DNA of 64,000 nucleotides, from contig NZ_KK088653.1 of the NCBI RefSeq assembly GCF_000600975.2, positions 186,501 through 250,500 on the forward strand, given 5' to 3'. The position numbers and the translations under genes are program-made. The notes under the pieces were generated by a model. That model did no database searches and had not been told where the DNA came from. It worked only from the letters and a program-made list of their open reading frames with translations. This DNA comes from Limimaricola hongkongensis DSM 17492. GTDB lineage: Bacteria > Pseudomonadota > Alphaproteobacteria > Rhodobacterales > Rhodobacteraceae. This document shows, piece by piece, positions 1 through 64,000 of the stretch (the stretch's first letter is position 1; every line of letters begins with the position of its first letter).

Positions 1-437
1 GAACCCAGCGCGAAACCGAGATCGCCGCGCTCAGGTCGCTGCCGTTCACGCTGGTGCTCTACGAAAGCCCCAAGCGCGTTCATGAATTGTTAGGCTCCTT
101 GCGCGATGTTCTGGGAGGGGAACGACCGGTGACGCTGTGCCGCGAGCTGACCAAGCGGTTCGAGGAGGTGATCCGCGGCACGGCGTCAGAGGTTTGCGCG
201 GCGATCGACGGGCGCACGCTCAAGGGCGAGATCGTCGTTCTCGTCGGCCGCGCCGAAACCGAGGAGGTGACCGGCGACGACCTGGAAAGCGCGCTGCGCG
301 ACGCGATGCGCACCATGCGCGTGAAGGATGCGGCCACGGCTGTGGCGGGCGCGTTGGGCCTCCCGCGGCGCGAGGTCTATCAAGCCGCCCTGGCGTTGGA
401 AAAGAGGCCGGACGATGCAGATGGAGATGACATTTGA
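1..437 (+). CDS. rsmI: 16S rRNA 2'-O-methyltransferase RsmI, C-terminal part (5' end outside window)
   Basis: The reading frame is open from base 3 and gives about 144 residues ending at TGA 435-437. It begins TQRETEIAALRSLPFTLVLY and continues into ESPKRVHELL, the conserved stretch in the C-terminal half of RsmI, the SAM-dependent enzyme that methylates the ribose of C1402 in 16S rRNA. The catalytic SAM-binding half lies upstream of the window. A YraN-family gene overlaps its 3' end by 23 bp, and rsmI next to yraN is a common arrangement in proteobacteria, which supports both calls. The last residues are acidic (DDADGDDI). Confidence 0.9.
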   Translation, partial: TQRETEIAALRSLPFTLVLYESPKRVHELLGSLRDVLGGERPVTLCRELTKRFEEVIRGTASEVCAAIDGRTLKGEIVVLVGRAETEEVTGDDLESALRDAMRTMRVKDAATAVAGALGLPRREVYQAALALEKRPDDADGDDI

Positions 438-1038
438 GGACGACGATCCGCTGACGGCGCGGCGCGCGAAACCGCGCAAGCCGACGGTGAAGCCATCCGG
501 GAGCGCCCGGCAAACGGGCCTCGACCTTGCCCGGGGAGCGGGGCCGCCGGTGCCGGGCCGTGCCGTCGCATCGGCGGGATCCACGACCGGCGGTGTCGTC
601 CGACCGCCCCTTGGTTCTCCGCCCTCCGGCGCTTCGTTGTCCGATCCTTTGCCGTCCGGCCCTGCCGCTCCGGCCCGCGTCGAACGGGGCCGCCGGGGGT
701 ATTTGACCGGTCTCGCCGCCGAGGACAGCGTTGCCCGCCATTATGCGCGCAAGGGGCGGGTGATCGAGGCCCGCCGCTGGCGGGGGCCGGGGGGCGAGAT
801 CGACATGATCCTGCGCGAAGGCGCGCGGCTCGTCTTCGTCGAGGTCAAGGCCAGCCGCAGCTTCGACGCCGCCATCTGCCGTCTCACCCGCCGTCAGATC
901 GACCGGATCTGCCGCTCCGCCGAGGCCTATTGCGGCGCCGCGCCGGACGGGCTGCTGACCGAGATGCGCTTTGACCTCGCGCTCGTGGATGCGCGCGGCG
1001 CGGTGCGGGTGATCGAAAACGCCTTCGACGCGGGCTGA
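415..1038 (+). CDS. YraN family (UPF0102) nuclease-fold protein with long N-terminal extension
   Basis: The C-terminal ~120 residues match the YraN/UPF0102 family, a restriction-endonuclease-like fold of unknown cellular role. The core motif is visible as GGEIDMI followed by LVFVEVK, with the E-x-K of the nuclease fold. The ATG at 415 sits inside the end of rsmI; an upstream in-frame ATG at 328 would add 29 arginine-rich residues with no family support. From 415 the protein is 207 residues, against roughly 120 for typical members. The extra N-terminal ~80 residues are rich in Pro, Ala and Gly and look disordered. No closer in-frame start precedes the domain ([12 protein letters not shown]). 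Confidence 0.75.
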
Positions 1039-1142
1039 ACCGGCGCGGCGGCTGTGCATCCGGGCGCAGGCGGCGCGCATTGCGGCGGCGGCGCAGTTGC
1101 GGCATGGATCGGGAACCGCGTCCCAAGCGAAAGAACGCCGCC

Positions 1143-2087
1143 ATGTCCAAACCTCTCAAGGTCGCCCTCCAGATGGATCCGATCGGCGCCGTCGATATCG
1201 ACGGCGACACCACCTTCCGCATCGGGGAGGAAGCGCAGGCGCGCGGTCACGAGCTGTTCTACTACACCCCCGACCGGCTCGCCTTTCAGGAGGGGCGGGT
1301 GACGGCGCGCGGCTGGCCGCTGGAGCTGCGCCGCGAGAAGGGCAACCATTTCAGCCTCGGCGAGGAACGCGAGGTGGACCTGTCGGACTTCGACGTGGTC
1401 TGGCTGCGCCAGGACCCGCCCTTCGACATGGGCTATATCACCACCACGCATCTTCTGGACATGATCCACCCCGATACGCTGGTGGTGAACGACCCGTTCT
1501 GGGTCCGCAACTACCCCGAGAAGCTGCTGGTCCTGACCTTCCCCGATCTCACCCCGCCCACCGCCATTGCCCGCGATCTGGCGACGCTGCGGTCGTTCCG
1601 CGACAAGCACGGCGACATCATCCTCAAGCCGCTTTATGGCAATGGCGGCGCGGGGGTGTTCAAGCTGCATTCACAGGACGGCAATCTCGCCTCATTGCAC
1701 GAGATGTTCACCGGCATCAGCCGCGAGCCGCTGATCGTGCAGAAATTCCTGCCCGACGTGACAAAGGGCGACAAGCGGATACTTCTGGTCGATGGCGAAC
1801 CGGTCGGCGCAATCAACCGGGTGCCGGCCAAGGGCGAGACCCGGTCGAACATGCATGTCGGCGGTCGGCCCGAAAAGGTCGAGCTGACCGCGCGCGACCG
1901 AGAGATCTGCGCCGCGATCGGCCCGCTGCTGCGCGAAAAGGGCCAGATCCTCGTCGGCATCGACGTGATCGGCAACTGGCTGACCGAGATCAACGTGACC
2001 TCGCCCACCGGCATCCAGGAGCTGGAGCGCTTTGATGGCATCAACGTCGCGGCAAGGATCTGGGAGGCGATCGAGGAGAAACGCTAG
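1143..2087 (+). CDS. gshB: Glutathione synthetase
   Basis: A 314-residue ATP-grasp ligase that joins gamma-glutamylcysteine and glycine with ATP in the cytoplasm, the last step of glutathione synthesis. The start [19 protein letters not shown] is the typical GshB N-terminus, so I chose ATG 1143 over in-frame codons upstream (1080, 1104) that would add basic residues lacking family character. ATP-grasp features are clear: [16 protein letters not shown] near the middle, [17 protein letters not shown], and the C-terminal [17 protein letters not shown]. Length agrees with E. coli GshB (316). Its TAG stop shares the tetranucleotide CTAG with the stop of the convergent comM gene. Confidence 0.95.
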
Positions 2088-3595
2088 GCCTCTCGTCCGA
2101 GTGCGAGGCGGTAGCCCACCGCTTCGGCCACGTGCGGGCGGCGGACAATCTCCGATCCGTCGAGATCGGCGATGGTCCGCGCCACCCGCAGCACCCGGTG
2201 ATAGCCGCGCGCCGAGAGACTGAACCGTTCGGCCACGCGCAGCAGCAGATCGCGCCCCTCGGCATCGGGGGCCGCGATCTCTTCGAGCCGCCGCCCTTCC
2301 GCATCGGCGTTGACCCGCGCCGCCGACCCCTCGAAGCGGGCCGCCTGGATCTCGCGCGCCGCCGCGACCCGGATCGCGACCTCTGCCGATCCTTCGGGCG
2401 GCTCCGGCAGGTCGAGATCGGTGAAGCCGACGGGCGGCACCTCGACCCGCAGGTCGATGCGGTCCATCAGCGGGCCGGAAATCCGCCCGAGATACTCCTC
2501 GCCGCAGCCCGGCGCGCGGGCGCAGGCGCGGCCGGGATCGGCCAGCTGACCGCAGCGGCACGGGTTCGCGGCGGCGATCAGCAGGAACCGGCAGGGATAG
2601 CGCAGATGCGCGTTGGCACGCGCGACGACGACCTCGCCGGTCTCGATCGGCTGGCGCAGGGTTTCCAGTACGGCGCGCGAAAACTCGGGCAATTCGTCGA
2701 GAAACAGCACGCCGTTATGCGCAAGGCTGATTTCGCCGGGCTTGGCGCCGCGCCCGCCGCCCGCGATGGCGGCGATCGAGGCCGTGTGATGAGGCTCCCG
2801 GAACGGGCGCGCACGGCTGATCCCGCCCTCGGTCAAGAGCCCAGAAACCGAGTGCACCATCGAGGTTTCCAACGCCTCGACCGGCGAAAGCGGCGGCAGC
2901 AGGCCCGGCAACCGGGCCGCCAGCATCGATTTGCCCGAGCCGGGCGGTCCGACCAGCAGCAGATGGTGCCGTCCGGCGGCGGCGATTTCCAGCGCCCGCT
3001 TGGCGCGCTCCTGCCCCTTCACGTCGCGCAGGTCGCGGGGCTGCGCCGAGGGCGCGGCCAACCCGGCCTGCGCGGGGGCAAGCGGCTGCTGGCCGGTCAA
3101 ATGCCGGATCGCGCGGGCCAGCGTCGGCGCCGCGATCACTTCCACCGCCTCGACCCAAGCGGCCTCGGCGCCGCAGGCGGCGGGGCAGAGCAGGCGGCGG
3201 TCCTCCTCGGCGGCGGCCATCGCGGCGGGCAGCGCGCCGATCACCGGCACAAGGTCGCCCGACAGCGACAGCTCGCCCAGGCTGACCGTGGCCGCGACCT
3301 CCTCTTCGGGCAGCACCTCGATCGCCGCGAGCAGCGCCAGCGCGATCGGCAGGTCGAAATGCGACCCCTCCTTGGGCAGATCGGCGGGCGACATGTTGAT
3401 CGTCACCCGTTTCGAGGGCAGCGCGATGGAGAGCGCCGACAGCGCCGCGCGCACCCGTTCGCGCGCCTCGCTCACCGCCTTGTCGGGCAGGCCGACGATG
3501 CTGAAGCCGGGCATCCCGGCGGTCACGGCGCATTGCACCTCGACCAGCCGCGCCTCGACCCCTTCGAAGGCCACCGTGTAGGCCCGCGCCACCAT
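2084..3595 (-). CDS. comM: YifB/ComM family Mg-chelatase-like AAA+ ATPase
   Basis: A 503-residue protein of the YifB/ComM family; ComM is a hexameric helicase that promotes branch migration during natural transformation in Vibrio and Haemophilus. It has the N-terminal ChlI-like domain ([39 protein letters not shown]), a Walker A GPPGSGKS at about residues 216-223, a Walker [10 protein letters not shown], a cysteine-rich NPCRCG segment, and the C-terminal Mg-chelatase subunit domain. The start at 3595 is preceded by GGAGGG at good spacing; an upstream ATG at 3619 has less support. Whether this organism is transformable cannot be told from here. Confidence 0.93.
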
Positions 3596-3656
3596 GCTGA
3601 TGCCCTCCCGCCTGTGCATGCTGGCCGGGCAGAGGTTGAGGAAGGGTTAACTGGGC

Positions 3657-4223
3657 TCAGGGCCGCTCGTTGATCCCGGCGGCGCGCCAGCCCTCATCGT
3701 CGCGCGTGATCCGGGTCAGCGACAGCGGCTCGATCCTGTGGCCGAAGGCCTCGTGCGCGGTGCAGCCCAGCGCGCGTTGAAGTTGCGTGAGGATCACCCC
3801 GAAATGCGCCACCACGATCAGGTCGCCGCCGGTCCAGAGCCGGTCGATGGCCGCGTCGCAGCGCCCGCGCAGCGCGTTCCAGCTTTCGCCGCCGGGCGGC
3901 GCGATGTCGCCGGGCCGGTCCCAGAAGGCACGGATGTGATCCGGCGCCTCGGCCTCGATCTCGTCATGCCGTTTCAGTTCCCATTCGCCGAAATGGATCT
4001 CGCGCAGATCGGCCTCGTGGGGCAGGCGCGGGCGTTCGCCCGCCAGCGCTTCGGCGGTGCGCACCGCGCGGTCGAGATCCGACGACACCATGGCCGCGCC
4101 GGGCAGCCGTGCCGCCAGCCGGGCGATGGCCGCTATGTCCGACAAATCGGCGGGCAGGTCGGACCAGCCGCACATGCCCTTGGCATGGGTCGGGCCGTGC
4201 CGGATCAGCCACAGCGTGCTCAT
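3657..4223 (-). CDS. Histidine phosphatase, probable alpha-ribazole phosphatase (CobC-like)
   Basis: A 188-residue member of the phosphoglycerate-mutase-like histidine phosphatase superfamily. The phosphoacceptor RHG is at residues 8-10 in LWLIRHGPTH, and the second catalytic histidine is in VVAHFGV. The family is broad, but this gene directly follows cobU with a 4-bp ATGA overlap, so the likely substrate is alpha-ribazole 5'-phosphate in assembly of the cobalamin lower ligand. That assignment is by context. The cytoplasmic location follows from the absence of a signal peptide. Confidence 0.8.
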   Translation of the reverse strand: MSTLWLIRHGPTHAKGMCGWSDLPADLSDIAAIARLAARLPGAAMVSSDLDRAVRTAEALAGERPRLPHEADLREIHFGEWELKRHDEIEAEAPDHIRAFWDRPGDIAPPGGESWNALRGRCDAAIDRLWTGGDLIVVAHFGVILTQLQRALGCTAHEAFGHRIEPLSLTRITRDDEGWRAAGINERP

Positions 4224-4744
4224 GGCATCTCTCCCTTGAGCGCGAAGGGCAGCCCCGCCATCACGCCGATCACCGTGTCGGCCCGCGCGGCGAGGCGGCG
4301 GTTGAACCCGCCCTGCGCCGCCCGGAACCGCCGCGCCAGCGCGTTGTCGGGCACGATCCCGGCGCCGACCTCGTTCGAAACGATCACGACCGGGGCGGGG
4401 CAGGCGTCGATGGCGTTAAACAGCCGCGCCTCCGCCGCGCCGAGATCGGCCTCGGCCAGCAACAGGTTCGACAGCCACAATGTCGCGCAGTCGATCAGCG
4501 CGATATCGCCGCCCCCAAGGCCGGAAATCGCCGAGTCCGGGTCGAGCGGCGCCTCGATCGTGTGCCAGCCGGGCCCGCGCGCGGCGCGGTGCCGCGCGAT
4601 CTTTTCGCGCATTTCGCTGTCGAAAGCCTGCGCGGTCGCGACGTAAACGCGCCGAAGATCCTCTTTTAATACAAGGCTTTCGGCCATGTCGGACTTGCCC
4701 GAGGCGGCGCCGCCTAGAACCAGCGTCAATTTCTGCAAGACCAT
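4220..4744 (-). CDS. cobU: Adenosylcobinamide kinase / adenosylcobinamide-phosphate guanylyltransferase
   Basis: A 174-residue bifunctional enzyme (CobU, called CobP in aerobic-pathway organisms). It phosphorylates adenosylcobinamide and transfers GMP to it, activating the corrin ring for lower-ligand attachment. It shows the N-terminal P-loop LVLGGAASGKSDMAESL, the CATLWLSNLL segment, and VSNEVGAGIVPDNALARRFR, all typical of the family. It is the first gene of a two-gene leftward operon with the histidine phosphatase. A B12-dependent ribonucleotide reductase elsewhere in the window needs the product of this pathway. The 108 bp shared with the divergent sigma-factor gene must hold the promoters for both, but I see no cobalamin riboswitch there. 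Confidence 0.93.
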   Translation of the reverse strand: MVLQKLTLVLGGAASGKSDMAESLVLKEDLRRVYVATAQAFDSEMREKIARHRAARGPGWHTIEAPLDPDSAISGLGGGDIALIDCATLWLSNLLLAEADLGAAEARLFNAIDACPAPVVIVSNEVGAGIVPDNALARRFRAAQGGFNRRLAARADTVIGVMAGLPFALKGEMP

Positions 4745-4852
4745 CGGGGAAACTTTCTGACAGGGCGCGGCGTTAATGGGTCAGCAAGGTGACTAGCAGG
4801 CCGCCCGGCCATGGCAAGCGCACCGACCCTCTAATGTCCCGGGGACGATGAC

Positions 4853-5731
4853 ATGGCTTTTGACGGATTTGCGGACCAGTCGATGACCCGCAACGCGATG
4901 CGGGCAGAACTCCTAGATGCCGAAACGGAACTGCGGCTCGCCTATGCGTGGCGCGACCAGCGTTGCGAGAAATCGCTGCACCGGCTCATCACCGCCTATA
5001 TGCGGCTCGCCATCTCCATGGCCTCGAAATTCCGCCGGTACGGCGCGCCGATGAACGACCTCATTCAGGAGGCCTCGCTCGGTCTCATGAAGGCGGCCGA
5101 CAAGTTCGATCCTGACCGGGGCGTGCGGTTTTCCACCTACGCGGTCTGGTGGATCAAGGCGTCGATCCAGGACTACGTGATGCGCAACTGGTCGATGGTG
5201 CGGACCGGCTCGACCTCGTCGCAGAAATCACTGTTCTTCAACATGCGCCGCGTGCAGGCCCGGATCGAACGCGAAGCCGCCGCCGAGGGCCGCGAGATGG
5301 ACGGCGCGACCCTGCGCAAGATGATCGCCAAGGAGGTGGGCGTGCCGCTCGCCGATGTGGAGATGATGGAAGGGCGGCTCTCGGGATCCGATTTCTCGCT
5401 CAACGCCACGCAGTCGACCGAGGATGAGGGCCGCGAATGGATCGAGGCGCTGGAGGATGACGGGCTGCAGGCCGCCGAACTCGTGCAGAACAGCCACGAC
5501 ACCGACATGCTGCGCCAATGGCTGTTGACCGCGCTGTCCGGGCTCAACCCCCGCGAGCAGTTCATCGTCCGCGAGCGCAAGCTGCGCGACGACCCGCGCA
5601 CGCTCGAAAGCCTCGGTGGGGAGCTGGGTCTGTCCAAGGAACGCGTGCGCCAGCTCGAAGCCGCCGCCTTCGGCAAGATGCGCCGCAGCCTCGAAGGCCA
5701 ATCGCGCGAGGTGCACGGCTTCTTCGGCTGA
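4853..5731 (+). CDS. rpoH2: RNA polymerase sigma factor, RpoH family (sigma-32, RpoH-II type)
   Basis: A 292-residue group-3 sigma factor. Region 2 is well preserved: DLIQEASLGLMKAADKFDPDRGV with RFSTYAVWWIKASIQDYVMR, including the sigma-32-type region 2.3/2.4. Region 4 is ESLGGELGLSKERVRQLEAAA with its helix-turn-helix. Rhodobacterales usually carry two RpoH paralogues, and this one resembles RpoH-II, which in Rhodobacter sphaeroides acts in singlet-oxygen and stress responses with RpoE. The II assignment is from memory of the family and is less certain than the sigma-32 call. It is transcribed alone, 65 bp ahead of coaBC. Confidence 0.88.
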   Translation: MAFDGFADQSMTRNAMRAELLDAETELRLAYAWRDQRCEKSLHRLITAYMRLAISMASKFRRYGAPMNDLIQEASLGLMKAADKFDPDRGVRFSTYAVWWIKASIQDYVMRNWSMVRTGSTSSQKSLFFNMRRVQARIEREAAAEGREMDGATLRKMIAKEVGVPLADVEMMEGRLSGSDFSLNATQSTEDEGREWIEALEDDGLQAAELVQNSHDTDMLRQWLLTALSGLNPREQFIVRERKLRDDPRTLESLGGELGLSKERVRQLEAAAFGKMRRSLEGQSREVHGFFG

Positions 5732-5796
5732 TCGGGCGATTGCCCCCGCTGCCGCGAACCCCTAGGGTCGCCCCGCATTGACCGCGGGGCGCAGCC

Positions 5797-7020
5797 ATGT
5801 CGCATATCCTCCTGATCGTCGGCGGCGGCATCGCGGCCTACAAATCGCTGGAATTGATCAGGCAACTGGTCAAGGCGGGCCACGAGGTCACGCCGGTGAT
5901 GACCCAAAGCGCGGGCCAGTTCGTGACGCCGCTTTCGGTTTCCGCGCTGGCGGGCAAAAAGGTCCACGAGGCGCTGTTCGATCTCACCGCCGAGGCGGAA
6001 ATGGGGCATATCCAGCTGTCGCGCGTCGCCGATCTCGTCGTCGTGGCCCCGGCCACGGCCGACATGATGGCCAAGATGGCGCAGGGCCGGGCCTCGGATC
6101 TCGCCTCGACGCTGCTTCTGGCGACCGACACCCCGGTGATGATCGCGCCGGCCATGAATGTCCGCATGTGGGAGCATCCGGCGACGCAGCGCAACCTCGC
6201 CACGCTGAAGGCCGACGGCGTCACGGTGGTCGGGCCCGACGAGGGCGAGATGGCCTGCGGCGAATACGGGCCGGGGCGGATGTCGGAGCCCATGGCCATC
6301 CTCGCCGCGATCGAAGCGGCGCTGCGTCCCGTCGATGCGCCGCTCGCCGGGCGGCACGTGCTCGTCACCTCCGGGCCGACGCATGAGCCGATCGACCCGG
6401 TGCGCTATATCGCCAATCGCTCCTCCGGGGCGCAAGGAGCCGCGATCGGTGCGGCGCTCCTGCGGCTCGGCGCGCGGGTGACCTTCGTGACCGGCCCGGC
6501 CAGCGCCGCGCCGCCCGAAGGCGCAACGGTCGTCGCGGTGGAGACCGCCGCCGAAATGCTTGCTGCCGTCGAGGCGGCCTTGCCCGCCGATGCCGCCATC
6601 TTTGCCGCCGCCGTGGCCGATTGGCGGGTCGAGACCGCGCAGGCCCGCAAGATCAAGAAACAGGCCGGGGCGCTGCCCGGCCTGTCGCTGGCCGAAAACC
6701 CCGACATCCTCGCCCGCGTGGCGGGCATGGCCGTGGGACGGCCCGGCCTCGTGGTGGGCTTCGCCGCCGAAACCGACGACGTCATCGCCCATGCCACCGC
6801 CAAGCGGGCGCGCAAGGGCTGCGACTGGATCGTCGCCAACGACGTCTCTCCCGAAACCGGGATCATGGGCGGGACCGAGAATGCCGTGACCCTGATCACC
6901 GAAGACGGGGCCGAGACATGGCCGCGCATGGCCAAGCGCGCGGTGGCCGAACGGCTCGCCGACCGGCTGGCCGCGGCGCTGGCCGCCAAGGACGGGACCG
7001 CCTCCGGCGGGCGTATTTAG
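5797..7020 (+). CDS. coaBC: Bifunctional phosphopantothenoylcysteine decarboxylase / phosphopantothenate-cysteine ligase
   Basis: A 407-residue fusion of CoaC (FMN-dependent decarboxylase, residues ~1-185) and CoaB (CTP-dependent ligase, ~186-400), catalysing two consecutive steps of coenzyme A synthesis. In the CoaC part the substrate-binding PAMN (APAMNVRMWEHP) and the catalytic cysteine in GEMACGEYGPGRM are present. In the CoaB part VLVTSGPTHEPIDPVRYIAN and the dimer/active-site stretch AAAVADWRV are present. The stop codon lies in a copy of the recurrent GCGTATTT intergenic element. dut follows after 3 bp, an arrangement common in proteobacteria (dfp-dut). panB and panC of the same pathway lie at 14-16 kb. 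Confidence 0.96.
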   Translation: MSHILLIVGGGIAAYKSLELIRQLVKAGHEVTPVMTQSAGQFVTPLSVSALAGKKVHEALFDLTAEAEMGHIQLSRVADLVVVAPATADMMAKMAQGRASDLASTLLLATDTPVMIAPAMNVRMWEHPATQRNLATLKADGVTVVGPDEGEMACGEYGPGRMSEPMAILAAIEAALRPVDAPLAGRHVLVTSGPTHEPIDPVRYIANRSSGAQGAAIGAALLRLGARVTFVTGPASAAPPEGATVVAVETAAEMLAAVEAALPADAAIFAAAVADWRVETAQARKIKKQAGALPGLSLAENPDILARVAGMAVGRPGLVVGFAAETDDVIAHATAKRARKGCDWIVANDVSPETGIMGGTENAVTLITEDGAETWPRMAKRAVAERLADRLAAALAAKDGTASGGRI

Positions 7021-7038
7021 GGAATGGTGAACATGGGA
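7000..7038 (+). repeat. Recurrent intergenic element, copy 1 (GCGTATTT core)
   Basis: The core GGCGGGCGTATTTAGGGAAT is followed by GGTGAAC. Copies 2 and 3 (19262-19303; 22520-22560 inverted) share GCGTATTT, a GG-rich spacer and TG(A/G)TGAA. Here the element supplies both the coaBC stop codon and the proposed dut start region. Confidence 0.55.
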
Positions 7039-7509
7039 TCGCGCATCGGGGTAAGGCTGTGCTGGACCGAAACGGCGGACCGCAGCCTGCCGCTGCCCGC
7101 CTACCAGACGGCGGGGGCGGCCGGGGCCGATCTCGTGGCCAATCTCGATCCGGGGAACCGCGAGGGCGGCCTCCTGCTCGCGCCCGGGGCGCGGGCGCTG
7201 GTGCCCACCGGGCTGCGCGTCGCCGTGCCCGAAGGCTATGAGCTGCAGCTCAGGCCGCGTTCGGGGCTGGCGTTGAAGCACGGGATCACCCTGCCCAACA
7301 GTCCCGGAACCATCGATAGCGATTATCGCGGGCCGCTCGGCATCATCGTCATGAATGCCGGGCAGGAAAGCTTTGCCGTGACCCATGGCATGCGCATCGC
7401 GCAGGCGGTGTTGGCGCCGGTGGTGACGGCGGGGTTCGAACTGGTCGCGGATCTCGACGAGACCGCGCGCGGCACCGGGGGCTTTGGGTCGACCGGAGGC
7501 ATCGCGTGA
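7024..7509 (+). CDS. dut: Deoxyuridine 5'-triphosphate nucleotidohydrolase (dUTPase)
   Basis: A 161-residue trimeric dUTPase that hydrolyses dUTP to dUMP, keeping uracil out of DNA and feeding thymidylate synthesis. Family motifs appear in order: AGAAGADL (motif 1), [12 protein letters not shown] (2), [17 protein letters not shown] (3), a hydrophobic motif 4 ([12 protein letters not shown]), and the C-terminal glycine-rich [10 protein letters not shown] (5) that closes over the substrate. Starts at 7024 or 7033 are both possible; the first lies inside a recurrent intergenic element, so 7033 (MGSRIGVRL) may be the true one. The 3' end overlaps the next gene by 4 bp. Confidence 0.96.
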
Positions 7510-8567
7510 TCCTCGTCGGTGTCATGGCCGCGACGCTGTGGGGCATCGGTGCGCTCACCGGCGCGCCAAGACAGGCGCGGCTCTACATGATCGGCCTGCT
7601 GATGACCGGCGTGATCGCGGGGCACCTATTGCTGCCCGATGGGCATCCGCTGCGCATGGCGACCGGGGGCGAGGCGGCGCTGTGGCTGTTGATCCTCGCG
7701 GGCGGGGCGCTGGTCTGGGGCTATGGATGGGGGCTGCGGCGCCTGAAGGCGCGTGCGGCGCCCGCCGACACGCCCGCGCCGCGCAAGGGGTTCTCCGAAA
7801 CCGAACTGACCCGTTACGCCCGTCACATCACCCTGCGCGAGATCGGCGGACCGGGGCAGGGGGCGCTCCGGCGGGCCAAGGTTCTCGTGGTCGGCGCGGG
7901 GGGCCTTGGCTGCCCGGCGCTGACCTATCTCGCGGCCTCGGGCACAGGCACCATCGGCGTGATCGATGACGACACCGTCGATCTGAGCAATCTCGGGCGG
8001 CAGGTGCTGTTCGACGAGGCGCAGATCGGCATGCCCAAGGTGCATGCCGCCGCCCAGAAGCTGCGCGCGCAGAACCCGCATGTCGAAATCCGCCCCTATG
8101 CGCGGCGGCTCACCGCCGCGATCGCCGAAGAGCTGTTCGCCGATTACGACCTGATCCTCGACGGGACGGACAATTTCGACACGCGCGACATCGTCAACGC
8201 CGCCGCCGTCGCCGGGGCCAAACCGCTCGTCGCCGCGGCGCTGACGCAGTGGGAGGGGCAAGTCTCGCTCTACGAACCCGCGCGTGGCACGCCCTGCTGG
8301 GCCTGCGTGTTCCCCGAACGGCCCGACGCCGCGCTCATCCCCTCCTGCGCCGAGGCGGGCGTGCTGTCGCCATTGCCGGGCATCGTCGGCGCGATCATGG
8401 CCGCCGAGGCGGTCAAGCGGCTGACCGGGGCGGGCGAAACGCTGGCCGGGCGGCTGATGATCCACGACACGCTCTATGCCGAAACCCGGATCATCGGGAT
8501 CAAGCCGCGCAAGGGCTGCGCGGTCTGCGGCGGGCGGGGGCTGGAAGCGGCGGGCACGGCCCCATAG
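7506..8567 (+). CDS. HesA/MoeB/ThiF family adenylyltransferase with N-terminal membrane segments
   Basis: A 353-residue protein. Residues ~1-80 hold two to three hydrophobic segments ([19 protein letters not shown] and [13 protein letters not shown], then [14 protein letters not shown]). The rest is an E1-like adenylating domain: Rossmann [33 protein letters not shown], and [14 protein letters not shown]. Two CxxC pairs (PCWAC; CAVC near the C-terminus) form the structural zinc site of MoeB/ThiF proteins. Such enzymes activate the C-terminal glycine of a ubiquitin-like sulfur carrier (MoaD or ThiS). No carrier gene is adjacent, so moeB versus thiF cannot be decided. ATGA overlap with dut. Confidence 0.85.
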
Positions 8568-8589
8568 GTTTCCCGCAAAGGAGACCCGC

Positions 8590-10605
8590 ATGACCAATCC
8601 GCTACTGGAGCCTTGGGACACGCCCTTCGGCCTGCCGCCCTATGACCGCATCGAGGACGAGCACTGGATGCCCGCCGCCGAGGCGGTCCTCGCCGAGGCG
8701 CGCGAGGCCGTCGAGGCCATCGCCGCCAACCCCGAAGCGCCCACATTCGCCAACACCATCGCCGCGCTGGAAATGTCGGACGAGGGGCTGGGCCGGGTGC
8801 TCGGCGCCTTTTACGCCATGGCCGGCGCCGACAGCTCGCCCGCGCGTCAGGCGTTGCAGCGCGATTTTGCGCCGATGCTCTCGGCCCACATGTCATGGGT
8901 GATCGGCAACCGGGCGCTGTTCGAGCGGATCGACAGGCTCTGGCAATCGCGCGAGACGCTGAATCTCGGGCCGGAAGAGGCGCGGGTGCTGATGCTGACC
9001 CGTCGCCGCTTCGTGCGGGCCGGGGCCGAGCTGGAGGGTGCGCAGGCCGAACGCATGGCCGAGATCCGCGCGCGGCTTTCGGTTCTGGGCACGCAGTTCT
9101 CGCAGAACTTGCTGGCCGACGAATCTGACTGGACCATGCCGCTGTCACCAGAAGACCTCGCCGATCTGCCGGCCGGGCTGCGCTCCGCCGCCAAGGCGGC
9201 CGGGGGCGAGACCGGGCCGGTGGTCACCCTGTCGCGCTCGCTCGTGGTGCCGTTCCTGCAATATTCGCCGAACCGGGCGCTTCGGAGACAGGCCTTCGAG
9301 GCCTGGACCGCGCGCGGCATGAAGGGCGGCGAGACCGACAACCGCGCCATCGCCGCCGAGACGCTGAAGCTGCGGGAGGAGCGCGCGAAGCTCTTGGGGC
9401 ATGACGACTATGCCTCGTGGAAGCTCGAGACCGAGATGGCGGGCACGCCCGAGGCGGTGCGCGAGTTGCTGCACGCGGTCTGGAGCCCGGCGCGGGCGGC
9501 GGCGAACGCGGATGCCGCGATCTACGAGGACATGCTGCACGCGGATGGTCATGAGGGGCCTCTGGAGCCGTGGGACTGGCGCTACTATGCCGAAGCGCGC
9601 CGGAAGGCCGAGCACGAGATCGATGACGGCACGCTCAAACCCTATCTGCAGCTCGACCGGATGATCGAAGCGGCGTTTTCCGTCGCCCATCGCCTGTTCG
9701 GGATCGAGGCGCGCGAGATCGAGGCGCCGGTCTACCACCCGGACGCGCGCGCCTTCGAGATCACGCGGGGTGGCGCGCATCTCGCCGTTTTCGTCGGCGA
9801 CTGGTTCGCCCGGCCCTCCAAGCGGTCCGGCGCGTGGTGCACCACGATGCGCGACCAGCACCGCATGGGCGGGCGCGACGTGCGGCCGCTCGTGCTCAAT
9901 GTCTGCAACTTCGCGAAACCCGATGCGGGCGAGCCCGCGCTTCTGTCCTTCGACGATGCGCGCACGCTGTTTCACGAATTCGGCCATGCGCTGCACCAGA
10001 TGCTGTCCGACGTGACCTATGAAAGCATCTCGGGCACCTCGGTCGCGCGCGATTTCGTGGAGCTGCCGAGCCAGCTTTTCGAGCACTGGCTCGAAGTCCC
10101 CGAGGTGCTGCGCGAATTCGCCACCCATGCCGAAACCGGCGAACCGATGCCCGAGGCGTTGATGGAAAAGATGCTGGCGGCGGCCAATTTCGACCAGGGC
10201 TTCGCCACGGTCGAGCAGGCGTCCTCGGCCATCGTCGATCTGGAGTTCCACTGCGGGCCCGCGCCAGCCGACCCGATGCAACGGCAGGCGGAGGTGCTCG
10301 AACAGATCGGCATGCCGCGCGCCATCGTCATGCGCCACGCGACACCGCATTTCGCGCATGTCTTTTCGGGTGATGGCTATGCTGCGGGCTATTACAGCTA
10401 CCTGTGGTCCGAAATGATGGATGCCGACGCCTTCGAAGCGTTCCGCGAGGCGGGCGATCCCTTTGATCCAGGCACGGCGCAAAAGCTTGAAACGCATGTG
10501 CTTTCGCGCGGCGGATCGGAGGAGGCGGGCCTGCTCTACGAGCGGTTCCGGGGCACCACCCCGACCGTTGCGGCGCTTTTGAAAGGACGCGGGCTGGCGG
10601 CCTGA
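8590..10605 (+). CDS. M3 family oligopeptidase (Dcp/oligopeptidase A-like)
   Basis: A 671-residue zinc metallopeptidase of family M3, expected to degrade short peptides in the cytoplasm. The zinc site HEFGH is at residues 462-466 (RTLFHEFGHALHQML). The downstream helix with the third ligand (SISGTSVARDFVELPSQLFEHW) and the substrate-binding FSGDGYAAGYYSYLWSEM are also present. The start at 8590 has a strong AAAGGAG at correct spacing; an upstream in-frame start at 8476 lies inside the previous gene. No signal peptide is seen. The length fits the Dcp/OpdA subfamily (about 680). Confidence 0.93.
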   Translation: MTNPLLEPWDTPFGLPPYDRIEDEHWMPAAEAVLAEAREAVEAIAANPEAPTFANTIAALEMSDEGLGRVLGAFYAMAGADSSPARQALQRDFAPMLSAHMSWVIGNRALFERIDRLWQSRETLNLGPEEARVLMLTRRRFVRAGAELEGAQAERMAEIRARLSVLGTQFSQNLLADESDWTMPLSPEDLADLPAGLRSAAKAAGGETGPVVTLSRSLVVPFLQYSPNRALRRQAFEAWTARGMKGGETDNRAIAAETLKLREERAKLLGHDDYASWKLETEMAGTPEAVRELLHAVWSPARAAANADAAIYEDMLHADGHEGPLEPWDWRYYAEARRKAEHEIDDGTLKPYLQLDRMIEAAFSVAHRLFGIEAREIEAPVYHPDARAFEITRGGAHLAVFVGDWFARPSKRSGAWCTTMRDQHRMGGRDVRPLVLNVCNFAKPDAGEPALLSFDDARTLFHEFGHALHQMLSDVTYESISGTSVARDFVELPSQLFEHWLEVPEVLREFATHAETGEPMPEALMEKMLAAANFDQGFATVEQASSAIVDLEFHCGPAPADPMQRQAEVLEQIGMPRAIVMRHATPHFAHVFSGDGYAAGYYSYLWSEMMDADAFEAFREAGDPFDPGTAQKLETHVLSRGGSEEAGLLYERFRGTTPTVAALLKGRGLAA

Positions 10606-10703
10606 CTTGACGCCGGGAGAAGCGACGATCGGGACGGATTCAGGAACTCCTGTCCGCCCGATCCGTTGAATGGGCAACACGGAACGATTGAAAGGAACGC
10701 ACG

Positions 10704-11165
10704 ATGAAACTGCTCACCGCAAGCGCTCTCGCCCTCTCCGTCACCGCCACCGGCGCGCTGGCCGAAAGCCACGCCATGGCGGAAACCCCGGCCATGACCA
10801 GCGCCGACATGGCCGCCATGCAGGGCGACCTGATCCGCAGCCGCGACATCACCGGTGGCGCGATCTACACCCTGAACGAGGCCGATGACGAAGGCTGGGA
10901 CACCGTCGGCGCCTATGACGAGCTTGGCGCGGACTGGAACGAGATCGGCGAGATCGAAGATGTCGTCCTGTCGCGCGACGGCCAGATGATCGGCGTCGTG
11001 GCCGAGGTCGGCGGCTTTCTCGACATCGCCGACAAGCACGTGATGCTGCCCACCGGCGACGTGCGCCTCGTGGCGGTCGACGACAAGACCTATGCGATCG
11101 TCACCCGCCTGAGCGAGGAAGAGCTGGAATCGCTCGAAGGTGTGGACGAAGGCTTCTGGAACTGA
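10704..11165 (+). CDS. Exported PRC-barrel domain protein
   Basis: A 153-residue protein with a clear N-terminal signal peptide (MKLLTASALALSVTATGALA, cleavage likely before ESHA). The mature part is very acidic and contains a PRC-barrel segment, with DWNEIGEIEDVVLSRDGQMI followed by GVVAEVGGFLDIADKHVMLP. PRC-barrel proteins bind RNA or form photosynthetic reaction-centre H subunits; exported small ones are common in alphaproteobacteria and have no settled function. It is transcribed alone and ends at a strong terminator 33 bp downstream. Confidence 0.85.
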   Translation: MKLLTASALALSVTATGALAESHAMAETPAMTSADMAAMQGDLIRSRDITGGAIYTLNEADDEGWDTVGAYDELGADWNEIGEIEDVVLSRDGQMIGVVAEVGGFLDIADKHVMLPTGDVRLVAVDDKTYAIVTRLSEEELESLEGVDEGFWN

Positions 11166-11197
11166 TCCCGAGCGGATCGGCATCCTGAACCGGGAAA

Positions 11198-11229
11198 GGG
11201 GGGCGCGGTGATCCGCGCCCCCCTTTTTT
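11198..11229 (+). terminator. Rho-independent terminator after the PRC-barrel gene
   Basis: An 11-bp perfect stem (GGGGGGCGCGG / CCGCGCCCCCC) with a TGAT loop is followed by six T residues. It is well placed to end the PRC-barrel transcript before the leftward genes that follow. Confidence 0.93.
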
Positions 11230-11251
11230 CGTGTCGCGGCAAGAGCGCGGT

Positions 11252-11509
11252 TCAGCTGGCCTTGCGGTGCGCCTCGGCGGCTTCGGAGATGTGGTGCATC
11301 TCGTCGGCGAGCGCGCCTTCGATCGACAGACCCTCGCCGGGGACGGCGCCGGGATCCTCCTCGTCGGCGATCATGTGGCTGCGGTCGCGGACATAGTCGC
11401 GCAGCTCGTCGCCCGCCGGGCCGTCGAGCGCGGCCACGAGCCGGGCCAGCACCTTGCGCTGCGCCAGCAGGCGGCCTTCGAGCGTTTCAAGCGTGATGGA
11501 CATGGACAT
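11252..11509 (-). CDS. Small hypothetical helical protein
   Basis: An 85-residue acidic, mostly helical protein (TLETLEGRLLAQRKVLARLV then LRDYVRDRSHMIADEEDPGA). I do not recognise the family. A ribosome-binding-site-like AAAGGA precedes the start, and a second in-frame ATG lies 6 bp in. There is no signal peptide or membrane segment. It is read leftward, in the same direction as the CDF transporter upstream, 75 bp away. Confidence 0.6.
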   Translation of the reverse strand: MSMSITLETLEGRLLAQRKVLARLVAALDGPAGDELRDYVRDRSHMIADEEDPGAVPGEGLSIEGALADEMHHISEAAEAHRKAS

Positions 11510-11584
11510 CCTTTCTGCGATGGCTGTGATGCTGGGGCCAACGTAGCATGTGCGGGCGCCGTTCCGGCCAAGACGCGCGCGTGC

Positions 11585-12463
11585 TCAGACCGGGTCCTTG
11601 TGGATGATCACGTCGGCATGCGGATACCGCGCGAGAATCGCGCGCTTGAGCGCCGCGCCGATCGCATGCGCCTCGTGCAGGCTTTGCCCGCCATCGAGCT
11701 CCACATGCAGGTTCACGAAGACCCGGCTCCCCGAACGGCGGGTGCGCAGATCGTGATGGCCGCGCACCTTTGGAAAATCGCGCGCGATGGTCTCGATCCC
11801 CGCGACCATGTCGTCATCCACCGCCCGGTCCATCAGCGCGTCCCACGCTCCGCGCCCGATTTTGAGCGCGCCGCCCGCCATCAGGAGCGCCGCGCCGATC
11901 GCCACCACCGGATCGATCCAGTTCAACCCGTAGCGGCGCGAGGCCCACAGTGCCCCGATCGCGCCCAGCGCCGGCACCAGGTCGCCGATGTAATGCAGAG
12001 AATCCGCCGCCACGACCCGGTTGCCGGTGGCCCGCGCCACATGGCGCTGCCAGCCCACCAGCGCGAGGGTGAGCGCGATCGACAGGCCCATCACCGCGAT
12101 GCCCGCGCCCTGCTGGGTCGGGACCATCTCGGCGGGGTGGGCCAGACGCTGCGCCCCCGCGCCGCCGATCAGCGCCGCCGAGGCGAGGATGAAAAGGCAC
12201 TGCCCCAGCGCCGCGAGATCCTCGGCGGCGCTGTGGCCGAAAGCGTGGTCGTCATCGGCGGGCCGGGCGGCATAGGCGATGGCGGCGAGCGCGCCGAGCG
12301 ACATCGCGAGATCGAGCGCCGAATCCGCCAGCGTCGCCGCGACCGACAGCGCGCCGGTCTGGAACAGCGCCCAGAGCTTGGCCGCGATCAGCAGCAGCGC
12401 CACCGAAACGGAGGCCACCCCGGCCGAGAGGTTCAGCCGGTCGTCATGCCCGCGCGCGGCCAT
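11585..12463 (-). CDS. Cation diffusion facilitator (FieF-like) metal exporter
   Basis: A 292-residue inner-membrane protein of the CDF family, which exports divalent metals (Zn, Fe, Mn, Co or Cd) by proton antiport. About six membrane segments precede a soluble C-terminal domain. The paired metal-site motifs are present: D-x3-D in TM2 (LADSALDLAMS) and H-x3-D in TM5 (ADSLHYIGDLV), the pattern of E. coli FieF. The C-terminal domain contains the typical GHHDLRTRRSGSRVFVNLHV. The specific metal cannot be inferred. The start follows the SH3-domain gene by only 4 bp, so the two are probably co-transcribed. Confidence 0.92.
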   Translation of the reverse strand: MAARGHDDRLNLSAGVASVSVALLLIAAKLWALFQTGALSVAATLADSALDLAMSLGALAAIAYAARPADDDHAFGHSAAEDLAALGQCLFILASAALIGGAGAQRLAHPAEMVPTQQGAGIAVMGLSIALTLALVGWQRHVARATGNRVVAADSLHYIGDLVPALGAIGALWASRRYGLNWIDPVVAIGAALLMAGGALKIGRGAWDALMDRAVDDDMVAGIETIARDFPKVRGHHDLRTRRSGSRVFVNLHVELDGGQSLHEAHAIGAALKRAILARYPHADVIIHKDPV

Positions 12464-12467
12464 GCGA

Positions 12468-13097
12468 TCAGTCCCGGATCTCGTCGGGCGCCACGCCCCA
12501 GATCAGCGATTTCGGGGCCCAGCCCTTGTAGCCGCCGGCGGTGAGGCGGCACCATTCGGGCTCGCATTCGCCCAACCGCGCCACCACGCCGCCTTCGAGC
12601 TGCGCGACGATGCTGGCCTCCGCGTTCGGACGGGCGCGCAGCGGCAGCATCTCGGCATCGGCGATCACGGTGCGCACCCCCGACAGCATCGCGTAATGCA
12701 TCCATCCGCCGACACCTTCGCGGTCGGTGACCCGGCGCCAATGACCGTATTCGGCGGTCACCTGCAGCGGCATGTCGCGGCGCAGGAACACCCAGTCGAT
12801 CCGGTGCGACAGCGACGGGCCGCGCCGCACGTTGCCGCGCCCGGTCGACAGCGACACGAAGCGCGGCAGCGGCAGGTTCGTTTCCGGGCCACGTGCGGGG
12901 CCTGCGGGAATCGCGATTTCGCCGGGGGCGGTCGGCGCGGGCGGGATCGCGGGGGCCGGAGCCTCGGATTCTGGAGTGGGAGCGGGGGCAGGGGCGGACG
13001 GGCGGAGCCGCGGGCGGGCCGGGTCCGTCTCCTGTGCGAGCAGCGGTTGCGCGGCAAAGGCCAGCAGCAATGTCACGATATGTCCGAAATGCGTCAT
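12468..13097 (-). CDS. Exported SH3-like domain protein
   Basis: A 209-residue protein with an N-terminal signal peptide (MTHFGHIVTLLLAFAAQPLL, cleaved near AQA/QE), a proline-rich linker (~residues 30-70), and a C-terminal pair of bacterial SH3-like repeats (SLSTGRGNVRRGPSLSHRID and LRARPNAEASIVAQLEGGVV). The first repeat is of the type annotated DUF1058. These domains often bind peptidoglycan or other envelope components. I chose ATG 13097 because it starts a clean signal peptide; the longer reading frame to 13298 adds basic, low-quality sequence. The CDF transporter gene follows directly. Confidence 0.8.
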   Translation of the reverse strand: MTHFGHIVTLLLAFAAQPLLAQETDPARPRLRPSAPAPAPTPESEAPAPAIPPAPTAPGEIAIPAGPARGPETNLPLPRFVSLSTGRGNVRRGPSLSHRIDWVFLRRDMPLQVTAEYGHWRRVTDREGVGGWMHYAMLSGVRTVIADAEMLPLRARPNAEASIVAQLEGGVVARLGECEPEWCRLTAGGYKGWAPKSLIWGVAPDEIRD

Positions 13098-13371
13098 CCG
13101 CGCCCTGTTCGTCTGGTCCCGATGCCGGGGCCCGTGGCCCGAAAGGGGCGCGTGTCGCGCAGCACCCGGTCCCGGCACAGTGTCATGAAGCCATGGGCGG
13201 GAAAAGCGCAAGGGCGCAGCCGGGTAAAGAAGCGCCCGGCCCTGTGATCGCGGCGCGACTCCTCCCGAATTCGTGACGCGACGCGATCCTTGAACCACAG
13301 CGACCCTGCGGAACCCGCGCCGGAGCGACCGCGTTGCAAGCGCGACTGGAGCAAACGGGAATCGTCGTCAC

Positions 13372-13575
13372 ATGCGCAACTGGGCTATCGCATTCATCGC
13401 GCTCGCCACCCTGTCGGGGCTGGCCTGTCTTGGCGCCGGCACGCCGGAGACGCTGGGCAGCGCGCGGATCCTGATGGTGCTGTTCGGGGCCTTGGGCGCC
13501 TATGCCGCGACGGCCCATGCCCTGCAATCGCGGGGCCGCCGGCGGCCCAGAGATGGCGGGCCGCTGAACGTCTGA
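13372..13575 (+). CDS. Small membrane protein, DUF1328-like
   Basis: A 67-residue protein with two hydrophobic segments (NWAIAFIALATLSGLACLGA and SARILMVLFGALGAYAATAH) and a short basic tail. The layout resembles DUF1328 membrane peptides, which are 50-60 residues with a conserved central glycine-rich turn. This is a resemblance judged by eye. It is divergent from the SH3 gene and sits in a small gap before a convergent lipoprotein gene. Confidence 0.5.
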   Translation: MRNWAIAFIALATLSGLACLGAGTPETLGSARILMVLFGALGAYAATAHALQSRGRRRPRDGGPLNV

Positions 13576-13589
13576 CCGGCCAGGTCCGG

Positions 13590-14150
13590 TCAGTTGGAAA
13601 TGCGCCGCACCAGCCGCTGCCCGGGAAGATCGCCGCCAAGGATCTGCAGCCGCGCGTCGCGCGCGAAACCCGTCAGAAGCTCGCGGTAATAGCCGCGCGC
13701 CGAATTGGCGACAGCACCGACCAGCGTGCCGGTGCGGCTTTCGGCGGCTTCGCCCGCCAGCACCTGGATCGTGTAGCTGGCCCGCAGCGCGCCCGCCGGA
13801 TCGATCACCCGCACCGCGCCCGACAGCCGCGACTGGTCCCGGCCCAGCGCCGTCGAGGTGCCGCCCGCGAGGTTAAGCCGCGACACCTCCACCATCATCT
13901 TCCACTTTCCGCCGCGGTTCAGCCGGTCGGCGAATTCGCGCGACAGCGCCGCGTCGAGATCGGGGGCGATGCGGCTGGTGTAATCGCGCGCAGCACCGCT
14001 TTCAAAGCCCGCGCCTTCGGCCGTCACCACGATATCGGCAAGCTGCATCTCGCCGCGCGCGGCGCGCGACAGCGGGTTCGGATCGGGCGTGCCGCAGGCG
14101 GCAAGCAGCCCCGCAAGGCCGACGGCGATCAGGGTGCGGCGGTTGAACAT
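13590..14150 (-). CDS. Lipoprotein of unknown function (DUF6778-like)
   Basis: A 186-residue protein with a lipoprotein signal (MFNRRTLIAVGLAGLLAAC, lipobox LAAC with Cys19). The mature region has SGAVRVIDPAGALRASYTIQ and an arginine-rich end. It resembles a lipoprotein family widespread in Rhodobacterales (DUF6778 as far as I recall) with no assigned function. panB is transcribed in the same direction just upstream (23 bp), so it may be read from the pan operon. Confidence 0.7.
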   Translation of the reverse strand: MFNRRTLIAVGLAGLLAACGTPDPNPLSRAARGEMQLADIVVTAEGAGFESGAARDYTSRIAPDLDAALSREFADRLNRGGKWKMMVEVSRLNLAGGTSTALGRDQSRLSGAVRVIDPAGALRASYTIQVLAGEAAESRTGTLVGAVANSARGYYRELLTGFARDARLQILGGDLPGQRLVRRISN

Positions 14151-14173
14151 GTCTGCTCCTTCAGAGGGTTACC

Positions 14174-14986
14174 TCAACGATATATCTCGTCCTCGGTCGG
14201 AAAGGCGCGTGACTTCACGTCCTCGGCATAGCGTTTGACCGAGTCTTCGATCATCGGGCCGAGCTGGCCATAGACCTTCACGAATTTCGGCGTCCACGGG
14301 TTTAGCCCCAGCATGTCCTCGAGCACGAGAATCTGGCCGTCGCATTCCGCGCTCGCGCCGATGCCGATGGTCGGGATCTCCACCGCCTTGGTGATCTTGG
14401 CGGCCAGCGGCTCGACCATGCCTTCGAGCACCACGGCAAAGGCCCCGGCCTCGGCCACGGCGCGCGCATCCTCCAGATGCGACTCCCAGGTCTCCTCGTC
14501 GCGGCCCTGGGTCTTGAAGCCGCCCATGACGTGGCTCGACTGCGGGGTCAGGCCGATATGCGCCATCACCGGGATGCCGCGCTCGGTCAAAAAGCGGATC
14601 GTCTCGGCCATGCGGGCGCCGCCCTCGAGCTTGACCGCGCCGCACTGGGTTTCCTTCATGATCTGCGCGGCGTTGCGAAAGGCCACCGCCGGGCTTTCCT
14701 CGTAGGTGCCGAACGGCATGTCGACCACGATCAGCGCCTTTTTCGTGCCGCGCACCACGGCGCGGCCATGCATGATCATCAGCTCGAGCGAGACACCGAC
14801 CGTGCTCTCCATGCCGTGCATCACCATGCCGAGGCTATCGCCCACGAGGATGAAATCGGCATAGCGGTCGACGATGGCGGCGGTATGCGCGTGGTAGGAT
14901 GTCAGCGACACGATCGGCTCGCCGCCCTTGCGGCGCGCGATCTGCGGAACGGTGACGCGGCGGACCGTCTCGGTCTGGCTGCTCAT
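14174..14986 (-). CDS. panB: 3-methyl-2-oxobutanoate hydroxymethyltransferase
   Basis: A 270-residue enzyme that transfers a one-carbon unit from methylene-tetrahydrofolate to alpha-ketoisovalerate, giving ketopantoate for pantothenate and CoA. Motifs: [71 protein letters not shown], and the catalytic-site [20 protein letters not shown]. The start at 14986 overlaps the panC stop as ATGA and has GGGAGATC upstream; the longer reading frame into panC is an artefact. The gene order panC-panB indicates a two-gene operon. Confidence 0.96.
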
Positions 14987-15840
14987 GGGGTGATCTCCCT
15001 TTGATCGATCAACAGGACCTCGCCGAACTGGGCCGAGATCATGATGGCAATGGGTTCGGACAGGGGCGCGTCCGGCGCCTGGCGCAGCGGCGCGAGGCTT
15101 TCGGGCGCGACGATGTCGAGCCCGGTGAGCGTGGCGCGCGGCTCGTCGGCGAGGCATGCGCGGATCGCGTCATCGATCGACCGCGGGCTGCCGCCCTCTG
15201 CCGCGACCCGCTCGGCGCGGTCGAGCGCACGGCTCAGGCACAGCGCGGCGATGCGGTCCTCGGGCGTCAGCCGGACATTGCGCGACGACATGGCAAGCCC
15301 GTCCGCCTCGCGCAGCGTCGGCACGCCGTGGATCTCGATGCCCATGTGCAGGTCGCGCGTCATTCGGCGGATCACCTGCAATTGCTGGTAATCCTTCTCG
15401 CCGAAATAGGCGGCGTCGGGGCGGGTGATGTTGAACAGCTTGGTGACGACGGTGGCGACGCCCCGGAAATGGCCGGGCCGCACCGCGCCGTGTAGCCGCA
15501 CCGCGAGGTTTTGCGTCTCGACGATGGTCTCACAGCCCTCGGGGTAGATTTCATCCGCCCGCGGGATCAGCACCGCGTCGCAGCCCGCCGCTTCGAGCAT
15601 GGCGAGATCGGCCGCCTCGGTGCGCGGGTAGTTGTCGAGATCCGCCGGATCGCCGAACTGCGTCGGGTTGACGAAGATCGTCGCCACGACGCGGGCGTGA
15701 TCGCGCTTTGCGGCGGCGATCAGGCTCATATGCCCGTCATGCAGCGCGCCCATGGTCGTGACCAGTCCGACGCTGTGGCCTTCGGCGCGAAATCCCGCGA
15801 CCGCGTCGCGGATGGCGGCAATGCTGCGGCAGAGCTGCAT
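14983..15840 (-). CDS. panC: Pantoate-beta-alanine ligase
   Basis: A 285-residue enzyme that condenses pantoate and beta-alanine with ATP to make pantothenate. Nucleotidyltransferase signatures are clear: [47 protein letters not shown], and [12 protein letters not shown] (KMSKS-like). Length is as expected for the family. It is the first gene of the panC-panB operon. coaBC, the next part of the CoA pathway, is 8 kb upstream on the other strand. Confidence 0.96.
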
Positions 15841-15904
15841 GGATGTCCTCCCGGAAGGTTGCCGTCTTTTACGGGGGAGAAGAGGGCCTTACAACAGGCC
15901 GCGC

Positions 15905-16552
15905 TCAGGCCGTGGGCGGCCAGCTTGCCGGAAATGTCGCAGGCAGGGGGCCTTGTTCGAGCAGATCGGCATAGCTGCCGATCGAGTGGCCCTCCTCGAC
16001 CTCGCCCGCGGGCGGGCTGAGCCAATGGACGCTGCCGATATGACGAAAGCCGAAAAAGCGCGGCGGCAGGTGGCACAGCGTATCGTCGGTGCGGCAGATG
16101 TTGAGCACGAAGCCCTCCTTGGCGAAGGGTGCGGACCCCAGATGGGTGCGCGGGCTGCCGAAGGCGAGGCTCGGCACCCCGAGCGAAGCACCGACGATCT
16201 GCGCCGAGGCGCCGCCCAGCGAATGGCCGATGATGAAGGCGGGCTTCTGCGGCTTGGCAAAGGCAAAGACGATCCGCGCATGTTCGAGAAACCCCGCATG
16301 CCACAACGCGCCGCTGTCGCCGGCGGCCATGCGAAAGCCATGCGCGTCGGGCGCGCGGTCGTGGATGAAGTCGAAGTTGAACTCGAACCAGTCCGAGAAT
16401 TCGTTGGTGCCCGCGATGTAGAGGATGCCGCGTTTGAGCATCGCCGCCTGCACGCCCTTGAGGTCGATGGTCTCGACCACGTCTGGCCCCGTGATCCCGC
16501 CGCCCATGGCTTCGATGATCCGCGCCGCCTCGGCGACGTCCAGCGTCTTCAT
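15905..16552 (-). CDS. Lipase/alpha-beta hydrolase-like protein
   Basis: A 215-residue protein with the nucleophile elbow GHSLGG in AFIIGHSLGGASAQIVGASL, as in class 3 lipases. Downstream, SPRTHLGS resembles the fold around the catalytic aspartate (ICRTDDTLCHLPP) and a histidine follows (FRHIGSVHWLS), so a full Ser-Asp-His triad is plausible. No signal peptide is seen, which suggests a cytoplasmic esterase or a non-classical substrate. ATG 16552 is preceded by GGGGGAGAC. It diverges from the flavoprotein gene; the 185 bp between them should hold both promoters. Confidence 0.75.
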   Translation of the reverse strand: MKTLDVAEAARIIEAMGGGITGPDVVETIDLKGVQAAMLKRGILYIAGTNEFSDWFEFNFDFIHDRAPDAHGFRMAAGDSGALWHAGFLEHARIVFAFAKPQKPAFIIGHSLGGASAQIVGASLGVPSLAFGSPRTHLGSAPFAKEGFVLNICRTDDTLCHLPPRFFGFRHIGSVHWLSPPAGEVEEGHSIGSYADLLEQGPLPATFPASWPPTA

Positions 16553-16737
16553 GGCCTGTCTCCCCCGCGGTTGCCCTGCGCGCTGCTTCCATTGAGGCCG
16601 CAGCCCCCGTGCCTGTCCAGAGTTTCCCTGGCCCGGGGCCGGGCTTGTCGCATTCGGCGCGCGAGATGTCGCCGGGCTTCGCACCGTTTCGCGGATTCGC
16701 GCGATGGTGCGGACAGGCCAGCCGCGGAGACCGCCCG

Positions 16738-19236
16738 ATGAAGACCCATGTGAAAGCCCTTGTCGTCGGCGGTGGCGCCGTCGGCACCTCGATCGCCTAT
16801 CACCTCGCCAAGGCCGGGTGGCAGGACGTCATGCTGCTCGAGCGCGACGAACTGACCTCGGGCTCGACATGGCACGCCGCCGGTCTGCTGCCCTATTTCA
16901 ACATGTCCTACGCCACCACATGGATCCACGACCACTCGATCAAGCTCTACAAGACGCTGGAGCAGGAGACCGGGCTCGACGCGGGCTTCTTCGTCGTCGG
17001 CAACCTGCGCATGGCGCAGTCCAAGGCGCGCATGGACGAATACATGCTCTACGCCTCGACCGCCGAGACGGTCGGCGTGCCGTTCGAATGGATGACGCCC
17101 GCGCAGATCAAGGAGCGCTGGCCGCTGGTGCGCACCGACGACCTCGAAGGCGCGATCTGCCATCCCACCGACGGCTACATCAACCCCGCCGACGTCACCA
17201 TGGCGATGGCCAAGGGTGCGCGGCAGAGGGGCGTTTCGATCGAGCGCAAGTGGCAGGTCGACGGCTACGACTGGACCGGCTCGGAATGGCGGGTGACGGT
17301 GACCAAGATGGTCGAGAAGGGCGGCAACCTCGTCCCTTCGGACGAACAACAGGTCATCACCGCCGAGCATGTCGTCACCGCCACCGGCAACCACGCGCAG
17401 CGCACTGCGCGTCTGCTGGGCATCAAGATCCCCGCCATCCCGGTCGAACACCAGTTCATCGTCACCGAGCCCGACCCGGCGCTGGTCGAATGGCGCAAGA
17501 CAAACGAGCAGCACCCCGTGCTGCGCGACGCCGATGCCAAGTGGTACGTGCGCGAAGAGCGCGGCGGATGGATCCTCGGGCCCTACGAGCGCAATGCCCC
17601 CGCGCGTTTCCCTTACGGCGTGCCCGACAGCTTCCGCGCCGACCTGTTCCCGCTCGATCTCGACCGGATCGAGGAGGAATACATGTCGATGATCCATCGG
17701 ATTCCGTCGTCGGAGACGGTGGGGCTGAAGGACGATTTCAACGGGCCCATCTGCTACACGCCCGACGGCAACCCGCTGATCGGCCCCGCGCCCGGCCTGC
17801 GCAACATGTGGCTGGCCGAAGGTTTCTCCTTCGGCATCACCGCCGCCGGTGGCGCGGGGCATTACCTCGCGCAGATGATGGTCGAGGGCGAGGCCGAGAT
17901 CGACATGGCGAGCCTCGACCCCAAGCGGTTCGGCGGTTGGATGACCACCGACTACGCCGTGGCCAAGAACGAGGAGGCCTACGAGCACGTCTATATCCTG
18001 CACCACCCCGACGAGGAGCGGCCGGCGGCGCGGCCCCTGCGCACCTCGCCCGCCTATGACCGGCAGAAGACGGCGGGCGCGCAGTTCGGGCAGGTCAATG
18101 GCTGGGAGCGGCCCAACTACTACGGCCCGGTCGATGCGCCGGAGGGCTTCGACCACGACGCCCGCTCGTTCCGGCGCGGCGGCTGGTGGGAATACGCCGC
18201 CGCCGAGGCAAAGGCGATCCGCGAAGGCGTCGGCCTGATCGACGCCACGGCCTTCGCCAAGCACGAGGTGAAGGGGCCGGGGGCCGCGGCCTTCCTCGAC
18301 TGGTTCACCACCAACAAGCTGCCCAAGGTGGGGCGCATCAACCTCACCTACGCGCTGACCGATGCGGGCACCACGCGCACCGAATACACCATCGTGCGGC
18401 TGGCCGAGGACCGGTTCTACCTCGTCTCGGCAGGGGCGTGGAGCGCCTATGACGCCGACTACCTGCGCAAGGCGGTCGAGGACAAGGAAGGCGAGTTCGG
18501 CCGCATCGACGTGCAGGACGTCACGACCCAATGGGGCGTTCTCGCCATCGCGGGCCCGCGCTCGCGCGAGGTGCTGAACCGGCTGGTGCGCGACGCCGAT
18601 CCGGCCACCGTGCTGTCGAACAAGCGGTTCCCGTGGCTGTCTTGCCGCGAGATCGAGCTGGGCATGGTGCCGGTCAGGGCGCTGCGCGTCGCCTATACCG
18701 GCGAGCTGGGCTGGGAGCTGCACCACCCCATCGAGATGCAGAACCACCTGTGGGACAAGCTGATGGAGGCGGGCGCGCCGTCGGGCATGAGGCTCGTCGG
18801 TGCGCGGGCGCAGAACTGGCTCAGGCAGGAGAAATCCTACCGCGCCTTCGGCACCGAGCTGGGCCGCGACGCCACCCCGCTGGAGGCCGGGCTCGACCGC
18901 TTCGTGGACCTGTCCAAGGAATTCCACGGCAAGGCGGCGATGGAAGCCATCGGCATCCGCTCGAAATGCGTGACGCTGCTGATCGACGGGCCGGGCGATG
19001 CCGATCCGTGGGGGCGCGAGGCGCTCTATGCGGGCGGCGAAAAGGTCGGGCGGCTGACCTCGGGCGGCTGGTCCGCGGCCTTCGGCAAATCCATCGGCAT
19101 GGGCTATGTCCGCCCCGATCTCGCAACGCCGGGCACCAAGCTCAAGCTGCGGATGTTCCGCGAGCTGTGGGACGCGGAGGTGTGCGAGGACAGCCCCCAT
19201 GACCCGAAAAACGCCACGATCCGGGTGGATGGGTGA
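16738..19236 (+). CDS. FAD-dependent oxidoreductase, dimethylglycine/sarcosine dehydrogenase family
   Basis: An 832-residue two-part enzyme. Residues ~1-400 are a DAO-type FAD domain: GGGAVGTSIAYHLAKAGWQD with ELTSGSTWHAAGLLP, where the histidine of TWHAAG usually carries covalent FAD. Residues ~430-832 resemble GcvT, the tetrahydrofolate-binding aminomethyltransferase fold. This is the domain order of dimethylglycine and sarcosine dehydrogenases, which strip N-methyl groups from glycine derivatives and pass formaldehyde to folate. The exact substrate is not fixed, and marine Rhodobacterales have many paralogues. It stands alone, ending near a bidirectional terminator. Confidence 0.85.
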   Translation: MKTHVKALVVGGGAVGTSIAYHLAKAGWQDVMLLERDELTSGSTWHAAGLLPYFNMSYATTWIHDHSIKLYKTLEQETGLDAGFFVVGNLRMAQSKARMDEYMLYASTAETVGVPFEWMTPAQIKERWPLVRTDDLEGAICHPTDGYINPADVTMAMAKGARQRGVSIERKWQVDGYDWTGSEWRVTVTKMVEKGGNLVPSDEQQVITAEHVVTATGNHAQRTARLLGIKIPAIPVEHQFIVTEPDPALVEWRKTNEQHPVLRDADAKWYVREERGGWILGPYERNAPARFPYGVPDSFRADLFPLDLDRIEEEYMSMIHRIPSSETVGLKDDFNGPICYTPDGNPLIGPAPGLRNMWLAEGFSFGITAAGGAGHYLAQMMVEGEAEIDMASLDPKRFGGWMTTDYAVAKNEEAYEHVYILHHPDEERPAARPLRTSPAYDRQKTAGAQFGQVNGWERPNYYGPVDAPEGFDHDARSFRRGGWWEYAAAEAKAIREGVGLIDATAFAKHEVKGPGAAAFLDWFTTNKLPKVGRINLTYALTDAGTTRTEYTIVRLAEDRFYLVSAGAWSAYDADYLRKAVEDKEGEFGRIDVQDVTTQWGVLAIAGPRSREVLNRLVRDADPATVLSNKRFPWLSCREIELGMVPVRALRVAYTGELGWELHHPIEMQNHLWDKLMEAGAPSGMRLVGARAQNWLRQEKSYRAFGTELGRDATPLEAGLDRFVDLSKEFHGKAAMEAIGIRSKCVTLLIDGPGDADPWGREALYAGGEKVGRLTSGGWSAAFGKSIGMGYVRPDLATPGTKLKLRMFRELWDAEVCEDSPHDPKNATIRVDG

Positions 19237-19261
19237 AACGGCTCCTGGCGGCACGGGCCCT

Positions 19262-19303
19262 GCCGCCGGGATTTGCGTATTTGGGGAATGGTGAAACGGG
19301 GGG
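19262..19303 (+). repeat. Recurrent intergenic element, copy 2
   Basis: Contains ATTTGCGTATTTGGGGAATG followed by GTGAAACGGGGGG. Matches copy 1 (7000-7038) over GCGTATTT-n-GGGAATGGTGAA, and copy 3 (22520-22560, inverted) over TTGCGTATTT and TGAAAC-GGGG. Upstream, GGCGGCA and TGCCGCC form a small hairpin. Confidence 0.6.
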
Positions 19304-19348
19304 CGCGCCTCAAGGCCCTCGCGTGGCCGGTGTCGAGGCCTGAAACGG

Positions 19349-19373
19349 AAAGGCCCGCCAATGGCGGGCCTTT
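19349..19373. terminator. Bidirectional terminator between convergent genes
   Basis: Perfect 11-bp arms AAAGGCCCGCC / GGCGGGCCTTT with an AAT loop. The A-tract on one side and T-tract on the other suit termination of both the rightward flavoprotein gene and the leftward BMP-protein gene. Confidence 0.85.
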
Positions 19374-19397
19374 CGCATGTCGCGCGCGGGCAGGGGG

Positions 19398-20474
19398 TTA
19401 TTGCGGGATGTCGCCCTTGATGCCCTCGACGTAGAAGTTCATGCCGAGCAGCGTGCCGTCATCGGCCGTTTCGCCCTCGGCCAGCCACGCGGAGCCGTCC
19501 TGCTTGTTGATCGGGCCGGTGAAGGGGTGGACCTCGCCCGCCGAGATCTTGTCCTTCAGCTCGAGCGCCGCCTGCTTGACGTCCTCGGGCACGGCATCGG
19601 TGATCTCGCCGATTTCGACCATGCCGCTGTCGATGCCGTCCCAGGTGTCCTCGGATTGCCACGAGCCGTCGATCACCGCGCCGACGCGGTCGACGTAATA
19701 CTGGTTCCAGTTGTCGATGATCGAGCTGACGCGCGGCTTCGGCGCATAGTCGAGCATGTCGGAGGCCTGGCCGAAGGTGATGACGTCACCCGCCTCCTGC
19801 GCGGCGGCCTGCGGCGCGGTGGAATCGGTGTGCTGCAGGATCACGTCGGCGCCCGCGTCGATCAGCGCCTTGGCGGCCTCGGCCTCCTTGGCCGGATCGA
19901 ACCAGGTGTAGGCCCAGACCACGCGGAACTCGACCTCGGGGTTGACCTTCTTGGCCTGGATATAGGCCGCGTTGATGCCGCGGATCACCTCGGGGATCGG
20001 GTAGGAACCGATATAGCCGATGACGTTGCTCTCGGTCATCTCGCCCGCGATCAGGCCCTGCACCGCGCGGCCTTCGTAGAAGCGGGCCGAGTAGGTGGAG
20101 ACGTTGTCGGCGCGCTGGTAGCCGGTGGCGTGCTCGAACTTCACCTCGGGGAACTTCTGGGCGGTATTCATCACCGACTCCATGAAGCCGAAGGAGGTCG
20201 CGAAGATCAGCTCCGCGCCCTGAAGCGCCATCTGGGTCAGCACGCGCTCGGCGTCGGGGCCCTCGGGGACGCTCTCGACGAAGACGGTCTCGACCTGGTC
20301 GCCGTATTCGGCCTCGATCGCCTGGCGGCCCTGGTCGTGCTGGTAGGACCAGCCCAGGTCTCCGACCGGGCCGACATAGATGAAGCCCACCTTGGTCTTG
20401 TCGTCCTGCGCCATCGCGCCGGTGGCAAAGGCGGCTGCGGCGGTGGCGCCGAGAAGCACTGTCTTGAAGGTCAT
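19398..20474 (-). CDS. BMP-family ABC transporter substrate-binding protein (purine/nucleoside)
   Basis: A 358-residue periplasmic binding protein of the basic membrane protein (BMP/PnrA-Med) family. The signal peptide is MTFKTVLLGATAAAAFATGAMA, cleaved before QDD. The mature start KVGFIYVGPVGDLGWSYQHD and ELIFATSFGFMESVM are typical. BMP proteins bind nucleosides or purines. Start 20474 follows AGGGGACA; the long upstream extension is out of family. It is the last gene of the leftward xdh-transporter cluster, so the ligand is likely xanthine, hypoxanthine or a related purine; that is inferred from context. Confidence 0.9.
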   Translation of the reverse strand: MTFKTVLLGATAAAAFATGAMAQDDKTKVGFIYVGPVGDLGWSYQHDQGRQAIEAEYGDQVETVFVESVPEGPDAERVLTQMALQGAELIFATSFGFMESVMNTAQKFPEVKFEHATGYQRADNVSTYSARFYEGRAVQGLIAGEMTESNVIGYIGSYPIPEVIRGINAAYIQAKKVNPEVEFRVVWAYTWFDPAKEAEAAKALIDAGADVILQHTDSTAPQAAAQEAGDVITFGQASDMLDYAPKPRVSSIIDNWNQYYVDRVGAVIDGSWQSEDTWDGIDSGMVEIGEITDAVPEDVKQAALELKDKISAGEVHPFTGPINKQDGSAWLAEGETADDGTLLGMNFYVEGIKGDIPQ

Positions 20475-20505
20475 GTCATTGTCCCCTGTTGATGGTTCTT
20501 CCGCC

Positions 20506-21417
20506 TCAGCTGGAGGCGTGGAAGCTGCGGCCGAGCGAGCCGGGCGCACGGCCCGCCCGCAGGATGACGAGCACGAGGATGGTCGCGAGATAGGGCGCCA
20601 TCTGAAGGTATTCGATCGGGATCTGCACGCCGCCCGCGGCCTGCAGCGCCAGCTGCAGCGCCGTGGCACCCCCGAACAGCCACGCGCCCAGCACCAGCCG
20701 ACCGGGCCGCCAGCTGGCAAAGACCACGATGGCAAGCGCGATCCAGCCCGCGCCCGCGGTCATGCCTTCGGTCCATTGCGGCACGCGCACGAGGCTCAGA
20801 TAGGCGCCGCCCAGGCCCGCGCAGGCGCCGCCGAAGGCGATCGCCATGAGCCGCACGCGCACCACCTTGTAGCCCAGCGCATGCGCGGCGTCGTGGTTCT
20901 CGCCCACGGCGCGCAACACCCGGCCCGCGCGCGAACGTTCGAGAAAGACCCAGACGCCCAGCACGATGGCGAGCGCGAGATAGACGATGATGTCGTGGCG
21001 GAACAGGATCGGGCCGAGCACCGGGATGTCGCGCAGGATCGGCAGGTAGACGTCGGGGACGGAAGGGCCCTTCACGCCGATATAGCCCTGGCCGAGAAGC
21101 GCCGAGAGGCCGAGGCCGAACAGGGTGAGCGCGAGGCCGGTGGCCACCTGGTTCGACAGGAAGAGCTGCGTCAGGATGCCGAAGATCATCGACAAAAGCG
21201 CGCCGCCCAGCGCCGCCCCCGCAAAGCCCAGCCATGGCGAGCCGGTCAGGGTCGCGACGATGAAGCCGCAGACCGCGCCGGTGATCATCATGCCCTCGAC
21301 CCCGAGGTTGAGCACGCCCGCGCGCTCCACCACCAGCTCGCCGATCGCGGCGAGCAGGATCGGGGTGGCAACGACGATGATCGCGGAAAGCAGCAGGATC
21401 GGATCGATGTTGCTCAT
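20506..21417 (-). CDS. ABC transporter permease, BMP-type importer (second permease)
   Basis: A 303-residue inner-membrane permease of the branched-chain/BMP superfamily with about eight to nine hydrophobic segments. VLNLGVEGMMITGAVCGFIV and the cytoplasmic loop RAVGENHDAAHALGYKVVRV, which contacts the ATPase, are typical of YufQ-like subunits. The start overlaps the preceding permease stop as ATGA. It works with the ATPase (22556-24079), the other permease and the binding protein to import a purine or nucleoside. Confidence 0.9.
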   Translation of the reverse strand: MSNIDPILLLSAIIVVATPILLAAIGELVVERAGVLNLGVEGMMITGAVCGFIVATLTGSPWLGFAGAALGGALLSMIFGILTQLFLSNQVATGLALTLFGLGLSALLGQGYIGVKGPSVPDVYLPILRDIPVLGPILFRHDIIVYLALAIVLGVWVFLERSRAGRVLRAVGENHDAAHALGYKVVRVRLMAIAFGGACAGLGGAYLSLVRVPQWTEGMTAGAGWIALAIVVFASWRPGRLVLGAWLFGGATALQLALQAAGGVQIPIEYLQMAPYLATILVLVILRAGRAPGSLGRSFHASS

Positions 21418-22496
21418 GCCGTGGCCCTCCGGCCGAAACGGAAGCTGAAATTGGTCATGAGGTCGATCGCCAGCAGGAAGAACAGCAGCATCCCCTGGAA
21501 CATCTGGATCGCCGCGAGCGGCAGGTTCATCTGCAGCTGCGCCAGCTCGCCGCCGATGTAGGTCAGCGCCATCAACAGCCCCGCCAGCAGGATACCGATC
21601 GGGTTCAGCCGCCCGAGAAAGGCGACGATGATCGCGGTGAAGCCGTAGCCCACGTTGAAGTCGATGCTGAGCCGTCCGGCGGGCCCCGCGACCTCGAACA
21701 TGCCCGCAAGCCCCGCCAGCCCGCCCGAGATGCCCATGCAGACGACGATCAGCCAGCCCGGATTGACCCCGCCGAAGACGGCGGCGCGCGGGCTTTGCCC
21801 CGCGAGGCGGACGCGGAAGCCGAGCTGATGGCGCGTCATCACCACCTGCCCGACGATCACCGCGATCAGCGCCAGCGCCACGCCCCAATGCATGCCGGTG
21901 CCGGGAATGAGATCGAGATTGGCGGCCGAAGGATATTGCGCGAGGTTGCGCGAGCCGGGAAAACCCATGCCTTCGGGGTTGCGCAGCAGCCCCAGCGACA
22001 TCGAGGCGAGAAGCGCCTCGGCGACATAGACCAGCATCAGCGAGACCAGCACCTCGTTGGTGCCGAAGCGAACCTTGAGGAGCGCGGGGATCATCGCCCA
22101 GAGGATGCCGCCCAGAGCGCCCGCGACGATCATCGCCGGAAAGACGATCCAGCTTTCGGCGGGGTAGATGGCAAGCCCGGTGGCGGCGGCGAAGATCGCG
22201 CCGAGAATGTATTGCCCTTCGGCCCCGATGTTCCAGATCCCGGCCCGGAACCCGAGCGACAGGCCGATGGCGATGAGGATCAGCGGCCCGGCCTTCACCA
22301 GAAGCTGGGGCCGCGAATAGGAGGCGAAGTCGCCGAAGAGCGGGTCCCAGAAGATGGTGCGGATCGCCTCGACCGGATCCTTGCCCAGCATGGCGAACAT
22401 CAGCCCGCCCGCCACCATGGTCAGCGCCACCGCCACGAAGGGCGTGGCCAGCGTCCAGGCGCGGGACGGCTCGGGGCGGCGTTCGAGCCGGATCAC
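21414..22496 (-). CDS. ABC transporter permease, BMP-type importer (first permease)
   Basis: A 360-residue permease (YufP-like) with multiple hydrophobic segments. FRAGIWNIGAEGQYILGAIF, FGTNEVLVSLMLVYVA, and the ATPase-contact loop LAGQSPRAAVFGGVNPGWLI match the family. It is separated from the upstream ATPase gene by 59 bp containing an inverted copy of the recurrent intergenic element, the only real gap in this otherwise overlapping operon. Confidence 0.9.
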   Translation of the reverse strand: MIRLERRPEPSRAWTLATPFVAVALTMVAGGLMFAMLGKDPVEAIRTIFWDPLFGDFASYSRPQLLVKAGPLILIAIGLSLGFRAGIWNIGAEGQYILGAIFAAATGLAIYPAESWIVFPAMIVAGALGGILWAMIPALLKVRFGTNEVLVSLMLVYVAEALLASMSLGLLRNPEGMGFPGSRNLAQYPSAANLDLIPGTGMHWGVALALIAVIVGQVVMTRHQLGFRVRLAGQSPRAAVFGGVNPGWLIVVCMGISGGLAGLAGMFEVAGPAGRLSIDFNVGYGFTAIIVAFLGRLNPIGILLAGLLMALTYIGGELAQLQMNLPLAAIQMFQGMLLFFLLAIDLMTNFSFRFGRRATA

Positions 22497-22519
22497 GTGG
22501 CGGTCTCCGGGGCGCGCGG

Positions 22520-22560
22520 CCCCTGTTTCATCACTCCGAAAATACGCAAGTTCCCTCAGC
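22520..22560 (-). repeat. Recurrent intergenic element, copy 3 (inverted)
   Basis: Read on the minus strand it gives AACTTGCGTATTTTCGGAGT then GATGAAACAGGGG, matching the core of copies 1 and 2. It fills the gap between the ATPase and first permease genes and could modulate their relative expression. Confidence 0.55.
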
Positions 22561-24079
22561 CTTCCCCATGCGCGGGCGTCATGTCATGCGCGCCGCCCAG
22601 CATCATTCCGATCTCGTCGATCCCGAGCCCCTCGGCCGGGCGCGGCGCGCTCAGGGCACCGCCATTGAGCGCGGCGAAGCGATCCGAGATCTCCATCAGC
22701 TCGTCGAGATCCTGACTGATCACGATCACCGCCGCCCCGGCTTCGGCGAGATCGAGGAGCGCCTGCCGGATCGTCGCGGCGGCGGCGGCGTCGACGCCCC
22801 AGGTCGGCTGGTTCACGACCAGCACCTCGGGACGCTGCATGATCTCGCGCCCGATGACGAATTTCTGCAGGTTTCCGCCCGACAGCGCGCGGGCCGCCGT
22901 GCCGGGGCCGGGGGTGCGCACGTCGAAGCGCTCGATCACCTTCTCGGCGAAACTTTTCGCCCGGCCCCAGCGCAGGAAGCCGTGCCGCACCAGATCCTCG
23001 CGCGGCCCGGCGGTCAAAAGCGCGTTCTCGGTCAGGCTCATGTCGGGGGCGGCGGCATGGCCCATCCGCTCCTCTGGCGCGCATAAGAGCCCCATGCAGC
23101 GCCGCGCGGTGACGCCGTCGCGCCCGATCTCGCGGCCCTTCATGCGGATCATGCCCTGTGCCACCGGCATTTCGCCCGACAGCGCCATGGCCAGCTCGTC
23201 CTGCCCGTTGCCCGCGACGCCGCCGATGCCGAGCACCTCGCCCGCGCGCAGCGTGAGGTCGATATCCTTGAGCGCGGTGCCGAAGGCGCGCGGGGCGGGG
23301 GCCGACAGGCCGGTGAGTTCGAGCACCACCTCGCCGGTATTGCCAAGGCTGCGCGAGGGCGTGGCCAGCGTTGCGCCGACCATCTGCTCGGCCATGTCGC
23401 GCGCGGCCGTCGTCTTGGGGTCGCATTTGCCGACGACCTTGCCATGGCGCAGGATCGTGGCGCGGTCGCAGATGGTGCGGATCTCTTCGAGCTTGTGGCT
23501 GATATAGAGGATCGAGACGCCTTCCTCGCGCAGCTTGCGCAGCGTCTCGAACAGGATGTCGACCTCTTGCGGCGTGAGTACCGAGGTCGGCTCGTCCATG
23601 ATCAGAAGCCGCGGCTCCTGCAGCAGGCAGCGCACGATCTCGACCCGCTGGCGTTCGCCCGCCGAGAGATCGCCGACGATGCGATCGGGATCGAGCGGCA
23701 GGCCGTAGGAGTGCGACACCTCGCGGATCTGCCGGGCCAGCCGATTGAGGGCAGGCGGGTTTTCCATGCCGAGTGCGACGTTTTCGGCCACGCTCATCGC
23801 GTCGAAGAGCGAGAAATGCTGGAACACCATGGCGACGCCGGCGGCGCGGGCGGCGCGCGGCTCGGCCGGGGCAAAGGATTTTCCGTCGAGCCGCATGTGC
23901 CCGGCATCGGGCTGCACGAGGCCGTAGATCGTCTTGACCAGCGTGGATTTTCCGGCGCCGTTCTCGCCCAGGAGCGCGTGCACCTCGCCGCGGGCGATGT
24001 CGAAGGAGACCTCCGAATTGGCGACCACGCCGGGATAGGCCTTGGTCAGGCCGGACAGCTCCAGCAGCGGCGTCGTCAT
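22556..24079 (-). CDS. ABC transporter ATP-binding protein, BMP-type importer (tandem NBD)
   Basis: A 507-residue protein with two ATPase halves, as in sugar/nucleoside CUT2-type importers. The first half has Walker A GENGAGKST (38-46), signature LSAGERQRVEIVRCL and Walker B LLIMDEPTSVLTP. The second half has a degenerate Walker A region (GVAGNGQDELAMAL), signature LSGGNLQKFVIGREI and a Walker B variant VVNQPTWGVD. A catalytically weak second site is normal for the family. The start overlaps the xdhC stop (ATGA), tying the importer to xanthine oxidation. Confidence 0.92.
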   Translation of the reverse strand: MTTPLLELSGLTKAYPGVVANSEVSFDIARGEVHALLGENGAGKSTLVKTIYGLVQPDAGHMRLDGKSFAPAEPRAARAAGVAMVFQHFSLFDAMSVAENVALGMENPPALNRLARQIREVSHSYGLPLDPDRIVGDLSAGERQRVEIVRCLLQEPRLLIMDEPTSVLTPQEVDILFETLRKLREEGVSILYISHKLEEIRTICDRATILRHGKVVGKCDPKTTAARDMAEQMVGATLATPSRSLGNTGEVVLELTGLSAPAPRAFGTALKDIDLTLRAGEVLGIGGVAGNGQDELAMALSGEMPVAQGMIRMKGREIGRDGVTARRCMGLLCAPEERMGHAAAPDMSLTENALLTAGPREDLVRHGFLRWGRAKSFAEKVIERFDVRTPGPGTAARALSGGNLQKFVIGREIMQRPEVLVVNQPTWGVDAAAAATIRQALLDLAEAGAAVIVISQDLDELMEISDRFAALNGGALSAPRPAEGLGIDEIGMMLGGAHDMTPAHGEG

Positions 24080-25005
24080 ACGGCGCGGTCCCTCGTCATC
24101 TTTTCATTCCCGCCTTTCAGTAGCGCGCTCGCGACCCCGACGGCAATGGCCTGCGGATCGCGCCCGAGGGATGTGTCACCGATCGGACAGGCAATGCGTG
24201 AAATCAAGGCATTGGAATGGCCCAGCGCCGAAAGACGCGACCGGAAGCGGGCCCATTTCGTGGCCGAGCCGATCAGCCCGCAGCTGGCAAAGCCGTGGTG
24301 CAGCGCGGCGTGGCACAGCGCGAGGTCGAGATCGTGGTCGCGCGTCAGGATCAGGTGGTCGGCCTCAACCGGGGCGCGCCGCATCAGCGCTTCGGGCGCG
24401 GCGGCGGGGATCGCGGTGACATTGCCGGGGATGGCGTCGGGAAAACAGTCCGGCGAAAGGTCGATCCATGTGATCGCCCGGCCCGGCATCGGCGCCATGA
24501 CCGAGACGATCGCCCGGCCCACATGGCCCGCGCCCCAGACCCAGAGCGGCCGGACTTCGGGCGGGGCGGCCTCGACGAGCCAGCCGTCGAGCAGCGCGGG
24601 CGCCGCGCCGGGCCGCATTTCGCGCAATCGGCGCGCCACCGTGGCGGGCATGTCGCCCGCCGGGCCCATCGGGCGGGCGCGGGGGACGGCGCCGGGCAGG
24701 GCGGCCTCGTCGAACCGCTCCCAGACCAGCGTCACCGCGCCGCCGCAGCATTGGCGGAGCGCGGGGCCGAGCGGCAGGCGGCGCTGCGCCGTGGCGCGAC
24801 CCGCCGCGAGCATGTCGCGCGCGGCCGTCACCGCCTCGTGCTCCAGCGCGCCGCCACCGATGGTGCCGGACTGGCCGTCCTCCCAGACCAGCATCGCGGT
24901 GCCGGGATCGCGCGGCGCCGATCCGGCGGTCGCCGCCACCAGCACCCGGACCACCGCGCCATGGGCGGTGACGGCGGCCGTGAGGGCGGCGAGATCGAGG
25001 CTCAT
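24076..25005 (-). CDS. xdhC: Xanthine dehydrogenase accessory protein XdhC
   Basis: A 309-residue molybdenum-cofactor chaperone that binds and sulfurates Moco before insertion into XdhB. The XdhC/CoxI N-terminal segment is AATAGSAPRDPGTAMLVWED with GTIGGGALEHEA, a cysteine pair is at LRQCCGGAVTLV, and the Rossmann part is PLWVWGAGHVGRAIVSVMAP, followed by SCGLIGSATKWARFRSRL. Start 25005 overlaps the xdhB stop as ATGA; a longer reading frame runs into xdhB and is not credible. Confidence 0.94.
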   Translation of the reverse strand: MSLDLAALTAAVTAHGAVVRVLVAATAGSAPRDPGTAMLVWEDGQSGTIGGGALEHEAVTAARDMLAAGRATAQRRLPLGPALRQCCGGAVTLVWERFDEAALPGAVPRARPMGPAGDMPATVARRLREMRPGAAPALLDGWLVEAAPPEVRPLWVWGAGHVGRAIVSVMAPMPGRAITWIDLSPDCFPDAIPGNVTAIPAAAPEALMRRAPVEADHLILTRDHDLDLALCHAALHHGFASCGLIGSATKWARFRSRLSALGHSNALISRIACPIGDTSLGRDPQAIAVGVASALLKGGNEKMTRDRAV

Positions 25006-27404
25006 CCCTTGGCCCTCCGGCAGGCGGCCAGCACCCTTTCGGCGGTCGCGGGCGCGTCGAGCTTCGGGTAGGCCGCGCCGCAGGCGCTCGCCGCATGGCT
25101 CAGCGCAAGAAAGGCCGAGATGCCGAGCATGAAGGGCGGCTCGCCCACCGCCTTGGAGCGGTAGACCGTCTGCGCCGGGTTCGGCGCGTCCCACAGGTTC
25201 ACGTGAAACAGGTCCGGCCGGTCCGAGCAGGCGGGGATCTTGTAGGTCGATGGCGCGTGGGTTTTCAGCGCGCCGGTGTCATCCCAGACCAGCTCCTCGG
25301 TGGTGAGCCAGCCCGCGCCCTGCACGTAGCCGCCTTCGACCTGGCCCTTGTCGAGTGCCGGGTTCAGCGACTGGCCCGCGTCGTGCAGGATATCGGTGCG
25401 CAGGATGCGGTTTTCCCCCGTCAGCGTGTCGAGCGCCACCTCGGTCACGGCGCAGCCATGGGCAAAGTAGAAGAAGGGCCGGCCCTGACCCTTGATGCGG
25501 TCCCATTTCAGGTCCGGCGTCTTGTAGAAGCCGGTGGCCGAAAGGCTGACACGGGATTCATAGGCGAGCTTCACCGCCTGATCGAAGCTCAAGCTTTCGC
25601 CGCCGACATGCACCTGATCGTCGGCAAAGCGCACCTCGGAGGCGCTGCACTGGTGCAGCCCCGCAAGGAACTCCGCGATCCGACCCCGGATCGTGTCGCA
25701 GGCGTTCTGCGCGGCCATGCCGTTGAGGTCCGAGCCGGATGAGGCGGCGGTGGCCGAGGTGTTGGGCACCTTGTGGGTGTCGGTCGCGGTGATCCGCACC
25801 CGCTCGGGCGAGACGCCGAAGCGCGAGGCCGCGACCTGCGCCACCTTGCGAAACAGCCCCTGTCCCATCTCGGTGCCGCCATGATTCAGGTGGATCGAGC
25901 CGTCCTGGTAGACATGCACCAAGGCGCCCGCCTGGTTGAGATGGGTGAGCGTGAAGGAGATGCCGAACTTCACCGGCGAAAAGGCGATGCCGCGCTTGAT
26001 CACCGGGTTCTCGGCGTTCCACTGCGCGATGGCCTCACGCCGCGCGGCGTAGTCCGAGGTTTCCAGCAGCCGGTCGGTCATCTCGTGCAGGATGAAGTCG
26101 GTGACCTCCATGCCGTAGGGCGTGGTGTTGGAGCCCTTTTCCGGCTTGGCCTCGCCTTCGGGCAGCTGCGCCTGCGCGCCGCGCGAGGCGAGGTCGGTGT
26201 CGCCGTCCTTCGGCAGGGCGGGGGCCGGGTCGTCATGGTGCTGCGGCGCCTCGTTCAGCGCGCTCGCGGCCTGGTAGTAGTTGCGGCGGCGCAGCTCGAC
26301 CGGGTCGAGGTTCAGCGCATGCGCCACCTCGTCCATCACCCGTTCGATGCCGAGCACGCCCTGCGGCCCGCCAAAGCCACGGAAGGCTGTGGCGGACTGG
26401 TGGTTGGTCTTGAGCCGGTGCGAGGTGATCCGCACCGCATCCAGCAAATAGGCGTTGTCGGCATGCAGCATCGCCCGGTCGGCCACCGGCAGCGACAGGT
26501 CCAACGACCAGCCGCAGCGGGTGTAATGGGTGAAGTCGACGCCGAGCACCCGGCCCGTGTCGTCATAGCCCACCTCGTAATCGACGCGGAAATCGTGCCG
26601 CTTGCCGGTGATGGTCATGTCGTCGTCGCGGTCATAGCGCATCCGGCAGGCGCGCCCGGTCTTCGAGGCGATGATGGCGCAGGCCACGGCAAGCGCGTTG
26701 CCCTGGCTTTCCTTGCCGCCGAAGCCGCCGCCCATGCGCCGGCACTCGACCTTCACCGCCGACATCGGCAGGCCGAGCGCGTCGGCCACCTTGTGCTGGA
26801 TCTCGGTCGGGTGCTGGGTCGAGGAATGGATGGTGACCCCGTCCTCCTGCGGCTGCGCCGTCGCGGCCATGCCTTCGAGGTAGAAATGCTCCTGCCCGCC
26901 CATCTCGATCCGGCCCTTGAGCTTGCGCGGGGCGCTTGCAATGGCGGCCTCGGCATCGCCCTTGGTCCAGACGCGCGGCCCATCCTCGAAGCGCGAATTG
27001 GCAGCGAGCGCCTGCTCGACGGTGAGGATCGGCTCCTCTTCCTCGTATTCCACCTCGGCCAACCGCGCCGCCCTGCGCGCGGCGAGATGGCTGTCGGCGG
27101 CGACGACGAACAGCTGCTGGCCCATGTAATGCACCGTGCCGTCCGACAGCAGCGGCTCGTCATGCGCGCTGGGCGAACAATCGGCGGGGCGGTCGAGATC
27201 ATCCGCCGTCAGCACCATGGCGACACCGGGGGCAGCGCGGACCTTGGACAGATCCATCGACACCACGCGCCCGCGCGCGATGCGCGACAGGCCGAAGGCG
27301 AGATGCAGCGCGTTGGCGGGCGCCGGGATGTCGTCGATATAGCGCGCCTGGCCGGTGACGTGCAGCACCGCGCTGTCATGGGGCAGGGGGTTTCCGACGC
27401 TCAT
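25002..27404 (-). CDS. xdhB: Xanthine dehydrogenase, molybdenum-binding subunit
   Basis: An 800-residue large subunit that carries the molybdopterin cofactor and oxidises hypoxanthine to xanthine and urate. The N-terminal aldehyde oxidase/xanthine dehydrogenase a/b hammerhead is GQARYIDDIPAPANALHLAF. Moco-binding stretches are RMGGGFGGKESQGNALAVAC, TAFRGFGGPQGV, HLNHGGTEMGQGLFRKVAQV, and a C-terminal GEPPFMLG with the conserved glutamate. Start 27404 is set by the ATGA overlap with xdhA and the typical N-terminus. Confidence 0.96.
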   Translation of the reverse strand: MSVGNPLPHDSAVLHVTGQARYIDDIPAPANALHLAFGLSRIARGRVVSMDLSKVRAAPGVAMVLTADDLDRPADCSPSAHDEPLLSDGTVHYMGQQLFVVAADSHLAARRAARLAEVEYEEEEPILTVEQALAANSRFEDGPRVWTKGDAEAAIASAPRKLKGRIEMGGQEHFYLEGMAATAQPQEDGVTIHSSTQHPTEIQHKVADALGLPMSAVKVECRRMGGGFGGKESQGNALAVACAIIASKTGRACRMRYDRDDDMTITGKRHDFRVDYEVGYDDTGRVLGVDFTHYTRCGWSLDLSLPVADRAMLHADNAYLLDAVRITSHRLKTNHQSATAFRGFGGPQGVLGIERVMDEVAHALNLDPVELRRRNYYQAASALNEAPQHHDDPAPALPKDGDTDLASRGAQAQLPEGEAKPEKGSNTTPYGMEVTDFILHEMTDRLLETSDYAARREAIAQWNAENPVIKRGIAFSPVKFGISFTLTHLNQAGALVHVYQDGSIHLNHGGTEMGQGLFRKVAQVAASRFGVSPERVRITATDTHKVPNTSATAASSGSDLNGMAAQNACDTIRGRIAEFLAGLHQCSASEVRFADDQVHVGGESLSFDQAVKLAYESRVSLSATGFYKTPDLKWDRIKGQGRPFFYFAHGCAVTEVALDTLTGENRILRTDILHDAGQSLNPALDKGQVEGGYVQGAGWLTTEELVWDDTGALKTHAPSTYKIPACSDRPDLFHVNLWDAPNPAQTVYRSKAVGEPPFMLGISAFLALSHAASACGAAYPKLDAPATAERVLAACRRAKG

Positions 27405-28888
27405 GCCCGCACCTCCAGCACGCTGGTTCGCTGGCCCGCGACATCGGCGAACCAGCGCCGCGCGAGACCCTGCGCCGCCTCGAGCCGGTAGGCGGCGGAG
27501 GCGCGCATGTCCGACAGCGGGGTGAAGTCCTGCGCCAGCGCAGGCAGCGCCGCCTCGACGCTCTCCATGGACCACGGCTTGCCGGTCAGCGCCGCCTCGA
27601 AGGCGGCGGCGCGCTTGGGCGTGGCGGCCATGCCGCCGAAGCCGGTGCGGATGGCGGTGACGGTGCCGTCCTCGATCGTGGCGTCAAAGGCGGCGCAGAC
27701 GGCGGAGATGTCCTGATCGAAGCGCTTGGAAATCTTGTAGACGCGGAACGCCTCGCGGCTCTCCGGCAGGCTCACCGCCTCGACGAATTCGCCGGGTTGC
27801 CGGTCCTGCTTGCCGTAGTCGATGAAGAAATCCTCGAGCGGCAGCTCGCGGCGGTCGTCGCCGCGCCGCAGGTGGATCGTGGCGCCCAGCGCGATCAGCG
27901 CGGGGGCGTTGTCGCCGATGGGCGAGCCGTTGGCGAGGCTGCCGCCGATCGTGGCGGCATTGCGCACCTGCACCGAGCCGTAGCGGCGCACCATCTCGGC
28001 ATAGGAGGGGTAGGGCGCGGCCAGCGTCTCGAGCACGCGGGTCATGGTGACACCGGCGCCGAAGCGGATGCGGCCTTTTTCGCGGGTGATCGTCTTGAGA
28101 TCTTCGCAGCGGTTGAGGAAGGCCGTTTCGGGCAGGGCGCGCAGCCCCTTGGTGACCCACAGCCCGACATCGGTGGCCCCGGCGATCAGCGTCGCCTCCG
28201 GATGGTCGAGATACCACGCGGCCAGTTCGTCGGCGCTCTCGGGGATGAAGCCCGGCGCCTCGGTCTGCACCGCGTCCGTGCCTTGGCCCGCCTCGGGCTC
28301 GTAGGGGGCGCGGCCGCCCGCCGGGCCGCTGGCGGCATCGGCGCTGCGGGCCGCATTGCCCGCCGACTGCGCAGGCGCGAGCGACTTCAGCTTTTCGCGG
28401 TCGCTTTCGATCCATGCGGGCAGCGGTGTGCTCTCGGCGGCCTCGGCGGCGCGGATGATCGGCGCGTAGCCGGTGCAGCGGCACAGGTTGCCCGCGAGCT
28501 GATCGTCATGATCGGTGCGGCCCTGCGCATGCGCGGCGGCCATCGCCATCACGAAGCCTGGCGTGCAGAAACCGCACTGGCTTCCATGGTGGTCCACCAT
28601 CGCCTGCTGCACCGGGTGCAGCGCGCCCGCCTCGGCCAGCCCTTCGACGGTGCGCACGGCGCGGCCCGCGAGTTGCGGCAGGAACAGGATGCAGGCGTTG
28701 AGCGCGCGCAAGCCGCCCTCGGGGTCGGTCACGATCACGGTACAGGCGCCGCAATCGCCCTCGTTGCAGCCCTCCTTGGTGCCGGTCAGGCCGCGTTGTT
28801 CACGAAGGTAATCGAGCAGGCTGCGCGTCGGCGCCCCGCCTGCGCGTACCGTCTCTCCGTTGAGAAGAAACGAGATCTCGGTCATCAC
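27401..28888 (-). CDS. xdhA: Xanthine dehydrogenase, FeS/FAD-binding subunit
   Basis: A 495-residue small subunit. The N-terminal plant-type ferredoxin cluster site is CNEGDCGACTVIV. The second [2Fe-2S] site is QCGFCTPGFVMA plus CRCTGYAPI. The FAD domain starts near residue 215 (ATLIAGATDVGLWVTKGLRA) and includes IGGSLANGSPIGDNAPALIA. It passes electrons from the Mo centre to NAD. It is the first gene of a leftward operon xdhA-xdhB-xdhC-ATPase-permease-permease-BMP protein. The 245 bp shared with divergent dnaE must contain the promoter; I see no obvious operator there. Confidence 0.96.
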   Translation of the reverse strand: MMTEISFLLNGETVRAGGAPTRSLLDYLREQRGLTGTKEGCNEGDCGACTVIVTDPEGGLRALNACILFLPQLAGRAVRTVEGLAEAGALHPVQQAMVDHHGSQCGFCTPGFVMAMAAAHAQGRTDHDDQLAGNLCRCTGYAPIIRAAEAAESTPLPAWIESDREKLKSLAPAQSAGNAARSADAASGPAGGRAPYEPEAGQGTDAVQTEAPGFIPESADELAAWYLDHPEATLIAGATDVGLWVTKGLRALPETAFLNRCEDLKTITREKGRIRFGAGVTMTRVLETLAAPYPSYAEMVRRYGSVQVRNAATIGGSLANGSPIGDNAPALIALGATIHLRRGDDRRELPLEDFFIDYGKQDRQPGEFVEAVSLPESREAFRVYKISKRFDQDISAVCAAFDATIEDGTVTAIRTGFGGMAATPKRAAAFEAALTGKPWSMESVEAALPALAQDFTPLSDMRASAAYRLEAAQGLARRWFADVAGQRTSVLEVRA

Positions 28889-29133
28889 GATAGATCCGCC
28901 GCCTTACCATGTGCCTTGGAGCGATCGCTCCCGGTCGATGCGGCGTAGACCGGGACACCCTCATGTCAAAGGACATGAAACCCGATGCGGGGCGCGCTTG
29001 GCAAGCCTCTCGTGTCTGCCCTGACGGAACGCCCGGCCTGTGCGCGACCTTGCCATCACAACTTACGGACTGACCGGGGGGCAGCGGCGGCGCCCGCTTC
29101 CCGCGACCGGCCCGCCGGGATAGAACCGCTCCC

Positions 29134-32100
29134 ATGGCCGATCCTCGATTCATACATCTGCGCGTCCACACCGAGCATTCGCTGCTCGAAGGCGCGATTC
29201 CCGTGAAGAAGCTGCCAGGCCTCGCCGCCCGCGCCGAGATGCCCGCGGTGGCGATCACCGACACCAACAACATGTTCGCCGCGCTCGAATTTTCCGAAGG
29301 CGCCGCGAAATCTGGCGTGCAGCCGATCGTCGGCTGCCAGGTCGATCTGTGCTATCTGCCGCCCGAACCCGGCAAGCGCCCCGAGCTGCCCGCGCCGCTG
29401 GTGCTTCTGGCGCAGACCGAGGCCGGCTACATGAACCTCATGAAGCTGAACTCCTGCCTCTATCTCAAGAGCGACGGGCAGCTTCCGCAGGTCTCATTGG
29501 AGGAGATCGAGGCGCTCTCGGGCGGGCTGATCTGCCTCACCGGCGGCCCCGACGGCCCCGTCGGGCGGCTCCTGCGGCAGGGCCAGCGGCCCAAGGCCGA
29601 GGCGCTGATGGGGCGGCTCAAGGCGGCCTTCCCGGACCGGCTCTATGTCGAGCTGCAGCGCCATCCGGGCGAGGACGGGCTGCCAGAGGCCGAGAAGCTG
29701 TCCGAGCGCGGCCATGTCGAGATGGCCTATGCGATGGACCTGCCGCTGGTCGCGACCAACGATGTCTATTTCCCCAAGCCCGAGATCTACGAGGCGCATG
29801 ACGCGCTGATCTGCATCGCCCAGGGCGCCTATGTCGATCAGCAGGAGCCGCGCCGCCGCCTGACCTCGCAGCACTACTTCAAGAGCCCGCAGGAGATGGC
29901 GACGCTCTTCGCCGATCTGCCAGAGGCGCTGGAGAACACGGTCGAGATCGCCAAGCGCTGCGCCTTCAAGACCTACAAGCGCGCGCCGATCCTGCCGAAA
30001 TTCGCCGATGACGAGGTGGTCGAGCTGCGCCGTCAGGCGCAGGAGGGGCTGAAGGCCCGCCTCGCCGTGATCCCGCATGCCGTCAGCGTCGAGGACTACG
30101 AGGCGCGGCTCGAATTCGAGCTCGGGATCATCGAGGGCATGGGCTTTCCCGGCTACTTCCTGATCGTCGCCGATTTCATCAAGTGGTCGAAGGAGCACGA
30201 CATTCCCGTCGGGCCGGGCCGTGGCTCGGGCGCGGGCTCCCTCGTGGCCTACGCGCTGACCATCACCGATCTCGACCCGCTGCGCTACAGCCTGCTGTTC
30301 GAACGTTTCCTCAACCCCGAGCGGGTCTCGATGCCCGACTTCGACATCGACTTCTGCATGGATCGCCGCGAGGAGGTGATCCGCTACGTGCAGGAGAAAT
30401 ATGGCCGCGAGAAGGTGGGGCAGATCATCACATTCGGCGCGCTTCTGTCCAAGGCGGCGGTGCGCGACGTGGGCCGGGTGCTGCAGATGCCCTACGGCCA
30501 GGTCGACCGGCTGTCGAAGATGATTCCCGTGGAGGGGGTGAAGCCCGTCTCGATCGAGAAGGCGCTCGCCGACGAGCCGCGGCTGCGCGAGGAGGCCAAG
30601 AACGAGGAGGTGGTGAACCGCCTTCTGACCTATGCCCAGCAGGTCGAGGGGCTGTATCGCAACGCCTCGACCCACGCCGCCGGTGTCGTCATCGGCGACC
30701 GGCCCTTGGACGCGCTGGTGCCGCTCTACCGCGACCCGCGCTCGGACATGCCGGCGACCCAGTTCAACATGAAATGGGTCGAGCAGGCGGGTCTGGTGAA
30801 GTTCGACTTTCTCGGCCTGAAGACGCTCACCGTCATCCAGAACGCGATGGACCTGATCCTGAAATCGGGCCGTCCGCTGCATATCGCCGAGGACGGGACC
30901 GAGATCTACCAGCCGCCCGAGGGCGGCGAAAACCAGATCAACCTGATCCCGCTCGACGACGAGAAGACCTATCACCTCTACTCCCGCGCCAAGACGGTCG
31001 CGGTGTTCCAGGTGGAATCCTCGGGCATGATGGATGCGCTCAAGCGCATGAAGCCCACCTGCATCGAGGACATCGTGGCGCTGGTGGCGCTGTATCGCCC
31101 GGGGCCCATGGAGAACATCCCGGTCTATTGCGAGGTCAAGAACGGCCAGCGCGAGATCACCTCGATCCACCCTTCGATCGACTACATCCTCGCCGAGACG
31201 CAGGGCATCATCGTCTATCAGGAACAGGTGATGCAGATCGCGCAGGTCATGGCGGGCTACTCGCTCGGCGGCGCCGACCTGCTGCGCCGCGCCATGGGCA
31301 AGAAGATCGCCGAGGAGATGGCCAAGGAGCGCCCCAAGTTCGTCGAGGGCGCGATGGCGAACGGGGTCGACAAGAAGAAGGCGATGGAGGTCTTCGACCT
31401 TCTGGAGAAGTTCGCCAATTACGGCTTCAACAAGTCCCACGCCGCCGCCTACGCCGTGGTCAGCTACCAGACCGCCTGGCTCAAGGCGAACCACCCGGTC
31501 GAGTTCATGGCCGGCGTGATGAACTGCGATATCCATCTCACCGACAAGCTCGGCGTCTATTTCCAGGAGGTCCGCAAGGGGCTGTCGCTGGAGTGGACGC
31601 CGCCTTGCGTGAACCGCTCACAGGCGATGTTCGACGTGAAGGACGGAAAGCTCGTCTACGCGCTGGGCGCGCTCAAGAACGTCGGCGTCGAGGCGATGAA
31701 GCTGATCGTCGAGGGGCGCGGCGACAGGCAATTCGCCACGCTTTACGACATGGCGCGCCGCGTCGATCTCAAGAAGGTCGGCAAGCGCCCGCTGGAGATG
31801 CTGGCCCGCGCGGGGGCCTTCGACGCGCTCGACCGCAACCGCCGCCGGGTGTTCTCGGGGCTCGACGCTCTGGTCGCCTACTCGGCGGCGATCCACGAGC
31901 AGAAGGGCTCGGCGCAGGTGTCGCTGTTCGGCGAGGCGGGCGAGGATCTGCCCGAGCCGCGCATGCCCGCCCTGAGCGACTGGCTGCCCGCCGAGCGGCT
32001 GGCAGAGGAGTTCAAGGCGGTCGGCTTCTATCTCTCGGGTCACCCGCTCGACGACTACCTCGCGCCATTGAAGCGCAAGGGCGTGATGACGCTCGACGAG

Positions 32101-32643
32101 GTGCTGGAGCAGGCGGCGGCGCGCGGCGCCTTTGTCGGCAAGATGGCGGGCACGGTGGCAGGCCGGCAGGAGCGCAAATCGGCGCGCGGCAACCGTTTCG
32201 CCTTCGTGCAGCTCTCGGACCCGACCGGCCAGTTCGAGGTGACGATGTTCTCGGACACGCTGGAGGCGGCGCGCGAGCATCTGGAGACCGGCTCACAGGT
32301 GGTGGTGCAGGTCGAGGCGACGATGGAGAGCGACCAGCTCAAGCTTCTGGGCCGCTCGGTCGCGCCGATCGAGGGCGTGGTCGCGGATGCCGGCGGCTCG
32401 GGGCTTCGGGTGTTTCTCGATGCACCGGACGCGATCACCATGCTGGCGGGGGTGCTGGAGCGGGCCGGGCGCGAAGCGCCCAAGGGCCAGCGCATCGCGC
32501 GCGGGCCGATCAGCATCTGCCTGATGGCCGACGGGCTGCCCGGCGAGGTGGAGATCGATTGCGGCGCCGACTGGCCGGTGACGCCGCAGATCAAGGGCGC
32601 GCTCAGATCGCTGCCGGGCGTGATCGAGGTCGAGGAGGTCTAG
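29134..32643 (+). CDS. dnaE: DNA polymerase III subunit alpha
   Basis: A 1169-residue replicative C-family polymerase. The PHP domain starts at once (FIHLRVHTEHSLLEGAIPVK). The palm-domain aspartates are in SMPDFDIDFCMDRREEVIRY (about residues 400-405). The KMKWVEQAGLVKFDFLGLKT, NYGFNKSHAAAYAVVSYQTA and FYLSGHPLDDY segments and the C-terminal OB-fold are all typical of DnaE1. Length matches E. coli (1160). It is transcribed alone, divergent from xdhA. Confidence 0.97.
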   Translation: MADPRFIHLRVHTEHSLLEGAIPVKKLPGLAARAEMPAVAITDTNNMFAALEFSEGAAKSGVQPIVGCQVDLCYLPPEPGKRPELPAPLVLLAQTEAGYMNLMKLNSCLYLKSDGQLPQVSLEEIEALSGGLICLTGGPDGPVGRLLRQGQRPKAEALMGRLKAAFPDRLYVELQRHPGEDGLPEAEKLSERGHVEMAYAMDLPLVATNDVYFPKPEIYEAHDALICIAQGAYVDQQEPRRRLTSQHYFKSPQEMATLFADLPEALENTVEIAKRCAFKTYKRAPILPKFADDEVVELRRQAQEGLKARLAVIPHAVSVEDYEARLEFELGIIEGMGFPGYFLIVADFIKWSKEHDIPVGPGRGSGAGSLVAYALTITDLDPLRYSLLFERFLNPERVSMPDFDIDFCMDRREEVIRYVQEKYGREKVGQIITFGALLSKAAVRDVGRVLQMPYGQVDRLSKMIPVEGVKPVSIEKALADEPRLREEAKNEEVVNRLLTYAQQVEGLYRNASTHAAGVVIGDRPLDALVPLYRDPRSDMPATQFNMKWVEQAGLVKFDFLGLKTLTVIQNAMDLILKSGRPLHIAEDGTEIYQPPEGGENQINLIPLDDEKTYHLYSRAKTVAVFQVESSGMMDALKRMKPTCIEDIVALVALYRPGPMENIPVYCEVKNGQREITSIHPSIDYILAETQGIIVYQEQVMQIAQVMAGYSLGGADLLRRAMGKKIAEEMAKERPKFVEGAMANGVDKKKAMEVFDLLEKFANYGFNKSHAAAYAVVSYQTAWLKANHPVEFMAGVMNCDIHLTDKLGVYFQEVRKGLSLEWTPPCVNRSQAMFDVKDGKLVYALGALKNVGVEAMKLIVEGRGDRQFATLYDMARRVDLKKVGKRPLEMLARAGAFDALDRNRRRVFSGLDALVAYSAAIHEQKGSAQVSLFGEAGEDLPEPRMPALSDWLPAERLAEEFKAVGFYLSGHPLDDYLAPLKRKGVMTLDEVLEQAAARGAFVGKMAGTVAGRQERKSARGNRFAFVQLSDPTGQFEVTMFSDTLEAAREHLETGSQVVVQVEATMESDQLKLLGRSVAPIEGVVADAGGSGLRVFLDAPDAITMLAGVLERAGREAPKGQRIARGPISICLMADGLPGEVEIDCGADWPVTPQIKGALRSLPGVIEVEEV

Positions 32644-32732
32644 GCGGCGGCGCGCCGATCGCGCATTGTGCGGCTGGATGCGCCCGACCGCGGCGCTAGG
32701 TCCGCTGCCGGGCCTCGCCATGGGAGACGCGC

Positions 32733-33299
32733 ATGCGCCGGATATTGCCGTTCTTTTTCGCCGCGCTGGTCCTGGCCGGCTGCGCCGCCGGGCCGGGCGG
32801 CGGCAGCGCCAGCCTGCCCGGTCCGGGGCCCGAGATCCCCGAGATCGCGCCGGGCCGGAGCTTGCCCTTCGGGCAGGTGGCGAAAGTCTGTGGCCAATCG
32901 GGCCGGGCGCTGGGCACCCCCGTCGCCACCGCCGCGGGGTTCACGCTGCGCGACACCGATGCCAGCTCCACCGCGCCGCGCACCCAATACGTGACCGGTT
33001 TCGCCGATGGCTGCGCGCGCCAGTTCACGGCGGCTCTGGCGCTGTTCGGCACGCCCGGCACCCGCGAGGCGACGGTCTACGGGGCGGGTGCGTCCGGCGG
33101 CCCGGTCGATGCCGTCTACGAGGAGGTGAAGCGGCAGATCTGCGGTGTGCCCAAGGGGCAGCCCTGCGGCGCGGCGGCGCCGCGGCTGGCGGCGAACACG
33201 ACCTTCCTGACCGCCTATGCCGCCTTTGGCGCAAGCGGTCGGCACACGGACCTGCTCTTGCATGACAGGCGCGCGGTCGCGGTCGGCGTGGCGCGCTGA
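32733..33299 (+). CDS. Putative lipoprotein
   Basis: A 188-residue protein with a lipoprotein signal peptide (MRRILPFFFAALVLAGC, lipobox LAGC, Cys17). After a Gly/Pro-rich linker the mature part has four cysteines (KVCGQSG, DGCARQF, ICGVPKGQPCG), which could form two disulfides in the periplasm. I do not recognise the family beyond similar hypothetical proteins in Rhodobacterales. It is convergent with slyX, 4 bp away. Confidence 0.75.
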   Translation: MRRILPFFFAALVLAGCAAGPGGGSASLPGPGPEIPEIAPGRSLPFGQVAKVCGQSGRALGTPVATAAGFTLRDTDASSTAPRTQYVTGFADGCARQFTAALALFGTPGTREATVYGAGASGGPVDAVYEEVKRQICGVPKGQPCGAAAPRLAANTTFLTAYAAFGASGRHTDLLLHDRRAVAVGVAR

Positions 33300-33303
33300 G
33301 ACC

Positions 33304-33498
33304 CTACCAGTGCGGCGGGCGCTGATCGGTCAGGGTGATGCTGCCTTCGGCGTCGGCCTCGGCCCGCTCGGTCAGCCGCTGCACCTGCCGGGTCAGCACC
33401 GCGATCTCGCGCTCCTGCCGCGCCACGACGTCGGACAGGTCGTCGACCGCCCGCATCAGGTGGCTCAGCTTTTCTTCGATGTCGATTTCGGTGCTCAT
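33304..33498 (-). CDS. slyX: SlyX family protein
   Basis: A 64-residue coiled-coil protein ([20 protein letters not shown] and [20 protein letters not shown]) ending in PPHW, the hallmark C-terminus of SlyX. The molecular role of SlyX is unknown. ATG 33498 starts the family-typical [10 protein letters not shown]; an upstream ATG adds five residues only. Because it is divergent from hisS, the ~110 bp between them holds promoters for both. Confidence 0.85.
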
Positions 33499-33608
33499 GC
33501 CCTCTAAACACACCAGCAGCGCCGGGGTTGCAAGCCCTCGGGAGGTTGCTCCCGGCAGCGCCGCGCGCTAAGCCCGCGCGCGACTCCGCCCCGATAAGGA
33601 CGCCCATC

Positions 33609-35117
33609 ATGGCCAAGGACAAGATCCGCCGCCCCCGCGCCGAGACGCCGAAGGGGTTCCGCGACTATTTCGGCGCCGAGGTCACCGCGCGCGCCGCGAT
33701 GCTGCGCCGGATCGCCGAGGTCTATCATGCCTATGGTTTCGACGCGCTGGAGACATCCGGCGTCGAGACGGTCGAGGCGCTGGGCAAGTTCCTGCCCGAT
33801 GTCGACCGCCCCAACGAGGGCGTGTTCGCCTGGCAGGAGGATGTCGAGGGGTCGAAGCCCGGCGACTGGCTGGCGCTGCGCTATGACCTGACCGCGCCGC
33901 TGGCCCGCGTCTATGCCCAGCACCGCAACGACCTGCCGACCCCCTATCGCCGCTATGCCATGGGCCCGGTCTGGCGCAACGAAAAGCCCGGCCCGGGGCG
34001 GTTCCGCCAGTTCTATCAATGCGACGCCGACACGGTGGGCGCGCCTTCGGTCGCCGCCGATGCCGAGATCTGCGCGATGCTCGCCGACACGCTGGAGGCG
34101 GTCGGCATTTCGCGCGGCGACTACATCGTGCGGGTCAACAACCGCAAGGTGCTCAACGGCGTGATGGAGATGGCGGGCGTGCTCGACCCCTCCGATCCCG
34201 AGAAGTTCACGGCCGAGCGCGGCATCGTGCTGCGCGCCATCGACAAGCTCGACCGGCTGGGCACCGACGGGGTGCGGATGCTCTTGGGCGCGGGCCGCAA
34301 GGATGACAGCGGCGACTTCACCAAGGGCGCGGGGCTCGGGGCCGAACAGGCCGAGGTCGTGATGGGCTTCATGGAGGCGCGGCGCGACACCGCCGCCGAA
34401 ACGCTGGCGCGGCTGCGCGAGCTGGTCGGCGGTTCGGCCATCGGCGCCGAGGGCGTCGACGAGCTGGAAACCATCGCAGCACTTCTCGACGCGCAGGGCA
34501 TGGGCCCTGACCGCGTCGTCATCGATCCTTCGGTCGTGCGCGGCCTTGGCTATTACACCGGCCCGGTCTTCGAGGCGGAGCTGACCTTCGAGATCCGCGA
34601 CGAAAAGGGCCGCCCGCGCCAGTTCGGCTCGGTTGCGGGGGGCGGGCGCTATGATGATCTGGTCAAGCGTTTCACCGGCCAGGCCGTGCCCGCCACCGGC
34701 GTGTCGATCGGTGTCGACAGGCTGCTTGCCGCACTGGCCGCCAAGGGCCGGAGCGAGGCCGAGGCGCAAGGGCCGGTCGTCGTTACCGTGATGGATCGCG
34801 ACCGCATGGCCGACTACCAGGCGATGGCCTCCGAGCTGCGCGCCGCGGGCATCCGGGCCGAGGTCTATCTTGGCAACCCCAAGAACTTCGGCAACCAGAT
34901 GAAATACGCCGACCGGCGCGGCAGCCCGGTCGCGGTGATCGAGGGCGGCGACGAAAAGGATCGCGGCGTCGTGCAGATCAAGGATTTGATCCTCGGCGCG
35001 CAGATCGCCAAGGACGCGACGCTCGAAGAGTGGAAGGACCGCCCCTCGCAGGTCGAGGTGCCGCGCGCCGCGCTGGTGGACCGCGTCCGCGCGATGATCG
35101 AAAGCCAGTCGTCATGA
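33609..35117 (+). CDS. hisS: Histidine-tRNA ligase
   Basis: A 502-residue class II aminoacyl-tRNA synthetase. Motif 1 region is [14 protein letters not shown]. Motif 2 has [20 protein letters not shown] followed by [12 protein letters not shown], histidine-specific motifs include [13 protein letters not shown], and motif 3 is [11 protein letters not shown]. The C-terminal anticodon domain ends [14 protein letters not shown]. Start 33609 (MAKDKIRRP) fits the family; the longer upstream reading frame does not. It opens an ATGA-overlapped operon hisS-hisZ-hisG. Confidence 0.96.
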
Positions 35118-36208
35118 TGCCCGGACCCATGGGCGCGCCCGCCCGCGCCGAAGCGGCGCGGCTTTCGGCGATCTTCGAGGCGACCGGCGCGCAGCCGGTC
35201 GACACCTCGATCCTGCAACCCGCCGACGTGCTGCTCGATCTTTATGGCGAAGACATCCGGGCGCGGGCCTATGTCACCGCGGACCCGCTGCGCGGCGAAA
35301 TGATGCTGCGGCCCGACTTCACCGTGCCGGTGGTGCGCGCGCACATGGACGAAGGTGGCGATCCGGCGCGCTATACCTATGCGGGCGAGGTGTTCCGGCG
35401 GCAGGAGACCGATCCCGCGCGGCCGATCGAGTTCCTGCAGACCGGCTTCGAGATCTTCGGCGGCGACCCGGCGCAGGCCGATGCCGAGGTCTTCGCGACC
35501 ATTGCGGGGGCGCTCGACGGGCTCGACCTGCGGCCCTCCACCGGCGATATCGGCATCCTGATGGCGGCGGTGCGGGGCCTGCGGACCTCCGAGGCGCGCA
35601 AGGGCGCGCTGCTGCGCCATGTCTGGCGGCCGCGCCGGTTCCGGGCGCTGCTCGACCGCTACAGCGCGCGCACGCCGCTGCCCGCCCACAAGAAGACGCT
35701 TCTGGCCTCCGCCGATCCGTTTGCCGAGGCCGGGCCCGCGCTGGGGCGGCGGTCGCGCGCCGAGGTCGAGGCGCGCATCGCCACGCTGCGCGCGGAGGCC
35801 GACACCCGGCCGCTCTCCGAGGAGGAGACGGCGCTGATCGACATGATCGTCGATCTGCGCGAGACGTCGCCCAACGTGCTGTCGAGCCTGCGCGACATCG
35901 CCGTCGACATGCCCGCGATCGGTGATGCGGTGACCGGGCTGTCGCGCCGTCTCGACGCGTTGTCGGCGCGCGGGATCGATGTCGACACGCTGCCCTTCGA
36001 GGGCAGCTTCGGGCGCACCACGCTCGAATATTACGACGGCTTCGTCTTCGGGTTCCAGTCGGCCACCCGCGCCGACCTGCCGCCCGCGGCCACGGGCGGG
36101 CGCTATGACGCGCTGACCCGGCGGCTGGGACAGGGCCGGGTGGTGCCCGCGGTGGGCGGCGTGATCCGTCCCGAGCTTGTCGTGCAGATCAGGGAGGGCC
36201 GGGCATGA
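35114..36208 (+). CDS. hisZ: ATP phosphoribosyltransferase regulatory subunit
   Basis: A 364-residue paralogue of HisRS that lacks synthetase activity and forms a hetero-octamer with short-form HisG, giving it histidine feedback control. The HisRS-like core is visible: [33 protein letters not shown], and [13 protein letters not shown]. The C-terminal anticodon-binding domain of hisS is absent, as expected for HisZ. Start is ATG 35114 or 35117, overlapping the hisS stop; the hisG start in turn overlaps its own stop. Confidence 0.94.
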
Positions 36209-36897
36209 CCATCCGTCTCGGCGTGCCGTCCAAGGGGCGGCTGATGGAAAAGACCTTCGACTGGTTCGGCGCGCGCGGGCTTACCCTGCGCAAGAACGGC
36301 AATGACCGCGAATATGCGGGGGTGGTCGAAGGGGTCGATGGCGTCGAGCTGGCGCTTCTCTCTGCGGGGGAAATCCCGCGCGAGCTGGCGGCGGGGCGGC
36401 TGCATCTGGGCGTCACCGGGTCGGACCTGGTGCGCGAGAAGATCGCGGGCTGGGACCTGCGCCTGCGCGAGCTGGCCAAGATGGGCTTTGGCGGTGCCGA
36501 CCTGGTGATCGCGGTGCCGCAATCCTGGGTCGATGTCGACACGCTCGACGATCTCGACGCCGTGGCCGCGGCGTTCCGGCGCACGCATGGCTTCCGGCTG
36601 CGCATCGCGACCAAGTATCACCGGCTGACCCGCGAATTCCTGCGCGAGCACGGCGTCGCCGATTACCAGCTGGTCGACAGCCAGGGCGCGACCGAGGGTG
36701 TGGTCCGCAACGAGACCGCCGAGGCGATCTCGGACATCACCTCGACCGGCGAGACGCTGCGCGCCAACGGGCTCAAGATCCTGTCCGACGGCATGATCCA
36801 TTCGAGTCAGGCGACGCTGTTCCGCTCCGGCACCGCCGACTGGTCCGAAGCGCATCGCGCCACGCTCGATGCGCTCGAGGACAAGCTGGGGTTCTAG
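36205..36897 (+). CDS. hisG: ATP phosphoribosyltransferase, short form
   Basis: A 230-residue enzyme for the first step of histidine synthesis (ATP + PRPP to phosphoribosyl-ATP). LGVPSKGRLMEKTFDWF, the substrate site LHLGVTGSDLVRE, and the PRPP-binding DSQGATEGVVRNETAEAISD are present. It lacks the ~80-residue C-terminal regulatory domain of long-form HisG, which agrees with the adjacent hisZ. Its TAG shares CTAG with the stop codon of the convergent DUF1489 gene. Confidence 0.95.
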   Translation: MTIRLGVPSKGRLMEKTFDWFGARGLTLRKNGNDREYAGVVEGVDGVELALLSAGEIPRELAAGRLHLGVTGSDLVREKIAGWDLRLRELAKMGFGGADLVIAVPQSWVDVDTLDDLDAVAAAFRRTHGFRLRIATKYHRLTREFLREHGVADYQLVDSQGATEGVVRNETAEAISDITSTGETLRANGLKILSDGMIHSSQATLFRSGTADWSEAHRATLDALEDKLGF

Positions 36898-37316
36898 AGG
36901 ACGCCGATCTCCGAAAGCGCCGCCTGCAGCGCGGGCGGCAGCGGCTCCTCGGCCTCGCGCCCCGGCGCGAGGTCGCGCGGCGCATCCTCGGGCTTGAGAT
37001 AGCGCCAGCCTTGGAAGGCGCGCTTGGGCGTGGCCGCGACCCGCTTCAGGTCCGGTTCGCAGATGATGGCACAGCGGCGGATGCCGTCGCCGCGATCCAC
37101 CTCGTCGAATCGCAGCACCCGCTGGCGGCACAGGATCACGCCCTTGATCACCCAGTAGATCGAACCGCCGTCGAGCACCTCCTCGGCCCGCTTGGGCCAC
37201 ATGCGGGTGACGTGGCGCGGCAGCCCGTCGGGGCTGTGTCCGCGCGGGTCCGCCTGCCAGGCGGCGAGGTCAGAGACGTCTTCGGTTCCGACCGAGAGCT
37301 TGATGAGATGCAGCAT
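36894..37316 (-). CDS. DUF1489 family protein
   Basis: A 140-residue protein typical of alphaproteobacteria. It begins MLHLIKLSVGTEDVSDLAAW and has RHVTRMWPKRAEEVLDGGSI then YWVIKGVILCRQRVLRFDEV and CAIICEPDLKRV, the conserved core of DUF1489; function unknown. ATG 37316 is the family start; upstream in-frame sequence to 37412 overlaps promoter-like DNA. It is divergent from nrdJ with a 211-bp spacer. Confidence 0.88.
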   Translation of the reverse strand: MLHLIKLSVGTEDVSDLAAWQADPRGHSPDGLPRHVTRMWPKRAEEVLDGGSIYWVIKGVILCRQRVLRFDEVDRGDGIRRCAIICEPDLKRVAATPKRAFQGWRYLKPEDAPRDLAPGREAEEPLPPALQAALSEIGVL

Positions 37317-37388
37317 GAAGAAGGACTTAGGAGGCCGGGCAGGGGGCCGCAAGTCGCGATTTCGTGTTGTGGCCAAGTCGCAATTTCT

Positions 37389-37397
37389 TGTGGATAA
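37389..37397 (-). promoter_or_regulatory. Candidate DnaA box upstream of nrdJ
   Basis: TGTGGATAA here is the exact reverse complement of the DnaA box TTATCCACA. It lies about 130 bp before the nrdJ start. Around it are two related stretches, AAGTCGCGATTTCGTGTTGT and AAGTCGCAATTTCTTGTGG, and a perfect palindrome CAAGCT-GT-AGCTTG is about 24 bp further downstream (near 37421). Class I nrd operons in E. coli are DnaA-regulated; a role here is inference. Confidence 0.4.
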
Positions 37398-37527
37398 GGC
37401 CGTGTCAAGCACAAGCTGTAGCTTGAGTCGTGCTATACTGGTCTATATGCAGCGTTGTCGCCGGGAGCGACTGCCGCCCCCGACCCTGATACAATCCTGA
37501 CCCGCCCCAAGCCCGAGGACCGCTGCC

Positions 37528-39804
37528 ATGACCCGTTTTTCCGCGCCGATCGCCGAACAGATCTGGGACATGAAATATCGCTTCAAGCAAAGCGACGGCA
37601 CGCCGATCGACGAGACGGTCGAGGATAGCTGGCGCCGCATTGCCAAGGCACTGGCCGCGCCCGAGAAGGACCCCGAGCACTGGGAGGAAAAGTTCTACGG
37701 CGCGCTCGAGAACTTCCGCTACCTGCCCGCCGGCCGGATCACCGCCGGGGCCGGCACCGCCCGCGCGGTGACGCTGTTCAACTGTTTCGTCATGGGCACC
37801 GTGCCCGATTCGATGTCGGGCATCTTCGACATGCTGAAGGAAGCGGCCCTCACGATGCAGCAGGGCGGCGGCATCGGCTATGACTTCTCGACCATCCGGC
37901 CGCGCGGTGCCGAGGTGAAGGGCGTGGCCGCCGACGCGTCGGGCCCGCTGTCGTTCATGGATGTCTGGGACGCGATGTGCCGCACCATCATGTCGGCCGG
38001 TTCGCGCCGCGGCGCGATGATGGCGACCATGCGCTGCGACCACCCCGATGTCGAAGCCTTCATCACAGCGAAGTCCGACCCGGCGCGTCTGCGCATGTTC
38101 AACATGTCGGTGCTGGTCACCGATCCGTTCATGGAAGCCGTGAAGGCCGATGGCGACTGGGATCTGGTCTTCAAGGGCCGCGTCTACAACACCGTGCGCG
38201 CGCGCGAGCTGTGGGACGCGATCATGCAGTCGACCTACAACCAGGCCGAGCCGGGCGTGATCTTCATCGACCGTATCAACCAGATGAACAACCTCGGCTA
38301 TTGCGAGGAAATCGCGGCCACCAACCCCTGTGGCGAGCAGCCTCTGCCGCCCTATGGCGCCTGCCTGCTTGGCTCGATCAACCTCGCCAAGCTGGTCAAG
38401 AACGAATTCGAGAAGGGCGCCAAGCTCGACGAGGCCGAGCTCGACGATCTCGTCGCGCTCGCGGTGCGGATGATGGACAACGTCGTCGACGCCTCGAACT
38501 TCCCGCTCGAGGCGCAGGCCGAGGAGGCCCGCAACAAGCGCCGCATCGGGCTTGGCGTCACCGGCCTTGCCGACGCGCTCCTGATGGTCGGGCTGCGCTA
38601 TGGCTCGGACGAGGCCGCCGCCCAGACCGAGGCCTGGATGAAGCGCATCGCCCGCGCCTCCTACCTCGCCTCCGTGGATCTGGCGAAGGAAAAGGGCGCC
38701 TTCCCGCTGTTCGACGCCAAGAAGTACCTCGCCACCGGCAACATGATGCAGATGGACAAGGACGTGCGCGACGCGATCGCCAAGCACGGCATCCGCAATG
38801 CGCTTCTGACCTCGATCGCGCCGACCGGCACCATCTCGCTCTACGCGGGCAACGTGTCCTCGGGCATCGAGCCGGTCTTCGCCTATGCCTACACCCGCAA
38901 GGTGCTTCAGAAGGACGGCACCCGCACCGAGGAGGAGGTCGTCGACTACGCCGTGCAGGCGTGGCGCGAGAAGTTCGGTGACAAGGAGCTGCCCGACTAC
39001 TTCGTCAACGCTCAGACGCTGCAGCCGATGGAGCATGTGAAGATGCAGTCGGCGGCGCAGAAGTGGATCGACAGCTCGATCTCCAAGACGATCAACTGCC
39101 CCGAGGACATCTCCTTCGAGGCGTTCAAGGACGTCTACATGGAGGCCTACGAGACCGGCTGCAAAGGCTGCACCACCTACCGGCCCAACGACATCACCGG
39201 CTCTGTGCTGTCGGTCTCCGAGCCCGCCAAGGCGCCCGAGGCGAAGGCGGCACCCGCCGAGCCGACCGGCGGCGAGGTGATCTACATGTCCGAGCCGCTC
39301 GACCGTCCCGCCGAGCTTGAAGGCGCGACCTACAAGCTGAAATGGCCCGACTCTGAGCACGCGATCTACATCACCGTCAACGATCTGGTCGTCGGCGGCC
39401 ATCGCCGGCCTTTCGAGGTGTTTATCAACTCCAAGAACATGGAGCATTTCGCCTGGACCGTGGCGCTGACCCGGATGGTGTCGGCGGTGTTCCGGCGCGG
39501 CGGCGACGTCTCCTTCGTGGTCGAGGAGCTGAAGGCGGTCTTCGACCCGCGCGGCGGCGCCTGGATCAAGGGCAAATACGTCCCCTCGATCCTCGCGGCG
39601 ATCGGCGGCGTGATCGAGAAGCACATGATCTCGACCGGCTTCCTCGCGGGCGAAGGGCAGGGGCTCAAGGAGGACCCGCAGCAGCAGGTCGTCAATCTCG
39701 ACGCCCCGCGCGGCAAATCCTGCCCCTCCTGCGGCAGCTTCGAGCTGCGCATGGTCGAGGGCTGCATGACCTGCGGCAGCTGCGGCCATTCGAAGTGCGG
39801 TTGA
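37528..39804 (+). CDS. nrdJ: Adenosylcobalamin-dependent (class II) ribonucleotide reductase
   Basis: A 758-residue class II enzyme that reduces ribonucleotides to deoxyribonucleotides using an adenosylcobalamin radical. Signature stretches: YLPAGRITAGAGTARAVTLF with NCFVMG (first redox cysteine), TNPCGEQPLPPYGACLLGSI near residue 265 (radical cysteine and catalytic glutamate), and TSIAPTGTISLYAGNVSSGI. The C-terminus has the redox/zinc cysteines CPSCGSF, GCMTCGSCGHSKC. The shorter class II form of about 750 residues is common in Rhodobacterales. The Tn7-like element begins 15 bp after its stop, and the original terminator now lies 22.7 kb away. Confidence 0.95.
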   Translation: MTRFSAPIAEQIWDMKYRFKQSDGTPIDETVEDSWRRIAKALAAPEKDPEHWEEKFYGALENFRYLPAGRITAGAGTARAVTLFNCFVMGTVPDSMSGIFDMLKEAALTMQQGGGIGYDFSTIRPRGAEVKGVAADASGPLSFMDVWDAMCRTIMSAGSRRGAMMATMRCDHPDVEAFITAKSDPARLRMFNMSVLVTDPFMEAVKADGDWDLVFKGRVYNTVRARELWDAIMQSTYNQAEPGVIFIDRINQMNNLGYCEEIAATNPCGEQPLPPYGACLLGSINLAKLVKNEFEKGAKLDEAELDDLVALAVRMMDNVVDASNFPLEAQAEEARNKRRIGLGVTGLADALLMVGLRYGSDEAAAQTEAWMKRIARASYLASVDLAKEKGAFPLFDAKKYLATGNMMQMDKDVRDAIAKHGIRNALLTSIAPTGTISLYAGNVSSGIEPVFAYAYTRKVLQKDGTRTEEEVVDYAVQAWREKFGDKELPDYFVNAQTLQPMEHVKMQSAAQKWIDSSISKTINCPEDISFEAFKDVYMEAYETGCKGCTTYRPNDITGSVLSVSEPAKAPEAKAAPAEPTGGEVIYMSEPLDRPAELEGATYKLKWPDSEHAIYITVNDLVVGGHRRPFEVFINSKNMEHFAWTVALTRMVSAVFRRGGDVSFVVEELKAVFDPRGGAWIKGKYVPSILAAIGGVIEKHMISTGFLAGEGQGLKEDPQQQVVNLDAPRGKSCPSCGSFELRMVEGCMTCGSCGHSKCG

Positions 39805-39813
39805 GTTGAGGGG

Positions 39814-39818
39814 ACGGG
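39814..39818. repeat. Left copy of candidate target-site duplication (ACGGG)
   Basis: ACGGG here and at 62499-62503 flank the element; Tn7-like transposons make 5-bp duplications. The left end starts TGTGTGTGCCAG, six bases longer than the right end, so the exact boundary depends on how that TG run arose. Confidence 0.65.
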
Positions 39819-39824
39819 TGTGTG

Positions 39825-39874
39825 TGCCAGAAAAGCATATGAGTGCGAATTGCAAGCATAAGCGTGCGAGTTAC
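39825..39874 (+). repeat. Left terminal inverted repeat and tandem transposase-binding repeats
   Basis: The end reads TGCCAG, four variable bases, then GCATATGAGTGCGAAT. Inside it, two directly abutting 21-bp repeats occur at 39833-39853 (AAGCATATGAGTGCGAATT + GC) and 39854-39874 (AAGCATAAGCGTGCGAGTT + AC). Tandem repeats of about 20 bp are the usual TnsB-binding sites of Tn7-like ends. Confidence 0.85.
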
Positions 39875-39893
39875 ACGTCAAGTGCTTTCTACG

Positions 39894-39921
39894 ATGACCC
39901 CGGCAGACATGCCGGGGTCAT
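39894..39921 (-). terminator. Stem-loop overlapping the tniQ stop codon
   Basis: Perfect 11-bp arms ATGACCCCGGC / GCCGGGGTCAT with a six-base loop. The right arm contains the tniQ stop codon. There is no long T run on either side, so it may be a terminator that protects nrdJ from antisense reading, or a structural element near the transposon end. Confidence 0.5.
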
Positions 39922-41756
39922 TCTCGTTTAGGCCAATGGCATAGAAAGTGGCGTTCAAGGGCCGTCCACGAGAAGAGGTTTTCGTGCTTTGTTTCGCCGT
40001 CGAAGAATCTCCGCTCCAGCAGGCCGAAAGCAGGCGACAGCAACTTCTGCCATGGCCATCCAGTCTCCAGCGACAAGCGGCGGAGCGGAACAAAAGTCTC
40101 GTCGAAGGACCGGCGATCGCTCTCAGTGATATAGGGCTGGACCGCCTTTCGCTTGGGGTTGGAAGCGTTCGTGGCTCGGATATGGCCGGAGGCAACGAGC
40201 TGCGTCATCTGCGTGGGCTTGAGGCCGACTGATTTGGCGAACACCTCGAGCGTTAGGCCCGGAGCGTGATCGATATTCAGCTTGCTTTGTAATTCGTCTC
40301 GGTCGACCAGGATCGAGGCGTAGCCTGTGGCCTGCGAGTAGCTGCCAATTCGACGAAGCTCGCCTTTCTCGATTAGGTCGATGATCTCGGCGGGGCGGAC
40401 CCGAAGCTGATGGCAGGCCTCTTGCAGCGTACGCCAGCCATGCATCTTTGCATGAACTGTTTCGGCGCCACGTAGGAGGTCAGCAATGAAGCGATGAGCA
40501 TCGGTGGCCTTCCACAGAGGCTTCGCGCCTGCTGCCGTAATTGCCGGCGACAGATAGCCATCTGCTCTGAGCGATTCGAAATGGGACCGAGAGATATTCA
40601 TCAGCTGCTGCAGTTCGATCCCGCTCACCATTCGATTGAGCTCTTCGATGATGGGCTTCACCGCCTTGGCGTCGAACACCGCCCATTCGTCGGTGCTGCT
40701 CAAGGCCGCGCCTGTCAGTATTCCTCGCTCGCGCAGAAGTTTACGCAGACGGCGATCATCGATCCCGCCCTCCTCCGCAGCCGTCCGAACGGAATGGAGC
40801 CTACGCTCGAGAACGGGCTCCCCCATCACGTTGTCTCCTGCGCCGACCGGCCAGGTTGCCAGGATGTGGTCGCGAATGATTCCCCTGAAAACGCCGTAAG
40901 GCTCGGAGGTCAGTTCATGCGCAAACCTGTCGTACAGGTCGCCGAAGACGCCCTTCGGTCCCTGCCGGGGCGATCCCAACTTGGATTGCAGCCGAGCAAG
41001 CGTGTCGCGAACTTGGTCTGGTCCTTCCGCCGAAAGCACATACCCCGTTGCCGCTTCGGCCCAAAGCTCGTCCGGATGAACGCGGTTTCGTCCTCCGGTC
41101 TCCAGACGTACCGCGGCCCGCCCTAGTAGTTCGGAAAAGACGCAGACGGCCTGCAGATCGATGCCATCGAACCAGTTCCCGCTATGCTGACCGTGCAGCC
41201 GGTCGGCCACGTATAGCTCGAAGAGGCTCGCCTCCCTCGGCTCACCATCGAGCCCCCCCTCTTCGAGGGACGTTCGGATCTCAGCTAGACGCGCAGCGAA
41301 GTCGAAGCGGACAGTTGAAGCAGGATCGGCCCATAAGTCGACCAGCGGCATTTCATGCTCGGTGCAAACACGGAGGTGGCGCAGCAACCAGTCGGCGCGC
41401 ATGTGGGGCATCCAGGGGGACGGGTCCTTGGCCATGTCCTCTCGAAGGCATGCAGGGCAGCCTCTGATGGCCACGGGCTTAATGCTCTTAGCGTGGAAGA
41501 TTTCACCACGAAACGAATGTTCGCGACCTCCTAGGTGAATGGGTGTCCACTCCAAAAGGGCATCGAGCGCTACCCCACCTAGTTCTGCCAAACGCTGGCA
41601 GACCAACTCATCGCCTTGAATGATCTTCGAGAAGGGAAGCTCGAAGTCCGCGCCGAAGGTACTGGCTGGCAAGCCATTCCGGCTCGCGAGGCGCGACATG
41701 AAGGAGAAGGCTGGTTCCCGTTCGCCGAGGGGAACGGAGAGGGGAAGTGATAACAT
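39918..41756 (-). CDS. tniQ: TniQ/TnsD-family transposon targeting protein
   Basis: A 612-residue protein with the TniQ N-terminal fold: SFMSRLASRNGLPASTF near residues 18-34, and a zinc-binding arrangement Cys100, Cys103 (RGCPACLRED), Cys131, His134 (LRVCTEHEMPLVDL). The long C-terminal half (DNA-binding helices in residues ~300-600) brings it closer to TnsD of Tn7 (508) than to short TniQ (~400). TnsD proteins recognise the end of a specific chromosomal gene and recruit TnsC. The gene is read toward nrdJ and lies at the opposite end of the element from tnsABC. The 267 bp between it and the DUF499 gene show nothing convincing. Confidence 0.88.
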   Translation of the reverse strand: MLSLPLSVPLGEREPAFSFMSRLASRNGLPASTFGADFELPFSKIIQGDELVCQRLAELGGVALDALLEWTPIHLGGREHSFRGEIFHAKSIKPVAIRGCPACLREDMAKDPSPWMPHMRADWLLRHLRVCTEHEMPLVDLWADPASTVRFDFAARLAEIRTSLEEGGLDGEPREASLFELYVADRLHGQHSGNWFDGIDLQAVCVFSELLGRAAVRLETGGRNRVHPDELWAEAATGYVLSAEGPDQVRDTLARLQSKLGSPRQGPKGVFGDLYDRFAHELTSEPYGVFRGIIRDHILATWPVGAGDNVMGEPVLERRLHSVRTAAEEGGIDDRRLRKLLRERGILTGAALSSTDEWAVFDAKAVKPIIEELNRMVSGIELQQLMNISRSHFESLRADGYLSPAITAAGAKPLWKATDAHRFIADLLRGAETVHAKMHGWRTLQEACHQLRVRPAEIIDLIEKGELRRIGSYSQATGYASILVDRDELQSKLNIDHAPGLTLEVFAKSVGLKPTQMTQLVASGHIRATNASNPKRKAVQPYITESDRRSFDETFVPLRRLSLETGWPWQKLLSPAFGLLERRFFDGETKHENLFSWTALERHFLCHWPKRE

Positions 41757-42023
41757 TATGCCTCAATAATAAGCGCCAGTTTTCCCTAGAGATGTGCAGC
41801 TAGGGTTCGGCTGGAGGGCGTAGATGTTTCTGTGGTTGTGGCAGCAGTAGCCAAAGTAATTGGCTTGCGGAATTGAGTCGGACAATAATGAGTCCGATCG
41901 CGCCACCATGCCCGAACCAAATTTACGGGCATGGTGCGACCTTGAGGGTAGGGAGAATTGAGTATCCAATTCAAACCTACGGAGTGTTATTGCTTTTCGA
42001 TGTGGATTGGGGTGACTAGAGGA

Positions 42024-45356
<3,333 letters not shown>

Positions 45357-45368
45357 CTCAAACTACCT

Positions 45369-48143
45369 TCAAATATCCATGCGGGTCTGGCGGTTCTTGT
45401 CGGTCACGTGAATCGTGGCCGCCAGCCGGGTCAAATCTGTCCAGACGGCGATCAGGCCGTTGTAGGAGGTCGCCTCCTTCGCATCCTGGCGCTTGTTGCC
45501 GCAGACGTCGTAGAGGTAATAGGCAAGATCCTTGACCGTCTCGGCCCGCTCGCTACCGATTTTCTTCAGCAGTTCCGCCGCCGCATACTCGCCGTCATTT
45601 TCCAGCGTGCGGATCAGGTGTTGGCAAGCTTCCCAGATCGTGAAATGGTCATCAGTCTCGGGATCCCAATCGGGGTCGAGCTCGTTACGTTTCAGAATGC
45701 GTACTTTCCCGGCCGAACTCTCAATAATCCCAGCGTGCTTGACGCTTTCGACCGAAATGCCGCGTGCCGTAGCAATGCTGTTGGCAATGCCGTACTCGCC
45801 CTTATCGAACCCGTTCTGTTGGAACCAAGTCGCAGTAAAGCGGGTGTCAGCATCGAACTCGCCATGCAGGTCGTTCAGGAACTCATCGAGTTGAGCGTTA
45901 ATCAGCTGCAATGCAGCTTTGACTGTCATCGGGCTATCGTCAGCTTCTAGGACAGCCCTGTAACGAGAAAAGACGCCCATGCCGGGACCTATTGCTGATT
46001 GCGGCATGTCAGCAGGCGAAACGTTGGCGGCTTGGAGCTCAGCGATCGCAGGTGGAAGTTCGCGCTTCAATGCACGAACAAACTCCGCGCGGGTAATGGT
46101 TCCTGCGGTAGCATCTCTTTTTCGACACACGAGAACAACCGAGTTCGCAAGCGCGTTTGCTCCGATGCCGCGAATGCGGTTGGCAAGCTCAGTTCTAACT
46201 GGCCAAGTGCCGACGACAGAAAATCCTGCCTCAAACACTGCTTGGAGAAAAGTCGCCCATCCGGTTGAGCTTAGTCCATCAGCAGTCATTTCGCTTTGCT
46301 TGAAGGCGTAGTATATCGAGGCAGGGTACTCGTCTGAGACTTGAGATACCGCATTCGCAATTGCCTTCCTCATTCCAGATAGGAAAAATTCCTCGGCTTT
46401 ATCCTTTCCTCCGTGCCTATAGGGGGCGGCAATCAGTTCCTCCGTTTTCGGCGCGGACAACGTCGAAAATAAGTCGGGGTAAGTCTTCCGAAGATTGCGG
46501 CGCAGCCAGGTTAGGAAGAAATCCGACAGGTCAGAATATCCCACATTGTCATAATAGGGTGGGTCACTAGATAGGACGGCACCTTCAGGATATTTGGCAG
46601 TTTGAGCATCGTGCTGGCGCAACCAACCTTGTTCTCCGTGGCCCAAGTTACCTAAGGCACGCATCATGTTTGCCAAGGTCACGCCGAAATCTCCGGCTGA
46701 CTTCGAGAAAAGGTTGGGTTCGGCAAAATCCCAGACGATCGGAATGGCCTGCCGAGTGAATAGGTGAATGACCTGCACCATGGATGGTTTCCATGACACG
46801 AGGGAATTTTGAGTATCGCTAAGCTTACTAATCGCGAGGGCGAGGTATACGGTCACCGCATCCGCATACGCTTGTCTGTCCGGAACGGCACCGTTCTCCT
46901 GGATGTCAGATTTGATTACTTCGCGAACCTCTTCGAGAAGCTCAGAAAATGTGTTGAGCGCTACAAGCTGTCGAGCGGTATAGAGGTCCCCAAATGTATG
47001 CATCCCGAAGTCGGGCGGCGTGAAGGCACGACGGTCAGGGGATATCTTCTGATCTGGTACCCATGAGGGTTCAGCTGAATGTGCCGTTGCTTCGTGCTTA
47101 TGGTCGCTTTGAAGAAATATGCGTCCGCCTTTTCTCTGCGCAACGATTGCAAGAAGCATTTCCTGCATCTTTCCGGATGATGCTTGCTTCCGAACATACT
47201 CGGCGGTTATTGCTGTGTCAGATATTAGGCATCTGAAATTAGACCCGGCCCCGGCCTTGGTTCCGGATTTTGCTGCCTTCCAATCCTCTTGTGTGCCATC
47301 ATGTCTGATATTGAAGGCGATTGTGCGGTTGGTTCTATCAACCACCGGCACAAGACGGGCTTCAGAGCCCTTCTTTGTGCTGAGGATGAAGTTGGATACT
47401 AATGGGACCTGAACGTCTGAAAAGGCCGGATCGGGACTCGGTACTGTTCTAGCCCAAATCCAAGCAACTACCGTTGCCTCTCCGCCCCCATACTCGGCGG
47501 GGAGATTTACTTTTGGATATAGGTGACCGATGCGCTCCTCGGCATGCTTTCGCATCCACTCGCCGTAGAATTGTACGTCTTCTGCCAGACCTTGTGCGTT
47601 GCGGTATCCGCCATGGCCCGCGTCAGGTTCCCCTGGATGAACTGGCATCATATTTTTGAATCTGGCAGGGATCTCGATCATTGCCTTGCCGATCATGACC
47701 GCCACCGGGTTCAGGTCCGATCCATGAGCAGGAAGGCCGAGACGCTGCGCCTCCAGCGGAATCGACCCACCGCCCGAGAATGGGTCATAGACCGGCGGCA
47801 GCTTACCACCGCAGCTGCGCCGGATTTCCGCCCGCGCGCGCTCTAGAACCTCCTCGTTGGTAGAGTTCTCCCATTTCACCAGCTCTTCAATGATCTGGAA
47901 CAGACGCTTGCGCTCGGCCTCTACCGCTTCTTCAGTCGGGAACTCATCAGGGTGGCTGGATGGGTCATCCACAAGCTGCGCGAACAACACCGCTCGGCAC
48001 GCTGCTAGAGGCCGTCGCGCCCACCACAAGTGCAGAGTGCTGGGATGCCCATGCCGGATTGACTTCTCCCGCGCCGACGCCGCGTTGATTGCTTCGAGGG
48101 GGATCGCGACTTCGATTAGTTTCTTTTTGTAGGCTTGGGTCAT
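45369..48143 (-). CDS. DUF1156 DNA (adenine-type) methyltransferase
   Basis: A 924-residue protein that begins with the DUF1156 signature (KKKLIEVAIPLEAINAASAR then EKSIRHGHPSTLHLWWARRP). The SAM-binding motif I is DPFSGGGSIPLEAQRLG (DPFSGGG 120-126), and the catalytic motif IV is DPPYY at about residues 527-531 (LSSDPPYYDNVGYSDLSDFF). DPPY is characteristic of N6-adenine and N4-cytosine methylases. It is expected to mark host DNA so that the helicase and ATPase act only on unmodified DNA. The middle of the gene (46.2-47.4 kb) is visibly lower in GC than the flanking chromosome. The 5' end overlaps the ASCH gene by 4 bp. Confidence 0.88.
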   Translation of the reverse strand: MTQAYKKKLIEVAIPLEAINAASAREKSIRHGHPSTLHLWWARRPLAACRAVLFAQLVDDPSSHPDEFPTEEAVEAERKRLFQIIEELVKWENSTNEEVLERARAEIRRSCGGKLPPVYDPFSGGGSIPLEAQRLGLPAHGSDLNPVAVMIGKAMIEIPARFKNMMPVHPGEPDAGHGGYRNAQGLAEDVQFYGEWMRKHAEERIGHLYPKVNLPAEYGGGEATVVAWIWARTVPSPDPAFSDVQVPLVSNFILSTKKGSEARLVPVVDRTNRTIAFNIRHDGTQEDWKAAKSGTKAGAGSNFRCLISDTAITAEYVRKQASSGKMQEMLLAIVAQRKGGRIFLQSDHKHEATAHSAEPSWVPDQKISPDRRAFTPPDFGMHTFGDLYTARQLVALNTFSELLEEVREVIKSDIQENGAVPDRQAYADAVTVYLALAISKLSDTQNSLVSWKPSMVQVIHLFTRQAIPIVWDFAEPNLFSKSAGDFGVTLANMMRALGNLGHGEQGWLRQHDAQTAKYPEGAVLSSDPPYYDNVGYSDLSDFFLTWLRRNLRKTYPDLFSTLSAPKTEELIAAPYRHGGKDKAEEFFLSGMRKAIANAVSQVSDEYPASIYYAFKQSEMTADGLSSTGWATFLQAVFEAGFSVVGTWPVRTELANRIRGIGANALANSVVLVCRKRDATAGTITRAEFVRALKRELPPAIAELQAANVSPADMPQSAIGPGMGVFSRYRAVLEADDSPMTVKAALQLINAQLDEFLNDLHGEFDADTRFTATWFQQNGFDKGEYGIANSIATARGISVESVKHAGIIESSAGKVRILKRNELDPDWDPETDDHFTIWEACQHLIRTLENDGEYAAAELLKKIGSERAETVKDLAYYLYDVCGNKRQDAKEATSYNGLIAVWTDLTRLAATIHVTDKNRQTRMDI

Positions 48144-48547
48144 GCGAGTGCCTTCACAGCTTCGTCTGCTGCTAGAGCATCAGATACGCGTTGATCGAGA
48201 GTGACCCAGATGACTGCGCCGCTCTTATGGGTGTATGGAAGCGGCCGGTGAAGCCTCACGGCGCTTGACATGATCCATGCATGTCGATGCTTCGCGAATT
48301 TTCCCGAGAGGAAAGTCTCGGGTGGGATGTGATGCTTGTCTTGGTTGTCGAGCATCTTCTGATCGGACAGAGGGCCTTCAGCCCCCACCATCTTGGCCAC
48401 GCCAATGATATGGCCGCTACCCTTCTTGACGAGACCGATCCAGCCGCGCTGCTTGGCAGAGGTGCTTCGCATCTCCCATGTCTTCTCGCTTCTCATGATC
48501 TTGCTGATCCAAGGTTCGTCGATGATAAGCGCTTTCTCGAACTTCAT
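48140..48547 (-). CDS. ASCH domain protein within the defence operon
   Basis: A 135-residue protein with an ASCH/PUA-like fold: KALIIDEPWISKIMRSEKTW and EMRSTSAKQRGWIGLVKKGS then GHIIGVAKMVGAEG. ASCH domains bind RNA or modified bases; YqfB is an N4-acetylcytidine amidohydrolase. The gene overlaps its neighbours by ATGA at both ends (helicase stop 48544, methylase start 48143), so it is translated as part of the operon. An ASCH gene is not one of the three named Hma components as I know them. Confidence 0.8.
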   Translation of the reverse strand: MKFEKALIIDEPWISKIMRSEKTWEMRSTSAKQRGWIGLVKKGSGHIIGVAKMVGAEGPLSDQKMLDNQDKHHIPPETFLSGKFAKHRHAWIMSSAVRLHRPLPYTHKSGAVIWVTLDQRVSDALAADEAVKALA

Positions 48548-51500
48548 GCCGGTGCCTCTGCTCGCTCAAGCAAGCGATTGATATTAAACTGGATTGCGTT
48601 CTGATCGAACGGCGGTTCGCGCGAGTCGAGCGCACCGTGTACATACCTCGGGGCAGAAGCGAACCCCTCTTTGACCTGCACTATCGCAAGGATAAATTTT
48701 TCGGGTTCGTGGAGCGAGGTGATGATTTCTTGGCGGGTTAACATGATGGTATCTGCGCCGTCGACCCTGCCTTTGACCTCGATGAACCGCATATGGTTGG
48801 TATCAGGATCGAAGGAGGCGATGTCATAGCCGATTTTGCGAGCGGACACGTCCTCGGGCTCGTTTCCAAGAGCGCGCTCGGATGCCATGACGGCAGCCAT
48901 CGCCTTCAACTCGATCTCACGGCGGGCTTCAGGGTCTTCGGAGAAGCCATTGGGTGTAACAGCATTGCCCTTCTTCAGGAGCAGGCCTCTCGGAACCACG
49001 ACCATTCCGCCCCGGACGCGCGGGGGCTGGGACGAGATGAAGCGCTCCTGCTCAATCACCTCAAGACGGCGGCGCAGGCGTTCGGCCAAGTCCTCTGCCC
49101 GGCGCTCTGCGTTTCGCCAGTTGGATCGGACCTTCTTGCCCGCCTTTTCCTCCTCCTTCAGTTCGGCGGCGCGAGAATCCCAGTAGTTGATCTCTTTCTT
49201 CAGTCGGGCTTTGACCTCGTGCTCGACCTTGTCGATCTCCGGGAGGCGCCGCTCGCGCACTTCGGCGACATGGCCTTGAGCAAGCTCGATAGTTGCGTAT
49301 TGGACGACGCGCTTTTCCAAGTCTGCCGTAAGCCAAGGGGCGCTGATCTCAGTATGGACAGAGGCGATCTCCTCCGGTGTCGCAGCTCGCAGGTTTAGGT
49401 GCGGTGCGATCCCGGCATCATGAATTTCACCTGCCTGACTGATTGTTGCAAACTGGAGCTTTTGCGAGACAAGGTTGGCATTGCCTGCGTGACCAGGACG
49501 TCCGTCCTGCACCGAGTGTTCCAGAAGGAAGAGGGCTTCGACTGCTGTCCCGTCGTCGGTGTCGTCGACCAGTACGGCCCCTTGTTTCATCAGGTGATCG
49601 TTCTGTTCGCGGACTACGCTGATCACTGCGTCCAGCAAGGGGTGGCCCGGGTAGACGAAGGCCGCCACTGGTTGCTGGTTGATCTTCGACTTCTCGAAGC
49701 AAACCCGTTCGTACTTCTTCTGGATCGGCGCCCCGCCGCCAATCTGGCGATCCCGTTCCCTGATGATGAGCGGGACGTGGGTAATCTCCCACCGGCCTTC
49801 TTCCCGTCTCTTGATCTGCCCGCCGAGGCGCTGGAAGGCTTCCACGAAGAAGCTCTGAATGTGATGAGGTTGAAGACGTTGCGCCTCGGCCTTCTCCATC
49901 GCGATCCGAAGCTTTTGGACTTGGGCCGCCGGCATCGTGTCGTTAGTGAGTTGCCGCTTCTGAAGAAGGTCGAGGAGATGGCTTTGATCTACCGCGCCAT
50001 CGACGGCTTTGTAGAGGCGCGCCCTCACGTCCTCATCGTCGTTGTACTGGATTGCTTCCAGAAGCAGATCCCGCAGCGGCCGATCCTCGAAGAGCTCGCC
50101 CAGGACATCATAGACTCGTCCTCCTAAAGCCTCGCGGGCGGCTTCAAGCTTTTCGAGCAGGCGCGCATAGACGTCCCCTTCGCGGGTGTCTTTCGCAACG
50201 AGGTTCCAGAGGTGGCATACCTCGGTTTGCCCGATCCTATGGATGCGACCAAACCGCTGCTCGATCTTGTTCGGGTTCCAAGGCAGGTCATAGTTCACCA
50301 TCAGATGCCCGCGCTGAAGGTTAACGCCTTCACCTGCCGCATCGTTAGCAATGAGGACAAGCATGTCCCTGTCCTGCATGAAGCGTTCGACGACCTTGCG
50401 GCGCTCCTCGCGCGTCACTCCGCCATAGATCACGTCCACTGCGTCGGGTTTGCCGAGGCGCGCGGTCACCTTGTTGCGAAGGTATTCGAGCGTGTCTTTC
50501 GGCTCGGTGAAGATGATCAACTTGCGACGATGCCCGTCGGGATCGAGCATCAGATCATCATCGAGGATCTTGTCGAGCTGCTGCCACTTGGTGTCATGCC
50601 CGGAGTGAAGAACGCGGAGGGCCATGCCCTCCAGTCCTTTAAGGGTTTCGACCTCGATCTCCAGCTGCTCGGCCGTCTCCGCACTGGTTGCGCTAGTCGA
50701 AATCAGGTCTTCCATCTCGTCGATTTCGTCCTGACCATACTCGTCGATATTGGTCAGCAGGTCTTGATTGACTTTGGGTTGGGAGAAGCCTGCCCTCTCA
50801 CTCTTGGCGGCGAGCCGCGCCTCGCTCAGCTCAGCTTCGAGCCGCTCCCGGCGTCGCTTGAGCGACTGGTAGATTGCGGCGGGGCTGGAGGCCAGACGTC
50901 GCTGCAGAATTTGCAGAGCGAAACCGACGTTGTTCTTCTTGCGCCCATCCGTGTCAGCGAACCTCAAAACGCGGTTCATCTCGTCGCGCACGTAGTCCGT
51001 AACCGCGGTGTAGAGTTCGGCTTCTTCGGGAGAGAGGTCGTACTTGACTGTGTAGGCGCGACGCTCCGGGAAGAGGGGGCGACCGTCAAAACGCAGCAGC
51101 TCTTCTTTGGTCAGACGGCGCATCATGTCTTCGACGTCTGCGACATGGACGCCGTCCCGGAAACGGCCTTCAAAGCGGTCCCCATCCAAGAGCGCCATGA
51201 AAAGCTGGAAGTCACGTTCCTTGCCGTTGTGGGGCGTGGCCGACATCAGCAGGAAGTGACGACAGACCTGACCTAGCTTTTGCCCAAGCTGGTAGCGCTT
51301 GGTGTATTTGGCCTCGCTGCCGAAAAATGTCGCGGACATGCGGTGGGCTTCGTCGGCGATGATCAGATCCCACTCGGTCGACTTGAGAAGTTTCTCTTGA
51401 AGCTCTTCGTTGCGTGCCAAAACATCTAAACGCGCAATCATCCGGTTGCAGTCGTTAAATGGGTTTCCGGAGCGGGAGCTCTCGATCATGTCCCTGCTCA

Positions 51501-52044
51501 GGATGTCGAATTCCAAGCCGAATTTCTCTCCAAGTTCATCCTGCCACTGCTCAACAAGGCTGCCAGGTGCGACCACTAGGCATCTTTCGAGATCACTGCG
51601 GGCGATTAACTCCTTAATCAGAAGGCCAGACATAATGGTTTTGCCCGCGCCCGGATCATCGGCCAACAGGAACCGCAAGGGCTGCCGCGGCAACATCTCT
51701 CCGTAGACCGCCGAAATTTGGTGCGGAAGTGGATCGACCTGACTGGTGTGGATCGCCAGATAAGGGTCGAAGAAGTGGGCGAGCTTGATGCGGTTTGCTT
51801 CGGTCACCAGGCGCAGCAGTGCCCCATCCGCGTCGAAGGACCAGTTTCGGCCGGCAGACTGGATATCAATGCGGTACTCGTCATCGCGGTAAATGGTCGT
51901 CTCGGCCACCGCGCCACTCGTCTGACGAAATACAATGTTGACAGCTTGGTTGCCAATCCATTCCACCGATACTACCTCAACGGCAGTGCCTGGCGTTGCG
52001 CCGGAAACTCGACTTCCGGGCTTTATTTCTTCAAGCTTTGCCAT
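48544..52044 (-). CDS. SNF2-like DEAD/DEAH helicase with C-terminal DUF3883, Hma-type defence
   Basis: An 1166-residue protein. Walker A is FLLADDPGAGKTIMSGLLIK (GAGKT 132-136), DEAH is at 231-234 (LLIADEAHRMSATF), and the helicase C domain has VYGGVTREERRKVVERFMQD, VLIANDAAGEGVNLQRGHLM and PNKIEQRFGRIHRIGQTEV. The C-terminus (~residues 1030-1130) is DUF3883, a PD-(D/E)xK-like fold with FIEVKGR. It heads the leftward operon helicase-ASCH-methylase-ATPase. It is the likely motor that tracks on invading DNA. The promoter must lie in 52045-52260; I cannot place it with confidence. Confidence 0.9.
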   Translation of the reverse strand: MAKLEEIKPGSRVSGATPGTAVEVVSVEWIGNQAVNIVFRQTSGAVAETTIYRDDEYRIDIQSAGRNWSFDADGALLRLVTEANRIKLAHFFDPYLAIHTSQVDPLPHQISAVYGEMLPRQPLRFLLADDPGAGKTIMSGLLIKELIARSDLERCLVVAPGSLVEQWQDELGEKFGLEFDILSRDMIESSRSGNPFNDCNRMIARLDVLARNEELQEKLLKSTEWDLIIADEAHRMSATFFGSEAKYTKRYQLGQKLGQVCRHFLLMSATPHNGKERDFQLFMALLDGDRFEGRFRDGVHVADVEDMMRRLTKEELLRFDGRPLFPERRAYTVKYDLSPEEAELYTAVTDYVRDEMNRVLRFADTDGRKKNNVGFALQILQRRLASSPAAIYQSLKRRRERLEAELSEARLAAKSERAGFSQPKVNQDLLTNIDEYGQDEIDEMEDLISTSATSAETAEQLEIEVETLKGLEGMALRVLHSGHDTKWQQLDKILDDDLMLDPDGHRRKLIIFTEPKDTLEYLRNKVTARLGKPDAVDVIYGGVTREERRKVVERFMQDRDMLVLIANDAAGEGVNLQRGHLMVNYDLPWNPNKIEQRFGRIHRIGQTEVCHLWNLVAKDTREGDVYARLLEKLEAAREALGGRVYDVLGELFEDRPLRDLLLEAIQYNDDEDVRARLYKAVDGAVDQSHLLDLLQKRQLTNDTMPAAQVQKLRIAMEKAEAQRLQPHHIQSFFVEAFQRLGGQIKRREEGRWEITHVPLIIRERDRQIGGGAPIQKKYERVCFEKSKINQQPVAAFVYPGHPLLDAVISVVREQNDHLMKQGAVLVDDTDDGTAVEALFLLEHSVQDGRPGHAGNANLVSQKLQFATISQAGEIHDAGIAPHLNLRAATPEEIASVHTEISAPWLTADLEKRVVQYATIELAQGHVAEVRERRLPEIDKVEHEVKARLKKEINYWDSRAAELKEEEKAGKKVRSNWRNAERRAEDLAERLRRRLEVIEQERFISSQPPRVRGGMVVVPRGLLLKKGNAVTPNGFSEDPEARREIELKAMAAVMASERALGNEPEDVSARKIGYDIASFDPDTNHMRFIEVKGRVDGADTIMLTRQEIITSLHEPEKFILAIVQVKEGFASAPRYVHGALDSREPPFDQNAIQFNINRLLERAEAPA

Positions 52045-52719
52045 TGCGGGTAACTCTCAAAGTAAAGTTATTATTGCCAATAAAGGGTTGTGGGGAATCT
52101 GATGGTTGCCAGCGTTGCATGGAACCGGCGCCGTCGTGTACCGAGGGGATGCTGGCCCTGCTTATGCCCACTAAACCACTCGTGCGATCAGGGGCAGGGT
52201 GGCCCAGCTCAACTGGGCTCGTTGCCATAAATGGCACGCACGCAAGCATATTTGCGCGGGAGCGGGCGCTAGCGGACGGTAGGGGTTGGGCTTCGACATG
52301 GCCGGACGTTAGCCGATCGTAGGTTTGCTACAAGCCATCCCCGCACAAATTTTCTTCCGCAGGTAGAGAAGCGACAGAGCAGTGTCTCCGTAGGCGCGCG
52401 TTGGTTCGACGTGCCACGTGCTATGACTTAATCGCACCTGATCTGGTGAACCACAGCAGGGCGGACCCCGGCTCCGAATGTTGCGACGCAATCTTGCCAT
52501 GTGGTTCGGCGGATTGTGGCGCGGCAGCTTCGATCAGTAGATAAAGCAGCGCGCAAATTGCCAATTCATAGATCGGGAGCCATGGCCTTGTCGTTTATGC
52601 CATGTGTCACGTAGTCCACCGGGTTAGTTTTGCTTCGAGAGCCGTGATTCCGTCTGGAAAGTTCATTCAGTTTAATTGCGGTATCTGATCGAATTAAGGT
52701 AAATGGGGGGTAATGCACC
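52045..52719. other. Non-coding stretch between the helicase and DUF3037 genes
   Basis: A 675-bp region with no credible gene. It contains the promoter region of the defence operon on its left side and, at 52273-52336, a scrap of a QueG-like gene start. The rest (52340-52700) shows no repeats or coding signal that I can support. Confidence 0.6.
52273..52336 (-). pseudogene. Scrap of QueG-like gene: upstream region and first codons
   Basis: Read on the minus strand, 52299 onward gives ATG TCG AAG CCC (MSKPNPYRP), and the bases before it (GGCTAACGTCCGGCC; GGCTTGTAGCA) match the leader and start of the QueG-like gene at 57505-57557 (MPKPNPYRP). The match stops after nine codons. Confidence 0.65.
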
Positions 52720-53496
52720 TTAATGCGCTGTCCGGCGAATTTCTTCGGCGAGGAGGTCAACTTCATTGAGGGTGTATAATCTCGAATCTGCCCTGAGGAA
52801 TTCCTCCTTCAAGTCGCTAACAAAGGAATCCATTTGGTCGCCGAAGTCGCCAACCACAATTAGACGGTGATCTAATGTTTCCGCTAGGGCTTTTCCTTCA
52901 AGGACCCGCTTTCCGGCTTCCGCCAAGCCGCGCTCGGAGCTATCAAAGCGTGCTGAGTCGATTAGATTGTAAACACCATTCTGATACCCGTAATCAGCTT
53001 TAATGCTCACGCCCCACTTTGAGATGCGAACAGCCTTTGGCCTTTTCTGTAATAAAGGCAGTACGCCTGCATCCTTCAGTGCGCATGTAAGTCGCGTACT
53101 GACGCGCTCTGTCTTCTTTTTTTTAGCATTGGCTTCGACTAGTTCGGAGAAGAGAAGCTGCGCAACATCATGAGGACTCTCCCCTAGGGCGGGGAGGATT
53201 TGAGTAATCTGAAATATTCCGGCGCGCTTTGAGTTGAAGTCCGTAGCGGACATTTCAAAGTGCCGCTTGCGAAACTCATATTCAATCTGTTCAGAGAAGT
53301 CAGCGAGAGCCATCTTTAGGAATGATGGACTCGCCTCGCCGAAGAACTTCTTAACGCGACTGAAGTCCGAGCTGTGCTTGCTGATCACTTTTCCGCGACG
53401 GCCGTCAAAAACCAACACCCCGACATTTACGAACTCAAACCGCTCGGGGTGTGGGCTGAATTGAACGATACTGTACGCCAGTTCACGCTCGTTCAT
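52720..53496 (-). CDS. DUF3037 domain protein
   Basis: A 258-residue protein beginning MNERELAYSIVQFSPHPERF and EFVNVGVLVF, the DUF3037 signature. Its function is unknown, but genes for it very often sit directly beside a HipA-like kinase. That is so here: its start overlaps the kinase stop as ATGA (53493-53496). GC content is lower than in the chromosome. It is probably the partner or substrate of the kinase in a toxin-antitoxin or defence unit. Confidence 0.8.
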   Translation of the reverse strand: MNERELAYSIVQFSPHPERFEFVNVGVLVFDGRRGKVISKHSSDFSRVKKFFGEASPSFLKMALADFSEQIEYEFRKRHFEMSATDFNSKRAGIFQITQILPALGESPHDVAQLLFSELVEANAKKKKTERVSTRLTCALKDAGVLPLLQKRPKAVRISKWGVSIKADYGYQNGVYNLIDSARFDSSERGLAEAGKRVLEGKALAETLDHRLIVVGDFGDQMDSFVSDLKEEFLRADSRLYTLNEVDLLAEEIRRTAH

Positions 53497-54362
53497 CGTA
53501 CTCCCTCCCCTTGCTCGAAGTTCATCTCAGACTGCTCAAATATGGCAGCGGGAAGCCACGATCCAAGGCCCTTCGCCCTATCCACAAGGCATGAACTGAG
53601 GTCATCAGCTAAGCCGTGGGTCATGCCCCACTCACGCGGAACCTCCTCACATACGCGCCGAATGGTCTCGAGGTCAATCTGCTCGACAAGCGTCAAGGCC
53701 GTGTGGACTGCCGCCCGTGTCAGAATGGGCGCAAACTGGTCGAAGAGACCGTACACGTTTCGCTCTGCGATCCATTCGGGCCCCAGTTCATCCTCCAGTG
53801 TGGTCTCGACCAGAGCATGAGTATGGTCAATAACCACTAGTTCCACCATCCTCTTATCCATCCTCAGTAGGACATTGTCATAGTTGGCATTTCCATATGT
53901 GCTCAAGTCGGGTTCCGCGAACCGATCTTTGTTCCGGAGCCATGTATCGAAGACGACGAGCTTCGCGACAGCTTCTGGCTGGCGAAGTTTCTTGAGCAAA
54001 GTTGACCCGGGTGAGAGTGATGTGGCTTCAGTCCAACGAGAGCAAAAGGCAGGTCCAGGCGAAATTTGTAATAGTGGATAGTTAGGGAGAACGATGCTGG
54101 GAATGTCTAGGACCGCGAAGTCCGGCGTCGTCAATCCAATCATGTTCGCTAGCTCGGTGCCGACCAGTTCGCAAATCAAAGCGTCATTGCCAGCATGGTT
54201 GCCAATGTATTTGATTATTGCTGCGCCTTCGTCGGTCATTACTTGAAGTGGCTTTGTGCTCGTTTCCAAGACACGGGTCACTCGTTCGACAGTTGACGGC
54301 TGCCAATCCCTTCCAGAAAACACCCAGTTAATCCACCTTGAGCCTGCCAACCGAAAGGGCAA
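53493..54362 (-). CDS. HipA-like kinase (HipA_2 type)
   Basis: A 289-residue protein with a HipA/eukaryotic-like kinase core: nucleotide-binding Lys51 in AAIIKYIGN, catalytic region VVFDTWLRNKDR (N144, D146, R147), metal-binding N163 in NYDNVLLR, and VVIDHTHAL (D179). It is shorter than E. coli HipA (440) and lacks the HipB-binding N-terminal domain, matching the compact HipA_2 family. It is the first gene of a two-gene operon with DUF3037. Substrate and toxicity are unknown. Confidence 0.8.
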   Translation of the reverse strand: MPFRLAGSRWINWVFSGRDWQPSTVERVTRVLETSTKPLQVMTDEGAAIIKYIGNHAGNDALICELVGTELANMIGLTTPDFAVLDIPSIVLPNYPLLQISPGPAFCSRWTEATSLSPGSTLLKKLRQPEAVAKLVVFDTWLRNKDRFAEPDLSTYGNANYDNVLLRMDKRMVELVVIDHTHALVETTLEDELGPEWIAERNVYGLFDQFAPILTRAAVHTALTLVEQIDLETIRRVCEEVPREWGMTHGLADDLSSCLVDRAKGLGSWLPAAIFEQSEMNFEQGEGVR

Positions 54363-54530
54363 CGAGTGCGCAATCGATCATGATTGTCGAGTAAAATATG
54401 CTTTCTTTTGTCGCCCTATGAGGCGAACGTGACTATTTTCATTCTAAGGTATCAGTCGTGTCGGTTCGTTCAGGAACCGCTGAGGTTCCGGGCCATTCTC
54501 AATACTATCCACCTTAACTTGGCTCATCTA

Positions 54531-55212
54531 TTAGCTCCACGAATTCTCGAAATGCTCGTTTAGCACTGTGAGGCTTGCCGGGCATTCGCCATCGAAGGTG
54601 ACGCCGAGGTAGGTCGCCGCCCTTGTCGCGCCAACATAGAGGTACTTGGCAAAGAGGTCGGGGTGATCTTCGATTGTCCGATCCTGGCCCGTAAAGAAAA
54701 CCGCCTCAAACTCCAGGCCTTTAATGTGACGGATATTGAATACGCGTACGTCGCGGTCATTGCCGACTACTTTGCCGTCTTTGCAGGCGACAGCCGCCAA
54801 TGCGGAGCGAGAGGTCATCGCCGACGTCGCGGGCGGCGATGCTGCCTAAAAACGAGCGATAACTCGCGATCCGGTAACCTGTATTCGACGGGGGAGTGCT
54901 TCTGGTGATGAATACAGTTTCGACAACCCCATTTTCGTCGGCCAAATCAACGCGGGCGATGACTGGTTGGCCGATCAGCTCGGTAAGAGCGGCACGTTCG
55001 CTTTCGTTAATCGCTTTCAAGTTCTCAACTTGGGCGCCGCTGGTCCAAGTATTGACGGTAGCAAATGACTCCGGCTTCCCGCTGCGGTGGCCATGTAGCA
55101 AGGATTCTGCTGTATTTGCTACTATCTCAATGCAGTGAAGAGCATCCCGCGCGATTTCGTCCAATTCTAATTCACGGACATCTTGGGAAGCAGATTGCGC
55201 AGTTCTAGTCAT
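54531..55212 (-). pseudogene. UvrD-like DNA helicase, internally deleted
   Basis: Two frames of one gene. 54757-55212 gives the N-terminal ~140 residues (ELDEIARDALHCIEIVANTA through NTGYRIASYRSF). 54531-54818 gives the C-terminal ~80 residues with the conserved helicase motifs VRVFNIRHIKGLEFEAVFF and KYLYVGATRAATYLGVTF. The junction near 54800 is a frameshift across a deletion that removed all Walker motifs. An intact relative would be several hundred residues longer. Confidence 0.8.
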
Positions 55213-55413
55213 TAAAATAACTTTCGCAAGTTAAAGTATGCACCCATAGCATTGCCTCTCAAGTCGCAAACGCTCAGCGAACATGCGCCCGCGGGTGATC
55301 CTGTCGGACCTACCTCACAACGACAAGTAAAAGTTGAGGGTGGTATCCACAGCCAGAGGGACAGGGTGCTTGCGGCTGGCTCTACCAGCTTGATCAGCTG
55401 ACGATTAGACTTC

Positions 55414-55909
55414 TTAAGACGCTTGCCTGCCAGTCCGCCGTGCCAGCTTGGCGGCCAGGTTCGGTCCTACTCCTGGCCGAGACCACGGGCAGACCGCGAT
55501 GCAGATCCCGCAGCCATGATGCTCGTTGAAGAAGGGCAGGCACTGGTCGAAATCCACGTACCACTTGTGTGCGCCGCGGACCTGCTGCTTCTCCGGATAG
55601 ATCGCCTCGGGCGGGCAGGCGTCCTCGCAGATCCGGCAGCTCGCGCAGAAGGCATCGATGCCATGCTCGCGCGGCGGCGTGGGGGCGAAGGGGGCATCGT
55701 TCAGTACGGCCGAGAGCCGGAAGTTCGTACCGAGATCGCGGTCGATGATCGCGCCGTGCTTGCCAAGCTAGCCGAAGCCGCAGGCCAGCGCAGGCGGGAT
55801 CAGGGTGAAGTCCCCGGTCGTCGGCCCGGTCACCGGCTCATCCCTGCTGACGCAGCCACCCCGCAACCTGCTTGGCGGCATGCGCGGCCCTGCCGTACTG
55901 CCGAATAAC
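55414..55909 (-). pseudogene. QueG/reductive-dehalogenase-like 4Fe-4S protein, C-terminal half
   Basis: On the minus strand it encodes FRLSAVLNDAPFAPTPPREH, then CASCRICEDACPPEAIYPEK and NEHHGCGICIAVCPWSRPGV, two 4Fe-4S cluster motifs, ending GPNLAAKLARRTGRQAS. An amber stop replaces a glutamate codon at ACGFG-stop-LG, and an ~8-bp deletion breaks the frame further upstream. The first ~140 bp (about 55770-55909) also occurs, diverged, at 56893-57042. Confidence 0.8.
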
Positions 55910-56071
55910 CAACCACCGCCGCCTTCTCGAACCCATCGGGAACATCCCTCCAGCCGAGGCTGCAGCAAACTTCTACGCTGCTCTAGAAACTGAAGAGATG
56001 GCCGCGTAACTAACCGAAATCAGCCCCCGGCAAACCCGGCGCTGTTCACCTATCGAAGAAGGAGAGACTTC

Positions 56072-56428
56072 ATGGAGCTACTTACTGAAGAGCAGAGGGC
56101 CATCCTGACCGCCAACGGTAAGTCCAACGAGGAGCAAGCTCTCCACGGGAAGACATGCGACTTTAAGCCAGTCGTGAAGCTATTTCTTCGTGAGCCTTAT
56201 GAAGCGTGGCTTCTGACTGAGCTTATTCCGTCGGATCCCAACGATTTCTACGGACTGTATCTTGCTGACGGTAAAGAGCCAGATTTCCGTTATGTATCGT
56301 TGTCCGCGCTCGAAGCTAAGCGTGGGCGAGGTGGCTGCACCGTCGAGCGTGACATTCATTTCACTGCCGACAAAACTCTTCAGGGCTACGCTGAAGAGGC
56401 CAGGAGAAAAGGAAGAATCATCACTTGA
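56072..56428 (+). CDS. DUF2958 domain protein
   Basis: A 118-residue acidic protein with the DUF2958 pattern (EPYEAWLLTELIPSDPNDFY followed by GLYLADGKEPDFRYVSLSAL). It has a good AGGAGAG ribosome-binding site. DUF2958 genes are found mainly on plasmids and integrative elements, with no known function. It is intact although it lies between pseudogene fragments, so it may be under selection or recently acquired. Confidence 0.75.
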   Translation: MELLTEEQRAILTANGKSNEEQALHGKTCDFKPVVKLFLREPYEAWLLTELIPSDPNDFYGLYLADGKEPDFRYVSLSALEAKRGRGGCTVERDIHFTADKTLQGYAEEARRKGRIIT

Positions 56429-56543
56429 AACTATGGATTGAAGATAGTCGCTCGGCACACCTATGACAGAGGCCGTGGGATAAGTCCGTCCGGGAAAAGG
56501 GGCACCTCGGCCATCACCCGTTTTGCGCAACAGAGCCGTTGTG

Positions 56544-56880
56544 GACTATTCGATACTGTGCCGCCGGCAGGCGTGGATTGCGGTGCAGGACCCGTATCGC
56601 ACATCGCGCCAACCTCTGAACCTGCCCGTCGACAACACCGGCATCAAGTTCTGCGATTATAGCGAATGGCAGGCCTGCAAGCAGGGCCCGTCACGTCGCA
56701 GGCAATGGCGGAAGGTTCATATTGCCATGGACGCGGGCACCGGGGATGTGCGTGCGGTCGAGTTCACCTCAAGCCGCCAAGGCGACAGACCGCTGCTGCC
56801 GGAGCTGCTGTTGCAGATCTCGCCGGAGGCGACGATCGGCACGGTCACCGCAGACGGTGCCTTCGATACGCAACTATGCT
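56544..56880 (+). pseudogene. IS5-family transposase, internal fragment
   Basis: It encodes DYSILCRRQAWIAVQDPYRT, LNLPVDNTGIKFCDYSEWQA, RRRQWRKVHIAMDAGTGDVR, AVEFTSSRQGDRPLLPELLL and GTVTADGAFDTQLCY, the DDE-domain middle of IS5-group transposases (first and second catalytic aspartates VDNTG and TADGA). The N-terminus is missing, and the reading frame breaks at the junction with the QueG-like fragment. The last catalytic glutamate region is gone, so it cannot be active. Confidence 0.85.
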
Positions 56881-56892
56881 ATGGCCCCGAGT

Positions 56893-57521
56893 TCCCCGAA
56901 GCCGCAGGCCAGCGCGGGCGGGATGAGGGTGAAGTCCCCGGTCATCGGCCCGGTCACCGGCTCCGCGGCCCAGCCCTCCTGGCGCAGCCAGTTCGCAACC
57001 TGCTTGGCGGCATGCGCTGCCCGGCCATATTGTCGGATGACTTCGGCGCCGGCCTCGACCTCGGGCGCTTGGCGGAGCCGGGCGTAGTCGTGCCGCACCC
57101 CCAGCATGATCACCCGCGACTGCGGCACCGAGCGCCCCTCGTAGCACCACTCGGCTTGCATCTCGGCGACGCCGGTCTTCTCGCACAGGCCGGCCTCGAC
57201 GAAGCCGTCGAGCAGTTCGGTCCAGTCTTCAGGCGCGCGCGTGACCTGCTCGGCGGCGACCTCCGGCAACGGCGCTTCGAGGATCGCCTGCCGCGCGGCC
57301 CGTTCCGCCAATAGCGCCGGTGCATCCGGCTGGACCGTGTAGAACCAACGCTGCATCTCGCCATGCGGGATCTGGTCCGGATCGGGGGCCCAGTAGACTA
57401 GGCGCGGCGGATGCGGATCAGGATCATCCAGCCCGTTGATGTCGTTCCCCGACACGATGGGTCTCAGCGCCATCTGGGCAGGGTCGGGCTGGTAGGGGCG
57501 ATACGGATTGGGCTTCGGCAT
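56893..57521 (-). pseudogene. QueG/reductive-dehalogenase-like 4Fe-4S protein, N-terminal half
   Basis: The minus-strand frame from ATG 57521 gives ~210 residues (MPKPNPYRPYQPDPAQMALR through GDFTLIPPALACGFGELG) and is then cut by IS5-family sequence, ending at 56874. The missing part with the iron-sulfur motifs resembles the fragment at 55414-55909. The two halves share ~140 diverged bases, so they do not come from a simple split of one gene. The sequence is high GC and could be of chromosomal origin from a related strain. Confidence 0.8.
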
Positions 57522-58088
57522 GGCCGGAGGTTAGCCGATCTGCGGCATGCTACAAGCGGCGGTGGGCAACGCGCGGGTTCACTCGAGAAAACCTGCCCCC
57601 TGACGTTAGGTTATTCAAAGAATAGTCGTCGCGACCTCGGTCAGAGGGGGGCGTCAACCCCCTTGGAGGCGAGGCGCGGGGAGGTTTGCGAAAATTCTAA
57701 ACCGCGATTTTTCGCATAATTTCAGGTGTTTACGAATCTCCGGGGTGCTGCTTTAGGCCTCGCTGCCTCGAACATGTGGACAACCGAAAATCTCCGCTCG
57801 GGATTTTCACCCGGTTCGCTCATGTTGAAGGCAGACGAGGCAGTTGGAGATCTTGAGGAAGCCGTACCTGACCAATCGGGGCCGCCACACAGCGGGCTTC
57901 GAACACGGCGTCAGGGCGCAGAGCAGGCAAAAAAAGAACGCGCCTTGAAGAGCGCGCTGAAGTCGAAGGCCGACTGCGGCCCTACCACATCGCGGACCGT
58001 AGACCCGGACACCGGGCACCCGCAACACCGCAGTTGGTCAGACCCTTTGATCGTCCGGAGCCATGGGTTTCCGGGAGCGGAAGAAGTC
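57522..58088. other. Upstream region of the transposition operon
   Basis: A 567-bp region. The left 40 bp are the leader of the QueG-like remnant. An inverted repeat at 57687-57716 and AT-richer DNA (57680-57730) follow, likely the tnsA promoter area. An open frame from GTG 57726 leads into tnsA without a stop, but the ~120 residues it adds lack the look of a conserved domain. Confidence 0.55.
57687..57716. promoter_or_regulatory. Inverted repeat, candidate operator for tnsABC
   Basis: Arms TGCGAAAA and TTTTCGCA are perfect 8-bp complements separated by 14 bp, in an AT-rich patch about 370 bp before the chosen tnsA start and just before an alternative GTG start. The spacing fits a dimeric repressor site; no regulator gene is seen nearby. 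Confidence 0.35.
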
Positions 58089-58826
58089 ATGATCCTCGAA
58101 CACGATGAGTGGGCGTATTCGCCGCCCAAGTATAAAAGACAGACGGTTATCACCCTGGATCCCGTGGAGGGCGTTCTGCCCTTCGGGGGTGTCCGGAGCC
58201 CGCTGTCGACCAGCAGCTCGAGCCACCGGGTGACGCTGACCTACTGCGTGCCGGCCAACGACAACAAGCCGAGGATCGGCAAGTGCGAGAGCGCGGCCGA
58301 GCTCGCCGTCGCGCAAGAGGCGCTGATGGATCCGCGGCTTTACGATCTGGAGTTCCAGCCTTGCAGGGTGTCGTTCCTGTTCGATGGGACCAAGCACGAC
58401 CATACTTACGATCTCCGCCTGACAATGGTCTGCGGGGAGCGGCGGCTTGTCTTTGTCCGCAACCGGACCAGCCTTCAGCGGCCGAAGGAGCAAGCGAAGC
58501 TCAGGGCTCTCGTCGCCGCGACGCCGGAAAGCGAAGGGCACCGGGTGCTGGTCGTGGACGCCGACAGTTACTCTCGGCCCCGGCGCGACAACCTGCACCG
58601 GATGAAGATCGCATTCGACCAGGCTGAGCCCGAAGTCGATGAGATCGTCTTGGAGACAGCTGCTCGCCTTCGCACGCTTTGGCTCCTACGTGACCTGATC
58701 GCCGCGGTCGACCTCGAGCCGTGCGTGGCCTTCCAGTCGATCCTTCGCCTGATTGGCCGCAGGCAGCTGCACACGAACCTCGATCACGTGATCTCCTACT
58801 ACTCTCGCATCTGGTGGCCGGAATGA
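58089..58826 (+). CDS. tnsA: TnsA-like endonuclease
   Basis: A 245-residue protein (ATG 58089; a longer frame opens at 57726). The TnsA N-terminal nuclease fold is suggested by CESAAELAVAQEALMDPRLY, EFQPCRVSFLFDGTKHDHTY with DLRLTMV, and the following strand RRLVFVRN. In Tn7 TnsA the catalytic set is Glu, Asp and a Gln-x-Lys. Here Glu (67 or 71) and Asp108 are present, but the final position reads V-x-R (Arg124) rather than lysine. Its TGA overlaps the tnsB start. TnsA makes the 5' cuts that let a Tn7-like element move by cut-and-paste. Confidence 0.7.
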   Translation: MILEHDEWAYSPPKYKRQTVITLDPVEGVLPFGGVRSPLSTSSSSHRVTLTYCVPANDNKPRIGKCESAAELAVAQEALMDPRLYDLEFQPCRVSFLFDGTKHDHTYDLRLTMVCGERRLVFVRNRTSLQRPKEQAKLRALVAATPESEGHRVLVVDADSYSRPRRDNLHRMKIAFDQAEPEVDEIVLETAARLRTLWLLRDLIAAVDLEPCVAFQSILRLIGRRQLHTNLDHVISYYSRIWWPE

Positions 58827-61015
58827 AGCAGGAGGCAACGTACCTTCTTCCGGAGAATGCTTCGGTCGTCTTGGAGAAGCAGCGGTACCTCATCGACAGC
58901 CGATCTGGACGTGGCTCCGTCCTCGTCAGTTCGGCGGACCGCACGCGCACGTTCCTCCCGGGCAAGCAGCTCGACGAACTGTTGAGGGACGGCGCCTGCG
59001 TGCTCGAGAACGAGCACGGCGAGGTTGTGGTGGCCGGGATCGAGGATGACAGCTTCCGCTATCTCAACCAGCTGTCCGGCGAGGAGCGCAAGAATGTGCG
59101 TTTCCGCGCGGCCCTTTGCTACGCGATCCATGAGCTCGTCGGGCAAGGCCTGAGGCTGTCGGAAGGTATCCTCAACAAGCCACAGGTGCGGCAGGATATA
59201 TGCAAGCTTGCCGCAATGCACTTCGAGGGGAAGATCGCGATCTCCGCACTTCGCGGGGGGAGCATGACACGCGTCTTCCCACTTCCCAAGGGTCGGACGC
59301 TGTTGAAGTACTACCGGCTCTTCGAGGCGGAGCATTTCGATCCGCTCGCTCTTCAGGGTAAGCACAGGTGGAAGGGCAATCGTACTAGTCGCCTGGCTCC
59401 CGAGCTTCGGCCACTCATGACCGAGGCAAGCAAGGCCTGGCTAGATAAGCGCAAGCCCCCGATGGCAAAGGCCTACCAGAAGCTCAAGCTCCTCCTTAAA
59501 GCTGAGAATGTGTCTCGGAGGGGGAGGGGTGAAGCAGAGCTGGCATTGCCCTCGCAGGCTTCCTTGCGAGCTCATATCGACAAGCACGTCTCTTCGATCG
59601 GGCAGCAGATTGCGCGCGAGGGTGAGCGGGCTGCCTACAACAAGCGTGGACCCGGTTCGACTGACCTCCGGGCGCTGATGTTTGGGGAACTCGTCGAGAT
59701 CGATGAGTGCAAGCTTTCCATTCTCATTCCCATCAAGAGGGCCCAGCAGCCGGAAGAGGGGCATTCCAGCCACGGGGCGGCACCCAAAGGCGCTGAGGAA
59801 GTGGTCACTAAGCGAGTGCATCTCCTCTTGATGATCGACGTTGCAACGAGGATGCCTCTAGCTTGGACCTTGGCCGAGCAGCCCTCGGCTGACGCGACGC
59901 TGGAGCTTCTGCGCATGGCCACCCGCTCGAAGGAGAGGGAGAAGGTGAAGCATGGTTGCGACCAGAATCCTGCGCCTGCCGTCGGTATCGGCAAGGTCCG
60001 CAATGACAACGGGACGGGTCTGCGTAACCGAGAGGTAAAGGAGGCGATGGCGGGTCTCGGCATTATTTCGGTCGATACGCGCAGCTATCACAGTTCCGAC
60101 CGGCCGTTCATTGAGCGGCTGTTCGGCACGATCGAGTCTGAGTTGATCTCTGGGCTGACGGGCTATACTGGAAATGCCGCAGGCGCCCTGCCGGGCTACG
60201 ATGCGGTTGAGAACGCGAAGCTCCCGCTAGATGCCCTTTACCAGATCCTGACCCGCTACTTGGTCGATGTCTATTCGCACACGGCGCACCACGGTTTCGG
60301 AATGGACGGGCGCACGCCGTACCAGGCCATGCAGCGCGTTTTGAAAGAGGCCGGAATGGTCAGGCCCCCTTCGATGCAAAGCCGGCGCATTCATCTCGGT
60401 GGAGAGGTCAATGCCACTCCGACCGATGAGGGTATCAAGGCGTGCGGCCTTCCCTACCAGAGCCGCGAGTTCCAGCGCCTGCGGGACCTGTATCCGGGGA
60501 AATGGACTGTCTGTATCGACCCTGACCGTATTCAGGCCGTGACCGTTCAGATCGAGGGCTATGTCGGGGTCATCGAGGCCGAGCTGACGGCAACCTACGT
60601 GGCAAGCCTGACCCTCGCCGAATTCGTCGAGGCCATGGAGGAGCGTCGTCGCCAAGCTCCGCATGACGCAGAGGTGTCTGAGTACCAGTTCGTCGAAGCA
60701 CTTCGGGCCATCGAAAAAATCAATGCAACCTTCGAACCCAAACCCACCAAGGGCAGCTCCTTTTCGACCTTCGAAGAGCTCGAAGAACGGGCCCAACGGG
60801 TCACAAGTGGCATTCATCTTGCCCCTTCCACCAAGCTGCTCGACGTCGTCGAACCGGGAGGGCTCATGGCCGACGATCCTGTTGGTGCGCTGCCGATCGG
60901 ACGGGGGCTTCAGGCAGCGCTCGAGCTCGAAGAACCCCTCGAGGATGATACCCAGACCGCACTCGCCCCAGCCAGCCGGCTCGGGCGGCCGGACACTAAG
61001 GGATTGCTGAAATGA
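58823..61015 (+). CDS. tnsB: TnsB/TniA-like DDE transposase
   Basis: A 730-residue retroviral-integrase-superfamily transposase. The catalytic triad is Asp294 (GELVEIDECKLSI), Asp395 (KVRNDNGTGLRN) and Glu431 (RPFIERLFGTIES), with exactly 35 residues between the second Asp and the Glu. An N-terminal part with helix-turn-helix character and a C-terminal Mu-type domain (TVCIDPDRIQAVTVQIEG) fit the family. It binds the end repeats and performs 3' cleavage and strand transfer. ATG 58823 is set by the ATGA overlap with tnsA; the longer frame to 58721 lies inside tnsA. Confidence 0.92.
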   Translation: MKQEATYLLPENASVVLEKQRYLIDSRSGRGSVLVSSADRTRTFLPGKQLDELLRDGACVLENEHGEVVVAGIEDDSFRYLNQLSGEERKNVRFRAALCYAIHELVGQGLRLSEGILNKPQVRQDICKLAAMHFEGKIAISALRGGSMTRVFPLPKGRTLLKYYRLFEAEHFDPLALQGKHRWKGNRTSRLAPELRPLMTEASKAWLDKRKPPMAKAYQKLKLLLKAENVSRRGRGEAELALPSQASLRAHIDKHVSSIGQQIAREGERAAYNKRGPGSTDLRALMFGELVEIDECKLSILIPIKRAQQPEEGHSSHGAAPKGAEEVVTKRVHLLLMIDVATRMPLAWTLAEQPSADATLELLRMATRSKEREKVKHGCDQNPAPAVGIGKVRNDNGTGLRNREVKEAMAGLGIISVDTRSYHSSDRPFIERLFGTIESELISGLTGYTGNAAGALPGYDAVENAKLPLDALYQILTRYLVDVYSHTAHHGFGMDGRTPYQAMQRVLKEAGMVRPPSMQSRRIHLGGEVNATPTDEGIKACGLPYQSREFQRLRDLYPGKWTVCIDPDRIQAVTVQIEGYVGVIEAELTATYVASLTLAEFVEAMEERRRQAPHDAEVSEYQFVEALRAIEKINATFEPKPTKGSSFSTFEELEERAQRVTSGIHLAPSTKLLDVVEPGGLMADDPVGALPIGRGLQAALELEEPLEDDTQTALAPASRLGRPDTKGLLK

Positions 61016-61962
61016 ACTTTATCAATAGGAAAGCGCTGGATACGGCCACGGATCTCTACAAATGGCGCTATGCCTTTGAGCGTGCGGATCGACTGCAAAG
61101 CGCATTCGGGAGCATCGCTACGGAGTATTGGGGCCGTGCGGCGACCGGCCGGCATTTCGAGGCTCGCGGCCTCTTGGTGACCGGGGCGTCGCGCGTCGGC
61201 AAGACCAGTGAAATCCGGTTGATGCTTTCCGAATTCAACGAAGCAAAAGAGGAGCTGCCGTCTGGCAAGGTGGCGTCCGCCGTATCCTGCATCCTTGATG
61301 GAAAAATGACTTGGAAGGATCTGGGCTTCAGGACGGCGGAGGCGCTCGGTTATCCCGTTCGGCAGCGTAGGATGACGCAGAGCGAGATCTGGTCGCGTGT
61401 CACCTTCCAGGCAAAAGAGCAGGGGGTGGTCGCCATCCATTTCGATGAATGCCAACATATCTTTCCACCCAAGCCGGACCAGACCACCCGGGCGCTGCTC
61501 GATAGCTTCAAGTCTCTGATGAAGAGCACCGACTGGCCGCTCATGTTGATCCTCAGCGGTGTCGATGAGCTGGCTGGACATGTGCGGCAGGAAGAACAGC
61601 TCGCTCGCCTGTTGAGGCCGATTCACTTCCAGAACATCCAGCTTCCTAGCGACATGGGCGAGCTGAACCGGATTTGCTTCACCTATTGCGACGCAGCCGG
61701 TTTGGACTTCGAGGATCTCGCGACCAAAGAGTTTCTTCGCCGCCTGGCTTTCGCCTGCGCCGATCGGTGGGGACTGGTCATCGAATTGCTGATCGACACT
61801 TGCCTGCGGGCCCGAGCGGAGGGCGGGGATTGCATGGAAATAAAGCATTTCAGTACCGCTTTTGCGGATCGCAGCGGAATGCAAGCAGACTACACACCCT
61901 TCAACGTTCCGAACTACGAGAGTAAATTCGTTATGAGTAAAGTACTGCTAGGAGTAGCATAG
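61012..61962 (+). CDS. tnsC: TnsC/TniB-like AAA+ transposition ATPase
   Basis: A 316-residue AAA+ protein. Walker A is LLVTGASRVGKTSEIRL (G58 to T65), Walker B VVAIHFDECQHIF (D145, E146), and a sensor-like LILSGVDEL follows. Its length is nearer TniB than Tn7 TnsC (555). It links the targeting protein to the transposase and selects the target DNA. ATGA overlap with tnsB. It ends 536 bp before the right end of the element. Confidence 0.9.
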   Translation: MNFINRKALDTATDLYKWRYAFERADRLQSAFGSIATEYWGRAATGRHFEARGLLVTGASRVGKTSEIRLMLSEFNEAKEELPSGKVASAVSCILDGKMTWKDLGFRTAEALGYPVRQRRMTQSEIWSRVTFQAKEQGVVAIHFDECQHIFPPKPDQTTRALLDSFKSLMKSTDWPLMLILSGVDELAGHVRQEEQLARLLRPIHFQNIQLPSDMGELNRICFTYCDAAGLDFEDLATKEFLRRLAFACADRWGLVIELLIDTCLRARAEGGDCMEIKHFSTAFADRSGMQADYTPFNVPNYESKFVMSKVLLGVA

Positions 61963-62126
61963 AGTTCTGTGAATTAAATTGCTTGGCCCGTCGAGCTTCT
62001 CATGAAAGCAAGGGTATAGTTGAAAGGACAGCGAATACCGTTCGGGTGTAATTGAGGCGCGGAATCAAAATTTTTGCGTCATGGTTTTGACATGTATTCT
62101 CCTGAAATAGATTGTCGAAATAAAAA

Positions 62127-62336
62127 TTGCCGCATCCCTTACGGGGATATGGCCAATGGATCGAAGAGCGCGATCTTCCGGATGGAAGGATCATGCGCGT
62201 GCGCTGTGACCGAACAATCATAGCGCGTCTGCAATTATTGCAATTCCTCAAAATTTCTGGATTGACCCCGGCCGCCTTGCCTGAGATCGGCTCGTTGTTC
62301 GGGCCCGTGCTTACACGTATGCAGCACGGAGCGTGA
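62127..62336 (+). CDS. Possible small protein at the right end
   Basis: A 69-residue frame from a TTG start: MPHPLRGYGQWIEERDLPDG and RIMRVRCDRTIIARLQLLQF and LKISGLTPAALPEIG. The composition is protein-like, but I recognise no family and see no good ribosome-binding site. It could be a remnant. Confidence 0.3.
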   Translation: MPHPLRGYGQWIEERDLPDGRIMRVRCDRTIIARLQLLQFLKISGLTPAALPEIGSLFGPVLTRMQHGA

Positions 62337-62376
62337 GGGCATTGCTACGCTCAGAACCTCACAAGCTATTGCTTCC

Positions 62377-62498
62377 AGTTCGTAAAATTATGATGTCAGC
62401 CCAAGAGGCGCTTGGCGTATGCCGTTGTTATTTTTCGGTAAATTTAGAGCGCGGAGCGGAATTACCTATTCGATTCGCACTCTTATGCCGTACTGGCA
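62377..62498 (-). repeat. Right terminal inverted repeat and internal binding repeat
   Basis: The terminal repeat (62473-62498), read inward on the minus strand, is TGCCAG, four variable bases, then GCATAAGAGTGCGAAT, matching the left end. A second copy lies at 62377-62395 (AGTTCGTAAAATTATGATG), matching the consensus TTCG-yA-n3-TTATG-nnG. A weaker third candidate is near 62291-62307. Confidence 0.82.
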
Positions 62499-62503
62499 AC
62501 GGG
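62499..62503. repeat. Right copy of candidate target-site duplication (ACGGG)
   Basis: Immediately follows the right terminal repeat (CTGGCA). Matches ACGGG at 39814-39818 next to nrdJ. Confidence 0.65.
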
Positions 62504-62570
62504 TGATGAGGCTGAAAGCAATTCCAGTCCATTCCACCTGAAGTTTTGACCATCATGAAAGCGCTTATTG

Positions 62571-62600
62571 ACCACCGGGATGTTTCCCGGTGGTCTTTTT
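62571..62600. terminator. Rho-independent terminator, probably the original nrdJ terminator
   Basis: Perfect 10-bp arms ACCACCGGGA / TCCCGGTGGT with a TGTT loop, followed by CTTTTT. It sits 68 bp beyond the element's right end, just where the 3' end of nrdJ would have been before insertion. It now also blocks outward reading from tnsABC. The rest of 62504-62660 shows no gene. Confidence 0.88.
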
Positions 62601-62660
62601 GGTTTCAAAGGGCGCCGCGCCCGAGGCGCTTGCCCGAAACGACCTGCCCAACTACCAATC

Positions 62661-62790
62661 TCAAACCCGCAAGCACTCGTTGTGACCGAGGGACCGGCGG
62701 GGAGCGCCGCGGACGTGATCCACGCCATCATCGGCGAGCCAATCGGCCAGTTCCCCGGAGATGTAGCGGCTGCCATTCCATTTCGCGAAG
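62661..62790 (-). pseudogene. Scrap of IS3-family transposase (OrfB)
   Basis: The minus-strand frame reads KWNGSRYISGELADWLADDG then VDHVRGAP, matching the conserved DNGS-x-YI-x-GELA-x-W...HVRGAP region of IS3-family OrfB integrase cores. The catalytic aspartate before NGS is replaced and the rest of the protein is absent. It lies just beyond the SulP stop codon. Confidence 0.55.
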
Positions 62791-62851
62791 TGGCCACCGC
62801 GGACGATATCCCGTCCGGGCGGGTCCCTGTCATGCCTGACGAGTTCGCGCT

Positions 62852-64000
62852 CTACTGGACGCTGCTGGACGCGCGGGCGCTGCGGCGAACGGTTCGCGGG
62901 CCATCGCGCCCGGCCTTGGCCAGCCTGCAGGCCGCTTCGTGCTGGCTGAGGAACACCTCGCCGGTCAGTTCGTCGAGGAAATGGCTGCGTTTCAGCCGGT
63001 CCATCACCGGCCCCTTCACCTCGCTCAGATGCAGGCGGATGCCCGCGTCGTGCAGCCGGGTGTTGATCGCCTCGAGCGATTCCAGCGCCGAGAGGTCGAT
63101 CTCGTTCACCGCCGGAAACATCAGCACCACGTCGGTCAGTTCCGGCTTGTCGGCGGCATAGGCCGAGAGCTGATCTTCGAGGTAGCGGGCGTTCGGGAAG
63201 TAAAGGCTCTCGTCGACGCGCAGCGACAGCACATGCGGCTGGGTCTCGACCTCGTGGCGCAGCACGTTGCGGAAATGCTCGGTGCCCGGCACCCGACCGA
63301 CCACCGCCATGTGCGGGCGCGAGGTCTTGTAGAGATGCACGAGGATCGAGGTGACGACGCCCGCCGTCACGCCGACCTCGACGCCGAAGAGAAGCGTCAG
63401 CCCGATCGTCGCCGAAACGGCGGCGAAGTCGGCGCGGCTGAAGCGCCACGCGCGTTTCAGGATCGAAAAGTCGACGAGGCTGAGGACGGCGACGATGATG
63501 GTCGCGGCCAGCGTCGCCTTCGGCAGGTAGTGGATCAGCGGCGTCAAAAACAGCGCCGCCAGTGCGAGGCCGAGAGCGGTAAAAGCTCCGGCGGCGGGGG
63601 TCTCGGCCCCGGCATCGTAGTTCACCACCGAGCGCGAGAAGCCCCCCGTCACCGGAAAGCCGCCCGAGAAGGCCGCGCCCATGTTGGCCGCGCCCAGCCC
63701 GATCAGCTCCTGGTCGGGGTCGATGCGCTGACGCTTCTTGGCCGCCAAGGTCTGCGCGACGGAGATGCTCTCGACGAAGCCGATGATCGAGATCAGCAGC
63801 GCCGGGACCAGAAGTTGAGAGACGAGGGACGGCGAGAAGGAGGGCAAAGTGAGCGGTGGCAGGCTTTGCGGCACCTCACCGACGATGGCGACGCCGCGTT
63901 CGCCGAGATCGAAGGCCCAGACGGCAAGCGTCGTCGCGATGATCGCCAGCACCGGGCCGGTCTTGGCGCCGATGTCGGCCATGCGCGGCCCGAGACCAAG
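62852..64000 (-). CDS. SulP family anion transporter with STAS domain (5' end outside window)
   Basis: The C-terminal ~380 residues of an inner-membrane sulfate/bicarbonate-type transporter. Membrane segments include LVPALLISIIGFVESISVAQ and a SulP-type PVTGGFSRSVVNYDAGAETP. The cytoplasmic STAS domain starts near VLSLRVDESLYFPNARYLED and includes VVLMFPAVNEIDLSALESLE. The frame stays open to the window edge, so the true start lies beyond 64000; an internal ATG at 63982 is not the start. The ion carried is not determinable. Confidence 0.92.
   Translation of the reverse strand, partial: LGLGPRMADIGAKTGPVLAIIATTLAVWAFDLGERGVAIVGEVPQSLPPLTLPSFSPSLVSQLLVPALLISIIGFVESISVAQTLAAKKRQRIDPDQELIGLGAANMGAAFSGGFPVTGGFSRSVVNYDAGAETPAAGAFTALGLALAALFLTPLIHYLPKATLAATIIVAVLSLVDFSILKRAWRFSRADFAAVSATIGLTLLFGVEVGVTAGVVTSILVHLYKTSRPHMAVVGRVPGTEHFRNVLRHEVETQPHVLSLRVDESLYFPNARYLEDQLSAYAADKPELTDVVLMFPAVNEIDLSALESLEAINTRLHDAGIRLHLSEVKGPVMDRLKRSHFLDELTGEVFLSQHEAACRLAKAGRDGPRTVRRSARASSSVQ

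Follow-up and report, generated by a model that had tools for sequence, protein, structure and literature searches.

The site just after nrdJ as a preferred landing place of Tn7-like transposons in the Rhodobacteraceae

Introduction

What brings a Tn7-like transposon to the place just behind a ribonucleotide reductase gene, and is the end of that gene what is recognized? In the window, by which we mean the whole analysed stretch of 64,000 nt (G000:C7:186501-250500 in our genome sample labelling), such an element starts 16 nt past the stop codon of nrdJ and leaves the gene intact. A sequence-only reading of this DNA had proposed the 3' end of nrdJ as the attachment site. Position, orientation, element ends, duplications and one empty site support this proposal, with exceptions, and our data support, again with exceptions, the view that the site just after nrdJ is a preferred landing place, in this marine family, of Tn7-like transposons with phage-defence genes.

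Results

Boundaries and genes of the window element

The window nrdJ lies on the plus strand at 37528-39804, with its TGA stop at 39802-39804, and is assigned to the class II (adenosylcobalamin-dependent) ribonucleotide reductases by TIGR02504, PF02867, PF00317 and PF12637; it scores 604 bits against TIGR02504 (NrdJ_Z, cut-off 400), and the PF02867 and TSCPD domains were matched in a profile scan. The Tn7-like element occupies 39821-62498 (22,678 bp). The left flank duplication does begin 10 nt after the nrdJ stop, as had been read from the sequence: ACGGGTG stands at 39814-39820 and again at 62499-62505, where it directly abuts the right end. It should be noted, however, that this repeat measures 7 bp and offers no clean 5 bp, which counts against a tidy Tn7-type duplication. 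The left boundary of the element is blurred because TG repeats there, hence the real target-site duplication may be a 5-bp GGGTG within the 7-bp sequence.

The left transposon end (39821-39880) contains one arm of a 26-nt inverted repeat (39825-39850), whose partner at 62473-62498 forms the right end, with 85% complementarity. The outer end at 62498 has 23 of 28 matches, while the runner-up within 61962-64000 reaches 16 of 28. Throughout the 64 kb the end motif GCAT..G.GTGCGA is found only at 39835 and 39856, that is twice in the left end, and, inverted, at 62475; these end motifs are candidate TnsB binding sites. Six other Limimaricola genomes have left ends like that of the window.

Beyond the right end, 62499-63982 is a rearranged segment in which dispersed repeats are followed by a second copy of sulP, 94% identical to G000:C5:749273-750379. 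The present right flank therefore differs from the original one, which counts against the attachment-site reading, and it has no partner among the 106 nrdJ flanks compared. As an empty-site reference it was rejected, since sulP is a second copy and the DNA preceding it is repeat-rich.

At the nrdJ-side end of the element, on the minus strand and thus reading toward nrdJ, is tniQ (39918-41756), encoding a TnsD-like target selector of 612 aa (PF06527, 63.7 bits, cut-off 27) that is 99% identical to its counterpart in L. cinnabarinus XM1 and 92% to that in L. variabilis CECT 8572. The far end carries, on the plus strand, a TnsA-like endonuclease candidate (57726-58826; NF033179, 21.1 bits, below the cut-off of 110), a TnsB-like DDE transposase (58721-61015; PF00665, 26.7 bits, E 7e-6, below the cut-off of 32.6) and a TnsC/TniB-like AAA ATPase (61012-61962; PF05621, 29.5 bits, cut-off 22.4; PF13401). 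Matches of TniQ and TnsC thus exceed the curated cut-offs and those of TnsA and TnsB fall below them; homologues of all three far-end genes stand in the same A-B-C order in two other genomes (G397 and G521).

The cargo, all on the minus strand, is an Hma-like cluster identified by profile matches and consisting of an HmaC-like AAA ATPase (DUF499, 42024-45356, 972 bits), an HmaB-like adenine methylase (DUF1156, 45369-48143, 1180 bits), a 135-aa protein that matched no family (48140-48547) and an HmaA-like SNF2 helicase (48544-52044, 1572 bits), together with a DUF3037 protein and a HipA-like kinase (52720-54362) that weakly match the candidate system PDC-M66. The element also contains remains of an IS5-type transposase on the plus strand (56523-57314; DDE_Tnp_1 above cut-off, NF033579 107 bits with a cut-off of 140). 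These remains are bracketed, at 55763-57041, by direct repeats that have diverged (79% over 85 nt, 91% over 77 nt) and are spaced by about 1.13 kb.

Conservation of the nrdJ end

An nrdJ match at E 1e-250 is found in 346 of 394 Rhodobacteraceae genomes. The window protein ends in CMTCGSCGHSKCG, and its last 60 nt of coding sequence (39745-39804, plus strand), which encode CMTC..CGHSKCG, are the putative TniQ binding region as judged from column conservation across the 106 flanks. Over the last 75 nt of the gene, codon positions 1 and 2 in these flanks carry 1.48 and 1.50 bits versus 0.86 for position 3. Such a pattern, with mainly the first two codon positions conserved, is expected of a site held by protein constraint. 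The end of glmS, which Tn7 exploits, is likewise conserved through protein constraint.

Neighbourhood of homologous TniQs

The family sample, with close to one genome per genus, yields a TniQ match at E 1e-10 or better in 91 of its 394 genomes and none in 303; in two further, overlapping samples, of relatives and of the order, matches occur in 9 of 101 genomes at E 1e-60 and in 62 of 390 at E 1e-40. When homologues of this TniQ were compared for the gene next to them, as the sequence-only reading had suggested, nrdJ was their neighbour in several genera of the family, in constant orientation and at near-constant distance. Close copies with a settled site number 23, of which 19 are at nrdJ, 14 directly adjacent to it and 5 in elements or arrays anchored there. 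Direct adjacency is seen in G000, G395, G396, G397, G399, G316, G039, G097, G042, G013, G672, G674, G690 and G384, with tniQ and nrdJ convergent in 14 of 14 cases; the anchored but non-adjacent copies are the second one of G397 and those of G304, G521, G615 and G537. In G395 nrdJ is broken into two frames beside a tniQ fragment (L082, L123, L127), by a frameshift or an assembly error.

These numbers derive from 27 copies of at least 34% identity outside the tRNA-linked clade described below, chosen by eye, plus fragments. Four of the 27 (G088, G673, G571 and G320) are outside the settled 23; that of G571 is probably elsewhere than nrdJ, since it lies on another contig, 6.4 kb from a tRNA-Arg-linked TniQ. 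Fragments in G399 and G384 were noticed through lying at nrdJ, and without them the count is 17 of 21. Short or partial matches are left out of it, among them G051 (53% over 89 residues), G586, G188, G358, G391, G288, G329, G239, G094 and G330.

The sequence-only reading would have been at odds with close homologues at unrelated genes; on this point nrdJ holds for 19 of the 23 copies and not for the other 4. One of these is beside recN (G560, L089), one beside upp (G545, L092), one upstream of a MaoC-like gene (G633), and the last is a second copy in G316. The names recN, upp and MaoC-like were given by eye from translations, and for the tree G633 and G316b were labelled 'other', meaning that no adjacent gene was confidently named. 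No nrdJ match at E 1e-100 was found in G560 and G633, so their tniQ positions would fit the use of secondary sites; the relatives at recN and upp may possibly reflect re-targeting or secondary sites. At the nrdJ flank of G545 no element end was seen. Relatives outside the genus, of about 43% identity, also provide a counterpoint: in G521, G615 and G537 tniQ is 6.6-15.4 kb from nrdJ, the element end being at nrdJ and tniQ further inside, and others (G088, G673, G571) are without a demonstrated nrdJ link.

Precision and repeated use of the site

In 25 flanks whose ends were chosen by eye, the element end has its first base 14-26 nt past the nrdJ stop. End types and motifs, likewise assigned by eye, divide these flanks into type I (13 flanks, 15-20 nt), type II (6 flanks, 17-26 nt), type III (4 flanks, 15-21 nt) and two with other ends (14 and 20 nt). 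G316 has a tniQ remnant roughly 43 kb past nrdJ, following a type II end. Clean 5-bp duplications are found in related elements: G615 has 37,383 bp between two copies of ATGTG, and G071 has 31,074 bp between two copies of TCAGA. For the former an empty site is available from another genus (G073), which aligns across the joined G615 flanks at 84% over 513 columns, from inside nrdJ to past the right flank. No matching duplication was found in G521, nor in G537, where the right-end candidate has different flanks, and no right end was found in G316 and G690.

Several loci hold more than one element. Behind the nrdJ of G397, two complete elements that differ markedly from each other follow in tandem (G397:C3:176.7-264.3 kb; L080, L130, L131, L002, L081, L132), each with tniQ at its nrdJ-side end, and GGTAT stands at the nrdJ/A, A/B and B/outer junctions (by eye, with one end base ambiguous). 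The tnsB of element A is 51% and that of element B 97% identical to the window's; DUF499 and helicase genes of element B are 98-99% identical to those of the window and its DUF1156 copy 71%. Over the overlap this contig equals the L. cinnabarinus XM1 scaffold letter for letter. G521 shows two similar left ends in succession, and in G304 an element of a different type, with a clean 5-bp duplication, TACAC, on its two sides (by eye), is placed between nrdJ and the TniQ-bearing left end. The far end of the G071 element has tnsB, tnsC and a tniQ belonging to a second lineage that is only distantly related and whose members at nrdJ are just 24-26% identical to the window TniQ. Coordinates alone place further TniQs of this second type downstream of nrdJ, on its contig, in G308 (14.6 kb), G353 (14.1 kb) and G232 (20.7 kb). 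Since this distant lineage is at nrdJ too, the gene appears to have served as an attachment site more than once, with elements stacking in tandem.

Flanks not chosen by TniQ

A survey of 80 further flanks took the top 86 of 150 listed nrdJ places, by similarity to the window nrdJ, minus 6 already included. Sequence is shared with the flank of another genome, among the 106 flanks, in 32 of the 80, and the similarity mostly begins about 15-25 nt past the nrdJ stop. In a sliding-window control within the 80, sharing was found in 28/80 at 0-160 nt, 23/79 at 160 nt, 9/78 at 400 nt, 15/77 at 800 nt, 11/74 at 1200 nt and 6/69 at 2000 nt, and in 3/66, 0/66, 0/66, 0/65 and 2/63 over 3-7 kb. The shared flanks are suggestive of use of the site by elements. 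PF06527 is matched in 25 of the 80 genomes, 55 having none at E 1e-5, so relics or other elements would have to account for many of the shared flanks. The largest cluster comprises 16 flanks, including L150, L151 and L152 (G088, G571 and G673) and G071, and begins about 15-25 nt after nrdJ; many of its members have repeated TTGTCCA or TTTGACCA-like motifs, and a Lon/AAA-like ATPase gene is next in L150 and, judged by the gene start, in L151 and L152. A shared flank is not necessarily a Tn7-like end, as in this cluster only G071 has a full element and 55 of the 80 genomes are without PF06527. Right ends were sought in 84 of 87 flanks (three were too short; the pieces were mostly 8 kb and up to 20 kb long) and none reached 21/26; extending nine genomes to 28-68 kb gave a complete element in G071 only.

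TniQ phylogeny and predicted structure

The TniQ tree has 47 rows; it omits G395, G399, G384, G690 and G097 and includes the truncated G042 and G013. A clade of 22 rows (98/100) contains 12 labelled TniQs, all of them tRNA-linked (12/12; L042-L045, L047, L049, L051, L069, L072, L076, L079, L085), and 10 unlabelled ones; the adjoining genes are tRNA-Arg(tct), tRNA-Arg(cct) and tRNA-Gln. The second TniQ lineage is a clade of 3 rows, two with the nrdJ label and one unlabelled. Another 22 rows, with 14 nrdJ labels, 4 others and 4 unlabelled, are not a supported clade, and it is a counterpoint that nrdJ-labelled TniQs do not form one. The nrdJ label needs 8 changes on the tree, with unlabelled rows treated as not nrdJ (5 with these rows omitted), versus a mean of 13.6 for shuffled labels, and 0 of 500 shuffles were as low. 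The same set of TniQs is accompanied by different end types, which points to TniQ rather than the transposase as the common factor and makes it the better candidate for site choice.

The predicted structure of the window TniQ (34 sequences; pLDDT 88.6, pTM 0.68) has the TniQ/TnsD core fold. The N-terminal half of the model matches 6lnd (Z 13.2, rmsd 10.6 over 278) and the TnsD of Tn7 in 8v32_J (Z 10.4, rmsd 5.4 over 196 residues), and the model also matches 8bd5_Q (Z 12.0, rmsd 2.9 over 144). In the C-terminal half, MerR/BldC/Xis-like matches at 499-554 (best Z 6.2, rmsd 2.1 over 51 residues) and 376-464 (Z 4.4) are suggestive, at Z 4-6, of predicted winged-helix-like units. HTH_17 scores 23.3 bits on this protein, below its cut-off of 27, and a sequence-profile search of the PDB gave no match to it.

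Discussion

We consider it highly probable that a Tn7-like transposon homes to the nrdJ 3' end through TniQ binding, TnsC recruitment and joining by TnsAB. TniQ, with its TniQ fold and predicted C-terminal winged-helix-like units, would bind the strongly conserved terminal portion of the nrdJ coding region; once bound it would recruit TnsC, and TnsAB would then insert the element, always the same way round, about 14-26 nt past the stop, keeping nrdJ intact. We infer that TniQ is the reader and that it reads the coding DNA, and the recruitment order is inferred as well. Reading of the conserved gene end by a transposon protein is the probable reason for the preference for the site downstream of nrdJ.

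It is conceivable, if unlikely, that TniQ is a mere adaptor and that another protein of the element or of the host reads the nrdJ region. Length alone is a poor predictor of direct site binding by such proteins, according to the consulted part of PMC10293859, and elements of the second lineage reach nrdJ with a TniQ just 24-26% identical to that of the window. However, no gene lies in the 97 bp between tniQ and the nrdJ-side end of the window element, the C-terminal half of TniQ has predicted winged-helix-like folds, and it is the TniQ set that follows the site across different ends. If it were not TniQ but a sequence or structural hot spot behind nrdJ, terminator DNA for example, that drew transposases there, the use of this place by several end families would be accounted for, as would the 55 of 80 genomes that have no PF06527 match and in part carry shared element-like flanks; constant orientation, narrow distance and the separation of nrdJ from tRNA sites on the TniQ tree make this very improbable.

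Just as little credence is given to a single ancient insertion inherited vertically, by which the link of TniQ to nrdJ would reflect descent and not targeting. Such descent agrees with the same end type after nrdJ in 7 of 8 Limimaricola genomes, two of them as remnants, but not with different ends and duplications at one place, tandem copies within one genome (G397, G304), an empty site in another genus and 303 of 394 family genomes without a TniQ match at E 1e-10. RNA-guided homing of the CRISPR-associated type, known from other Tn7-like elements (PMC11406308, in the portion consulted), can be practically dismissed here. When the element was compared with the last 400 nt of nrdJ plus 20 nt, the best ungapped 32-nt match was 23/32 on either strand, against 22 and 23 for a control segment, and no cas match was found among the scanned window proteins, which represent part of the ORFs; the longest exact match to the nrdJ end was 13-14 nt versus 11 nt in the control.

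Beyond targeting of nrdJ by the window's TniQ, a wider reading is slightly favoured: the nrdJ 3' end would be a general Tn7-like attachment site in the family, reached independently by at least two distant TniQ lineages (that of the window and the one with the arrangement tnsB-tnsC-tniQ in G071 and G304). Divergent elements would stack there in tandem, so that the site would act as a common dock for defence islands, much as glmS or tRNA genes do. With nrdJ found in 346 of the 394 genomes sampled, the site is available in most of these bacteria.

With nrdJ, a metabolic gene joins the genes at which Tn7-like elements are known to reside, and the place behind it becomes a defined spot to seek defence islands. 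TniQs with contrasting sites, nrdJ versus tRNA genes, are a natural set for learning how TniQ/TnsD proteins read DNA, and the element might be made into an insertion tool that spares the host gene in marine Rhodobacteraceae. The sequence-only reading was not aware of nrdJ among the known TnsD-type homes, which agrees with the literature searched (main text of open journal articles), where no report of nrdJ as a Tn7-like attachment site was found. The main texts of PMC10293859, PMC8649781 and PMC11406308 have no word starting with 'nrd' or 'ribonucleo', and nrdJ may be listed in a table elsewhere.

Like Tn7 directed by TnsD to attTn7, the nrdJ elements insert shortly past the stop of a conserved gene in one orientation, make 5-bp duplications (here in some related elements) and combine a TniQ/TnsD-type selector with TnsC and, here as candidates, TnsAB (Tn7 traits in part after PMC8649781 and PMC10293859, in the parts consulted). 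Unlike Tn7, the window element uses nrdJ and not glmS, and its tniQ stands by itself at the nrdJ-side end, with tnsABC at the opposite one; among the scanned window proteins a general profile scan gave no TnsE match. Tn7-like and CAST elements at tRNA genes have a parallel in the related TniQ clade found here at tRNA-Arg and tRNA-Gln, from which the window element differs by its place at nrdJ and by having no guide-like match. The Hma defence system, with HmaA, HmaB and HmaC all matched, is present in the window as cargo only and differs by a 135-aa gene of no matched family between HmaB and HmaA. Tn6022 (TniQ plus TnsF, at comM) and the parE-targeting Tn7-like elements likewise rely on proteins to target a conserved host gene, as far as the portions consulted of PMC10293859 and PMC11406308 describe them; unlike Tn6022, which is inserted in comM, the window element lies outside its gene.
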